A stretch of DNA of 64,000 nt from Hericium rajendrae (taxonomy: Eukaryota > Basidiomycota > Agaricomycetes > Russulales > Hericiaceae). A model generated the notes under the pieces. The model ran no database searches and was not told the origin of the DNA. It saw nothing but the letters and a program-made list of their open reading frames with translations. This document shows, piece by piece, positions 1 to 64,000 of this stretch. The stretch's first letter is position 1, and every line of letters starts with the position of its first letter. A program made the position numbers and the translations under genes. The stretch is from NCBI GenBank assembly GCA_033439255.1, contig CM065883.1, positions 1 through 64,000 on the forward strand. The letters are read 5' to 3'.

Positions 1-369
1 CGCTCCGTAAGACAATCCTGGTTCCTCAAATGACTGCCCCCCTCCCACGCACACGACTTTACGGTATCCCTTGGTTCGACCCGGCGTTGCGGGCGCGTTG
101 GAGTCCAATCACACTCCCCAAAACACGAGGATGCGCTAATGAGTTCTCGGCAACACAAATGCGCAGTCCAACGTGAGAGCGTTTTCACTCAATGTGCCCA
201 GCCAAGGGACATCCATTCCCTTCGTATCCGAGCGATCGTAATGGTCGCTGAATATCCGGCGCAGCCGTCCGGGTGCAGGCATTAAAAGGCCAGGTGAGAC
301 TTTTGTGCGCGGTCTACGTCCACACGCGATCTCCTCTCTCCGCCGCGTCTGCATATTGTCGAGGCAAAA
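1..369. other. left flank and presumed promoter
   Basis: I see no gene here that I can support. A TTAAAAG stretch at 282-288 lies about 80 bp before the first start codon and could serve as a TATA-like element for the gene at 370. Longer open frames on the minus strand run into the coding exons of that gene and are shadows. Confidence 0.4.
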
Positions 370-1367
370 ATGCGTCTTTCGTACATCGCCCCTGCGCTCT
401 TGTCTTACGCGGCACTCGTGGCTGCCCAGGATCAAACTGTGAGTCCAACAGTCCTTCGCTTGTTGTTGTCGCTCACGCGAGACGCGCAGGTCATAGTGAA
501 CATCGGCGGAGAAACCGACACGCAAGGCGGCGTCTTCCAGTTCATCCCCAACCAATTGAACGCGACGAACGGCTCGACCATCACCTTCCAATGGAGCGGC
601 CAGTGAGGCTCTCATTCTACATCCCAGTGGTGGCAGAACGCTGACGCCGTTTGCGCAGCCCCGGAAACCACAGTCTCACCCAGTCGACCTTTGCCTCTCC
701 GTGCCAGCCGATGGACGGTGGCTTCGACTCGGGCTGGATTTTCATCCCCGCTGACGACACCGACACGTTCCCCACCTGGAATCTGACCATCACGAACGAC
801 TCGATTCGTACGGACGTTTCCCGCCGTGGTGTGGGAATCTCCATCTTACTCATTATCTGTAGCCCTTTGGTTCTTCTGCAAGCAGCTCGCGCCGTCGCCC
901 CATTGTCAGGCCGGCATGGTTGGGTAAGTGGGGGCATCCAGCCCGCTGCGATTTAGTGCTGACCTCGTGGCGTCTAGCGCCATTAACGCGCCCGGCCAGG
1001 GAGACAACAGCTTCCAAGCCTTCCAGCAAGCGGCGATCTCGTCCTCCGGCACCCCCGGCGTGAGCATATCTAACCAAATCGCCAGCCCCTTCTGCCTAAC
1101 GCTACTCTTCGCTTCTAGCAAAATGCCGTCGGTGCGCTCGTTGGATCGGGGGCTTCCGCCTCTGCGCCTCCCGGGCCCCTCACGGGCGAGATCACCGGCT
1201 TCGCGGTGCCCACTGCTAGTGAAAGCTCCTCTTCCTCCGCGTCGGGCTCCGCGTCGTCGACGAGCTCCAGTCCTGCATCTACAACGAGCGCGTCGAGCGG
1301 CATGTCGCTCACATCTAATGCGTTCGCGGTCATCTTCGCTGCGGTGCTGGGCATTAACTTGGCTTGA
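370..1367 (+). CDS. secreted GPI-anchored cupredoxin-like serine-rich protein
   Basis: A predicted extracellular, membrane- or wall-anchored protein of 240 residues with a plastocyanin-like fold; possible copper binding. Exons 370-438, 490-602, 659-807, 863-923, 978-1059 and 1119-1367 join in frame with GT-AG introns. Residues 1-19 form a signal peptide (ALVAAQ cleavage region). The core carries the family pattern: WSGHPGNHSLTQSTFASPC, then WFFCKQLAPSPHCQAGM, giving His, Cys and Met in the positions used as type-1 copper ligands. The C-terminal third is Ser/Thr-rich and ends in a hydrophobic tail (AFAVIFAAVLGINLA), as expected for a GPI anchor. This is the familiar fungal 'extracellular serine-rich protein' layout. 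Copper binding and oxidase activity are not shown; the fold assignment is firm, the role is not. The gene is convergent with the polymerase gene at 1943. Confidence 0.88.
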
Positions 1368-1942
1368 GCGTGTATGGCTCGGAGGCGTCCTGCGGGACTG
1401 TTGTCGGGAATGTAATACACACGCTGTCGTGCGTTGTGTCTCCCCTCATTATAGGCATGGTACTGTATCTTCTTCCGGTCTGTATGGAAATGATCTGTTG
1501 AAATCTTAAATCATCGTGCGCAAGAATATCATCCTGTACGCAGTCTTTTCTTGAACCTAGTCTTTTGCCCGTGATTCCGGTTCGTGAACCGTAACACGGT
1601 CAAGTAGTCATCGCATCTTATGGGTATTATCCGAAGAGATGCGAGTTTCAAATACAGAACACAGGTAGCACATGCTAAGAGTTCTCGTTTCACAGGTACA
1701 TGTCCTTTCAAACAAATACGTTGGGTGTGATTGGAGGGAGATGCCTGATTCCAGCTTCGGCCGATAGATCGTTGGCATGCTGTCGAATTTCCTGATCATC
1801 GACATACAGTAGCTTCGGGCTTCAGACTGCCAGTGAGGGTTAGAAGCCAGTCAATAGCGATGATCAAAGTTGTGTACAATAGTTATCAAGATCATGTACC
1901 AGAGCGATGTAATGCAAGATTAGATGTACATTCAACAGACGA
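1368..1942. other. convergent 3' intergenic region
   Basis: This stretch lies between two genes that end towards each other and should hold both 3' UTRs. It is moderately AT-rich. I see no coding potential, repeat or RNA gene. Confidence 0.5.
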
Positions 1943-4900
1943 CTATTGTACTTCGAGTGATACAGCAATACCCATAGATGCGAGCTCAGCACAAAGATAC
2001 CTGAATACATACGGAACCGCCACGATATCCAGATCCCCCCCCTTCCTCCCACTCCCTAGCACGTTCTGCGAGGGTATCGCGACGCGCACATCGTTGTGCA
2101 TGGGCGCCACAGGGTTGTCCACCGAGGGCCGCGCAGCGTCCGCCTGCTCCGCTTCAGCACGACATACGCGACAATATTCACCGCCAGGACCAGTGGCTTT
2201 TGGCAGCTGCGTCGAGCCGACGACAATCTCGCCGAGGCTGACATCGTCGTATCCGAGGGAGATAAGGCTTCCACATGTCCGGCAGACCCATGCGGTGGAG
2301 TAGTCTGAGCAGTTCATGAGACGGTCCTGCAGCAGGAAAGACGTCCCGTGGGCGATGAGTGCGTCGCGCTCCATCTCTCCGAAACGGATACCACCAGCGC
2401 GTTTTCGTCCCTGATACGATCATGAGCGGGCGCATACATGTAGGGCTGGGACTACGTACCTTCACAGGCTGTCTTGTGAGCGGATCGATGGGACCTGTTG
2501 TTCGGACCTGGAACTTGTCCAGCACCATGTGACGCAGTCGCTGGTAGTAGACAACGCCGAGGTAGATGTCTGCTGCGAACTCTTGCCCAGTGATGCCCGA
2601 GTACATCGGCTCACTACCATAGTAGTCATACCCAGATGCGAGCAGCTGCTTGCCAAAGTAGTCGATGGCAGTGTCGGTCTCCGAGAAGCTATAATAACAT
2701 ATCGTCAGTATCAATGTGGTACGAGAAGATCAAGCAGGACGCACGTGAACGGGGTGGCGTCCTGGGCAAGCCCGTGCATTGCGCCCGACTTCCCAGCCAT
2801 GCTCTCCACCAACATTCCGATTGTCATACGACTGGGGAATGCGTGCGGGTTGATGATGATGTCTGGTTGCATCCCGCTCTCGCTGAAGGGCATATCAACG
2901 GCGGGCCATTTTTGCGAGCAGACACCCTTTTGACCATGTCGCGAGGAAAACTTGTCACCAATAACGGGCGACCGCGTAATCCTGAGCGTGATATGGATCT
3001 TTTGCAGTTCTTGATCGCCAGCATCAGAGCCTAAGAAACTGGATGAGCACGCTCCCATGGCCTTCGCAGTGCTTCACATACCTAGTAGACGTACGTGCTC
3101 CACATACGCCGTCTCGTCGCCCTTGTACTTGACGAGGCGTGTGCGCCCGGTCGTGTCGTCAACGTACGCAGCTAAAGGATCACCTGGCTGCAGCCTGACC
3201 CCAACCAACGGCAGCCCGTCCCGATCCACGAACTGACAACATGGGTGCTGCTTATCGCCCTCCTCGGTTTTGATATCAGAACCAAGTCCGAAATGAAGGG
3301 TGGGCGTATTGGTCTTGGACGCGCCCCTTGTTTCCTTCAGATCTACGATTTGCGATTTGTATACGGTGCCGTATGCGAAACCGCGCTCATGTGCCGATTT
3401 ATTCAAGATCATGGCGTCCTCCATGTCATAACCCGTGTACGAGATGACTGCGACCACGGCGTTCGTGCCGTTCGGGAACGAGTCCATGCCGTAAGTATTA
3501 TGAAGGGAGGGTCGGACGATGGGTGTCTGGCCGGATTGAAGACGGTAGAGCTTGTTGTCCGTTCGATGCCTGATTGCGGTTGCTGGTGTACCCATTGTCT
3601 GCTTACCCATCTTTAAATGGGCCTTGGGTCAGTGACTTGCCACATCTCAGGAATTATTGTCATTACCTGACACTGATAGATATTTCGCGGACTCTGTGCC
3701 AAAATTCAGTCAATGCTCTTCGGTCGGAATAGCCGTGCGTACCTGGTTGAAATCAGAAAAAGGTGTCATGTTGGCCAAAATAGATAGGAAGTTCGTCGGT
3801 GCATGCTCGACATGCGTCGAGACACCCTGTTCTATCTCCTCCGGCTTGATCGCGATGTCCATGTAGACTTGCTCAAACGACCCGATCTGGTCGTCCTTGC
3901 CATTCGCAATATACTTTACCGGTCGCATCATCCGGGCACGCGACGAGAATAAAAACAAACCCGGGTATTGACCGCCCTCTGATGGTGGTACATAGCCGAT
4001 TTCCAAGTCCACAGGCACATTGTGCTTGCCCTCTGTCTTCCATATTCGAAGACTTGTTACGAGGTCCTTGGCTACGGATGGTCTTGCCCAACCGATGACA
4101 CGCCCGTCAAGCTGCACACACAAGTTTTTGCTTCCGTCTACCGAGGAAGAGAATGCCTGCGTCATGCCCTGTGCCATGAGCAGTGCTGGTATATGTGCGA
4201 CGGCGAGCGGCGCGGTGACGATTCGACATGTTCGCGATAAGTGATTGAGAAGGCCGCAAGGAGATCCATCGGGAGTATGCACCGGGCAGAGAAAACCTGA
4301 GAAGAATTTAGGTCAATATGCCATGCCACGAGATGCTTTCCGCGTACCCCAAGCCTCAGGAAGTAGCTTCCGGACGGTAGTGGTCTTGAGCTCTGCGAAG
4401 AAGGCTCCACGATGAATACATCTAAAGTGGCTGATATATCGATGCCAGTTCAACTTCTCCGCAACGATGGTGAAGCCTGACGCTTGTTGTAGATCAAGAC
4501 CAGTCGGTGATACGAGATTGCCAGTTGCCAGGAAATTGGCCATTTTTGCACCGATGTCAAAGTTGACTTTTGTCAGGACTTTGAGGAAGTACTTGTCTGA
4601 TCAAAGCCGGAAGGTGTGTTAGGACACGCATTGACCAATGAACCGCTAAAACGCACCGTTGAAAAAGTCCACAGAAGGTTCTTGTCGTCGGACGTCTTGC
4701 ATAATTTGATTCCGGATCTGGGTCAGAGCCTCCTCGAGCTTTTCCTTGATGATCATACCGTACAAGCTGCCGGGAAGGAGAACCTCCTGGTTCTGAGGCG
4801 AATCAGGGTTGTCTACACAGCAAGTCTTCGACACCAAAGCATAGAGCTTCCGGATCATGAAACTACACGTGAAATGTCTTAGTTAGAAGCATCAGGTGAA

Positions 4901-6211
4901 GACGTAGGATATTCACAGTAGCGTGTTGAACTTTTCACGAGGGTTTTCCAGGTGTACTAGCACCACCTTGCGCACAAGCCACGCACCCACTGCAAGGTTT
5001 GTCCAATCCTCCGGCAAGCCGAGCACAATTCTGAATTTGTCACCAAGATATTCCAAGCACTGATCGCCGGTGTAAAGCCTGAAGACCTTGAAACTGCGCA
5101 GGAGTAGCTCAACGCGGTCTGTCAAGAATGTGTTCTCGTAGTCCTGCATCATGATACCCTCGAAAACCTCGCGATCCGACGCCCCTATAAGCGCCTTGAG
5201 AATCAACATAATGGGCACGACATATTCCTGTTTCCGCCAGCTGAAGCGCAACATTGCGCTACCGTTAGAAAGGTAGTGAAGGGTGTTCGTAACGGCAGTT
5301 TGGTCAGGCCGAACGCAACGGATCTGGACTGCGTATGGTGTATACGACGGACCACGGTTGACGAAAGAGGGACGTGTGAGGGCAATGACATGGTTTCTCC
5401 GAGGAAGGATAAGGTAGCGGATGAGACGTTCATTTCCGTTGATTATGAAGTATCCGCCAAACTCCTCGGGCTCCTCGTGATGCTTGACGAGTTCTGCTGA
5501 TGACATTGACTTGACGTTGCATCGAACGGACTGTGATAGTTTAGATAAATGACGGGCTGGCGCCTCTTGGAAAGTGTACTTACTCGGACCATGATTGGAA
5601 CTAGTCCACAATCCTTCGTTGTCGCCTTTTCGGCTTCGCCCTCTACCTTCCAGCATATTTTGACGTTCATGCGGCCACGGTACGATGTCAATCGTTCTCT
5701 TGCCTATGGGGGAACACGAATGGAGGGGGACGGTTTAGATACTGTAGCAAAACATGTGTTAGGGACAGACCTCTGTCGGAAAGACTTTACGCTCCGTCGC
5801 CTGTCTATCCCTGTCAGAAACCATTGGCCTAGCAATGGAGACCTGCTCAATCCATACTTTATTCGCGTTAGAAGGCAAGATGAAGCATTAGAAGTAACAC
5901 TCACTGCTCATACGGTTTCCCCATCCTCCCACTGTACCGCTCTCCGTGCCCGGTCGACCATCTCCATCAAATGCTACTCGTTCGCCGATCTCCTTAATTC
6001 CCAGACTCAACAAACCACGTCCGTCTCCATCTCCAGAAGGAAGTCCTGAGTCGTCAAATAAAGCATTGAAGGATTCAATATGCGGTGTAACGAATTCATT
6101 AAGGATAGGAACGGTTAAGCCCTTGCCAGTGGGTTGCTTGAAATTACGTTCGCGGGTAAGGGTATTGAACGTGTGCTTGTACGCCTTTGAACGAGGGGCG
6201 ATGTCAGGCAT
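1943..6211 (-). CDS. RPA135: DNA-directed RNA polymerase I second-largest subunit
   Basis: This is the catalytic partner of the largest subunit in RNA polymerase I, which transcribes the rRNA repeat in the nucleolus. It reads as about 1,200 residues (usual for the family) in about 12 exons. It starts [18 protein letters not shown] at 6211, with introns near 5.9, 5.75, 5.57, 4.9, 4.63, 4.33, 3.7, 3.64, 3.06, 2.72 and 2.43 kb. The Rpb2 domains appear in order: [10 protein letters not shown] (protrusion/lobe), [20 protein letters not shown], the fork and external regions, [19 protein letters not shown], the hybrid-binding motif [19 protein letters not shown] with its Glu-Asp pair, and [20 protein letters not shown]. 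The C-terminal clamp has [17 protein letters not shown] and a zinc ribbon, CRTCG then CRVC. The Pol I type is chosen from the overall pattern (for example [17 protein letters not shown]) over Pol II or III. It is divergent from NUP98 across 257 bp. Confidence 0.95.
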
Positions 6212-6468
6212 GGCAAGTCATGCAAGGGCTCTGTGCCGTACTTGAGCTCAGCTTTGCCTTGCAGTTTGCCGCTTCAGCGCCTATGACGCGACCAAAAATT
6301 CGGCTGACTAATGAGCGCGCTATTTCCTTTTGGTTGGAGGACATGTTTGAGGCTCCGCTTGAATACCCCGCGCTTAGTCTTGCGCTGCCCTCAACGGCGA
6401 CGACGACGTGCACGGGCTGCAACGACCCTCTTTGTCTTTAATCTCTCATCTGCAGGGTCTCCTTGACG
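6212..6468. promoter_or_regulatory. bidirectional promoter region RPA135 / NUP98
   Basis: 257 bp separate the divergent start codons of the polymerase subunit and the nucleoporin, so both core promoters must lie here or inside the flanking 5' ends. A CAG-containing pyrimidine-rich stretch just before 6469 could be a 5' UTR splice acceptor. I see no recognisable operator. Confidence 0.5.
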
Positions 6469-9400
6469 ATGTTTGGAAACAACCCGGTGCAATCTTCTTG
6501 GTCAAATCCCCAAAATCCTCAGCAGCAAGGACAACAACAGCCTGCTGGTGGCTCCGTATTTGGGCAGCCGAACGCGTTCGGATCCGGTGGAGGCAAGTCA
6601 AAGCTCATGTTTTGCGCGTTTTCTTATAAATAACCCCCATCTTCAGCCTTCGGTTCAGGAAGTGCTTTTGGCCAGCCCCAGCAACAACAACAACAACCGC
6701 CAGCTAATCCGATGTTTGGAAATCTTGGGTCGAATCAGCCCAGCACAGGAGGGTCGGCTTTCGGTAGTGGTTCGTCCTCATTCATCTCCTGAGTCCATCG
6801 ATTACTTATACATGTATAGGTGGCGCGTTTGGCGGGGCTACCAATACTGCATCGACCTCTGCTTTTGGTGCTGCGAAGCCAGCGACTGGGTTTGGCGCGT
6901 TTGGCGGTGGAGGAGGGGGAGGCTCGACATTCGGCGGTGGAGGTGCATTCGGGGCAACGCCGAGCGCTGCACCAGCACCTGCGACTGGCGGTGGCTTGTT
7001 TGGGCAGGCAGCAGGGACAAGCACGGGAAGTGCGTTCGGTGGAGGCGGATTGTTTGGAGGGGCCAAGCCAGCGACGAGTGCCTTTGGTGGTGCTGCCGGT
7101 GCGTTTTTGATCAGTCATTGCCCATGTCTTTGCACAAGCTAAATATGTTTACCACAGCGATTAACCCTCAAGCTGGTGCTTATGACGGTGTTGCTCCTGT
7201 AACGACTGGGACAATCAGCCCTCCTTACAGCGTCTTCAGCGAGAAAGATACGGCTAATGCCAATGTCACACTCCAATACCAGAGTATCACATGTATGCCG
7301 CAGTATCGTGGCACTTCCTTTGAGGTGAGTTCTCTCGTGCCGAGGCATGTTGGCTTATGGGAATCGTGAAGGAACGCGTGCATGATCAATCTCTCGCGCC
7401 GTTGACCCTATCGTCGCATACCATGAGCCTACATTGCACAAGCCAAGGTCCTGTGTGTCTTCATGTTGGCTTACACATGCTGTTTATTGTTTAGGAACTT
7501 CGCTCGCAAGATTATCAACAGGGTCGGAAAACCGCTGGCGCAGGAGGCGCCTTTGGTCAGCCCGCTGCATTCCAGCCAACTCCCGCGCCGCAGCAACCCA
7601 CTGGAACAATGTTTGGCACAGGACAAACGCCGCAAACGGGTACCGGCTCGGCGTTTGGCGGCTTTAGGGGTACTGGGGCCCCAACCGCGGGCACGGGTAC
7701 GGGAGGGGCTTTCGGCGGCTTAGGTGGTGGCACGGGCGCGTTCGGCTCATTTGGCCAGCAGCCTCAGCAGCAGCCGGCCCAGCCTGCTCCAGCGTTTGGT
7801 GCGTTTGGTCAGCCTCAGCAGCAGCAGCAACAACCGAGTACTGGCGGCCTCTTCGGTGGGGGTGCCTTTGGCCAAGCCAAGCCTGCAGGGACATTTGGTA
7901 AGGACTATTCTGGCGTATCCCTCTCCTCTGGAGCTGACATCTTCTTTCAGGCGCCGGCGGGGCCTTCGGAGGCGGGGGTGCCTTTGGACAGCCTGCTCAA
8001 CAACAGCCGCAGCCGCAGGCGGGTACCGGCCTGTTCGGTCAACCCCAGCAACCAGGCGCAGTGGGAACGGGTGCCTTTGGTGGCGGCGGCGCCTTTGGTA
8101 TGTACTCATCTAGAGATCAAAGCAAATTCTCTCGTCTGACATATTCCGACAGGCGCACCTAGTACTGCACCAAAAACCGGGTTGTTCGGCGCAGCGCAAC
8201 CGGCGCCGAGCACAGGTGGTTTTGGTTTGTTTGGTGGTCAACAGCAACAACCCCAACAACAGCAACCTCAGCAACCCACGGGTGGTGGGTTGTTTGGAGG
8301 TTTCGGTCAAGCCCAGCCGCCGCAAGCCCAGCCGCAACCGACTGGTGGACGTAGGTTTTCTTTAGCTCCGAGATGTGTGTCAGAGGCTGATGTTTGTCTC
8401 TCTATTCCTAGTCTTTGGTGCCCAGCCTAGTATTCAACAGCCGCAACAGCCCACTGGTGGTCTGTTTGGGGGAACCGCTGGTGGAGGTGGTCTGTTCGGC
8501 GGCATGCAGCAGCAGCAGCCCCAGCAACCGCAGCAGCAACCGCAGCAGCCTCAACAAGCCGGGGGCTTCGGTCTTTTTGGTGGTGCGAAACCAGCCGCAC
8601 CTGCCATTGGCGGCGGGTTATTCGGTGGTGGTGGTGCATTTGGTCAACAGCCCCCGGCGCCAGCCGCACAGCCATCGGGTGGTCTGTTTGGGGGGACGCT
8701 CGGCCAGCCCCCTAGTCAAGCTGGCACTGGTGCTTTCGGTGGTGGTGGGCTTTTCGGTGCCAAACCAGCTGCGCCAGCGCCGGGAGCCCCCCAGCCGACG
8801 ACACAGCCTCTGGGCCCATCCCTCTTCGGGACCAGTTTTGGCGCTTCTGCTCTTGGTGCGCCAACTGTCGGACAGCCTGCGCAATTGCAAGCTTCCATCG
8901 CCCAACCCGTCACCGCAAATCTCCCCATCTTTTCCATGCTCCCTTCTGCGCCTTCAGTCCCGAGCTACGAGCAGCCGAAGAAGAAGGCGAGTTTATTCGA
9001 ACCCCCTCTACGAACCGCTGTTCCTCGCTCGATCGCATACCAGCCTCCTACATCGAAGCTGAGAGGTTACACGTCTATCATTTCTCCAGCGCCTTTCGTC
9101 GGAAAGGCATCTATCAATGGCAATATCTTCAGGCCAAACGGCCTCAACATCAGTGTCGCTGGTGGTCCAGAGGCGGCTTTGGGATCTGGCGCGAGAGCCA
9201 GTGTGAAGAAGCTTATCCTTGACAAGAAAGTCGACGCTTCCGAGCTACTGCGCCGCTCCAGCGCCTCGCCGAGCCCCGGGAAACCTGCGTTCAATCCTGC
9301 ACTCAGTGCCGCGGCACGTGAAAAGGAGGCCGCTTCGCGTCCGCTGCCGCTGCCTGCACCACCATCATCTCCCTCGCCTGCACAACGAGGTCGCGGCGAT

Positions 9401-9910
9401 CAAGGTCCCGCAGACCTTACCCGTGTCGGTGCCGCGCAGGTCGATGGCGCTGCTGAGCAGAAGCCACAAGAGGGCGATTACTGGACGGAGCCTCCGATCG
9501 CCCAGTTGGCGCAGCTGGGCTTCGACGGCCTGGCCGAGGTCCGTAATCTGAAGGTCGGCCGCATCGGATACGGCGAGATCGAGTTCCTCGAGCCTGTCGA
9601 TCTCACGACGCTGACAAAACTCAGCGACCTGCTGGGCGAGGTGGTCCGCTTCGACGACAAGGAGTGTTGCGTGTACCCCGATAGTGACGACGTCGACAAG
9701 CCGCCGCCGGGCAGCGGGCTGAACGTTCCTGCGCGTATCACGCTCTATCGCTGCTGGGCGCTCGACAAGGCGACGCGCGAGCCGATCAAGGACGCGAACC
9801 ATCCGTCTGCGATGAAGCACCTCAAGCGGTTGAAGAACATGAAGGGCACGAGCTTCGAGGGCTTCGAGATCGAGAAGGGCAAGTGGACCTTCACGGTGGA
9901 GCATTTCTAA
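6469..9910 (+). CDS. NUP98: FG nucleoporin of the Nup98/Nup116 type with GLEBS motif and autoproteolytic-fold C-terminal domain
   Basis: A nuclear pore component whose FG repeats form the permeability barrier and bind transport receptors. Exons 6469-6592, 6647-6769, 6820-7098, 7158-7324, 7495-7897, 7951-8097, 8153-8350 and 8412-9910 join in frame to 979 residues. The first intron has a GC donor. The N-terminus has GLFGG/FG repeats on a Q/G/A-rich background. A GLEBS motif (LQYQSITCMPQYRGTSFEEL) spans the exon 4/5 junction and should bind the mRNA-export factor Gle2/Rae1. More GLFG repeats follow, then a linker (LRGYTSIISPAPF) and the Nup98 C-terminal domain from EGDYWTEPPIAQLAQL to TFTVEHF. 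The stop codon follows directly after His-Phe, the residues that precede the self-cleavage site in Nup98-Nup96 precursors. There is therefore no Nup96 part and nothing to cleave. Confidence 0.93.
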
Positions 9911-10318
9911 TCTGAGGGAGTGGGACCTCGTTCGATATGTATCTATGCGCAGCAATTGTCAGCGCCTCTTTTCTATTTTCCCTCCATCTTTATGATCACC
10001 ACAGTCACATTTTGCTATGTCTGGTTATGCCCGTAGTTGTCTGTAGCGTAGTTTATCTGATACATATACTGTACATACGCTTGGCTGGAATATGATCAAT
10101 GCGATGTCTCACGATCCATACAGTACCTGCAACAGCAACTTGATTTCGCCAGGAATTCGTTAAAAATGCGTGAAGTCATGACATATCATTGCTCGATCGT
10201 AAGCTGAAGTACATCCACGCCGGGGAGTATTCTTAAATTCTACACCGCAGACAGGACAGAAGCCGGCCATCCTGTACCCAGAGACAACGCAGAACATGCT
10301 AGCCAGAGACATCCGGCC
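9911..10318. other. convergent 3' intergenic region
   Basis: This lies between the ends of the nucleoporin and the coiled-coil gene. It is AT-richer than its neighbours, as expected for two 3' UTRs. No coding or repeat signal was seen. Confidence 0.5.
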
Positions 10319-12945
10319 TCAAGACCTCAACGAAGAATGCCGTGCACCGGGCGTCATGCCCGCATTCACATTAATCGCACTGTAATGCGGCGTATACGTC
10401 CCCGCCGTCCGCGGGCTCGCCGTCCCCGCGCTCGTCGACGGCGGCAGCGGCACGCGCCCCGCCGCGCCCGGCGTCGACATGTGCGTCCGCGCGCCCGGCG
10501 TCGCGGGGTACTGCAGGCCCGCCGGCATCGGCGCCGCTGCGTATCCGCTGCTGCCCTTCGGCTTGCCCGCGCGCTGGCGCGAGCGCGGGGGCGGCGTCGT
10601 GAGCGTGTCGTTCGAGCTCGCAAGGCTCGAGCTCACCGCGCTCGCGCTGTCGTCCTCGGTTGTGACGGAGTCGGAGTCTTCGAGGGGCGCGGCGCCGCCG
10701 TGCGAGAGGAGGCTGCGGTCGGGGTAGACGATGGAAGAGCCGGCGGTCGTGGATGGGAGGGCGACCATTGCGGGGGAGGCGCCGGCATGGCGGGGATCGG
10801 ACCCACCGTTGCGGGAGCCCCGCGAACGTCTCGAGCCAGCAGCGCTTGGTGCGGGGCCGGGGGTCATGTATGGGAGGCTGCCAGGTGTATCCTGTCCTGC
10901 CTGCGAAGTAGGTGCACCCCAGCCGCCGCGAGAGCTGGTGTAGAAGGAGGTACCGTCTGAAGGCGGGAGAGGCACGCCAGCGGGAGAGTATGTGGGCGTC
11001 ATGTTAGGCGGTTGGCGCGGTGTCGCGAGAGGCGTTGAGGGACCCAGTGGGACGAACCCGGGGGGCAGTTCGGAGACAATCTGGACGCCTGGCGAAGGCG
11101 GCTGTGCGACGGACGGTAAATTGACGTCCGGGGTTGGAGGTGTTCCGGGTGGAGGCATAGGTCTGTTTGCAGCATCTTCAGCGCTGAGGAAGTCCCCGTG
11201 CGTGGTAACGGGAGTCTGTTGCGGTGTCTGCGAAGACGGACGAGACTGTATCGGAAGTTCATCAGATGCAAAGTTAGATGAGAGATGGACTGAAAGCGTA
11301 CTGGAGGCTGAACGGTGATATCAGGCACTGACGACGAGCTCCGCCGATTAAGACTTCGATCTGAACCGACGGGCGTTCGGGAAGCACTGCCTGGCTTCAA
11401 TGATCCACTCGAAGAAGAGGCGTAGCTGGGCCGCCGATAAAAGTGCGGACTCTGCTGATCGAGACCTGCGACAACAGGCGTCGGGGCTTGCGGCGTTGGT
11501 ACCATCATGGTGGAGGGCGCTGGTATTTGATGTGGATCACCGCGCACTGACTACGAGATACCGAGGCAGAAAGCGTCAGCTCATCACAATATAAGTCCGG
11601 ATTATGATACAGTACTTACGCCGCCACGCCCGCTCGGAGACGCTGAAGGGGGGCGCGATGGATCACCCGCGACACTGCGAGATCCGGCAGCTGGACTTGT
11701 GCCGCCACTGGTGGATTCAGGTATCACACTGAGAGCACGGCTGCTCCTGTTCCGGGATGGTCGATAAGTCGACCCATTGGGTTCGCTGACGAGTTCAAAC
11801 TGCGAAATTGTCGTTGAACCCTGGGATTCAGGAGAACCAGGCCTGCGCTGCCGACGCTGGTGCCGGATCTCCTCCAGTGAAGGATAACCATGGCGTGAGC
11901 CTGGATTGGGCACCATGAGGGGGACATCGTCTTGCGGAAGGTCCTGCGGGAGACTCGGACCTGGTGATGGCTCCGGAGTCGGAGGAGCACGCTGCATTTC
12001 ATGAGGGGGTGGCAGACGAATATGAGAATCTGCATCTGCATGGGGTATAAATCCATCCATCGGGATGATGCTGGCGGGATGTCGCAAAGGAGATGACGTA
12101 TTGCGTACTGGGACTGGACGAATCTCGCCGTCCGGAGGGTGAACGACTACGGGAGGAGGGGTGGCGGGGACTTGAGGAACTCGAGAGGGTGAAATGCGGG
12201 GAGGGGATACGCGAGGAGGCGAAACATGACCGCCGTCCTCATCCGGGCTGGGGAAGTTCAATATGGGCTCCTCAATAGGATCCAGTCCAGAGTCGAAGCT
12301 TTGAACGTCGTCGAAGTCAAGTGGTGGGTATGGCCCAGGAGTCCCTCGAGCTCTATAATCGCCCGAGCGTCCTCGATGATAACCCAACTCCTGGCCTCTG
12401 GCCATACCCTCCTGCATCCCCATCCTTCGACCTTGTTCTCTGGCCAGATCGATGAGACGTGCCTCCTTGATCTTCCGGGCCGTCGAACGAGCACGAGCAG
12501 CGCTAGCTTCGGCATCATATCTCTGTACTTCAACAGAGTCTAGGACTTCCTGGGCCTTAAAGATTTCACGTTGAGCATTTTCGAGCTGTAGTTTATACAG
12601 CCTCAGTTCTTCATTCACCCGTGCTGCTTCCTGCTGGGCAGCTATCCTAGCATCGTTGATGGCCTTGTAGCGCAAGATCGCCTCCTTAGCCCGCCGCTCG
12701 TTTTCGTTCGCACGCTGCGACTCTTCCCTCAACTGCTCCGTGACCGTCACGACCATCTTCCTGAGGTCCTTTGCTTCGCGCTCCTCAAAAAACAGAAGGC
12801 GTGCCAGTTCATGTGTTGACGATTTTCCGCGTTCTTTGGAGAAGGTTGAAGTGGAGCGACGCAATCTCCGGTCTCGCTCCTTGGCTTCTCGACGCGTCGC
12901 ATGGGAGAGAATGGGTGATAGTGGAGGTGAATCCACGATATCCAT
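10319..12945 (-). CDS. coiled-coil protein with Pro/Ser-rich tail (paralogue of the gene at 56080-59185)
   Basis: I recognise no named family. It starts MDIVDSPPLSPILSHATRRE at 12945. About residues 45-190 are a charged, heptad-rich helix (ARLLFFEEREAKDLRKMV onward, rich in Ala, Glu, Arg), expected to form a coiled coil. This ends in a distinctive block, EASAARARSTARKIKEARLI, and a Gly-Arg run, GRRMGMQEGMARGQELG. The rest is low-complexity Pro/Ser/Arg sequence, probably disordered, in two further exons after introns near 11.57 and 11.25 kb. The stop is at 10319. The block and its spacing recur in the gene at 56-59 kb, so the two are paralogues. A pogo-like transposon begins only 98 bp upstream of the start codon, so the native promoter is displaced or lost. 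The exact C-terminal splice sites are less certain than the first exon. Confidence 0.75.
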
Positions 12946-13043
12946 GAGTATGAGCAGATATTCTGTGATCTACGGAGTAGGCTTTTTGGTAAGGTTGTCT
13001 AGAAAGGTCGAAATGTCTACGAGTGAGTGATGCAACGCATGTA

Positions 13044-13091
13044 CAGTCATCACCCGGCGAGCGACGCTGCACCTGGCGAGCGACGGACTGC
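13044..13091 (+). repeat. left terminal inverted repeat of the pogo-like element
   Basis: It begins CAGTCATCACCCGGCGAGCG and contains the 11-mer GGCGAGCGACG twice, 22 bp apart. The doubled motif may be a pair of transposase binding sites (inference). 47 of 48 positions match the reverse complement of 15755-15802. Confidence 0.92.
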
Positions 13092-13213
13092 TGTTTTTGG
13101 TAAGGTGCCATCCAAAAGCGGTAGCTCGCTCTCAGATATCTTCGCCGCGACTCGACCTCTGCCTGTCTCGTCGTTACATCGAGTCAGTAAACTACGAGCC
13201 AGTTCTATCTGAT

Positions 13214-15446
13214 CTAATCTAAGTCTTGAGTGTCTGTTCCAGCTCGCAGAGCTGCCAAAATCCTTCCCTGACTGTCCGCCTTCTCCTTTCCCTTTCCAGC
13301 TGATGTCGAATCCAAGCGCGCTGCCACCGCTTTCAACTCGGGTGTCGTCAAACCTTCTGCCTGCGAGATTGCTTCAGCAAAGCGAGGCGGAGTTGTGTCT
13401 TTGCGAGCTGCTGCGGGTTTCTTCGGGACCTTTGCACCTTCTGCTTTGCACTCTTCTCGTGCCTCTTCCCACCGTGCTTTCGCGCGTTCATTCTGTCGAG
13501 CGCGTGCCTCCTTCTGGCCCTTCCTCCACTCCACTCGTTCTTTCTTCGCAGCTGTAACGGCAGTGCGCTTGATCTTGTCAAGCCGATCTTGTCGATTTTG
13601 ACTCAGGTCGGCTTTCTTTACAGTCCGGTAGCTCGGATCAGTAAAGACTCGGCGGCCACCATCTTGGATATATTGCGCCGTGTGGCTCTTGTGTTTCTTC
13701 TCTGTCCTCGCATTCAGTCGGCGCTGCAAGCCAAGATCCTGCTCATGCTGCAAGAGAAGCTGCGCACGAGCCCCGCGGAGAGAGCTCCAAAGCTTGCAAT
13801 GCTCTTCGTGAATCTCCACAGGATCCATACTAGCGAGTGTCTCGACGCTATATGGCCCGTTTGCTTTGCCTGGATGTGCGAGAGTCGGTGTGAGAACATG
13901 AGATGTACCACCAGCCACATCTGCAAGGGGTGTATTGGTGAGAGAATCCTCGGCGAGATGTATGGCTAATTCGCGTTCACGCCGCTCAGGCGTGCGGAGG
14001 AGAGTGGGGTCGATATTGATCAAGTCCGACGATGCAGCATTTGAGGTGACATGCTCCGAGGATGGGGACTCAGGTCCTTCCTTGAGCCTTTCAACCTCGC
14101 GTAATACACGATCGGCCTTCCATATTGGTGTGCAGGGAGGGACAAGGAATGATGATTGCGTAGATGATTCCTGACTCGGTGCCATCATTCTCTCTGGGAT
14201 GGCATCAGGTCGTACTGGGCGAGTAAGTCCGGTGACCTCGAAGGCCTTGATGTTGTTATCGTGACTGAATACGGTGGGCCACACCTCATGTAACACAGAG
14301 AGGAAGTTATCGCGGCCGACGGAATAACCGTGCTCTTGCTCGAAGCGCCGAACTGCTTTTGGCCACAAGATCTTCATGCGAGCAAAATGGACGCGATCGA
14401 GACCTTGAAGACCATGCGTGCACTTCGGTGGGTAGCCGACCAACACAATGTTGTTCTCTGCTGCATAATCATCGAAGTCCAGGGCTGTATGAGTTGAATG
14501 CGAGTCCACGTGGAGTATCCGAGTGCGACCAGCAGCAGACTCTTTAGTCTGCTCATCGAACCACTTTAGCCATTCGAGGCACAGCTCGCTATCCATCCAA
14601 CCGGTCTCTGAGATTCCCATCCTAATGCGGTGATCAGTATCTGCCCGGGACTCATGATGACAACTTTACTCACAGAGCACCACCAGGATTGTTCTCCGCC
14701 CAAGAATCTCGAAGATGTCCACCCTTGAAAATGACGAAGGGCGGCAGGGATCTCCCGTCAGAACAGATGGCTGCCAAAACTGTAGTCAAGACACGACCGC
14801 CTTCCTGTCTGACATGCGGCATCTTCGTGCCACGACGGCATACAACACGGTCCGCGCCTGGAATTCCTTCCCAAAAGCCCGATTCGTCTGCTGCCCATCG
14901 CGTATCTGGGTGGATATCATGTTCTTCATAGAGATCTGAGACCATCTCAAAATATCTCTTCACCGCAGTTGGATTCAGGGCATCAGCCCGTTGTGAGTCG
15001 AGCATTGAAGCCCATGATGTTTGCAGGCGTGATCCCCAGCGCTCTTTGAACCGCTGGATCCAATTGTGTCCGAGTTCAGAGTTCGGTTCGCGCTCGCGCA
15101 GAATACGGAGAGCCATGTTCTCGATTTTTGCGTTGGTCGGAGGTAGCGCGCGATCCGACTGAGCTTCGACCCAGGAAACGAGCACTTCTTCTTCCTCAGC
15201 GGACAGCTTCGTCTGCTTATGTACTGCCTGAATGCGAGTCTTGCGGCCCTTGTGATAATGTCGAAGTGTTGATTCCGCCACGTCGTGTTTCCGAGCAAAT
15301 CGAGTCAATTCAACGCGATCATTAGGACCGGCATGTTCGAGGGCCTCTCGATAGTCTTGGAGGGCGGTATCGAGAGCCTCTTGTTTCAGTTCTGCTTTGA
15401 TGTGATTTTTAGTTTGCTGACTTTTCGCGTGACCTACCATGCACAA
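13214..15446 (-). CDS. pogo/CENP-B-like DDE transposase
   Basis: A DNA transposase that should cut and paste the surrounding element. Exons 15446-14674 and 14621-13214 join in frame across a 52-bp intron to 726 residues. The N-terminal half has a Psq/CENP-B-type helix-turn-helix region (ELTRFARKHDVAESTLRHY, then WVEAQSDRALPPTNAKIENM). The DDE_1 catalytic core shows the first Asp in WAADESGFWEG, the second in ILHVDSHSTHT and the third in HGLQGLDRVHF, with 35 residues between the last two (DD35D). A long Lys/Arg/Glu-rich C-terminal tail follows, longer than in many family members and of unknown role. No stop or frame break is seen, so the enzyme may be functional. Confidence 0.93.
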
Positions 15447-15754
15447 AATCTCGAGCTGGGTAGAGATTTGCAGTGACGTGGCTAAGCAGCAGGCTCAACC
15501 GACGGCTTGCTCGATCTCGGCTATAATTTAGGTAAATTGACTGGTCCTTCAGACATAATTGCCGAGGGTTGGGAAGGAATAGAAACAACACCATGCATTC
15601 AGAGATGGGAGGGCCCCAGATATGATATGTTGGAACTAGTAAATTCGTACATGAAGGGCATTGAAAGAGAAAGATTGCACAACGCGCAGTAGTTCCGCAA
15701 CTCTCGTAGAGCGTGGGGACCATGTACAAAATTGGAAGGCACCTTCCGGAGTGG

Positions 15755-15802
15755 GCAATCCGTCGCTCGCCAGGTGCAGCGTCGCTCGCCGGGTGATGAC
15801 TG
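15755..15802 (-). repeat. right terminal inverted repeat of the pogo-like element
   Basis: The mirror of 13044-13091 with one mismatch, followed by the TA duplication at 15803-15804. Confidence 0.92.
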
Positions 15803-15804
15803 TA

Positions 15805-17845
15805 CTAGTGGCGACATGACACGACGCGAACCAGCCCGCAAAGTTCTCCGATCCAAATGTCCTTTATTCCTAGCCATGCGGCAGACGCGCCATGTAGCGC
15901 TATTGACCATCCCATGATGTTTCATACAACCATTCATTCTAACCATCATACGACGAAACGTCTGCCGATCGGCAGACTACCATTCTGGTGAGTATCTCCT
16001 CTCGCATTCGAGTTGATGTGATGAAACAGCCCAAATATGATATCATATTTGACGCTCTCGCGCAGTAATCCAAATGCACCATAGCAAGCACCGAAAACGG
16101 TGCATCTCGTATTGTTTCCAAGACAGATTACGGCCCGCTATTGGCCCGCAAATAGCGTTCCCCGATGTGTCACTGCCGGTAAGATCGGCTTAATGCTTGG
16201 GCATGCTCTGATCTCTAAGGCCACGACTTCGACAGCTCGTCAATGCTACATTTTCCGGTATGCATACCAACAACCGGTGCTCTAGCGTCTATTTCGTTCG
16301 GAACCATGCATGAATGCATGAGCTTTCAGGTGACGACAGTGTCGTCGGATGCAATGATGCAATACTAGTACTATGCCTTACTCAATCGTCCGCAGCGCCC
16401 ATACTGATGCATTTTAGCGTACAAAGATATCGCCTTTTCAGTTTACGAGGCCAAACTCTTCGAAGGCCCTTTCCAATCTGGTTACGCCGACTTGAATCAA
16501 AGTGACTTAGTTTCCACCAGAACGGTACCGTCAGCCGGCTCCATGTACATTGCAAGGAGCACTGCATCGACTTACCCCAACCGTCACTGTTCGTCTCACG
16601 TGCAGGCGCAAAGTGCTGAACGATTGCAGTATCCCAACAGCGCCGCCGGTCATGTTGACAGATACTGCAACGCGGTTGCTTCCTACCATGGTGTGGCCGG
16701 TATCTTTGTTCTTGCATGGTCGCTATCTCGTGGAACACTAGCGCGTGTTTCTACGGGATGGCGGGATGCTTTTGTCAACAATGGTAGTTTTCAGGTACTG
16801 TCACCGCCCGCCGTTCAACGTGCTATTGATTCAATTAATGTTACAAAGTAGAAGCCACAGGCCTTTGATCCCCGTCTAACCCGCCGCGAAGCGCGACTTT
16901 GCAACCGAAGCCAGAAGCCATCAAACTGAACTTGGCAGACCTGATGGCCTCAAGGCCTGACGGAGCCTATGGTCGGTCTGGATCCGATTTATCATCAGGC
17001 CGACCTACTTGTCATACGTGCTTTGTACGGTCAACAGAGATATCAGTGAGTACTTTCAGCCGGACCTACCCGACCTTGCATCAACTATCGTGGCGTTTCG
17101 TTCGTGCTTACAGGCAAAGTTCTTGTTGCCAGGCTATGAAGTGAGACACCCGGCAAGGTGCACAAATCAAGCAACCTGGGTTGTCACTGCGACTATGGTT
17201 CACATGCCAATAATGAGTAAGCTGACTACAGCTCGTGTTCGCAAGCCTATCTCTCGATAATCGGTGGTCCACAGAAGTGCTCTGGAAGGCACAGATGGTA
17301 CAGCCACGTTGTTCCGTGTCCGTCGTTCCCGATTCTCTAAAATGATGGAGCTTATGACCTTTCTTTCAGTCCGTCGTATGTGAAAAATGTATAAGCTACA
17401 AATGGCTTCATTTTATTGCCTCACTTTTTCACGTTGCCTTAGCCACGGCTCAGAGTTGAAACTTGCTGTTGCCGTATCTTATCGCCCTCGATCGACTGTG
17501 GAGTCTCGACCTCCGAGTCGGACATGTGCCACAATAGAATCTAGGACGAAATGGATGGCATCCTCCATTACAAAGTTCCGAAATCTCACTAGTACAGCAA
17601 AAACATTAGAATTTCTCGAACCAATAAATTCTAATATACCTGCGTTGCAAAATACAGCGAAAATCGTTCTTGCGACTGGGTGACTTCCCGTAGCCATCTG
17701 GAATAATTTGCAGAATAGATTTTGGCCGCATTTGGTTTGCCGAATGATGGCCGAGAGCCAACCAAGCCTTTGGGTCACAAAACGGCGTTTCCAGATGTCG
17801 AGTCTGAAGGAGGGGGGTCCCCCCCTCTTCCAGAGCAATATCTGT
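15805..17845. other. gene-free stretch
   Basis: About 2 kb between the pogo-like element and the first hAT copy. Open frames are short, overlap on both strands and match nothing I know. I see no tRNA, repeat array or spliceable gene. It may be decayed transposon or old intergenic DNA. Confidence 0.4.
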
Positions 17846-17853
17846 ATGAGTAT

Positions 17854-19527
17854 TAGGGATGGACACGAGTGCACTCGCGGGTGACCCGGATCCGAACCCG
17901 CGGGTATTCAACATAGCGTGATGCCCGACCTGGATCTGTGCGGGTTTCAGCCACCGGGTGATCCGGAGCCGTGGGTCAGGTACCCGTGACATCACGGGTC
18001 ACCCGCAGGTCAGTTATGTAGTGATCCTGCTATTCTTCAGCGACAGAACTCGATGCGCTGGTGCAGTGAAAACGGCTGTAGAACAGTGCCAGCGACGACG
18101 AGTGCGCTGCAGGAGAATCGCGGCTGCCGGGAGCTGCCGAGAGCTGCATCAGAGACTGGGCAGCAGACTTCACTAAGGTGATGTCGTTGCTCAGGGATGC
18201 ACAGTACAGTAAATATGTCGGTTTCTCATACCAATAAATTTTAAGTACTATCTGTTATTATGCCTTTTTTCTCTTAATTTATACCACTTTATCTGATTTG
18301 TTGAAGCTTGAGGAACGTAGCTTTCCTCGTTCGGTGGCTGAAGCGCGTCGAGACTGCGCTTGCTTATTCTTCCCACTCCTTCCTTTACTCTCTCCATCTC
18401 TTCTCTCTCGCCTCGCCTCGTTTTTGACGCCTATCGATGGTCAAGACGGGTTGTATAGAGGATTGTAACTGGAGGGGCATCAGGTGAGTCAAAAAAAAGT
18501 TTTTTTCGTGTTTCTTTGTGCTAACTCAGAGTGTCGTTCGTTTTCGAACGACACTCGTTTGTTTGTCTCCGCCCTCCCACCATCGCCCGTCCAACGTCAC
18601 TGCCTTTGCCTTGTCCCCATCGCCCCCTCTCGCATCGCGCAACATCGCCAACGCGTCGAGCTGCCCGGGCGCCGCACCGACACCCCATCCATGCCCAACG
18701 CATGACGACAACATCCCCCTGCTCCCCTTTCGCGCGCACGGCCACGCAAGGCCGTCTTGCCACGTCGTTCCGCGCCGCCTGTGCGTTGTCAACGACGTGC
18801 GGGCGACCGCGGTAGAGTCCCGTTGCCATGGCAATGGGGCTCGTCCGTCGTTTGTGCCCGTCGCCCGCGGTCCCGCACGCACCCTGCATCGCGTATGGGC
18901 CCGCGGCAGTTGAACGTCTCCCGCACGGGCATGCAAGAGCCCAGGGACCGTCGCATGCCCCTCGCTTGCCTCGTGCGTCTCGCCTGCAGGCCTGCGGCGT
19001 TGTGCGCGCGCATGGTGCACGGGCTCGTGGCCTCGCGCACGCCCCTCGCATGTTCCCCGCGCGTCTCTTCGCCTTGCTCATCCACGGCGCACACGGCGCG
19101 GCACCACCCATTGCACGCATTGCGTGCATGTCCCGCCCTCTGTCGCGCTGCGCCCCCTCATCTGCCGCCGTTGGCCACCTCGCGCATGGTTCCGCCACCT
19201 GCTGCCCCTTGACGCCTTGTGTGCGCCTCGCGCACTGCTCTGCCACATCCGTAATTCAAAGAAGGCAGTTCGCACCGTAGAATTGTGAATTAGAAAATTC
19301 GTGTATATAGTGTACATACCATAGTGATAATATACAACTATTATTAAAATACAACAGGTAACCCGCGGGTAACTCGTGGGTCAAGGCATTTCAGTAACAC
19401 TTTGACCTGGACCCGGACGGGTTTGCGCCACCGGGTGATCCGGATCTGCGGGTCAGGAACCCGCAGGTAAATTTCACAGGTATACCTGTATTGACCCGCA
19501 GGTGACTCTGACTCGTGTCCATCCCTA
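17854..19527 (+). mobile_element. non-autonomous hAT element, copy 1
   Basis: 1,674 bp flanked by a perfect 8-bp target duplication ATGAGTAT (17846-17853 and 19528-19535). The ends are a perfect 17-bp inverted repeat, TAGGGATGGACACGAGT. An 8-bp duplication and TAGGG-type ends are hallmarks of the hAT superfamily. Subterminal zones hold many copies of short ACCCGCGGGT/CGGGTNACCCG-like motifs, likely transposase binding sites. The interior is a GC-rich block (about 18.55-19.22 kb) open in several frames on both strands, with no protein family match. I take these frames as chance and the element as non-autonomous. A nearly identical copy lies inverted at 32993-34668. Confidence 0.9.
18529..18556. 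other. perfect hairpin inside hAT copy 1
   Basis: A 12-bp stem (GAGTGTCGTTCG) with a TTTT loop and its exact complement. It follows a run of A, then G, then a run of T at about 18491-18506. The same hairpin is in copy 2 near 33967-33994. It marks the junction between the AT-balanced flank and the GC-rich core, so it could be the edge of an older nested insertion. Confidence 0.75.
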
Positions 19528-19535
19528 ATGAGTAT

Positions 19536-22500
19536 AGATATTTTACTCTCCGCCAACCCTCCGCTCGCGCATTTGGCCTCTGTGTCAATGCTCAGCTCTT
19601 ACTCCGCCTCTCTCCGCTCTGCACATCTGTATCTTGGCTCAGACACTGTGACTGCGTACGGGCTGCAACTGCTCTAACCATAAATTCCACTTCTCGTTCG
19701 AAGCCCGCACTAGTTATCTGCACGCAATCCAGATCCTGCGGGAAGTCATCCACTGAGCCCTTTGGTGTTCCTCAGATCCCTGTACAGACCACCGGCAATC
19801 AATATCAACGAGTCGTACGCTGTGCAGCACCAGTCGCGATCACATGCACATGAGAGTCAAAAAATTCTCGCGTTCGCCCAGCGAGGCTATCCATCACGAC
19901 ACGTTGATACGCACCGGAGGAGATAGCCTGCACCGATCCGCAACGCTCCCGCCTATCATCCCCACCCGCAGAAGCCCGTAGCCAGATTCGCACATCGATC
20001 CCGCCGATCTGTCGAGTTGTTCGGCCTCGATGACTGGCGTTCCTGATGCCTGATGCGGCCATATCAAATGACATGGCGTTCCACTGGGCCAAGCACCCGG
20101 CGGCAAATTAAAGTGTTGCGCGACGTAATAGGCGCACGTCCGGCGGCAAAGGAAGGCAAAGTATACTGCACCCAGTGCGTACGCTCCACAACGTCAACCG
20201 TACGTGCGGTCCTGTGCGGTCGCACGATGCGGTTCATAGAGGATCCTGCTCGTGAAGTAAGTATGATGGCTAAGCGCACTGCTTCGTCGTACTTTGAAGC
20301 TCAGATTAGGCCTAGAGGGTGCAGATCCCATATGACAACCTGCTCTCGACTAAGTTACAAGGCACCGCTCCTGAAAATTGCATGTTGCATTAGAAGCAGC
20401 GCACGGCGCTTGATTCCCCTGGTTTCCTTGTCGCGTGAATTGTTTACCCACGTGGCCAAGTACTGGCCAAGTACGAACGTCGCAGAAGCATGTGCAACGA
20501 CTGGCGGGATACGTATCCTGTCCTGATCCATATTAAGCTTTCCTGATACGATTTATCAAGAAATCGCTACATCATGCCCTAACGTTAACAAAGCACTCAC
20601 GTTGGTCTGATGACGTGCGGCTCCATATCCACCCTAAAATTATAGCGTTTGTAGTCATTGAGCTGTGTCTCAAGTCGGCTTTAGCATATATGTCCTATAG
20701 AATTGGGGTCAGAGCCCCCATCGATTTACTGCGTAAGGATATTGGAAAACGTACCCGACATCAGGCAGGATGCAATCCCTCTCGGACTTAAGTTTCGGAC
20801 TTAAGCATGGCGCCGACCTGTTTGCGGGGGGCGTGGGCCTTCGTTCTCCCATACCTCAAGATCGAGATCGAGCAACTGAGGTATGCTTTGTTAGAATCCT
20901 GCAGCAAACAAAAGTTTCTGCAGCCGGGACGCTGCAACGCCGGCGTCATCCTACACAATAAGATACCACAAGAGGAAGTGCGGTCGTAGAGGTACGCACC
21001 TTCTTTCATTTAGGCATACACATTGGCTTCGTAATTGATTCTCCGAAGGAACGGACAAGCAGCAGTGCAACATTGTTGCACACATTACGGCGCCGATAAT
21101 TGAGAGGCACAGTTGTTATTGTCGTGCTACGTAGGACCACCAGCCGGCACTCGGCATCTGCGACAGGATAGCTGATCGATAGACCGGTTTAGTAAAAAAA
21201 ACCAAAAGGGCGAGCTGGACGTTAGATGACGACGAAGAATGGATATGGGCTAGCTCACTGTGTGCAGGGTCGGGGGCATAGTATTACATCTCATAGTATT
21301 ACATCTCATCTCCACGTAGCGCGGCGTATTCGGCCATTTGTTACTGTCGTCGGCATCGAGAACACGGTTGCGAAGGGGCCACAAATCTGTGCAGACACGA
21401 GGTAAGCTCACAGCCGCAAAGCGCGCCTGTAGTACGCCATGTTGCTCACCTATATTGTTCAGGAACCCATGATGCGCCTTACGATGAGATGAACGGAGCG
21501 GGGAAGGTCTTGATCATGGTTCAGCAAGTGGGTTGTGCGTTGGGTTGTGCGGAACAATCCGTACCACATCACGCTGCGAAGGTCCTTGTTCACCGGCGGC
21601 GTGGCCGTCTGGCCCGCTCGGTACGTCCGCATGCCTTATATGATCTGCTTCCATGCTTTCAATAGGCGCAAACGCGGTCTAGGTGATGCGGATGTTCACG
21701 TACGGTCCACGATTAACTCCAGGCTCGCGCGTACCAGCAGAGTCAGCCTTTCGGATTTCGAGCGGAATTCAAGTCCGAGAATATATGCTGCATCGACGCT
21801 GCCCTCGCGAGCTGATGCGTCCTGCACGGGCTCGGGCGAAGCTCACAAATCGCATGGCTACAGCGCCAACGGAAATGCGGCGCAAGGCGGCGTTTGATCC
21901 TGTGAATTGCGGAAGATGGCTCCAGCCGAAACTGGCCGCTGACCGTGGTACCCGCGGCTGTCACCGCTTCGTCATTCGTTCGCTCCAGCTCTAGCTCCAG
22001 CGCAGGCACGTCTGCCATCGAAGGGCGCTCGACAGCCTCAACGCGATGACCAGCGGGGGAATAAGTCTGTGATTAATTGTATCCGAAGGATTTGAGCGAT
22101 GTTTGTGGATCAAAGAATTTTCGAAGGTGTATCGGCGGGTCGCTTGACGGAATAATAACTTGTCCTTTGGTGTGCTGGGACTGCATAACGGGTGTTCTAT
22201 CCGTCTCACGTGCGCAAGGCAAGGGTATCATGGCACGGCGACGAGCGTGCGAGCCTTCGATCCTACTCCGCACTAGGTCGGTCGCGGAGAAGCCCATTGG
22301 TGTTGCCATCTGAGCTCCAGCTTCTCAAGACCACCAGAAGCCGCCGCCTACAGACCCGGAAGGAAGAAGGAGGTGCGTGCGAACAAAGAGGGAGTCGTTG
22401 TCGTTATCGGTGTCCGAAGTCTTGTATCCACGACCGAGACCCATCCGCGTTCATGACCCACTTTCAGCGATCCAATAATTTCCCAGCTCTACAGAGAGAA

Positions 22501-24843
22501 CAATTCCACCCGGAGTTGACGGCCTCGGGTAATTGAGCCAGCAAGGTATCTGTAGGATAGTCGAGACATCGCCATGCTGAGAACGTCGAACCCCTTTTGC
22601 TCGTCGTCAATGCAAAGTCTGGCTTGCAAGCATCAGATTATTGCTCCACCTTCCCGATCCCGGTTAATATGGCTAACAGGATCTCAATGCCATAGCTCCA
22701 GACGTCGCGGGGCAACCGAACCTCTTCGACTTAACCCAAAGGATTTCTCTATATCATATCCCAAGACCTTGCAGTACCGCCGCGATGCCTAGAGAGATGC
22801 AGATTACGGATCATCCACGGCCCGCTCGATGATAAGTTAAGGCCGACGATATCGCCGAGGGAAATCCGCCGACGCCTCGAAGGATATTTTTCTACCCCCA
22901 CATACCCATTTGCCGGAAGATGGAAGATGGCGGCGAGGCACTGCAGCGGAACTAAAGACAGGATTTGATGAAATGTGTTGATGGCGGAATATAATGGTGA
23001 GTGTGGGAGACCGGTAACGCCATTCATATTTGTGTAGAACGACCTGCAGCGTAAGAGCCAGGTAAGCAAAAAAGCCGCGGTTCGGATCTGTGCGGACATG
23101 CCTTCCTCGCAAAGCTCAGTAGCCTGGAGCACGGGAGTCGATCACGTAGGTACAAGGTCCATATTTTGCATCCGTACGAACGGCACAGGATATGCTTTCT
23201 CCAGGAGACTCACAGGACTTGCAGCAGATCTGCCGCTGCATATGACTAGATTGATGGCTCCGGACGAGCAGGATGCAATTCAAATCTAGAATAGCCTGCA
23301 ACATGATATATTCGGGTAAGTCATATATCGCATCTGTGCAGACAGTACAGGACGTGCCTTGCTCATCCAACTCGGACTCACAAGACTCAGACCGCACGCC
23401 GCGCCCGATTGATGGCACCAAACGGACACCGGAAGTACTGCTGTTCTCCGCGACTACGCACGGATTGCAGACTACACGCCGAAGATCGGAGAATGTGGGG
23501 AGGGTATACTGTCAAACACGTGCCGCTGCTTTGTGCACTCAGTTTCTTGGCTACAAATCCAGCAATTACGGGCTTGCTTACCGATCGATCGCACACAATG
23601 ACGCCATGTACGTATGTGTTTTCACGGAGCACAAGGATCATTTTTTAGATAACGGTGTACCAGGGACACATACTCGACGCAGGACGCGGCCTCGGATCGG
23701 GTTTCGAGGGATGAGATGGAGGAATCGGCAACAGTGGCGGTGCCAAAATGTTGCATATCATATCATTGCAGGAAGATGGTGCGTTCGGCGCGCTGCCTGA
23801 GAGCACGTGCGGCAGGAGGCGGTGGTAGGAGAAAGTGGGTCATGTTGCGTGTCGGACGCCGGGCGCCCTTGTGGTCCGGCGTGCTCGCCGGATAGCGGCG
23901 AGTGTGGGGGCATTGGGCGCCGGCCTTTTGCTACGTGTAACGTAGACTTGCGCGGCGACAAAAGAAGGCATCGATGGAGCGGAAGGCTGGCTGGCTGGGG
24001 CTGGGCGGCTGGACGCGTCGGGTTTGACGGTCGGGCGCGTGTGCCTTCCCATCATCTTCTCAACGGTGCATGTGCACACCGCGGGTCCACTGCGTCATTC
24101 GCCGAGCGGCGCCGAAGACAAAAACGGGGTTCTGGAAGCCGAATATAGACTTGTATCGCTGCGCCATGCGGCAGCGGAGAGCGTCAAGCGATATCGCATA
24201 GACGAGGAGGAGGATGAGTGATCGGGTATTGCCGGAGCTCATCTTGATCAGCGCAAGAGAGTCTATCGTGGTTGCACATCTTCCAGATCAGGATAGGCAC
24301 CCGGTGGGATGCTGTTCTTGTTCTTCGCGTATGCGTCGTGCTTCAAGAATGTGCCCTAGCACCGGCGCATCTGTCGATCAGATGCGGCTTCGAATCAATT
24401 TAAATTCGCCAGCCTGGCGATCGCAGGACGCGTTGCTGTGATGTGCTTCCGTCGAGACCGACCGCTCGGGGCGCGGTCGGAGACGTAAGACGCGGTCGGC
24501 GTCACGGCGGTGCAGGTGCGGCTGGTATGCCTACGGGGCATGGCAATCGTCGCAAGGCGATGGTGTAAATGCACGAAAAAGGCGATAATTGGAAAAATCC
24601 TCGTGGGCGGCGGGCGTACAGCAGATAGAGCGTAGAGAATGGCCAGGAAGCTGGTCAGCGCACAACGGAAGAAAAGATAGAGTAGCGCGGGAAGCGAAAG
24701 AAGCAACTCCGACTTGGCGCCGGGGACTCTGCCGCGGGAGGAAGATGGAGAAGCAGGGTGGCCTTAAGTACGCGACCCCGAGCCTCCATCTCCGCACCGT
24801 CCCCCCCTTCTGCTTCCTATCGACCCTTGCATCCACTTGCCTA
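19536..24843. other. large gene-poor stretch
   Basis: About 5.3 kb with no intact gene that I can support. The only family-level signal is a kinase scrap at 22638-22724. On the minus strand between 22.9 and 23.4 kb three weakly similar segments recur (for example TSCTVCTDAIYDL and ISCAVRTDAKYGP), which look like decayed repeated exons. The last few hundred bases, including a pyrimidine-rich leader at about 24780-24843, probably contain the promoter and 5' UTR of the zinc-finger gene. Confidence 0.4.
22638..22724 (-). pseudogene. protein kinase fragment (subdomain IX-like)
   Basis: The minus strand reads LPRDVWSYGIEILLAIL before a stop. The string DVWSYGI is characteristic of kinase subdomain IX. 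No catalytic loop, DFG or ATP-binding segment could be found in the neighbouring frames, so this looks like the remnant of a lost kinase gene. The match is short and chance cannot be excluded. Confidence 0.35.
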
Positions 24844-26169
24844 ATGGCCCTGCATAACATATCCCCCCGTCATCTGCCTATCCCTACCCTTTCCGACTCT
24901 GACCCTGCACCGTCATCCAACAATGACCTCCCCCCGTCCGAGCACACTATCTCATCCTCGTACACATCTTCACCTCCACAAACCCAGCATCCGAGCCCAG
25001 CAGGCTCTGCCTCTGCATCTCCACCGCCCTCATCCTCGGGGAAGAAGAAGCATGTCTGTGGTACCTGCCAGAAAGCATTCACAACCTCTGGTCACCTCTC
25101 GCGCCATGCTCGCGTCCATACGGGCGAGCGGAACCACAAATGCCCCTTCCCTGGCTGCGAGACACGCTGCTCTCGCCAGGACAATCTCCAACAACAGTAA
25201 GTCCACGTCGCTTCATTAGCGCGCGAACAAGATAACACTAACGCCGCTACTAGCTACCGCATCCACCTTTCTCCAGGCTCGCGTCGTAGCTCAGGCTCCG
25301 CAACCCGCACCGCACTCGCACGCGCCATGGGCACCGATGGCCAGCCGCGCCAAAGCACCCCAAAACGCCGCTCGAAATATCACCTCACCGTCGCACAGAC
25401 GCCTGCGCTTCTGGAGCTCTCTCCGCCGGCGACGCCACCCGCCCTTGAGCCCGCCTACGGCGCCGTTCCCCCGCCCGATGAGCCCCCTGCATTGACGCCC
25501 GCGTATCGCACCATCCCGCTGCCGAATGAGTACCCGGACGTGAAGCGCGCGACGCCATTCGACGTGGGCGCTCCCTCCGGTTCGACGCCCCACCACACGC
25601 GATCGACATCCCAACACGAGGCTGCTTACCCGTACCACTCGTCCACACACGCCGGGCCCTCGAACACGCATGCACATGTATCCGCGCCGCCGCACCCAGT
25701 CCACAGCTATGCGGACCTCAACTACCCCGCGCCCACCGATGGTCTGTTTTCGCAGTACGACTTTCATGTGCACGCGCCCGCGGCACATGGTCACTTGCAC
25801 GCGCCCTCGCATGCGAACAGCCCGTCCCCCGTGTCCTCCGCCGCGAGCTCGCACTCGGGCCATCCGACGCCACCGCCTCAGCCCCCGCTCTGGAGCGTCC
25901 CCCACTCGCCTCCGATCCCTGCCTCTGGACTCGGCTACGCCCAATCGTCGCCTAACCTAGGCGGCGCATCATACTTCCATCCACAGCCTGCGCAGCCGTC
26001 CTACCCCGTACACAGCCAATATACAAATACGTTCGCGAACGGCACGTCGCCGATGGGCTACGTCGAGGAGGGCATGTGGTGGGGCGCCGAGTCCACGCCG
26101 ATACGCAGGGGCTACGCCGTGGGCGTCGGGGGTGGCATCGGCCGACGGGGCGAGGGCTACGTGCAGTGA
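24844..26169 (+). CDS. C2H2 zinc-finger transcription factor, NRG1/MIG-like
   Basis: A predicted nuclear DNA-binding regulator. In yeasts the closest-looking proteins (Nrg1/2, Mig1) repress glucose- and stress-controlled genes. Exons 24844-25196 and 25254-26169 join in frame inside the second finger, giving 422 residues. About residues 1-60 are Ser/Pro-rich. Two C2H2 fingers follow: KKHVCGTCQKAFTTSGHLSR and HKCPFPGCETRCSRQDNL, completed by QQHYRIHLSPG after the intron. The second finger has the four-residue Cys spacing typical of Nrg1. The long C-terminal part is rich in Pro, Ser, His and Tyr and probably disordered. The binding sequence would be expected to be a short C-rich site, by analogy only. 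The next gene (PP4 catalytic subunit) is on the same strand 738 bp away and is not obviously related. Confidence 0.85.
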
Positions 26170-26907
26170 GGCAGGTGCGCCGCCGGCCTGCTCTGCGGGT
26201 AGCACGGACGGGCGGCGAGCTGGTCGCGGCGGCGATTAAAGATTTCGCCGTGCATTCCATTGCGATTCCGTCGGGATGATATCTTCAACACACGCAACAA
26301 CAGAGGAGAAGCGTGCCTGCACGCACCCACCTCGGCACTTCCGTGTCGCGGTAGGCGCGCGCCCAGGCGCCTGCAGATTCAAAATGCGCGCGCGGCATAC
26401 GTATGGGCCCCGTCACCCGTGGACCCTGCAGCAGCTTCGTGGCGCGCCCGCAACAGGACCTTCGTATTTCCCTATGCGGACCCGTGCGTCCAGGGCGCCG
26501 TTGTACTTACTTCCCTCCGCTTATGTGCATGTTCTCCACTCGCGCCGCTTATCTATTGGGTATGACTTCCTTTGCCCTCTTCTTTTGTCTTGGTCCCACT
26601 ATATCGGATCTGTTTTCTACATGCATGCATCGATATCCCGATATCCCGCGCTTCACGATGATTCCCGTCTTCTTGTTCCGTGTATTGTAGAAGGTACTGT
26701 AACTGCTGTATATACCGTTGTAATTTTGCGGCAATTCGCAAATATTCTTGCGCAATCTCCGTCCGTCCGGTGTGATCGCTCCAGCATACAGGTTCCCGCT
26801 CAGCTCGATCTGAGATCGCGTTCTATCGATTACGTCATGCACTCTGTAACTCGCGTGCGACTTTACCTGCTGCTGCAGACCGTATTTTTAGATCCCGTCC
26901 TTGAGCG
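26170..26907. other. intergenic region between zinc-finger gene and PP4 gene
   Basis: 738 bp holding the 3' UTR of one gene and the promoter of the next. CT-rich tracts and TATA-like ATATACC/TATATAC strings occur around 26700-26720. I see no gene or repeat. Confidence 0.45.
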
Positions 26908-28135
26908 ATGCCGAGCGACCTCGATAGGTACGTACTGCTGCTTACCGTGCCCGCGACGGGGATTTATGTACGGCGCGCAGGCAGATCGAGCAGCTCGTCC
27001 AGTGCGAGCCCATCTCGGAGGAGCAGGTCAAGCGGCTCTGCATCAAGGCGCGCGAGATCCTCATCGAGGAGAGCAATGTGCAGGTCGTCGATTCGCCCGT
27101 GACGGTGCGTCGCGCGTTCCTATGGTTTATATGTGGTGCTGATGCGAGCGTGCAGATATGCGGCGATATACACGGGCAGTTCTTTGACCTCATGGAGCTC
27201 TTCAAAATCGGCGGCACCTGCCCCGAGACAAACTACATCTTCATGGGTGCGCCTCCCCTCCCTTCCACCCCAACCGCCTACTGACGCCCGCGGCGCGCAG
27301 GCGACTTCGTGGACCGCGGGTTCTACAGCGTGGAGACGTTCCTGCTGCTGCTCGCGCTGAAAGTGCGCTACCCGGACCGCATCACGCTCATCCGCGGGAA
27401 CCACGAGAGCCGGCAGATCACGCAGGTGTACGGCTTCTACGACGAGTGCCAGCGCAAGTACGGCTCTGCGAACGTGTGGCGGTGGTGCTGCGAGGTGTTT
27501 GACTATCTCGCGCTCGGCGCCGTCGTCGATGGCCGCGTGTTTTGTGTGCATGGCGGGCTTAGTCCCGCGCTGCAGTCTATTGACCAGGTCAGTGCTCGCG
27601 GGATCTGCCGTTGGCAATGCTGATGGGTGGGACAGATTCGTGCTATTGATCGTAAGCAGGAGGTGCCGCACGACGGCGCGATGTGCGACCTGCTCTGGTC
27701 GGATCCGGACGGTACATGCGCCTTTCTTCGCTGCCCAGTCGTCCGCTGAACGACGCGCCCACAGACATCAACGGATGGGGCCTTTCGCCGCGCGGTGCGG
27801 GCTATCTCTTCGGCGCGGACATCACGAAGGCGTTCGCGCACCACAACGCGATCGACCTTATCGCGCGCGCACACCAGCTCGCGATGGAGGGCTACAAGCT
27901 CATGTTCGACAACACGATCGTCACCGTCTGGAGCGCACCAAATTACTGTTATCGGTGTGGGAACGTGGCGTCAATACTGGAGCTGGACGAGCATCTCGCG
28001 CAGGAGTACAAGGTGTTCCAGCATGCGCCGTCGGTATGTCACTTGCCGACTCATATGGTCGTCTATGTACTGAGGTTTGGATAGGATATCCGATCTGTGC
28101 CATTAAAAAGGCCGCCGGCCGACTATTTCCTATGA
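26908..28135 (+). CDS. PPH3: serine/threonine protein phosphatase 4 catalytic subunit
   Basis: Catalytic subunit of PP4, which removes phosphates in DNA-damage recovery and other signalling together with Psy2-type regulators. Exons 26908-26927, 26981-27104, 27156-27246, 27301-27587, 27636-27711, 27765-28033 and 28085-28135 join in frame to 305 residues (human PP4C has 307). Metal-binding motifs are complete: GDIHGQ, GDFVDRG, RGNHE, then HGGLSP and the late [10 protein letters not shown]. The stretch [20 protein letters not shown] and [12 protein letters not shown] favour PP4 over PP2A and PP6. The protein ends in ADYFL, the conserved C-terminus whose last Leu is methylated in this family. No abnormality was seen. 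Confidence 0.95.
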
Positions 28136-28485
28136 TATGGGAGCATATGATTCCGAGGAGTGTAATCACGTTTCCTGTCCTTTCCGTCTCTGCCTTCTCT
28201 GCATGTCAGTTTTCGCACGTCGTTTGTCATCCATATCCATATAATCCGTAGTGTAGCTTTATGTCATTTCATGCTTTTCGAATCTTCGCGAAGTTGAGAT
28301 GCGACAGCCGGCGTTGTCACGCGCGTCCGGCAAGTGTCCTCGAGCGCGCCGGCTACCGCCCGTAGTCATCATGGCCCCGCTTCCCCGCACTCAACCCCGC
28401 ATTCAATTGACTCGCGCCGCTCGCCGCCATCGGTTGACTTCCATGACCTCCGCGACGTGAACACGTCCAATTGACGACGTCGACG
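28136..28485. other. intergenic region, PP4 gene to Nudix gene
   Basis: 350 bp on the shared strand. A poly-pyrimidine stretch near 28170 and a TATCCATATCCATATAATCC stretch near 28231 are the only visible features. It probably holds the terminator of one gene and the promoter of the next. Confidence 0.4.
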
Positions 28486-29907
28486 ATGCCCCGCCCGCGC
28501 CCACGCACGTCCGAACTCTATCGTTTCCACCGCCCGAAGCTCCGCCTCGACAACACCGACACCCCGCACCCGCTCAAGCCGTCCTCGCAGCAGTGCGTTC
28601 TCCGCTCACACCTTACTCCACCAGCGTTGCAAATCAACGCGCACACGTATTTACTAGATGTCTGCGCCGCCTCGCCGCGTACCGTCCGCCGCGCGCTATA
28701 TCCGCGCTGCCTTATCCCCGTGCGCACCGTGCGGCGGTGCTCGTCGCGCTGTTCGTCGGGCGCCAGGGCGACCTGTACGTCCTTCTTAGCCGGTACGTGG
28801 TGTCTTTCTTTTGGGCTCACTCATAAGCGTGGAGATGGGAGCGCTAATGCGGTGTGCAGCCGCGCAGAGACGATGCGCTCGTATGCAGGGGACACGGCGC
28901 TGCCGGGCGGGCGGGTCGATCCCGGCGATGGTACACTAGAGGATGCGGCGGTGAGTCTTGCCTGCACTCCTACTTTCCCGCTTACCGACGCAGCTAGCGC
29001 GCCTCGCAGAGACGCGAAGCATTTGAAGAAGTGCGTCGCTGTACAGGTTACTGTTCACAAAGTGACGCCTGGCTTAGATCGGCCTGCCAGTAGACAAGAA
29101 CAAAGTCCCGCTCCTCTGCGTGCTCGAGCCATTCATAGCAGGCGCCGCCACGCTCGTCACGCCGTACGTCCCCCTTCTCCTGTCAATCGCATCCTGACCC
29201 CATCCAATCACAGCGTCGTCGTCCTCATCCTCGATCCCACCCTCCGCGTACATCCCTCCCTCCTTATCCAACCACGACGTGTCTAACCGCTGCACCAGCC
29301 GCTCCTCAATGCCGCCGAAGTGCATGCGCTCTTCTCGCACCCGCTGCAGTCCTTCCTCGCTCGCACGGCCCCGCTGTCGCCCTCCGCATCGTCGACCGCG
29401 CCGGCCGATCCTTTTCCCGAGCGTGAGGCCGAGGCGGAGACCGCCGCCTTCGAGCTCCCGTACCACACGCACTGGGACATGCCCTGGCCGCCCGCCCGCG
29501 GCGGAGCTGGTACGGAGCCGCGGGGCCATATACGCATGCACCAGTTCTTGACGGGGCGCGAGGCCGGCGGGATCAAGCCCGTGTACGGGCTCACCGCGTG
29601 CGTCCCGTCCTTATTTCCCCCTTCCCCTTCCTTGTCTTTTGCTATCCCTGTCATGGAGACTCACGCGCCGCACAGCGCGATCCTGCTCCGCACGGCAACG
29701 CTCGGCTACGCCGCCCCGCCGCCCGCCGACCTGCGCGCGCCCGACGAGCCGCACACCGGCGCGCGCGTCGCGCTCGTGCTGCGCGGCTCGCGTGCCGTGC
29801 GTGCGCGCTGCGCCGAGGAGGGCATCGACGCCGAACGCGCGGCGCGCGACTGGGAGCGTGTCTGGGAGGGGTGGGCGCGCGGGCGCGGGCGCAGGGCGAG
29901 GTTGTAA
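28486..29907 (+). CDS. Nudix hydrolase, CoA pyrophosphatase type (NUDT7/8, PCD1-like), putative peroxisomal
   Basis: Predicted to split CoA and related dinucleotides into 4'-phosphopantetheine and 3',5'-ADP. Exons 28486-28592, 28658-28792, 28860-28950, 29010-29030, 29078-29163, 29214-29247, 29299-29597 and 29676-29907 join in frame to 334 residues. The fourth exon is only 21 bp and encodes part of the catalytic box. The CoA-type signature precedes the box (LLSRRAETMRSYAGDTALPG), and the box itself is GGRVDPGDGTLEDAA plus RREAFEEIGL. The last three residues, Ala-Arg-Leu, fit the PTS1 peroxisome signal, as in PCD1 and NUDT7. A 3' partial duplicate lies at 53208-54065. It is convergent with the F-box gene. 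Substrate is inferred from family only. Confidence 0.88.
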
Positions 29908-30267
29908 TGGGCCCAAGTACGATTTACCGGTGGCTGTCTGGCTCTGGTGTTATGCCTTGTCATATTTATGGTGAATGAATTGTATTACAAACAATCGAAG
30001 CAAAGTACAGACGAAAGCATGGATATGGTGACAAGACACGAGAAGGAACATACGAAGGGGACGATGCTGACGAGTCAGCCTCGAGCTTGGCGTATGTCGA
30101 GAGGTGTACGGGCACAGGCGACATGTGAAAGACCATTTTCATACATCGAAGGAACTTGTCCATTCGGCTGTCCATGCATGCTGGCAGGATTTGGTAACTA
30201 CAATATCCTTCCTTACTCAAAAAACGAAAACATCTATTTGATTCGGGTCCTCGAAACTTGACGTCCT
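29908..30267. other. convergent 3' intergenic region
   Basis: 360 bp between the Nudix and F-box stop codons. The first roughly 160 bp are also present, diverged, in the duplicate near 53.9-54.07 kb, so the duplication included 3' flank. Confidence 0.5.
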
Positions 30268-32100
30268 CTACAAAACGCCAGAGTGTGTCAAATCGACATA
30301 AGGATCGAAACGAAACACCCCCACCTTGAAACACAGCAGCCGATGTTCGTCCAACATGAAATCAGAATGCTCCACATGGTCCGGGATCTGGACCGCGGAA
30401 TATGGCAGGGACGTTGTAATGCTTGTAGGGCTTGTGAAAAGGGCAGACAAGTCATGCGTCGTGGCCTCGGTGACAATGGTCGTAGCGTAGCCCTTATTGT
30501 CGGTGAAGTGCGCGCGCTTCAGAGCGCGCGGATTGAAATCCAAGATTTGCGCGGTTTCTATGCCGTCCGCGTCACGCACTGTCAGGGCAATGCGCTCGCC
30601 AGCGAAACGTCTGCGGAGGGACTCGTTCAGTGACAGCGTAAAGTAAATCTAAGACAGACAGACCTGGCTGGACATTGCATTTCGTCAGGGGTTTTCGTCA
30701 GGAACATCCGGGAGTTCTCCGGCCCCCAGTCCTCCCATGGTATAAATATGGTCTGATCCTTCGACTCAGACATTGACAGGGCTCGTCGCGCGAGCGAAAA
30801 CAGCGTAGTGCTGTGCAGAACGAAGGTAGCGGTCGAGCCATGCCTGTGTGCATCGAATGGATACCCATCCAGGACAATTAAGCGAGCATGGATATCGGTT
30901 GTAGCTATGAATGGACCATCTATTTGGGTATCCGAAGGATGGCTGGCTGTAGACGGACGGCAACGCATATCGCCGTTGCCAACCAGCTCCGGCAGGCATA
31001 GGCTGACAATATGCATAATCGTCGTGTCCCGAAATGTCCATTTCATGCCGGACGTCGCATGTTGGCCGAAACGGAATAGGCTGAGTGTAGTTTTGTTCAA
31101 CCAGGGACCACGATGGCCCGAAGTCAGAACAATGAATTCACTGGACGAGAGCAAGGAGAAATCGTAAGTATCAAACGGGGCCTCCTGCCATTCCATATGC
31201 TGAAAAAAAATTAAGATTAGCACTGGCAGAACATTACAGATATGACTGGAAGTTCTCACCACAAGCTTTTCTCCTGTCTTCCAGTTCCATATGATGGTCA
31301 GCTCCGAAGTGCAGACATCAAGGTCCATTGCAAGGATGGCGTCGCATATGTGAAATGACCTGAGATAGGTCGAATTACCACTCACTTCCGTCTCCAAGAT
31401 AGGACTCTGGCATGCTGGGTGAGGTAGGACAGCACCCGAGGAAAGAGTCCTGAAATGTACGCGAAAGCAGATCTGGGGAGTGACGTCGTCTTGATCCTCA
31501 TCGTCCTCATCAACTTCTTTTTCGACCCGTTCGAAGATCATTATCAGGTCCTTGCTAATATCCACGAAGTGCTTCTGCGGTCTGAACTTCAACGCCGCGA
31601 TCATGTCGTCCACCAGAGGGCCGCGATCCAAGAACTGTGTTGTCCTGCCAGGCAAAGAACATCCTCTGATCGACTTCGTATAAGACATGGAGGAATCTGA
31701 CGCGATAGTTTGTGTATACAGGCCCTGGCTATAAGAGCCGAAAATACTTTGCGACTCCGGGAGGATAATAGTCTGATGTAGGAGGGGCTTGAAGGTCGAC
31801 CAGCGCGTCTGTAGATCGCGAAGGCCGCGGAGTGATTCGGCCATTGGCATGCGGTTGCTTTGAGCATCGACGAGTCCCGCGACGGCGAGCTCTATGATGT
31901 ATACGAGATCCGGTGCCGTTGCGATCAGGTCGTGAAAGGATCGGCATACCTGCCATGGAGGTTCAAGACAAGCTTGATCATGGAATCGGTCATGCACGTA
32001 CCAGTGAGCAAGTTACCAAGTCTCGATAACTGAGACACTTCAGGATTAATACAACAACCTCCGGAGGAAAGGCAGTGATGATTTTTGAGGGGACATTGTA
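30268..32100 (-). CDS. F-box protein
   Basis: Likely substrate-recruiting subunit of an SCF ubiquitin ligase, of the expanded agaricomycete F-box class. The first recognisable exon (ending at 32002) encodes FPPEVVVLILKCLSYRDLVT, a clear F-box, continuing after a 52-bp intron into CRSFHDLIATAPDLVYIIEL. Further exons are 31949-31260 and 31199 to about 30665, and a last exon ends at 30268 (RFAGERIALTVRDADG onward). The C-terminal 500 residues form the usual divergent beta-rich substrate region with no named domain. The start is unresolved. No ATG lies in frame between the F-box and the next upstream stop, so there is either a short upstream exon or a lost 5' end. An AT-rich, repeat-bearing region lies immediately upstream. 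Confidence 0.75.
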
Positions 32101-32389
32101 TGAGCTTATTTTTCGCAATCTATTCACAGTCGTAGCACTAGGTCATCGGTTTTTGCCGGAGCATGGTCTTACACATCAGTTTTACATCAAATCAGTGGCT
32201 TAGGTCGTAAGTCCAGCAGCATCACATTGATTAGGTGTCTATCTAGATAGGTGCTTTCACTATTCATGCCATTACTTCATAGCATTTTCTGCATTTGGTT
32301 TCAGCCAGTAGTTCTCAGTTTTTAGTAGCAGGCCTAAGCTTCGCTATGAAGTGGTCTCAGTCCTCTGTTCACAGTTCATGCTCATCGTG

Positions 32390-32540
32390 TGGTTCAGTCA
32401 TGTGCTTTGTGTGGTTTAGCCGAACCCCATGTGGTTCGGTGTGGTTCAGTGTGGTTCGGTGTGCTTCAGTGTGGTTCGGTGTGGTTCGGTGTGGTTCAGT
32501 GTGGTTCAGTGTGGTTTAGTGTGGTTTGATGTGATTCAGT
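32390..32540 (+). repeat. short tandem repeat, GTGTGGTTCGGT type
   Basis: About a dozen 10-bp units reading GTGTGGTTCG, GTGTGGTTCA or GTGTGGTTTA. G and T are almost confined to one strand. It lies between the F-box gene's upstream side and the 3' end of the dioxygenase-like gene. Confidence 0.85.
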
Positions 32541-32884
32541 GTAGTCTGATATAACTTTGTAAAATTCTGGATGATTTGCTAGAAGATTGAGCTAGAGCAG
32601 ACTGGATTCTGCATATTTTACACTACATTTATGTTGATACTGTGCAGTCTGTCTCACATCATTTAGATACAGTGAATTCTTCTCAGATAGCATGATAGTA
32701 GATATAAAAGAGTGAGATTCATTATACAATATTTTTTAAACTTGATCAAGAATGTAAGTAAGAAGCAATTGTCATCTTCTAATGCTGAATTGTCAAGGTT
32801 ATTATATAAATGGCCAGTTACTAGATCTACAGCATAAGCAAGGACTTGAATGCAGATGTAATAGCAGTTTATTACTACAAAACT

Positions 32885-35800
32885 TTAATCACTTCTATCA
32901 CTGCCTGTACTACTAACAGTCTCAACTGTAATTCCTGTCTTAGCTTTATCAAAGGCTGCTTTGATATGCTGTGAGAAGGTGATTGCACAACCTAGGGATG
33001 GACACGAGTCAGAGTCACCTGCGGGTCAATACAGGTATACCTGTGAAATTTACCTGCGGGTTCCTGACCCGCAGATCCGGATCACCCGGTGGCGCAAACC
33101 CGTCCGGGTCCAGGTCAAAGTGTTACTGAAATGCCTTGACCCACGAGTTACCCGCGGGTTACCTGTTGTATTTTAATAATAGTTGTATATTATCACTATG
33201 GTATGTACACTATATACACGAATTTTCTAATTCACAATTCTACGGTGCGAACTGCCTTCTTTGAATTACGGATGTGGCAGAGCAGTGCGCGAGGCGCACA
33301 CAAGGCGTCAAGGGGCAGCAGGTGGCGGAACCATGCGCGAGGTGGCCAACGGCGGCAGATGAGGGGGCGCAGCGCGACAGAGGGCGGGACATGCACGCAA
33401 TGCGTGCAATGGGTGGTGCCGCGCCGTGTGCGCCGTGGATGAGCAAGGCGAAGAGACGCGCGGGGAACATGCGAGGGGCGTGCGCGAGGCCACGAGCCCG
33501 TGCACCATGCGCGCGCACAACGCCGCAGGCCTGCAGGCGAGACGCACGAGGCAAGCGAGGGGCATGCGACGGTCCCTGGGCTCTTGCATGCCCGTGCGGG
33601 AGACGTTCAACTGCCGCGGGCCCATACGCGATGCAGGGTGCGTGCGGGACCGCGGGCGACGGGCACAAACGACGGACGAGCCCCATTGCCATGGCAACGG
33701 GACTCTACCGCGGTCGCCCGCACGTCGTTGACAACGCACAGGCGGCGCGGAACGACGTGGCAAGACGGCCTTGCGTGGCCGTGCGCGCGAAAGGGGAGCA
33801 GGGGGATGTTGTCGTCATGCGTTGGGCATGGATGGGGTGTCGGTGCGGCGCCCGGGCAGCTCGACGCGTTGGCGATGTTGCGCGATGCGAGAGGGGGCGA
33901 TGGGGACAAGGCAAAGGCAGTGACGTTGGACGGGCGATGGTGGGAGGGCGGAGACAAACAAACGAGTGTCGTTCGAAAACGAACGACACTCTGAGTTAGC
34001 ACAAAGAAACACGAAAAAAACTTTTTTTTTTGACTCACCTGATGCCCCTCCAGTTACAATCCTCTATACAACCCGTCTTGACCATCGATAGGCGTCAAAA
34101 ACGAGGCGAGGCGAGAGAGAAGAGATGGAGAGAGTAAAGGAAGGAGTGGGAAGAATAAGCAAGCGCAGTCTCGACGCGCTTCAGCCACCGAACGAGGAAA
34201 GCTACGTTCCTCAAGCTTCAACAAATCAGATAAAGTGGTATAAATTAAGAGAAAAAAGGCATAATAACAGATAGTACTTAAAATTTATTGGTATGAGAAA
34301 CCGACATATTTACTGTACTGTGCATCCCTGAGCAACGACATCACCTTAGTGAAGTCTGCTGCCCAGTCTCTGATGCAGCTCTCGGCAGCTCCCGGCAGCC
34401 GCGATTCTCCTGCAGCGCACTCGTCGTCGCTGGCACTGTTCTACAGCCATTTTCACTGCACCAGCGCATCGAGTTCTGTCGCTGAAGAATAGCAGGATCA
34501 CTACATAACTGACCTGCGGGTGACCCGTGATGTCACGGGTACCTGACCCACGGCTCCGGATCACCCGGTGGCTGAAACCCGCACAGATCCAGGTCGGGCA
34601 TCACGCTATGTTGAATACCCGCGGGTTCGGATCCGGGTCACCCGCGAGTGCACTCGTGTCCATCCCTAGCACAACCCCGTGTTAGCCGTGTACGTGTTTT
34701 TGTTGTACCATGATAATGAGTAGGCTTGAAAGCCATCAAAGTACCTCTGTACTGTGGTACTATAATCTTTAGGTTGAGATCAACATAGTTTCCACCGAAG
34801 CGCTGGGGATGATCCTCTGGTATTACTTGAGGAGATAGAAGAGGAGGAGCAGTGCTACTGCTAGCTTGTGGCTGTGCTTGCTGTCTGCGTGTCTTGTGGA
34901 CACTAACTGCTGCAGGAGGATCTTGAGTAGGAACCTCTTCTTCACCTGTAACTCATGAGTATAATATATTAGCATAGAAGCAATCTCCTCACCTGTAACC
35001 CATGAGTATGCCATATTGGCATAAAAGCCATCAATATGAATGGGGCTATTTGTATAATAAGTTATAGCCTAAAAATAACAGTGGCTCAAAACATACGAAG
35101 AATATCCTTGCACCATATATCCCTCAGGTGGTGCACGTTCTGCTAGAGGAAAACTATAACTTTTTCCATTTACTTGAAACTTATAACCCGGACCTAATGC
35201 AGATATTGTAAATATATATCATAATTTAATTATAGATTTATCACTTACCAGCTGCTATAGTCCGGGTGGCAAGTTTGGGCATTCCAGAGTCATCCATAAT
35301 GCGTTCAGTTTCATCTACCACATCTGTGGGAACATGGGTGCGGACCAATGACCACATGAGTGACATTACTGCCACTACATCCTCATCATGCTTCTTCTGC
35401 ACATCTTGTGACCGTTTCTTGGTATAGCTTACTGCTAAGCCCCAGATACGAACATCACGGGCACCAGCATTCCATCCAAGCTGGATCATCTCTCCCTGAT
35501 GAAGAGGCTTAAACAAATAATATGAGTTTCATATGTATGACTACAGCTAGATAAATTACTCACTCTGACATTACGCCTTTCACTACAGGCTTCTTGCACA
35601 GCATTGTCTACAAAGGTGTAAACTGCCTCACAATCTTCTTCAAACCCTTCTGTTATCCCTACATCACGTATAACAAATGCCTCAACATGAGGTGTTTTGT
35701 CCTTATCTGTAAATATAGTCAGAAATTATTAGATACTAATTTTTAAAATTGAAAATATCATACTATAAGAGATATAAATAGTAATACCATATATAGGTGT

Positions 35801-36535
35801 GATATGAAAACCTTTGTCTGCATTGACAACAAGATAAGGAGAGCCTGTGTATGGTTGATCAGGTTCAAAATCAAATAATAGTGTTTTCTGGTGTGGTTTT
35901 TGAAAAGCCTGCGGTGGGCGTTCAATAACAAGAACATCCTGATCTGCTAGAAGTTCCTCTATAGAACGGCGTTGGCTATCTCCTAAGACTCCAAGATTGC
36001 GCATCTGTACAGATGTCAAGCTATGTATATTTAAAATGCAATATTATTATATATACCAAGGCTCGCTTCGCACTATGAGTTGCTCCATCAGCACTTGCTG
36101 CTTTGAACCACGTCTTGTGAAGATCATATGCCTTCATTGCAGCTCGCAGTTCATCTGAAGGGTTCTTTGCCCGTCCTGCATAGCGACGGAGCTCCTCGCC
36201 CCAATTCTTGCTCTATAAGTAAATTTGAAATTTGATTACAAAAAAAGCTATTATATGGATTACTTACCTGGATTTCAGTAATGCCATGCTCCTTGGCTAG
36301 TGCTAACAGCTCTCCAATTACTATAGGATCTTGTGCCACAAGTTCTTGCTTTGCTAATATCACAGCAGCAGCAACAGTATGGATGAGATGCTGCCCTATT
36401 CACCTTTAGTATCAGAAAAATAGGAAGGATATGTTACATACATCTGCTGTGTAGTCCTACATGTGCTTGCCCTGCCTCATTGACCAGATGGCCACTGTCT
36501 GCTGGGGGGATAGGGCTGGAATTGGAGCTGGTCAT
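32885..36535 (-). pseudogene. 2-oxoglutarate/Fe(II) dioxygenase-like gene (possibly TET/JBP-like), last exon split by hAT copy 2
   Basis: The minus strand from 36535 (MTSSNSSPIPPADSGHLVNE) gives a multi-exon gene of about 600 residues with small AT-rich introns. An N-terminal region of unknown fold includes AGRAKNPSDELRAAMKAYDL and ARDVRIWGLAVSYTKKRS. The C-terminal part shows the dioxygenase pattern: an H-x-D motif in SPIHIDGFYANMAYSW, then GGNYVDLNLKIIV, the distal His in FKPTHYHGTT, and a downstream Arg in TRGCAITFSQ that could contact 2-oxoglutarate. The strand order resembles basidiomycete TET/JBP-like proteins; that placement is tentative. The hAT insertion at 32993-34668 falls inside the last exon, between the distal His and the conserved Arg region. 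The gene is therefore probably inactive at this copy. Base composition is AT-richer than the host genes, as in the DDE/HECT block. Confidence 0.6.
32993..34668 (-). mobile_element. non-autonomous hAT element, copy 2 (inverted relative to copy 1)
   Basis: 1,676 bp with an 8-bp duplication GCACAACC at 32985-32992 and 34669-34676 and the same 17-bp end repeats as copy 1. By eye it differs from copy 1 by very few positions, mainly in the A/T homopolymer beside the hairpin and one C/T change near 34454. Both copies therefore moved recently. It has no transposase gene. It interrupts the dioxygenase-like gene. Confidence 0.92.
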
Positions 36536-36769
36536 GCTATCACAGAGTTATTATGTTAGATCTGTACTCAACAAGAACAAGATACAGACAGAACATACCT
36601 ACTGAGCACCTTCTGTATATTTGAAGAGTGTAGATCGATGCAGATCAGTGGTGATGTGAGGCAATGAGAGACAGAGCAGCGAGTTGACGAACGACAGGCT
36701 GCAGCTGTCACGTGTGACGATCGTGACAGCTGTGACGCGTGCGTCGTCAACGCGTCGCTGTCATTGTTC

Positions 36770-36930
36770 AAATTCAACCACCATCGTCGACTCCGGACAC
36801 CAGCACACCAACTCACGAGCCCGCAAGACTACAACATGCGCTAGTGGTAAAGAGCCAAGGTGGCGAGCGAAGGGCACAGATGGAAAAGCGAGCGGCCATC
36901 CCGCAGGTGCGCTTTTTTCGCTTCTCGTCT
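36770..36930 (+). repeat. dispersed repeat, copy 1 of 3
   Basis: Shares with 40240-40400 and 40975-41125 the order ACACCA, CTCACGAGCCCGCA, a GCTAGTGG-like site, GGCGAGCGAAGGGCACAG, GAGCGG and CGCAGGTGC followed by a T tract. It looks like one end of an old mobile element. Confidence 0.7.
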
Positions 36931-37399
36931 GTATCCTACTCATTTCTCTCCCTCGCTGCTGCGTTGGCGCTCGCCCCATCCCAGCGAGGAAGCGAGCAGC
37001 GGAGAGGAAGTCACGCTCGCCTGCACCCTGCACTCTCCTCACGACGTCGCGTTCGCCCCTGTACCTATCATTGCTGCTCGCCGCGGGGGCCTTGAGCTCA
37101 AAATTCATAGAGTAAGATACTGATTTCCTGCAGCTCCAGTGAGCATCCGAGCGCGAGTGCAGCACGCGGGTGAAGGCGAACGCAGGCGCAACAGACTGGC
37201 GCAGGCTTTTGCAAACTGGTAAGCACTTCATCTCGTTGACAGATGCATCACTCACCGTATCTCAGCATGCCCTTTTGAACATCGTCTTCTAGTGCCGCGC
37301 GCGCTGCTTCTCGGGCCCGACGTTGGCTGTTCATGTCGCCGCCGAAAGCCGCATTCCAGCTCGGTGCAGAGCCTCCAAGCCACGAAAGAGGCAGGGGCG
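36931..37399. other. GC-rich stretch before the tandem array
   Basis: No supportable gene. Near 37075-37110 it contains a diverged piece of the 240-bp unit (CTCGCCGCGGGGG followed by a gene-like AG-rich stretch), so it is probably the decayed left end of the array. Confidence 0.4.
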
Positions 37400-38720
37400 A
37401 ATGTGATTTCTGAATGGCTCGTAAGTACTTTCAAGCCGCACCATTTTCGCAGTGAACGACTCACTAAACGATTTTTCACAGCTCGTGAATCGCGTCGCCG
37501 ACAACGCCTGCGCCGGGCTACGTCCGGCTCCGGCGGAGGGAGCACCAGCATGCACTCCGTCGATTTGCCCTAGTGACGCGGTTGCCGCTCGCCGCGGGGC
37601 TGTGAGCCTCGGAATTTTGGTGACAAAAACGAGCTTCTGAAAGCCTGGTGAGTGTTCATTCACCTCGGCTAATTTCACTGCGAAAAGCTCACCAAACGGC
37701 ATCTCACAGCTCGTGGAACAGGCCACAGACGATGCCTACGCCGGGCTGCACCCGGGTCCGGCGCAGGTGGCGCCAGCGTGCTGTGGATGCGACCTCCGTA
37801 GATCTGCCCTAGTTACGCGGTCGCCGCTCGCCGCGGGGCTTTGAACTTCGGAAAATCAGCGACGGAAATGAGTCATCTGCAGATTTGGTGAGTCTCTGCT
37901 TCAGAAAGCTATGCTAGCAGTGAAAAGCTCACCAAATGACTCTCCACAGCGCGAGAAACAAGTCATCGGCGAGCCCTGCGCCGGGCTTCGCCCAGCTCCG
38001 GCGCGCGCAATGTCAGTGTCGAGAAGACACTGGCATTGCAGCCTTAATTTAGCGACACGCTCGCCGCTCGTCGCGGGGCTTTCGAACTCGGAAAATTAGC
38101 GACGAAAATGAGTTTTCTAGAGGCTTGGTGAGTCTCTGTCTCACAAGGCTATGCTCGCAGTGAAAAGCTCACCAAACGACTCCCTACAGTGCGAGAAACG
38201 AAGTCGTGGACGAAGCCTGCGCCGGGCTTCGCCCGGCTCCGGCCACGCACTGTCAGTGTCGAGAAGACACTGATATCGCAAGCTTAATCTAGCGACACGC
38301 TCGCCGCTCGCCGCGGGGCTATGGACCTTGGAAAATAAGCGACGAAAATGAGCTTTCTAGAGGCTTGGTGAGTCCCTGTCTAGCAAGGCCATTCTCGCAG
38401 TGAAAAGCTCACCGAAATACTCCCCACAGCGCATGAAACAGATCATCGACGAAGCCTGCGCCGGGCTTCGCCCGGCTCCGGCGCGTGCGACGTCAGTGTC
38501 AAGAAGAGACTGACTTCGTAGACTTGGCACAGTGACACCGCCGCCGCTCGCCGCGGGGCTCTAAACCTCAGAAAATTGGCGGCGAGAATCGGCTTCTCTG
38601 AAGGCCTGGTGAATATCCATTTGTCTCAGCTGTTTTCAGTGCGAAAAGCTCACCGGCGGTTGCAGAACACGGCAGGAATGCTGCCCATAGTGTGTGTGAT
38701 GAAGCCTGCGGCCGAACCAC
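37400..38720 (+). repeat. tandem array with ~240-bp unit, about 5.5 units
   Basis: The landmark CGCTCGCCGCGGGGCT recurs near 37595, 37835, 38070, 38310 and 38550, about every 235-240 bp. Each unit also holds an inverted pair, TTGGTGAG and CTCACC(A/G)AA, about 45-60 bp apart, and a GC palindrome GCGCCGGGCTTCGCCCGGCT. The units are diverged (roughly three quarters alike by eye), so the array is old. Intron-like GGTGAGT and CACAG strings recur in each unit, but I find no open coding path. Confidence 0.85.
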
Positions 38721-39229
38721 GACGCCAGTGTCAATAGGACACTGACGTCATAGAACTAGCGTCGCGGCGCTATTGCCGCTTCTGGCAGGCCCCACATCCC
38801 CTTCCACCCCGCCCCCAGGAACACGATACCACGACAGGACGGGCGGAGCGCGACACGCCAGAAGTGCTGTCAGCACGAGCAGGAGAAATTGAAGAGGGGA
38901 GGATGCGCAAGACAGATCCGGTGCCCTGCAACAAGATGAGCAAGTCTCTGCGGGCGGAAGGCGGAAGGCAGAATATGTATTCACGGTGCAGTATCTCGGA
39001 AACCACACTCCCCCATCCATTCGCGACGCCTCCCCACGTCCACTTTGCCCACCGCGCGCGCCAATGACGGGCGTCTCAACACCTGCATTCACGAAGGCGC
39101 GCCTCTGCTGTGATCCGCGATCCGCGATCCGCGACGCTTTCCAGCATGCACAGCACGATCGTGACGGGCGCGGTGGCGGCAACGCGGGCGCGACAGGACA
39201 CCAAGACGAGACAGCGACGGGCGCCGCTT

Positions 39230-39910
39230 CGAACGTGACGATAACGCCCTTGTCGCTCGCGACGCCGGCGGGCATCGTTTGTGAAGGAGGCAGAGTGCGA
39301 CGTGGGGCTGGCAGGCGTGAAGGAGTCCGCAGCCAGGTGAGTACACTGACAATGGGATTCGCGCGGAGTACTCACCGACGACGAGACCGCCCGCCTCCGT
39401 ACTGGACGATGACACCCTTTGCGGTGCACAGAACACGCATGGAGGCCGAGGACCGCGCCGCTGCACGTACAACCCGGGCACCTCAAGGGAAGAGGATGGC
39501 GCCGCGACAAAGTTGACGATGACGCCCTTGTCGCTTGCGGTGTCGCCGAGGAGCGGTGATATGGGCGGGAGTGTGCGACGTGCGGCCGGCACAAGTCAGA
39601 AGTCTGTGCGACAGGTGGGTACATCGGCAATAGGACTCGTGGAGAGTGCTCACTGACCACGAGACCTCCCTTCCGTCCCCTCCCACGTACTTGACGATGA
39701 CGCCCTTCGCGCGTCATTGGCCAGCACTCTGTTGGGCGAAAAGCGCCGGCGCTGTTGCAGGCCGCAGGCGACTCGGGAATGACATCGGGCGCTTGCATCG
39801 TCGACCTCGACGATGACGTCCTCGCGATGCCTGAAATGCGAAGACCGCGACGCGTCTAGACCTCCTCGTCGCCAGTACGATGTACTTGACGATGACACCC
39901 TCCATGTGTC
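39230..39910 (+). repeat. diverged repeats around a TTGACGATGACGCCCTT core
   Basis: The core occurs near 39235, 39402, 39512, 39692 and 39888. Two longer copies also share CAGGTGAGTACACTGAC-like and GAGACC(G/T)CCC strings near 39336 and 39612, about 275 bp apart. No gene was recognised; the open frames are repeat-derived. Confidence 0.65.
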
Positions 39911-40239
39911 ATGGGCGAACACCACGAGGCGGCGGCGGGACTTAGCGTATGCCGTCGCGGGCCGAAGGACGTCACGCTGGGCTACGCCCAGTGCTCCAAT
40001 CTCGATGTTAGGCGAAATCCCGCCAGCGCAGCGTTCATTGCGTGCGGCATGTGTCAGATAGCGAGTGCTGCCACCACCCCATTTGCACAGCCGTACGCGT
40101 GCCTCATGCGCCGCCGTCAGTGCGCCACCGTCCGCCATCCGCCGCCCGCTGTCCGCCGCGACGGCCACGCACATCGCGCGCATGCGTAGGGTGCCAGCAG
40201 CCATGACCGCGCTCGCCTCTGATGCCCAAACCCATGACC

Positions 40240-40400
40240 AATGCCATCGACCCGGGACACCACCACACCAACCCACGAGCCCGCAGGGCTACAGCACGCG
40301 CTAGTGGGAAGGATCCAGGGTGGCGAGCGAAGGGCACAGGTGGAAAACCGAGCGGTCGCTGCACAGGTGCTTCTTTTTTTTGCTTATTGTCTGTCTTTTC
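40240..40400 (+). repeat. dispersed repeat, copy 2 of 3
   Basis: The best match to copy 1: ACACCAACCCACGAGCCCGC, then AGGGTGGCGAGCGAAGGGCA and CACAGGTGC with a T tract. Confidence 0.7.
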
Positions 40401-40974
40401 CTCACCTCTCTCGCTCACACGACCTCGGCAGACTCCCGTCGTCACCACTCATCCACCCTTCCCACTCATCGACATCTTCCTCCATGTCCCCATACACCAG
40501 CTCACACCGGACATCCCCGCGCAGCTGCGGACGCGGGCGCGCCAGCAAGCATACGCATACGCGCCAGCGATAGCGATTCGTGCATTGCAGCAGCGACAGC
40601 ACATGCTGTGGACCACGAAGGAATGCTCACGCAGCCCGCAGCAGTCCGTACGTGGCGCCTTGCATCTCGCCCTCGGTCCGCTGCTCGCTGCTCGGGCTGC
40701 GCGCAGTGTGCGGGCAGCTGCGCCCATGTCTGCGGCCACGCTGCTGCCACCTCGGACACCCCGTCGTCGCCACATTGCGATGTCTTACGCGCACCCCACG
40801 CTCCGCCGCGATAACTACGTGCGAAAGCTCGCATGCACTGGAGGCTAGTACAGCACGCGTCGCCCCCCTCCGCTACCTGCTGCCCACTGCTCGGACTGCG
40901 CGTGCAGTGTGCGGGCAGCCGGGATCGTGCTCGCCCCACCGCGTTCATGCTGCCGCCACCCCGCCATCCCCCCA

Positions 40975-41125
40975 TCATACCAACTCACGAGTCCGCAGGG
41001 TCACCACACGCGCAAGTGGGCAGGGTCTATGGTCTGAGCGAGTGGGAGAGGCAAAAAAGCGGGCGCTCATCCTGCAGGTGCATCTTTTTTTTCTTTGTGG
41101 CTTATTGTCTCTATTCGACTAATTT
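40975..41125 (+). repeat. dispersed repeat, copy 3 of 3
   Basis: More diverged than the other two; it keeps ACCAACTCACGAGTCCGCAG, AAAAAGCGGGCGCTCATCC and TGCAGGTGCA with a T tract, then the CTTATTGTCT also found in copy 2. Confidence 0.65.
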
Positions 41126-41889
41126 CTCGTCGCCATCCCTGCGCCGCCATCCGCCCGCCAGCTTGGACGCACCGCTGTCGCTACACAGCGATGCCGTACG
41201 CCCCACGTGCCGCCATCCCTGCGCCGCCGCCCGCCCACATGGCGAAACTGTATGCACACCTCACGCGCCGTCGTTCCTGCGCTGCTGTCTGCCCGCCAGC
41301 TTGGACGTGCTGCCATCGCCACATGGCGACATCGAAGCTATCGACACCACGATGGTCTCTGCCGACATGTATATGATGGGTGCTGAAGTCGGGTCAAGCT
41401 CCCTGCCATCTGTGCATAGGTTCTGGAGGCTGTGCGATGTCTTCGGTGAGTGTTACTGTGTGCAAATAGCTGAGTCCAGCTGCCACTCATCTAGCCCTCC
41501 AGAATGCTGTGTTTTCGTGCTGATTTCTCGGGATTCACAGCCCTGGTCATGTGGCGAGCAGCGAGTGGATCCCTCCTGTCGATTGCCTGCAGCTGGTGTC
41601 GCTAGATCTCTGTCGATACCGACATTGTGAGTGCAGAAGCCCAGCGATGTCCCTGCTATACCGACCCTGTTAGAACTGTGCAGTGCATTCTGGTGAGCTC
41701 GTCTCATCGCAGCTAGCCGAGTATGATGACGGCTCCCCATGCCTTCTGGAGGCCTATTTCTCGCTGCTGTTTCGCAGGATCTCAGTGCCCCATAGCGAGC
41801 AGCGAGTGTGCCTGCAGGTGAATTCTTTGAAGCCCACCTCATCGGTGGGTCCCCTCGAGTCTCGTACTGCTGCTGCACTGTGGTCTGGT

Positions 41890-42000
41890 TCTCGCTAGGT
41901 TCGCTGTCTCGCTGGATTTGCTGTCTCGCTGGGTTCGCTGTCTCGCTGGGTTCGCTGTCTCGCTGGGTTCGCTGTCTCGCTGGGCCTACTCTTGAATCTC
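41890..42000 (+). repeat. 17-bp tandem repeat
   Basis: Six near-perfect units of TTCGCTGTCTCGCTGGG. A looser GGGTTC-containing repeat continues to about 42080. Confidence 0.9.
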
Positions 42001-42629
42001 ACCGGGCATAGGCACCTGGCACTTTCATCGGGTTCGGGGGTTTCACTGGGTTCATGGGGGTTCATCGGGTTCAGGGGGTTATCGGCTGTATGCTGTTCTA
42101 TGCTGAAACTCGGCGGGATGCCGGTCAGGTCCCTGTACTGTGCTTTTAACGTGCACCACCCTGGTCGGTGGATCAAAGAAGTGAAGGCACATATAGGATG
42201 GTGTGCATGCATGCTGCCTGTATGGCATGGGTTCTGGGGGTTTTTATTGGGTGCAGGGCATATCAATTAGGCCTGCTATGATTCAGTGGGCCTGGCATAC
42301 TGCTGATCTTCTGTGGGCATGCCCACTATGACATGCATTTTACCTCTCTCTATGCTCTGGGAAATCTGCTGCTGCTACATCTATAATTTCTGGGATATTG
42401 ATGCTCATATTCAAGAAACAATGATGCTTATGATTAAAAATGCATCTGTAGCTGTTATAAGGCTATAAATCCTGGTTATCTGCATCTATGAATTCTGCAG
42501 TCCTAATGCTGTGATAAAAATGATGCATCTGAAATTTTGACATATTGTATAGTCTCCTGGCACTCTAACATGTGATGATAGCCTGGACATCTCAATTCTA
42601 TACTATATAAATCTGAAAAGTGGTAACAT
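42001..42629. other. transition from GC-rich repeats to AT-richer accessory DNA
   Basis: Base composition drops sharply over this stretch. It is a likely place for the left end of the DDE/HECT element, but I found no inverted repeat or target duplication. No gene seen. Confidence 0.4.
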
Positions 42630-44100
42630 TTATGCTAAGAAGCTGTCTAGCTGACTACATAGAGGACTAAACAGTGATGTCTGGCGTAATTCTGCAGCTG
42701 CCTTCTCCTCTAAATTTTGTGATAACTTCAGAGGCTGCTTATTTTGAGCCAGTGCACCATCAGCTCTAAACATAAAGGATATGCCAGTCCAGGCCTGGTA
42801 GTGCTTCCAGTCTGCTGATGTGGGATCTATATAAATACTAGTTGAGAATGAATTACAAAGTGTAAAGATAATTCTTACCTGGAATACTCTGTGCCCATCT
42901 CTTCCCCTGGGCCACACTTACTGCCCATCCATAGCCCTGTGCTTTTTTCCTATAAGACGTAGGAGCCCACTTAAAATACTCCAGGATATTCTGAGATGTC
43001 ACAGTAAACCCCCCTTCATAAGACATAATACCCTGTGCCCGTAGGTCACTGGTATAAGATGGAAGTCCTAGAGCCTCCATAATATATGCTAGTGCAAAGA
43101 AGTTCCTGGCCATATTGAAGAGCAGCCCCCTATTACCATCAACATGGTAGTATGCTGAATCCTCTATATGAGAGGGAATTATGGTCCTGAGAACAGCTTT
43201 TAAATCTGCTGTGGAGCTGAGTGATGCACCATATTCAGCTGAGACTGAAACCATAGCAGGCATTCCAGGGAGACTGCAGAATATTATCAATGTAGGTCAA
43301 TGTGTTATAATTTGAGCTGACTTACCCAGTAGGAAAAGGAGAATTCTGCATAGAACTGGCTATAGATAATGTGGAAGGAGCAGTGGATGGAGAGCGTGAT
43401 GAAGCTGGAAGCAGAGATGTGGTAGAGTTGCCTGCCGAATATGCAGGAGCTGGTGACAGAGATATAGTAGAGTGACCCTCCACATGTGTAGGAGCTGGTA
43501 AGAATATGACGATGAAATGGAAGTTGAAGTCCATCTGACGTGGCTGCTGTACTTGTATAAAGGCAGTCATCACAGGATCCTGGCTTTCCACATTAACTGC
43601 CAGAACCTCCTGCTTATCGCTGAAATATGGAAGGTGATGGGTGCTACCATGCCGTAGTAAACTGAGAGGACCTAGATGCTGGTACCCAGTGGTAGGAAGC
43701 TGCATGGCTGGCCCAAAGTCAGGAACCCGGGTTGTCGCAAGTGCAGTCAGGTGCTGGGTATTCTCGGCAAGAGTGTGCACCAGCCACAATGGTGCCGATG
43801 GAACAGACCCCATAATATCAGGGCTGCATGACAGTGCATTGAGTAGAGTGCCGATCATGATGGACCATGTTCCACTGCGTTCGACAAGATAATGTCGGCC
43901 GATAGGAAGATTTCGGATGAGATGGGTCTGCAGCATGCCACCCTCGGTCGAAGGCATAGACACAGTCATACATGACACGATCTGGACTGTGTCTGTAGTT
44001 CATCACAGTCGAAGCAGGACAATGATCAGTCTCAGAAGCCACAAGGAAGCACAGCAGCCTCGGATTGATATGGAAGCTCACCAAAATCTGTCTCGTCCAT
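42630..44100 (-). CDS. unrecognised protein beside the DDE transposase
   Basis: No family recognised. The minus strand from 44100 starts MDETDF in a 19-bp exon. It then joins in frame to VQIVSCMTVSMPSTEGG and an exon running to about 43327 (LIRNLPIGRHYLVERSGTW near its start; a Ser/Pro/Thr-rich linker near its end). A third exon (about 43275-42880) encodes LKAVLRTIIPSHIEDSAYYH and LPSYTSDLRAQGIMSYEGGF. The last exon ends at 42630. Total is about 430 residues. It is divergent from the DDE gene across 270 bp and shares its AT-rich composition, so it is probably an accessory gene of the same element (inference). Confidence 0.6.
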
Positions 44101-44370
44101 CTTCGCCGAAGAACCAGTTTCTGATGACTGCACAGCCTGTAGACGATGCGAGCACCATATTGTGAGATACACTGTAAGATGAGCATCGACAGGATTCAGA
44201 GATGCTTACAGGAGCTACTCGGTATTAGATGCAGCCGAGTGGATGTTTAGTGATGAGAGTTGTCGTGAATCGTCGCAGGCTGCATTTAGCTCGGAATTAG
44301 CCGAAGTGCATTTTTCTGGCTCTCATCGTACTCGTAGCAAGGTCCAGAGCTCCTACCTCTACGAGTCGCA
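44101..44370. promoter_or_regulatory. divergent promoter region between the unknown gene and the DDE gene
   Basis: 270 bp between divergent start codons. No binding motif was recognised. Confidence 0.4.
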
Positions 44371-46344
44371 ATGGATAACAGCCCCAATTCATTACCTCTC
44401 GATGATGATGTTCTTCCTGCCGACCTTCTTTCTGCCTTTCGATTACATTACCATCGCTTCGCGAACACAGTTGCACAGCTCGAAACGAGAGCCACCGACT
44501 CAACAGTCATTGCCAGACTCGGCGATGATATTGATGAGTATCTTGCACTCGTCAATGAGGTATTCAACAATTTTGTATCATAGCTATCTCTGATGCTAAG
44601 TCTCCTATACAGTATGGCAACATATTCCCCCATGACGAGCTCCAGATGATACAGATCAATATCAGTGTCATGCAGGGTGACATTCGTCTATATTATCAAG
44701 ATGCACTGGATGGGTCTCACTATGGACATCCTTCGCTCGTCGAGACTGTGTATTCTGGTGACCGAGGACGTCCCCAGCTTGTTATCGATGCCGACTTTCT
44801 ACGCTGGGCATATACACTGCGCTCCACATCCAGCATTGCCCGGTTCCTTCATGTTAGCCGTGCAACTGTACGGAATTCCCTGCTACGTTATGGGATTGCC
44901 CAGCCTCAGCCAGATCCTTTTATCCCACATCCTCCTCCCTCAGCTAGCCCCACCATAGCAGTAGACAATCCTTCAGATGAACATGATGCTCTTTTAGATC
45001 CTGTTCCAAATCAGGAGGACACCAATCTAGATTCAGTACAGTCTTCCTCTCAAGAAACTCACAATCATCTCCCAGGATCTATTGTCTCATTTACTGGTCC
45101 TCTTTCTACTATGGATGATGCAGAGCTAGATGCATTGATCATCTCACTTCGGACACATTATCGCCGTGCAGGTATTACAATGCTTCATGGAATGCTGCGT
45201 TCTCTTGGCCATCATGTTCCACGTGAACGCATCCGTCAGGCCTTGATACGGATTGATCCTGTGCAACGTGTCTTTCAGAGGATTCGCATCCGTCGCAGGG
45301 TCTATTCAGTTCCTGGACCTAATGCTCTATGGCATCATGATGGACAGCATGGTAAGTGCATAATCTGCCTTCAAATAGATGCTCTGTAACTCTAAAACAT
45401 GATTTTTGACCCATAATCACAGGTCTTATACGCTGGGGCATTGTTATTCATGGTTTTATTGATGGTTATTCACGTTTGATCACTGGCCTACATGCCAGCA
45501 ACAACAATCGTGCCCATACAGTCCTTGAGGTCTTTCTTGGTGCTGTGAGAACATATGGTGTTCCATCACGCATGCGTGGTGATCATGGTGTAGAAAACTT
45601 GCAGGTGGCTGCCTGGATGGAAGCGGTTGTAGGTGAACGGAGAGGATCATATATCTGGGGCCGGTAAGTTAGTGATTCCTCTATATGATCTGATTATTTA
45701 TAGGGGGTTTTTTTTTCTCTAGAAGTGTACATAATGTCCGTATAGAGCGGCTGTGGGTGGATGTCACTGCTCAAGTTGGTGCTACCTGGGCAGATTTTTT
45801 CACCAATCTGGAGCTGCGTCATGGCCTCAATATCAACAGTGAACATCATATCTGGCTACTACATCATCTATTTCTGCATACTCTCAACATGCAGCTCACA
45901 TTCTTTGCAGAATCATGGAACCAGCATCGTATGCAAATTCGAGATGGGCCTAATCGCTCACCAGCAGACATGTTTGGCTTTGACATGTTTGTACATGGAA
46001 TCCGTGGAATTCAGCTTCCACTCATTGATGTGATGCCTGATGAAGAATTGGAAGTGTTTGGTGTGGATTGGGAAGGGCTGGCAGATGACAATGTCTTACA
46101 GTCACGAACAGGAAATAATTCTCAAAATGAAGGTGCTTCTTCCTGGATAGGTCAGCATGGTCCACCACAGCATCTCAATGAGGTATTATTGGAGCCACCT
46201 GCAGGTTCACTAACAGGAGAGGAGCAGGATTGGCTGAGTCATTCCTTAGATCAGTGGATGGGAAGTGGAAACAGTGATAGTAACACATATCTATGGATAC
46301 AAGGGTTAGGAATGGTGCGGACCATGTATCCTGATCTCTTTTAG
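44371..46344 (+). CDS. DDE integrase-core transposase
   Basis: A predicted DNA transposase with a retroviral-integrase-type (rve) catalytic core. Exons 44371-44559, 44613-45351, 45423-45663 and 45723-46344 join in frame to 596 residues with no break. Around residue 120 there is a helix-turn-helix (ARFLHVSRATVRNSLLRYGI). After an acidic linker comes HYRRAGITMLHGMLRS, a second winged-helix-like region. The core shows the first Asp in LWHHDGQHG, the second in RMRGDHGVEN and Glu in VHNVRIERLW, with 34 residues between the last two. The flanking strings HGFIDGYSRL and SWNQHRMQ match the integrase-core proteins that are multicopy in fish and cnidarian genomes. It has no chromodomain, reverse transcriptase, protease or capsid partner, which argues against a retroelement or Polinton origin. 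It is convergent with the HECT-like gene. Confidence 0.88.
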
Positions 46345-47802
46345 TCAGAATATGAGCTTCATAAAATGTAATCCTCTGATTCTTATCTTTAGATTAATAG
46401 GAGCTCAGATTTCAGTCAATTTACATGAAAGCAATATATTCCAGATGAAAGCAGTAAGTATAGTCAAGTTACTAACAAAGTAGTAGTAAAAAAATTATAA
46501 AGCAAATATGAGTGAGAGATAGCAGGATAGATTTTTGTGAGGGGGATACTAGAGAAAATATGATGAATATTAGAGAAACATCAGAAGTTATGCACAGTAG
46601 TCAAACATTTAGGCAATGGTGTGATGACCAATACCACGAAGAATGACACATAGGAACCAATGGTCAATTGCCTGGCGATAAGATGTCAGTGTAGTCTCAC
46701 GATCAGGATATTCCTTCTGTGCAAGCCTGACTGCATGAGCTGCAGGTATGCGAACCGACCGAAAACATGTCTGAAATGCAAAGATACCATTGGCAAGCAT
46801 CATATCAGAGTGACGATGAAGCCTTCGATACAAAACATCATCGTCACCAACGAATGTTGCCTATGAAAGATATTAGTAGGATGATGTTGTGATACATATG
46901 GGTATGACTGACTGTGATCGAATTCTGCCCAGCTGGGTCCAGAAATGGTGAACCAGTGGTCGCCCACACAAAAGCACGAACTCGGAACCCAGGGGTATCA
47001 ACCTGGGTAAGGTCAACGACAGAAGGAAATGACCCTCGGGCAGCATTGAATAATGCAATGCAAGGAATCCCTGAGCCACGCAAGAAGTCAGCAAGAAGTG
47101 TCGGAAAGGTGATGTCGGCATCTTGAGTCGCTTCACGAAGCTGTGCAGTCAATGCTGGGTTCAAAGGCCTTGCGACAGTAAGATATGGCTCCAGAGATGC
47201 AAAACCCGATGATAGCGATGATGTCCAGATCACGCTGAAGAATGCCTCGGGTCCACCTGCAAAGCGCCGTATGATCTATGCACCGAAGGCATGTCAGGTC
47301 ATGATCACACCAGAACATCCATAAGAAAATCTCACTTGAGTAAAATCGAAGCCATTACGACATTGTAGCCTGAAGCCTTCGACAAAGCTGGCCCATTCAG
47401 GATGAGAGAGTCGCTGTGGACCCATGATCGTCTTAAACAACAATTCGGCTGCAAGAGCCATGTGCGACTCTGATGTTCTTTCACCGAGTGAAGCAGTCTG
47501 AATTGAAGAAGTAAGCATATGCTGCATCATTCACAGTCAGAGGGAAAAACATACTGTCATGTCGAGATACGAAACGAACCACCTCTCAAAGCGAGCAGGA
47601 CTCCCTTCTGGGCCCATATCAATCCAATCCCGAACAGCATCGCAAATTTCAGGATGCCATTCGCTTACGAATGCAGGATGAAGAGAATTGATATCAGCAT
47701 CGTAAACGATATACTGAAAGAGGCATGGATCGTAGGGTTCGATGTTGTTTCCCATGATCAACATGAGTGCACAGATTGCACCAAGCTTCTTCAGAGCTAG
47801 TG

Positions 47803-48183
47803 TGTCATGAATCGCCCATTGGTCTTCTTCATTCCCTTTGTTCCCTATATGGACACTCCCTTGTTATGTCCCCTTGTTCCCTGTTAGGATATCCCTTGTT
47901 CCCCTTTAGGATATCCCTTGTTCCCCTTTGGGACATCCCTTGTTCCCCTTCCCCTTGTTCCCCTTTCAGGATATCCCTTGTTCCCCTTTGGGCTATCCTT
48001 CCAGTATATATAGGGCTACCTTTCTGACTGGCTTCCTCAGTTTGTCCACTTGACTCTCCAGTCCCTTGTACCCTAGACATTCTCAGCCTGTCTCTACTCT
48101 CTATGACATCCTCTGCTCTTTGATCCTTGATCCCTTGGGGTGACTTGGATGGCTTCACTGTTCCCCTGAACCCAGTCTTGACA
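47803..48183. repeat. left LTR
   Basis: 381 bp, built largely of a CCCTTGTTCCCCTTT-type short repeat and a TATATATAGGG stretch that could be its TATA box. It matches 48466-48846 throughout by eye. Confidence 0.93.
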
Positions 48184-48465
48184 TTTGGACAAACTCTCAT
48201 ACATCCACCTCACCCACCCCTGTCCATTGGATTCTTACCCTCCCACCTAGTCCTTGAACCCACTGCCCACTGCCCAGCTATGACCCCATGATCACCAGAT
48301 GAGTTGACACCATTGCTTGCAAAAACCCACAGAACCACAGACCACAGAACACAGAACACAGACCCACTTGCAAGGTGGTTGTCAGTCTCAGACTCAAGAT
48401 TCCATGTAGATGTTGGATAGGTGTTGGTGTGCTCCAGGTGCAAGCACACCTTAAAGAGGGGGTAA

Positions 48466-48846
48466 TGTCATGAATCGCCCATTGGTCTTCTTCATTCCCT
48501 TTGTTCCCTATATGGACACTCCCTTGTTATGTCCCCTTGTTCCCTGTTAGGATATCCCTTGTTCCCCTTTAGGATATCCCTTGTTCCCCTTTGGGACATC
48601 CCTTGTTCCCCTTCCCCTTGTTCCCCTTTCAGGATATCCCTTGTTCCCCTTTGGGCTATCCTTCCAGTATATATAGGGCTACCTTTCTGACTGGCTTCCT
48701 CAGTTTGTCCACTTGACTCTCCAGTCCCTTGTACCCTAGACATTCTCAGCCTGTCTCTACTCTCTATGACATCCTCTGCTCTTTGATCCTTGATCCCTTG
48801 GGGTGACTTGGATGGCTTCACTGTTCCCCTGAACCCAGTCTTGACA
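48466..48846. repeat. right LTR
   Basis: 381 bp, same sequence as the left LTR, followed by the TAGTG duplication. Confidence 0.93.
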
Positions 48847-51334
48847 TAGTGTGCGAGAGCTTGGTACAACCTCAGCAGAAAATCCAGTATGATTGACCTG
48901 TAGAGTCGCCCGACCATCGAGCCGATCCAAGAAATACACAGCCCTCTGGTCTTGATAGTGCTTAAAGGCGATAAAGAGCGCTTCACGAGCAATACCATCG
49001 CCGAACGACTCAGGATGACCATCCTCGTCAAGCCTATAATATATAGTAGTCATTAGTACAGCTTCACATCTAATCAAAATATAAGCGACTCACGTAGTAA
49101 ACGAACGACTAGAGGCAAGAACTTTGGTGAAGTCACCAGTCTCAATCGCTGTGCCAATCTCAGCCATAAGCAGGTCTGCAAGATGAGCAGTACTGGCTGC
49201 CTGCAGGTGCATCTGAGCATCGGGTGCACCTTCGCATGCTGCATTGAAGACATCGTCAGAGAATGTGGTGATGCTATAGATTGGGAGGCCAGGCTGGTCG
49301 GCAGAAGATGGTGGAGGAACCCATGGAGAAGTCCAGAGCCCAGTCTGGCTAGACCAGGCAGGTGAAGCAGATGCTGCCGATGAAGTTTCGAGCATGACAT
49401 CATGAGCTGCCAAGTCAGACGATATGGCTTCTGCTGTCGTCTCAGCTGTTGTCACCGAGGCAGATGCTATTGAGACTGTCGCTACTGTCGCTGAGCGAAT
49501 TGGAGAGGGCGAAATTGCCAGCAAAGCAGAAGGAGTAGAAGGACAAAGAGCTGCTGGTGCTTCTAACCGAGGCTGAGATGCTGGCAGTGGAGCGATAGAG
49601 ACATGGCGACGAGGAGCCTGTACATCTGACGAGGTCTGTGCAGAGCTGTGATCTTCGGCCACAGGATTCCAGGGATTATGGGGAGTTGCTGTAGACGACA
49701 GGAGATGACTAGGCTGTGAAAGGCCTTGAGATGGCCTAGGGGCAGACAGACGAGAATGGTGCTGCTGCTGAGGTATCTAGTAAAAACTGCGATGAGAAAT
49801 GCAACAGCCTGTATAATTAGCAAGCATACCTCGCTCTCACGATTGACGACCATACGATCGACTTCGCCTTCAGACGACGATGCTGAAATCTCCTGCATGG
49901 CCATCGCATCCATGTCCTCTTCGCCACCAGATGTTTCATCATCGGAAGTATATGGATTTGCATCAGCATCGCTGGCATACATACAATCATAGGGAAACTG
50001 TCCCCAGATTCTGAGAGAAAGGCAGTTGCGATGCCGACGACCATCCAGCAGGAAGCTGACCTGCCTTGGGAGCACTGCGAAAAAATTAACGACAAGACAT
50101 CAGCATCGCGAACAAACACACAGCAATGAGTAAGATGCAGAAGGGCTTACAAAAATGGATGATGAAGTGATCTTCTTCAACACAATGCCGTTTACATGCG
50201 AACAGGTTCTGGCTGTCCAGAAGTACCTGCACAGTCATCCGTGGATAGACTACTTCAGGCAATAGACGAATCTGTCCATCACGTGGCCGAGCTTGGCCCC
50301 GAGCAACGTATCGCATGATATGCATGGGCGAGTCAGGAGCAGCATAAAAGTCCGGCGCAAAGGTGTATGCCAGAGGAGACTGCACCATCTGAGCCATGAC
50401 GTGGTGAGCAATAGACGAGACTTCTGTTGTACGTGAGACGACCATCCGATGGCTGAGATTGAACAATTCAAGAGTGGCATTGAGATGCCTTCGCATGAAT
50501 GAGAAGTAGTAATAGTCTCTGCGACGAAGTTCTGGGCGCTGTGCAAACATGATCAGCTTCGAACAGTATATGGATAAAATTAGAAAAGCATACATGGGAT
50601 GGATAGACCTTCACATGGATGCGCAGGCCTGTATCTGGACCAGCACCAGCCTGAAAGCATGCATCAATAGTACCTGATCGTGGTAGGTCTGGGGGCTGTG
50701 TCGCAGCACGACGTGGGGCCCGTCGGGTTAATGCTGGTGCACGGGGAAGAGTTGCAGCTGCAGAGGCAGTACGTCCCTGGTTCGCATGGCGGGTATTAAG
50801 TGGCACAGCAAGGTTATGCATGCCAGAAAATACTGGCTGATGAGTCGCTGGAAGGGAAAAAGCTGCACTGTTTGAAGACGATGGCTGACCAAGTCCCTGC
50901 AAATGCCGAGAACTATGGTATGGTTCAGAGATGGGGGTGATCGCTGCAGGTAATACCCGTGGCTGAGAGCTCGGTGGTATAGATGCCTGTGACCCAGCGA
51001 AGTTGTGATATGCTGTAGGTGCACGATCTATGTGTGGAGCTGGAAATGATGGGACTGCTGGCTGGATTGTACGAGCAGCTGCTGAAAGCGAAGACATAGG
51101 TGCTGGCGACGGAGCAGAGACACCAAGCTGTGCAAGCCGTGTGAAGGGATTCGGAGGTGGGAGGGCTGGAGAAGAGTTTGCAGGTCCAGACGACAGGATA
51201 CCAAGCTGAGACAGAAGATCCATCGCAGGCTGGGAGCCTGCCGACCTAGCTGCCAGTAACTGCCGAAAGAGCTGGAGAGCCTCGGCATCCAAATCCGAAT
51301 CATTTCGAGCCTGCTGGGTATGGGTGTGATTCAT

Positions 51335-51910
51335 GGTGATCTAGACGAGAAGAAAGTCAGTACAATGTCATTGCCGAATGAACACAGCTTATACAGACTT
51401 TACTGATAATAAAGACCGAGACGACGAGATAAATGGAACGATTAATGGATAGGAAAGATAGGAGAAAGGATCGAAGAAGCGAGTGATTGAACGAATGTGC
51501 GAAGATTTGGTGCTATATAAGAAGTCAATGAATGACGAAGATCAGTACTGCAGGCAGCATAATACTGAGAAACGAATTTACTTTAGATGATGATTGGGAT
51601 ATAATGCGAGGATTAGTGTTAAGCTATGACCATGAAAATATGCCACGAGACTGTCAGTTTGCTGCTCGCAAGAGGATGAATTGGATGGAAAGCTTACTGA
51701 GCGAAACAAATGTTCTGCAATGGGGATGACGAACAGGGTATGAACGAGCGAGACGAAGATGCTGATCTACAGACAACAAGTGCGACAGATCGTAGGTCAT
51801 TAATCTGATGTTGATAGTAACAAAAAGAAAAGGAACATACCTATGAAAAAGTGATCCCTTCGAAGGATGACCCTTGATAGCAGTGCGAGCGATGAAGCTA
51901 ATGTAACACA
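51335..51910. other. upstream region of the HECT-like gene
   Basis: Purine-rich on the plus strand (GAAAGATAGGAGAAAGG-like). No gene seen. It probably includes the promoter of the HECT-like gene, and the element's right end may lie here or further right. Confidence 0.35.
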
Positions 51911-52228
51911 AAAAGCGACAAAGTAAGTGACTGGAAAGAAATTGTGAGAATATATTACTTACCTAGAAAGAGCAATCGTCTATGACGATGACAGCAGAGC
52001 GAGCGAACCTCAACGAGGTCAGTATCTAGAGAAATTAGGCAAACTGGACGAGTGCAGGTATAGAAAAGCGACAAAGTAAGTGACTGAGAAGAAATTGTGA
52101 GAATATATCACTTACCTAGAAAGAGCAATCGTCTATGATGACGACAGCAGAGCGAACGAGCGAGCGAGCGAGCGAACCTCAACGAGGTCGGTATCTAGAG
52201 AAATTAGGCAGACTGGACGAGTGCAAGT
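51911..52228 (+). repeat. two-copy tandem duplication, ~153-bp unit
   Basis: AAAAGCGACAAAGTAAGTGA begins both units (51911 and 52064) and CTGGACGAGTGCA(G/A)GTA ends both. The second copy has gained GAGC repeats (GAACGAGCGAGCGAGCGAGC). It is about 95% alike by eye otherwise. Confidence 0.85.
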
Positions 52229-53207
52229 ATACATGTCAGCTCGACACACACAGAAATAACAATAAAAGGACTCAACTATCGAAGATATGGTCCTCTGCGG
52301 GTATCAGGAGCGAGAGGCTGAAGGAGCGACAGAATGAGGCGAGAAGAAAAGGACAGGCAGCTGGCTTGACGAATTGCCTCCCTCCTGCACCAAGCAGTGT
52401 GGTTAGAGCATAGCCGATGTGGTTCTCGCTAAGTTACCCGAACCACAGAAACCATACAAGCCAGCCTCTGAACCACACAAAGACTATGAACCTATGAAGA
52501 GGACCAGCGAAGTCACAATGAATAAACATAGATATTATTGAGATACAAACAGATTGTTAGGACGAGGGATTCGAAACCAGTGAGAACTGCCATCAGACAG
52601 TACAGTAGGACTGGTCACTGCTGGACTGTGGCCTAGATCTATGCATGCCAGTATCGCAGGCATGCAGCATGAAGCCGATGACCGAAAACTGATCTTGGCG
52701 CCAAAACCATGACCGAAAACCGGTCTCGGCACCAAAACCATGACCGAAAACCGGGTGCAGCACCAAAAACCATGACCGGCGACTTGTGAATATTTAGCGA
52801 TAAATAATGTCATAACATTGGTCGCTGAATCGACAGACGGAATTAGTTGGGATTGGTTTTCCATCGGCGGCAGGTCAGGAATGCAATAACAAGCAAGGAC
52901 GCCAAATTCTGATGGATGCGTGGCTTGACTTTCGTGTCGCTAGAGAAACCAGAGGAGGTCCACGACAAGAGCTGATCGTTATGGGCGCTCGGCGATGCCC
53001 ATGTTTCTGCTGTAACTACCTTACCCAAAAGATGCATATTGTCAAAACTCCAGCACTCACTGCTCGCCGACAACACAGTCCGATTGCCAGATATTTCAAT
53101 AGCTTCAATAACCAAACGTGCATGTAATGCCTCATTACAATGCGTGCACACGACCTCAGCAGAGCCTGGTTACGGAGAGTTATAGTTATAGCAAGAGGCA
53201 AGAAAGA
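52229..53207. other. intergenic, composition returns to GC-rich
   Basis: No supportable gene. It contains a 31-bp tandem repeat at 52678-52780. A minus-strand open frame at about 52843-53151 (CTHCNEALHARLVIEAIEIS) matches no family I know and has no clear start or splice context. Confidence 0.35.
52678..52780 (+). repeat. 31-bp tandem repeat
   Basis: About three units of CATGACCGAAAACCGGTCTC followed by GGCACCAAAAC. The last unit is partial. Confidence 0.88.
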
Positions 53208-54065
53208 ACAATCAACTTCCTGACGGAGCGCGAGGCCGGCGGAATCAAGCGACAGACGATCCTGAGGTACGAAGTGTTGAGTCCTGTCTGCTCTGCCTCT
53301 GGGAGACTCAATCAAGCGTCAGACGAAAATTAACGATCCTGAGCAAATTCTGATCGAGGCTCGATCGGTGAGTACTGCTCAAGTATTCATCTAGATCAAG
53401 TCCGTCTACGGCCTCACCGCGTGCGTCCCTCCCCTTCCCCTCCCCTTTCCTTCGCTTTTCGGAAAAACAAAGGACAGGGGAGCGCAATGGGAGGGACGCA
53501 CGTGGTGACTCTTCCTGTGATAGAGACTAGCGCAGCGCACAGCACGGTCCTGCTTCGCACTGCAACGCTCGACTACCGTGGCGCGCCCCCTCAGATGAAA
53601 CGATCCTGAGGCACGATGGTTGAGTATTCGTCTACTCTGCCTTAGGGAGACTACCTTCGGCGGACCTGCGCGCGCAGCGCATCGCCTTCGTGCCGTCAGA
53701 TCTCACATGAGCAGTATGCAACTAGTCACGCCGAGATGTCGGCCCATTCCTCCTGCAGTATCTAGATTAGATCGTGAATGTTAGCAAGTGGCGACTCGCG
53801 AAAGAGGCTGAATGCGTGCGCGCGGCGCGCGACTGGGAGCGGGTTTCGGAGGGCTGGGGGCGCGAGCGCGGGCGCAGGGGCCGCCGGGCGAAGTTGTCAA
53901 TGGGCCCAAGTGCAATTTACTGCTCGCTGTCTGGCTTTCGGTGCTATGCCCCCTTGTCTTAATTATGGTGAATGAATTGATTTACAAACAATCGAAGCAA
54001 AGTACAGCGAAAGCATGGTACGGTGACAAGACACGAGCAGGAAGATACGAAGGGGACAATGCTAA
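53208..54065 (+). pseudogene. partial duplicate of the 3' part of the Nudix gene
   Basis: This copies the last two exons and about 160 bp of 3' flank of the Nudix gene at 28486-29907. Recognisable pieces, in the parent's order, are FLTEREAGGIK (53218), VYGLTA with the following donor (53408), TVLLRTATLDYRGAPP (53546) and RAARDWERVSEGWGRERGRR (53821), then the parent's 3' flank (GAATTG(A/T)(A/T)TTACAAACAATC) at about 53972. Unrelated DNA of 100-200 bp separates the first pieces. The parent's stop codon is gone, because one base is added after the Ala-Lys-Leu that corresponds to the parent's Ala-Arg-Leu end. The 5' two thirds, including the Nudix box, are absent, so it cannot make an enzyme. 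Confidence 0.85.
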
Positions 54066-54363
54066 CGACAGCCGTATGCAGGCGAATGGATCCACGGACG
54101 ACATAAATAGAAAACAGGACGAACGATGATATGATACTGCAGATGGTTAAGATATATGATGCAATGCGTGAGTACGGCGAAAGGCATAGAGTAGAGGGTC
54201 GGAAAGCAAGAGCAAGAAATCGTGTGTCCAGTCCATGAAGATATAAAGGGAAATATGAAGGCCGCACTGTGATTACCGGCGGTGTATCGTGAGCCGTGAA
54301 CGGGGAGTATATGCGCGCATGAAGTAGATGAAAGAGCAGGGATAAGAAGGCACAGACAAAATA

Positions 54364-55862
54364 TTACCGCTCCGGCCTGACCATGCCCCCCGTCTGGCCC
54401 TCTGGTTTCTCCGCCTCGCCATCGTCCTCCCTCTCGCGCAGGCTGCTGAAGCTGCCGCTGGAAGTAGGCATCGTCTCCGAGCGCGTCAGGACGGCCGCCC
54501 CCGACCCGCGCCCGCGGGCCGCGGAGAGCATGTACCGGCGCCGCATGCTGCCGCCCCACTCGCGTCCGTCTTCCTCTTGCTCGAACCACCGGCTCTCGCC
54601 GGTGCCCTGGCGGGAGGCTGTGGGTGGGAAGGTGTAGGTAGGAGCAGAGCGCACATGCGAGGCGAGGAACGTGAAGATGGCTTGTCTGTGGCGCGGGGGC
54701 GTGGCCGATGAAGTAGAGGTAGATGGTGAAGATTGAGGAAGGTAGTATGCGGGACCGGACGGTCGAAGGGAGAGGAGATGCGAGCAAGGACTAGGGGTCA
54801 GCGGCATAGGGTCTGCTGTCGGTGTAGACGAGGTGGGCTGCGCAGGGAGAGGGCTCTGAGGCGGAGGCGTGGGTGGTGTAGACGGAGATGCAAAGAGGCC
54901 ATCTGCTGCTGCTTGGCAGGGTAGGTAGATCGTCCCAAGAGGATTACCACTGAAAGCATCGGAGCATCAGTATCAGCCGGAAACAAAGAACGAAACATAG
55001 ACACTCACCATGCACGACACCCAACGCCCTCCCTGATACACCCACACGCACTGCGCATCATCTTCGCAACAGCGCGCTCCTCAAAATAAGACGCATCCAT
55101 TCCCACAACCACATCCGCCGCGCCCCCCGCCCCGCGCGCGATCCAGCACCCATGCTTCCGCCGCGGGTGCGCCGCAATATGCAGCAGGGCGCCGCACCCA
55201 TTCGAGCGGCTCGCCTTCGGGCGCCTTGGGCCCGCGCTCGCCGGCACAAACGCAGAGCGCCTCCGGCGCGGCTGCGACGGCGCTTGCTCCTCCTCCTCCC
55301 CATCCGCCTGCCGCCCGTCGTCCTCACTCTCGCCCCCGCAAAACAGCATATACACACCCTCGCGCTCGTCGTCGACGTCCAGCCTCAGCTCGACCTCAGG
55401 CCCGTCGCGCGGCGCAGCGTCGCCCCACACGCCCGCGCGCGACCCCTCGACGAAGATATCGCGCCCGAGCACGGCCTCGCCGCGCTCGCGCCGGCTCCAG
55501 TCCCACTCCGCGCCGCTCTCGCTCGCGGAGCCCGAGTCGTCGTCGTCGGGCGGGTAGGCGTAGGCGTACGGGTACGCGACGGCGAGGTCGGGCACGGGCG
55601 CGGCGCCGGGCGAGACGAGCGGCGGGGGCGACGGCGAGCGGAAGGTCAGCACGCGCGGGGGCGGCGGGTCGTGTGAGGAGGCGGAGGTCGCGGCGCTGCT
55701 GCTCGGGTTCTCGCGGATGGCGCCGCGGCGGCGCAGGCGGGAGGCTTCGCCTGAGCGGACGAGATCCGAGAGGACGATGCTGTCGTCTGCGTCGGTGATT
55801 TCTGGCTGGGGCGAGGGTGGTGAGGGCGGTGGTGGGCGACGGCGGCGGTAGATGACGGGCAT
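54364..55862 (-). CDS. conserved-looking Cys-containing protein of unknown function
   Basis: No named family recognised. Exons 55862-55009 and 54949-54364 join in frame to 479 residues. I chose the start MPVIYRRRRPPPP; an in-frame ATG 63 bp upstream is possible. The N-terminal half is Pro/Ser-rich and acidic. Residues about 230-310 look folded: SRSNGCGALLHIAAHPRRK, then YFEERAVAKMMRSACGCI, and after the intron CRACGNPLGTIYLPC. The Cys spacing (C-x-C, C-x2-C, then C) could bind zinc. The C-terminus is Ser/Pro-rich with a region FTFLASHVRSAPTYTFPP. Codon use is that of the host genes. It is followed on the same strand by the decayed Nudix duplicate. Confidence 0.75.
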
Positions 55863-56079
55863 GATGGTCGTAAGAGATGTGTATGTGGTGGTTGAGGGTA
55901 TGTAGGGATGCGGTGCGGCCAACACGACGTATGATTAGTCAGCATCCGGCTCCGTCATATCCGTCCAGCACCAATATTCATTTCCAAAGCACAGTACAGT
56001 ACCACATAGATACGCCATACATATCCACGACATAGCACACAACATGCTCTTTACAGCTCCAAATAACAAAGACAATTCC

Positions 56080-59000
56080 TCACACCCCCGGCAGCCGTTC
56101 CGCGCTCTCCGCCGCGAGCCGCGCAATATCCGCGTCCCCGCGCGGATCGTAATGCCTGTATGGCGACCCCGGGCGCCCCGGCGGCAATGCAGCCTCCTCG
56201 CCCGACTCGCCGCGGTAGTGATGATGGTGCGGCAGGCGCGAATTGCGCGAGCCGGGCGTCATGAGCGGCGCGGGCGACGAGGCGCGCGGCACGGGGACGG
56301 GCAGCGGGGCACCGTTGGCGCGGGGCGAGTTGGGGTAAGAAGATCCTGACCCCGAGCGCTGTGGGTGATGCAGCGCTCCTGGCGCGGGCGCGGGGACCTG
56401 CAGTACGGGCGTCGCCGCGCGCGGTGAGCCCGGACCAGGCGCGTATACCATCGGCGGCGGTGCCCGGTCTTTCTGTGTTCGTCGTGAGCGCTGCAGATTC
56501 GCACCCTGCCCCTGTCCCTGCGCGGGTGCCGTCAGCGGCGCCATGCCGAAGCCCATGAGCATGCGCTCAGTCGAGCCGGGCTCGCGTCGGACCGCGTTCG
56601 GGTCGGGCCCCGTCTGCACCCTCGTCGTCTTACTCGAAAAATAGCCCGTGGGCGAGGACGACGAGGACACGGTGGATGGTGGGCGGTTGCGGTTGACCGG
56701 ATTGGGCCATGCGCCGTCGGACGGGGCGGGGACGTTGGAGTATATCGACGGTGGGGGCTGCTGCTGCTGTTGCTGCTGGGACTGAGGTCGCGACGGGGGC
56801 TGGGTGCGCTGTTGACTTTGGGAAGGCGGGCGCGACGGGGCCTGAGCGCGCTGTTGGCTTTGAGAAGACGGTCGCGACGGGGGCTGGCTGCGCTGTGGCT
56901 GCGGCAGCGGCACCACCGGCTGATTCGGGCTCAAGAACCGATTGGCGTCCTGCATCTGCGCTTGGAAATGTGCCGAGTCGTCCGTCGTGCGCGGCGTCCG
57001 TTCCAGCGTCGAGTGCAAGCTCTGTCAATCAACACACTGCCATAAGCACCTGCGGTGGGAGTGCGAATGGAGAGAGAAAAGCAGCGCACCGGCGACTCGA
57101 GGAAGATATTCGGCTCGTCCACGCCGCCCTCCGACACGAGCACCCGCGCGCCATCGCGCCGCCCGGGACTCGCAGCCGGGGTGAGCGGCCGTGCGTACCC
57201 GTCGGCGCGCGGCGGGGCATAGAACGAGTTCGTCGAGGCCGATGCTGCGCGGCGGGGAGCGTAGATATTGCGCGGCGACGAGGGGGCCCGCATCGGCGGC
57301 TGCGTCGGCGTCTGTGGCGCGAGCGGTGCAGGCGTTGTCGGGTTCGTTGGCACCCATGTACGCGGTAGGCCGTCATTGCGGGGGCGGTGGTTAGGGCTTT
57401 CGCGCACGGAGGCAGAGGCGGCCTATCATAGAAGCATCAGCTGGATCCTGTGCATGAGGGTAATAAGGCGCAAACGTACCCTCGGGGCGCCAGGACCAGG
57501 TGGACCATCTCGTAGCCAATTAAACGACGGGGCGTCGTACCTACCCGGGACTCTCTCCGACTGGGACCGCCGATGCCCATCGCGCCCCACTGAAGGCGAG
57601 GGCGACTGCGGCGGCGGAGGTGTCGGCGCCATGACATACGAGAACTCGCCAGGCGGAGGCGTCACCGGCACAGGCGGGACATACACCGGCGTGCGCGGCG
57701 GGGCGGGATACTGGAGGACCGGGGGCGGTGGCGACGGCGACGGCGAGCGAGAGTATATGGAAGGCGGCCGCTGACTCTGTCGCCGCGAGCTTTGTCGGCT
57801 TTGTCGGCGAGAGGAGCTGCGACGCGAAGAGCTCGGCTCGGTGTTGACGACCTCGGGGATCGTCGGCGGGACATTTGGCTCGGGCAGGCGGGGCGCGCGG
57901 TTGTACAGTTCGCTGCCATTGGGCTGTTGCGGCGCGACGGGGAGTGTGGTCGTCGAAGTGAGGGAGGGCGATCCGTTCCGCGGGACCTGCATCGGTAGCG
58001 GCGCAGGGCTCGGCGTGGCCATACGCCGCTCGCTCACGTAGCCTGGGGGCGGCGCGATGAATGTATAATCGGACATCATGCTCGGCGAGGGCGGCGGGCG
58101 CTCAAGGTTGTGCAGGTTGACCCCGATCCCATCGAGGCCGAGCGCGGGACGGGGCTCGGAGGCTCGTCCCTCAGAGGCTCGTCCCGCGACGGACGCAGCG
58201 GCGGATGGGAGGCGCGGCTGGCCGGGGACAGGCGTACTGCGCACGGCGGCACGAGGATCTGCGTCGATGTCGTCATCGAAGTCAACGTCGCCGTCGTCGT
58301 CATCGTCTGCGGACCGCCGCTCGTCATCGTACAGAGACTCCCCTGCGTCGACATCGGGTTGCCTGCGATCGTCCATCCGTCCGTCCCAGAATCCCTTGCG
58401 CTGCCCGGCGCGGACGCCCTCCTGGTAGCCGAGCCGCCTGCCCTCCTGCATCGCCCGCTCGACAAGATGCGCCTGCTTCAATGCCCGTGCAGTATCCCTC
58501 GCGCGCGCGGCAGACGCCTCCGCCTCGCGTCGCAGCACGTCCTGGTCGCCCAGGAGGTCCTGCGCGCGGCGTATCTCGGCCTGCGCGGTCTGGAACTGGA
58601 CCTTGTACATGCCGAGCTCCTCGCGGGCGGCCGAGCCGGCGCGCAGCGCGGCGAGGCGCTCCTCGTTCGCCTCGCGGAGGCGCGCGGCCATCTCGAGCGC
58701 GATGCGCTCCGCGTGCTCGGCGCGGCCGCGCGACTGCTCGACGCGCTCGAGCGCGGTGCGCAGGCTGCGGCGCATGTCCTTCGCGTCGCGCTCGGCGAGC
58801 GTCATGAGGCGCTTGAAGTCGTCGTAGGTGTGGCGGCGTTCGTGCTGCTGCGTGTGCCGACGGCGGCGGGGCTCGAGGGAGATGGTGGAGAGGGAGACGC
58901 GCCGGTCGTAGCGCCCATCGCGGCGTGGCGGGGACCCAGTGTCGGGCGAGCGCGTGGGGTCGGCGTTGAGACGTTCGGCGCTGTCGGGGTCGGGTTCGGG

Positions 59001-59185
59001 GTAGGAGAGGATAGTGGCCGCTGGGGGAGGGGGAAGGGGTGGGAGAGGGGCCTCGTCGCTGTGTGGCTCGTATGTTTCCTGGGTGTATCTGGGGATCGTC
59101 AGTATTGGTCGCGCGTGTGGCGCGAGTGCACGTACGGAGGGCCGGCGTAGAGCTCGGAACTGCTTCCACTGCTGCTCCTTTCCAT
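56080..59185 (-). CDS. coiled-coil protein with Pro/Ser/Gln-rich tail (paralogue of the gene at 10319-12945)
   Basis: No named family. It starts MERSSSGSSSELYAGPP at 59185. A 50-60 bp intron near 59.11 kb leads into a Pro/Asp-rich stretch and then a long Ala/Arg/Glu-rich coiled coil (LMTLAERDAKDMRRSLRTAL onward). The coiled coil ends in EASAARARDTARALKQAHLV and GRRLGYQEGVRAGQRKGF, the same block as in the 10-13 kb paralogue (EASAARARSTARKIKEARLI). The remaining 600 residues are low complexity, with poly-Gln/Pro runs and the repeated unit RPPSQSQQRTQ/RPSSQSQQRAQ. Introns lie near 57.45 and 57.05 kb. The stop is at 56080. It is divergent from ARB1 across 411 bp. This paralogue has a longer N-terminus and higher GC than its partner. 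Confidence 0.78.
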
Positions 59186-59596
59186 GATAGAGCGTAGTGG
59201 GGTATCAAGTAGCCTCCCTAAGCCGCCGAAGGAAGATGATAGTCGACCTTCCGGTTGAAGCTAGTGCGGGGGGAGTGTGGGTATTGCTAGCACTACAGAC
59301 GCGTCAGCAGCACGCTTGCTGCAGTCAGATCTACAAATCAGCTACACGGGTATAGAAACGGGCTACGGAAGCAGCAGGGTATACACGGCGCGGTTATTAG
59401 GAGAACATCGCGGGCAGCTTCAAAGTCAACGAAAGCAGAACAAGGAGCGCACAAGCCAGCACTGCCCAATGAGGCAAGACCCCAACCCGGGGTTAGGGTC
59501 AAGGTCAGCCACCCGATTGAAACTCCGCCGAAAATGCAGACTTACCTTAGGATCGATGGTCAGCCACCGACTCTACTAACCTTCCTCACTACCACC
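59186..59596. promoter_or_regulatory. bidirectional promoter region, coiled-coil gene / ARB1
   Basis: 411 bp between divergent starts. A GGGGTTAGGGTC string at about 59489-59500 resembles a telomere-type box of the kind seen before many translation genes. A TGCCCAAT string precedes it at 59463. Functional use is inference. Confidence 0.4.
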
Positions 59597-61684
59597 ATGG
59601 CTCCCTCTGCATCAAAACAAAAGCGTCTCGCTGAAAAGGCTGCAAAGCAGTCCGCAAAGGTCAATGGCACCGACGCATCGACGTCGACGTCCACACCCAC
59701 CACTTCTGTCAATGGAGGAAGCTCGGCAAATACCCCCTTGACTAGTATGTCAGCTGCAACCAGCCAAGAGGACTTGACCTCCATGGCTAAGCTCCAGATC
59801 GCTACTGAGAGGTACGTTTCTCTGTCTCTGGTTTAATTTCTACTGTTACTCATACTGTATCGTTTACAGGAGCGCATCCGGTGTCCTCGTATCTGATCCC
59901 AAGAGCCGCGACATAAAAATTGACTCCTATACCCTCTCCTTCCACGGTCGGTTACTCATCGAAGGTGCTGAGATTGCGCTCAACTACGGCCAGCGTTATG
60001 GTCTCTTGGGTGAGAACGGTTCCGGAAAGGTGCGTTTGCAGCTCTCATTGTGCTTTGTAACCGCTTGCTGACTGTAATTCTCTAGTCTACCTTCCTCCAA
60101 TCCATCGCCGAACAGGATATTCCACTTCCGGAACATATTGATATGTACCTCGTCCGTGGTGAGGCCGAGCCTTCTGACACCAATGCCCTCGACTTCATCG
60201 TCGCTTCCGCAAAGAAAAAGGTCGCTAAGCTCGAGCAGCGCATCGAGGACCTTTCCGTCGCAGATGACGTTGACGAGCTCGCTCTCGAGGCGGCCTACGA
60301 GGAGCTTGAGGAGATGGACCCAAATACCTTCGAAGCCAAGGCTGGCAGCATTCTCCATGGTCTCGGCTTCACTCAGGCTATGATGGCGAAGCCCACTAAG
60401 GACATGTCTGGTGGTTGGCGCATGCGTGTCTCCCTTGCCCGCGCTCTCTTCATCAAACCCCATCTCCTCCTCCTCGACGAACCCACGAACCATCTCGATC
60501 TTGGCGCCGTCGTCTGGCTCGAGGCCTACCTCTCCACGTATAACCACATCCTTATCATCACCTCACACTCGCAGGACTTCATGGATACCGTCTGCACAAA
60601 CATCATGGATCTGACACCCAAGAAGAAGCTCGTGTATTACACTGGTAACTACACAACGTACGTGCGGACCAAGTCCGAGAACGAGGTTAATCAGATGAAG
60701 GCATACCAAAAACAGCAGGATGAAATTGCTCATATTAAGAAGTATGTTGTTTTTCTCTCCTCAGTGTTCGCAGTATGACTAACCTCCGACAGATTCATCG
60801 CCTCTGCAGGTACATATGCCAACCTCGTCAGGCAGGCCAAGTCAAAGCAGAAGATCATCGATAAGATGGAGGCTGCTGGACTCGTTGAGAAGGTCGAGAC
60901 GCCGCGGCCGCTGCGCTTCAACTTCGAGGACATCCGCAAGCTCCCGCCGCCGATCATTGCCTTCGACAAGGTTGCATTCTCCTACACGGGCAAGAAGGAG
61001 GATTACCTCTACCGCGACCTCTCCTTCGGTATTGACATGGACTCCCGCATCGCTATCCTCGGCGCCAACGGTGCCGGCAAGTCGACGCTGCTCAACCTGA
61101 TCACCGGCGCACTGCAGCCCACCGAGGGCACCGTCAGCAAGCACTCAGCGCTGAAGCTCGCAAAGTACTCGCAGCACTCCGCCGACCAGCTCCCGTACGA
61201 CAAGTCGCCGCTCGAGTACTTCCAGGCGCTCTTCGCGCAGAAGTACCCGGAGAAGGACCTGCAGGCGTGGCGCGCGCAGCTCGGCCGCTTCGGTCTCTCC
61301 GGCGCCCACCAGACCGCGCCGATCCGCCAGCTGTCCGACGGCCTGCGCAACCGCGTCGTGTTCTCGCAGCTGTCGATGGAGCACCCGCACATCCTCCTGC
61401 TCGACGAGCCGACGAACCACTTGGACATGACGTCGATCGACGCGCTCGCGCGCGCAATCAAGGAGTTCGAGGGCGGCGTCGTGATCGTGTCGCACGACTT
61501 CCGGCTGATCTCGCAGGTCGCTGAGGAGCTGTGGGAGGTCGCGGACCAGACGATCAAGAACCTCACGAAGGAGGGCATCTCGATTGTCGACTACAAGCAG
61601 AACCTCGTGCGCAAGAGTATGGCCGCCATCGAAAAGGCGAAGCTCTTCAGCAAGGGCAGCGGTGCGTCCGCGAAGGCGAAATAA
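59597..61684 (+). CDS. ARB1: ABCF-type ATPase for ribosome biogenesis
   Basis: A soluble twin-ABC ATPase needed for 40S and 60S subunit maturation and ribosome recycling (yeast Arb1, human ABCF2). Exons 59597-59811, 59870-60029, 60086-60741 and 60793-61684 join in frame to 640 residues (yeast Arb1 has 610). A Lys/Ala/Ser-rich N-terminal tail is followed by the first ABC domain: Walker A GLLGENGSGKST, signature LSGGWRMRVSLARAL-like (read here as MSGGWRMRVSLARA) and Walker B LLLLDEPTNHLD. The ABCF linker follows. The second domain has Walker A ILGANGAGKST, signature QLSDGLRNRVVFSQL and Walker B ILLLDEPTNHLD with the switch VSHDFRLIS. The second signature starts LSDG where many ABC proteins have LSGG, a known ABCF variation. 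There are no membrane segments. Codon use is strongly biased, as in a highly expressed gene. Confidence 0.95.
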
Positions 61685-62929
61685 GCCCGTGTACAGCCCG
61701 TGTATGCCTAGTGTAGCTCTTAGATGTTGTCTGTTATGTTCTCGTTTTGTTCCTTCTATCCGCGGCACCCACCATGATACACCCTGTAGCATCCGTTTGT
61801 TGCATACGCAGTATTCATTTATCTACACACTCACATCCGCCCTTTCTACTTTCAGAGGGGATATTTACGATGCATTAACCGCCTCACGCACATTACACTG
61901 GGTGCAGATTTTAATAACTGGTGACGAGATACTGAGAAATTATTAAATACAAAGTATTACATTTCTTTTGATAACTGGCACCACAATATCAAAAAAACAA
62001 CAAAAATTTCTTTTCAATAGTTAGAGCTTAATTATGAGATGAAAAGTTTGACTTTGATTCTCATAGTATCACAATATCAACACAATATTGAGCTCAATAT
62101 ATTGCACTGGCCTATGAAAGAGCTTTTTTAAATACTTTTTACAATTGCTTTGCAACTTCAACATCATTTTTTTCTTAATAACAAATACAATACTATACTC
62201 ATACTAGGGCTAGATTATGATTAAGGATATTACATATATCATTTTGATACATATTATATAACTGGACATGAAAATTTAAAATAATCTTCAGCTATCAGAT
62301 TTGTACCTTTTCAATGTTTTTTCAATATCTGAATATCAAGTATAACAAAAATCTTGAAAAATTCTTTTAAACAAGCTATAAGAAGAATGTTGAAGATATT
62401 ATAGTATAAATAAGAAGATATTAAAATGAAAGTTCAAACATCATTTTAATACTGGTGATCAGTTATGAAGATAAAATTTTAAATTTGATACAAATTTCTA
62501 AGACAAAGTATCAGCATGAAATTGAAAACATATTATGATGTTATTAAAAACAAATGAGAAGTATATAAAGAAGAAATAAAAAGACATTCTAAGTATTATT
62601 AAAAATAAATTGAAAGATTAAGAGAAGAATATTGAGATTTAAAAGTGAAACATTACTATAAACTAAAATTGAAAGTATATGAAATCTCCTTTAATGTTTA
62701 GACTCTATTATTTGCAACTTTACAGTATTATGTTCTGCAATTCTGTAGTGCTAAACTATATAATTTGATTACATTATATTTTACAATGCTATATAATATT
62801 GCAGTGCTACAAGATACACTATGGCAGTGCTATGTTATGTAGTGCAATAATGCTGTATCATACAGTGCTACAGTTGTACAGTAATTCAATGTGCAGCAAT
62901 AATACATGATTATTATCTTACAATACTGT
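61685..62929. other. 3' UTR then very AT-rich block
   Basis: From about 61,900 the sequence becomes extremely AT-rich (by eye roughly three quarters or more A+T), unlike anything else in the window. There are many ATATTA and TTAAAA strings but no long open frame and no tandem unit. It ends where the minisatellite starts. Confidence 0.6.
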
Positions 62930-64000
62930 ATCATACAGTCTTGCAATGTTAAATTGTACAGTCTTATAGTGCTTAGTGCAGCTTTGTGCAGTCTTGTAGT
63001 GCAGCTTTGTGCGGTTCTGCACTATGACTTTGTGCAGTTCTGCACTATGACTTTGTGCAGTCCTGTAGTGCAGGTTTGTGCAGTCCTGCACTGCTACTTT
63101 GTACAGTCCTGCAGTCCTGCACTGTCACTTTGTGCAGTCTCACACTACCACTTTGTGCAGTCTCGCACTACCACTTTGTGCAGTCTCGCACTACCACTTT
63201 GTGCAGTCCTGCACTACAACTTTGCACAGTCTTGCAGTCCCACACTGCCACTTTGTGCAGTCCCACAGTCCTGCACTGTCACTTTGCACAGTCCTGCAGT
63301 CCTGCACTGCTGCTTTGCACAGTCTCACAGTTCTGCACTGCTGCTTTGCACAGTCTCACAGTCCTGTACTATGACTTTGCACAGTCTCGCAGTCCTGCAC
63401 TGCCACCTTGTGTAGTTCTGCACTGTGACTTTGTATAGGCAGTTTTTTTTTGTTTAATGCAGTTCTGCACTGCAGCTTTGTGCAGTCCTGCAGTGCAGCT
63501 TTGTGCAGTCCAGCAGTGCTGCTTTGTGCAGTCTCGCAGTCCTGTAGTGCTGCTTTGCACAGTCCTGTACTGTCACTTTGCACAGTCTTGTAGTCCTACA
63601 GTGCAGCTTTGTGAAGTCTTCCACTGCAGCTTTGCGCAGTTGCACAGTCCTGCACTGTCACTTTCTGCAGTCTTACAGTCCTGCAGGACAGGGCAAAGCA
63701 GCACTGCAGGACTGCGCAAATTGTGCAGTCCTGCACTGCAGCTTTGCACAGTTGTGCAGTCTTACACTGTCACTTTGCACAGTCTTGCAGTCCTGCAGTG
63801 CAGCTTTGCACAGTCCTACAGTGCAGCTTTGTGCAGTCTCGCAGTCCTGCAGTGCAGCTTTGTGCAGTCCTGCACTGCAGCTTTGCACAGTCGTGCAGTC
63901 CTACACTGTCACTCTGCACAGTCTCGCAGTCCTGCAGTGCAGCTTTGCGCAGTCCTGCACTGCTGCTTTGCATAGCCCTGCAGTGCTGCTTTGGACAGCC
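62930..64000 (+). repeat. minisatellite, TTTGTGCAGTCCTGCACTGC type, running off the window
   Basis: More than 1 kb of degenerate units of about 20-35 bp built from CTTTGTGCAGTC or CTTTGCACAGTC plus CTGCA(G/C)TGC. Sites such as CTGCAG and TGCA are self-complementary, so single strands could fold. Open frames exist in several phases on both strands because the unit lacks stops; they encode repetitive Cys/Leu/Val/Ser peptides and are not genes. Confidence 0.9.

Follow-up and report, generated by a model that had tools for sequence, protein, structure and literature searches.

An IS3EU/GingerRoot-like transposase gene of Hericium rajendrae with two candidate passenger genes, one of them HECT-like at the motif level

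Does the transposase gene that lies in a 64-kb window of the Hericium rajendrae genome (the whole stretch of 64,000 nucleotides that was analysed) stand by itself, or does it belong to a larger DNA transposon that carries its own ubiquitin ligase? The first-pass annotation joined this gene to a divergent gene on its left and to a convergent gene with HECT-like motifs on its right, read the three as one large element, and suggested that the ligase could act on host repair or silencing factors. The features that bear on this question are collected in Table 1. All placed introns are of the GT...AG type and were set by hand so that the frames stay open, and the gene models are predictions. Rfam and tRNA scans of the window returned no matches.

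Table 1. Features of the transposase locus, in window coordinates
Feature	Position	Strand	Length	Parts	Remarks
Left gene, no recognised family	42630..44100	-	425 aa	exons 44100-44082, 43992-43326, 43273-42879, 42826-42630	open spliced frame, GT...AG introns
Common upstream region of left gene and transposase gene	44101..44370	.	270 bp		starts of both gene models
IS3EU/GingerRoot-like DDE transposase	44371..46344	+	596 aa	exons 44371-44559, 44613-45351, 45423-45663, 45723-46344	open spliced frame
Right gene, HECT-like candidate, split by insertion	46609..51334	-			convergent to transposase; open spliced frames on both sides of the insertion
Right gene, upstream part		-	748 aa	exons 51334-50594, 50538-50151, 50074-49830, 49776-49094, 49033-48847	
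Right gene, downstream part		-	340 aa	exons 47802-47555, 47497-47336, 47275-46913, 46860-46609	
LTR-type insertion	47803..48846	+	1,044 bp	LTRs 47803-48183 and 48466-48846	

The transposase and its relatives

The gene at the centre of the locus encodes a transposase with an integrase-type core. Residues 293-476 of its product match the integrase core family rva_4 (PF24764) in Pfam at E=5.6e-66, and the catalytic triad is formed by D306, D363 and E398 with the spacing D-57-D-35-E. The earlier description of an intact 596-residue DDE protein with a complete triad is borne out by this match and by the open four-exon frame; the helix-turn-helix that was also named is weak, as helix-turn-helix families reached E=0.14-0.16 at best on this protein, under the Pfam cut-offs. 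From the integrase-type core, the DD35E spacing and published descriptions of the group, rather than from named member sequences, we infer that the protein is IS3EU/GingerRoot-like. The relevant part of one paper describes IS3EU and GingerRoot as a single lineage of integrase-like DNA transposons, whose ends are TA...TA (occasionally TG...CA in GingerRoot) and whose insertions are usually flanked by 6-bp duplications (PMC10045372), and IS3EU is also reported, in a source used in part, from Ganoderma leucocontextum (PMC8955403). The locus resembles this lineage in its integrase-like DDE core, here of the DD35E type, and in the long region before the first D, and the excerpted accounts have fungal members carrying passengers (PMC10045372, PMC12730594); it differs in that the termini and the 6-bp duplication were not found here. 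Members of the superfamily are expected to move by cut-and-paste, and this transposase very probably acts in the same way: the DD35E enzyme would excise its element and reinsert it.

A motif-pattern scan of GTDB contigs produced one match, on a 4,212-bp contig (L001) that is assigned to a sponge-associated Cycloclasticus symbiont. The encoded relative shares 42% identity with the Hericium transposase over 221 residues (E=1e-47), in keeping with the integrase-like core expected of IS3EU/GingerRoot proteins. A reverse transcriptase-like (retroelement-like) frame, read by eye from the translation, adjoins the relative, and we infer that L001 comes from the sponge and was binned with the symbiont. 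Neither neighbour gene of the Hericium locus has a match on L001 below E=0.4, and PF00632 has no match at E<=1 in the 2.3-Mb genome in which the contig is filed; the absence of a partner gene on L001 says little, because the contig is so short and has the retroelement-like frame beside its transposase. In IMG/VR, searches for relatives of the transposase and of the downstream piece of the right gene gave four pattern matches each, none of them a true relative, and two degenerate patterns brought up no relative. A plasmid collection contained one weak match to the transposase, from Gordonia (29.1% over 24% of the query, E=3e-4). A second copy of the three genes was not found within the 64-kb window, in which there was no other match below E=0.5.

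Neighbouring genes, base composition and element ends

The three genes are compactly arranged: 270 bp separate the divergent starts of the left gene and the transposase gene, and on the other side the convergent stops lie 264 bp apart. The left gene was first noted as an unrecognised divergent gene, and so it appears here: a minus-strand frame of 425 codons beside the transposase, in which Pfam recognises nothing at E<=1. The three genes had also been called AT-richer than the host genes around them, which agrees with the GC content at third codon positions (GC3), at 0.380 in the transposase, 0.432 in the left gene, and 0.430 and 0.416 in the two halves of the right gene, as compared to 0.511-0.894 in 12 comparison ORFs; this contrast is descriptive, and the ORFs were hand-picked among the window's long frames. 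Pfam supports six of the 12, two of which belong to a Tc5/pogo-type transposase; those at 11605-12969, 57429-59204 and 30630-32012 gave no match over the cut-off in a Pfam search, and the set also includes 60086-60775, 6467-7366 and 4916-5734. Codon-usage distances point the same way, with values of 0.26-0.34 among the four coding pieces (left gene, transposase and both halves of the right gene), 0.35-0.42 between these pieces and the window's Tc5/pogo-type transposase, and 0.46-0.56 between them and five pooled host-like ORFs. In 1-kb windows the GC content of positions 42001-53000 is 0.416-0.513. Other stretches of the window are AT-rich as well, for example 32001-33000, 35001-36000 and 62001-63000, and since such stretches recur, composition alone is modest evidence. 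Low GC3 and close packing are compatible with one shared element, short of proof.

The ends of such an element were sought in several ways, all covering this single copy, the ends of which may be degraded or lie beyond the searched stretches. Around the locus there is no TA...TA pair that combines 20-bp inverted termini (at least 11 of 20 positions) with an exact 6-bp duplication, in a search that was run without a shuffle control and that also listed other duplication lengths. TAYGG and CCRTA positions combined with 24-bp inverted pairs gave 57 pairs, again in a run without a control, and no supported pair. When TA or TG termini were accepted and one mismatch was allowed in the duplication, three candidates were obtained, all of them TG, as compared to 2-7 in ten shuffles. 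Local inverted alignment was applied to four choices of region, and its best scores were reached by 3, 1, 12 and 3 of 60 shuffles. Its top match, between 41925-41956 and 52151-52186, was discounted, as both segments are simple repeats.

Passenger genes have been described for related elements of other fungi, which is why we read the two neighbours as likely passengers. In the parts of the publications used here, TET+ IS3EU elements are found in rusts and one truffle, with the TET/JBP gene flanked by the transposase on one side and by an alpha-kinase gene of opposite orientation on the other, and the terminal inverted repeats of the rust elements end in TAYGG..CCRTA (PMC12730594). The Styx element of Zymoseptoria, likewise from a partial source, has a consensus of 7,927 bp with an integrase-type transposase, thought to be IS3EU-derived, and three further ORFs; the other ORFs have GATA, CCHC and DUF3577 domains, and the element has 36-bp terminal inverted repeats and 6-bp duplications (PMC10853768). 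Styx and the Hericium locus are alike in combining an IS3EU-related integrase-type transposase with further ORFs, whereas none of the domains, terminal repeats or duplications given for Styx in that part of the paper was seen here. The neighbours also differ, as far as Pfam can tell, from the TET/JBP and alpha-kinase passengers in the excerpted accounts of fungal IS3EU elements. The proposal that the three genes make up one DNA transposon is thus upheld for the transposase and plausible for the joint membership of its neighbours, given their low GC3, their compactness and the published passengers; the ends of such a transposon were not found.

The right gene, its insertion and its HECT-like motifs

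The right gene, for which no insertion had been mentioned, is not intact. Its frame is split by a 1,044-bp insertion and runs into a stop inside it. The insertion is bounded by two direct, identical LTRs of 381 bp each (TGTCA...TGACA), is flanked by the target duplication TAGTG (47798-47802 and 48847-48851), and has the purine-rich tract AAAGAGGGGGTAA immediately before its second LTR. Its pair of LTRs with TG...CA termini and the few duplicated target bases give it the build of a small LTR-type retroelement. We take it to resemble the TRIM type, small LTR retroelements without genes: its LTRs do not differ from each other and have TG...CA ends, it has a purine-rich tract, the duplication measures 5 bp, and the stretch between the LTRs is short. 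The identity of the LTRs suggests that the insertion is recent, and the right gene was probably split recently. Because an LTR-type element with identical repeats interrupts the gene, a full-length protein is unlikely to be made from this copy, whose right gene is probably defective or non-functional.

On both sides of the insertion the spliced frames are open, and by eye the downstream piece contains motifs like those of HECT domains, arranged in the order expected and closing with ATTGSPFLD...FAFQTCFRSVRIP; the cysteine of a TCF motif lies after a TGS motif and 52 residues from the C-terminus. The C-lobe signature TG[ST]-x(15-55)-TC[FIVTS]-x(4)-[LIV][PY] occurred in 7 of 200,000 shuffles of the downstream piece, and in none of 200,000 when preceded by F-x-x-G-F; it is absent from all 957 ORFs of the window and present in seven of nine HECT C-lobes and in both of two full HECT domains. 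These counts overstate the support for a HECT domain and serve as a lead only, because the pattern was picked after the sequence had been seen. A third and longest motif pattern (0 of 200,000 shuffles) was dropped, as on inspection it looked too strict to fit genuine HECT sequences.

At the profile level the likeness to HECT ligases (PF00632) finds no statistical support. Pfam gave no HECT match at E<=1 for the whole pieces of the right gene or at E<=10 for sub-pieces, and phmmer searches of the pieces against the PDB gave nothing at E<=10. A C-lobe profile built from nine HECT sequences, which recovers 77 PDB sequences at E<=0.001, ranked the downstream piece 64th of 3,958; its score was equalled or exceeded by 37 of 3,000 shuffles and also by 29 of the 957 window ORFs. 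With a two-sequence full-length HECT profile, the score of the downstream piece was reached by 32 of 2,000 shuffles and that of the upstream piece by 89 of 2,000; the shuffles reported at all by this profile numbered 746 (downstream) and 1,224 (upstream) of 2,000. Every one of these profile tests is weakened by the fact that the halves of the right gene were searched apart. AlphaFold models of two single right-gene exons, computed without an alignment, had pLDDT values of 61.0 (all helix) and 43.6, too poor to use.

Whether the right gene encodes a ubiquitin ligase at all, or is an unrelated protein in which the TCF signature arose by chance, seems to us evenly balanced. A chance origin agrees with the lack of support from Pfam, the PDB and both custom profiles, and with the poor single-exon models, the first of them all helix. 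The rarity of the ordered signature among shuffles and window ORFs, as compared to its frequency in genuine HECT sequences, argues against chance, with figures that a post hoc pattern inflates. The right gene may therefore be called a HECT-like candidate on a motif-level lead: its convergent minus-strand orientation and its ordered motifs with TCF are as first annotated, whereas its identity as a HECT ligase found zero profile support.

Candidate passenger genes and the extent of a probable mobile element

What, then, is the locus? We lean slightly towards a fungal DNA transposon of the IS3EU/GingerRoot type with two passenger genes, present here either as a copy or as a remnant with degraded ends, both minus-strand neighbours of the transposase most likely being passengers of its element. 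It is doubtful that the transposon instead consists of the transposase alone, or of the transposase and the left gene, and that the right gene is a fungal gene without relation to it, fast-evolving or confined to its lineage, which happens to be convergent. Such a smaller element would fit the failure to find ends enclosing all three genes, the lack of neighbour and PF00632 matches on L001 and in its genome at the thresholds given above, and the variation of passengers by lineage in the excerpted literature on IS3EU-type elements; against it, the right gene and the transposase have their low GC3 in common, and L001, with its 4,212 bp and its retroelement-like frame, is a weak witness. Quite improbable, in our view, is a domesticated or host-maintained cluster of transposon-derived genes that no longer moves. 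The open frames of the transposase and the left gene, together with element ends that are not visible, would suit such a cluster, but the base composition is unlike that of the window's comparison ORFs, and the disruption of the right gene by an element whose repeats are identical is no sign that this copy is under strong selection.

Within the favoured reading of a transposon with two passengers, the more specific proposal of a fungal IS3EU-like element that carries its own divergent HECT-type ligase and a second protein, so as to tag silencing or repair factors, is tentative and, we think, unlikely. The right passenger may be a divergent HECT-type ligase; if so, it could ubiquitinate host silencing or repair factors that restrain the element. 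In this copy the small LTR-type retroelement has split the right gene, probably recently, leaving a copy that is probably defective for it. Neither half of this arrangement would be new in itself. Passenger genes in IS3EU-type elements are already known, as the partial accounts of TET+ IS3EU elements and Styx describe, although these accounts name no HECT ligase among the passengers, and a ligase joined to a transposase is known from RAG1, whose Transib-type transposase, according to the part of the source used here, has a RING ubiquitin ligase joined to it at the N-terminus (PMC10799480). RAG1 differs from the locus in that its ligase is RING rather than HECT and is fused within a host gene rather than encoded by a separate passenger gene. 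Neither 'hect' nor 'ubiquitin' occurs in the main text of PMC12730594, PMC10045372 or PMC10853768, 'hect' is absent from a screen of host-transposon fusions in fungi (PMC10799480), and among the literature matches listed we recognised no title as describing a HECT-bearing transposon.

Even without a ligase, the locus pairs an IS3EU-like transposase with two candidate passengers of no recognised family. If the ligase is real, its presence on a transposon would parallel that of the demethylase-type TET/JBP genes on fungal IS3EU elements, but the enzyme would act on proteins. Transposons that carry TET/JBP or kinase genes suggest that tools against host control can travel on mobile DNA; were a HECT ligase to travel in this way, protein tagging would become one of these tools and offer a testable handle on the host factors that restrain fungal elements.

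Repeats flanking the three genes

The three genes, including the IS3EU/GingerRoot-like transposase gene, are bracketed by a short direct repeat whose copies lie 10,534 bp apart, one on each side. This repeat may be due to chance, because further short two-copy families of similar kind are present elsewhere in the window. A tandem duplication lies immediately upstream of the right-hand, HECT-like candidate gene.

Other transposons and repeats in the window

The inverted ends of the Tc5/pogo-type transposon are ~50 bp long, and its two domain matches fall in neighbouring frames, which may be separated by a short intron or a frameshift. A second element is represented by two copies that are 99-100% alike in the window, with ends TAGGGATGGACACGAGT...CCATCCCTA, and each copy is flanked by a perfect 8-bp duplication (ATGAGTAT; GCACAACC); judged from its ends, we take this element to be hAT-like. 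When the middle copy of the 31-bp tandem unit was used as a pattern (≤3 mismatches), the window contained no match besides itself. The dense 23/31-bp array adjoins a very AT-rich segment (62001-63000, GC = 0.252).

Coordinates of transposon-related features and repeats
Feature	Positions	Description
Direct repeat	41886-41901; 52420-52435	16 nt, 94%
Tandem duplication	51911-52231	unit ~160 bp, n=2, 94-95% alike
Tc5/pogo-type transposon	13044-15802	inverted ends, TA duplication, HTH_Tnp_Tc5 and DDE_1 matches
Two-copy element	17854-19527; 32993-34668	~1.67 kb each, opposite orientation
31-bp tandem repeat	52678-52778	ATGACCGAAAACC..., n=3
Inverted repeat	53414-53508	arms 47 nt, complementarity 85%, spacer 1 nt
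Tandem array	37428-38592	unit ~240 bp
Dense array	62959-64000	23/31-bp repeats (TGCAGTCCTGCACT...)
L001 (LWTN01000139.1)	1-4212 of this contig	integrase-core transposase, reverse transcriptase-like frame

Origin of a transposase-bearing contig

L001, a contig that encodes a relative of the transposase, is filed under a bacterial sponge symbiont; it looks like sponge DNA within a bacterial bin.
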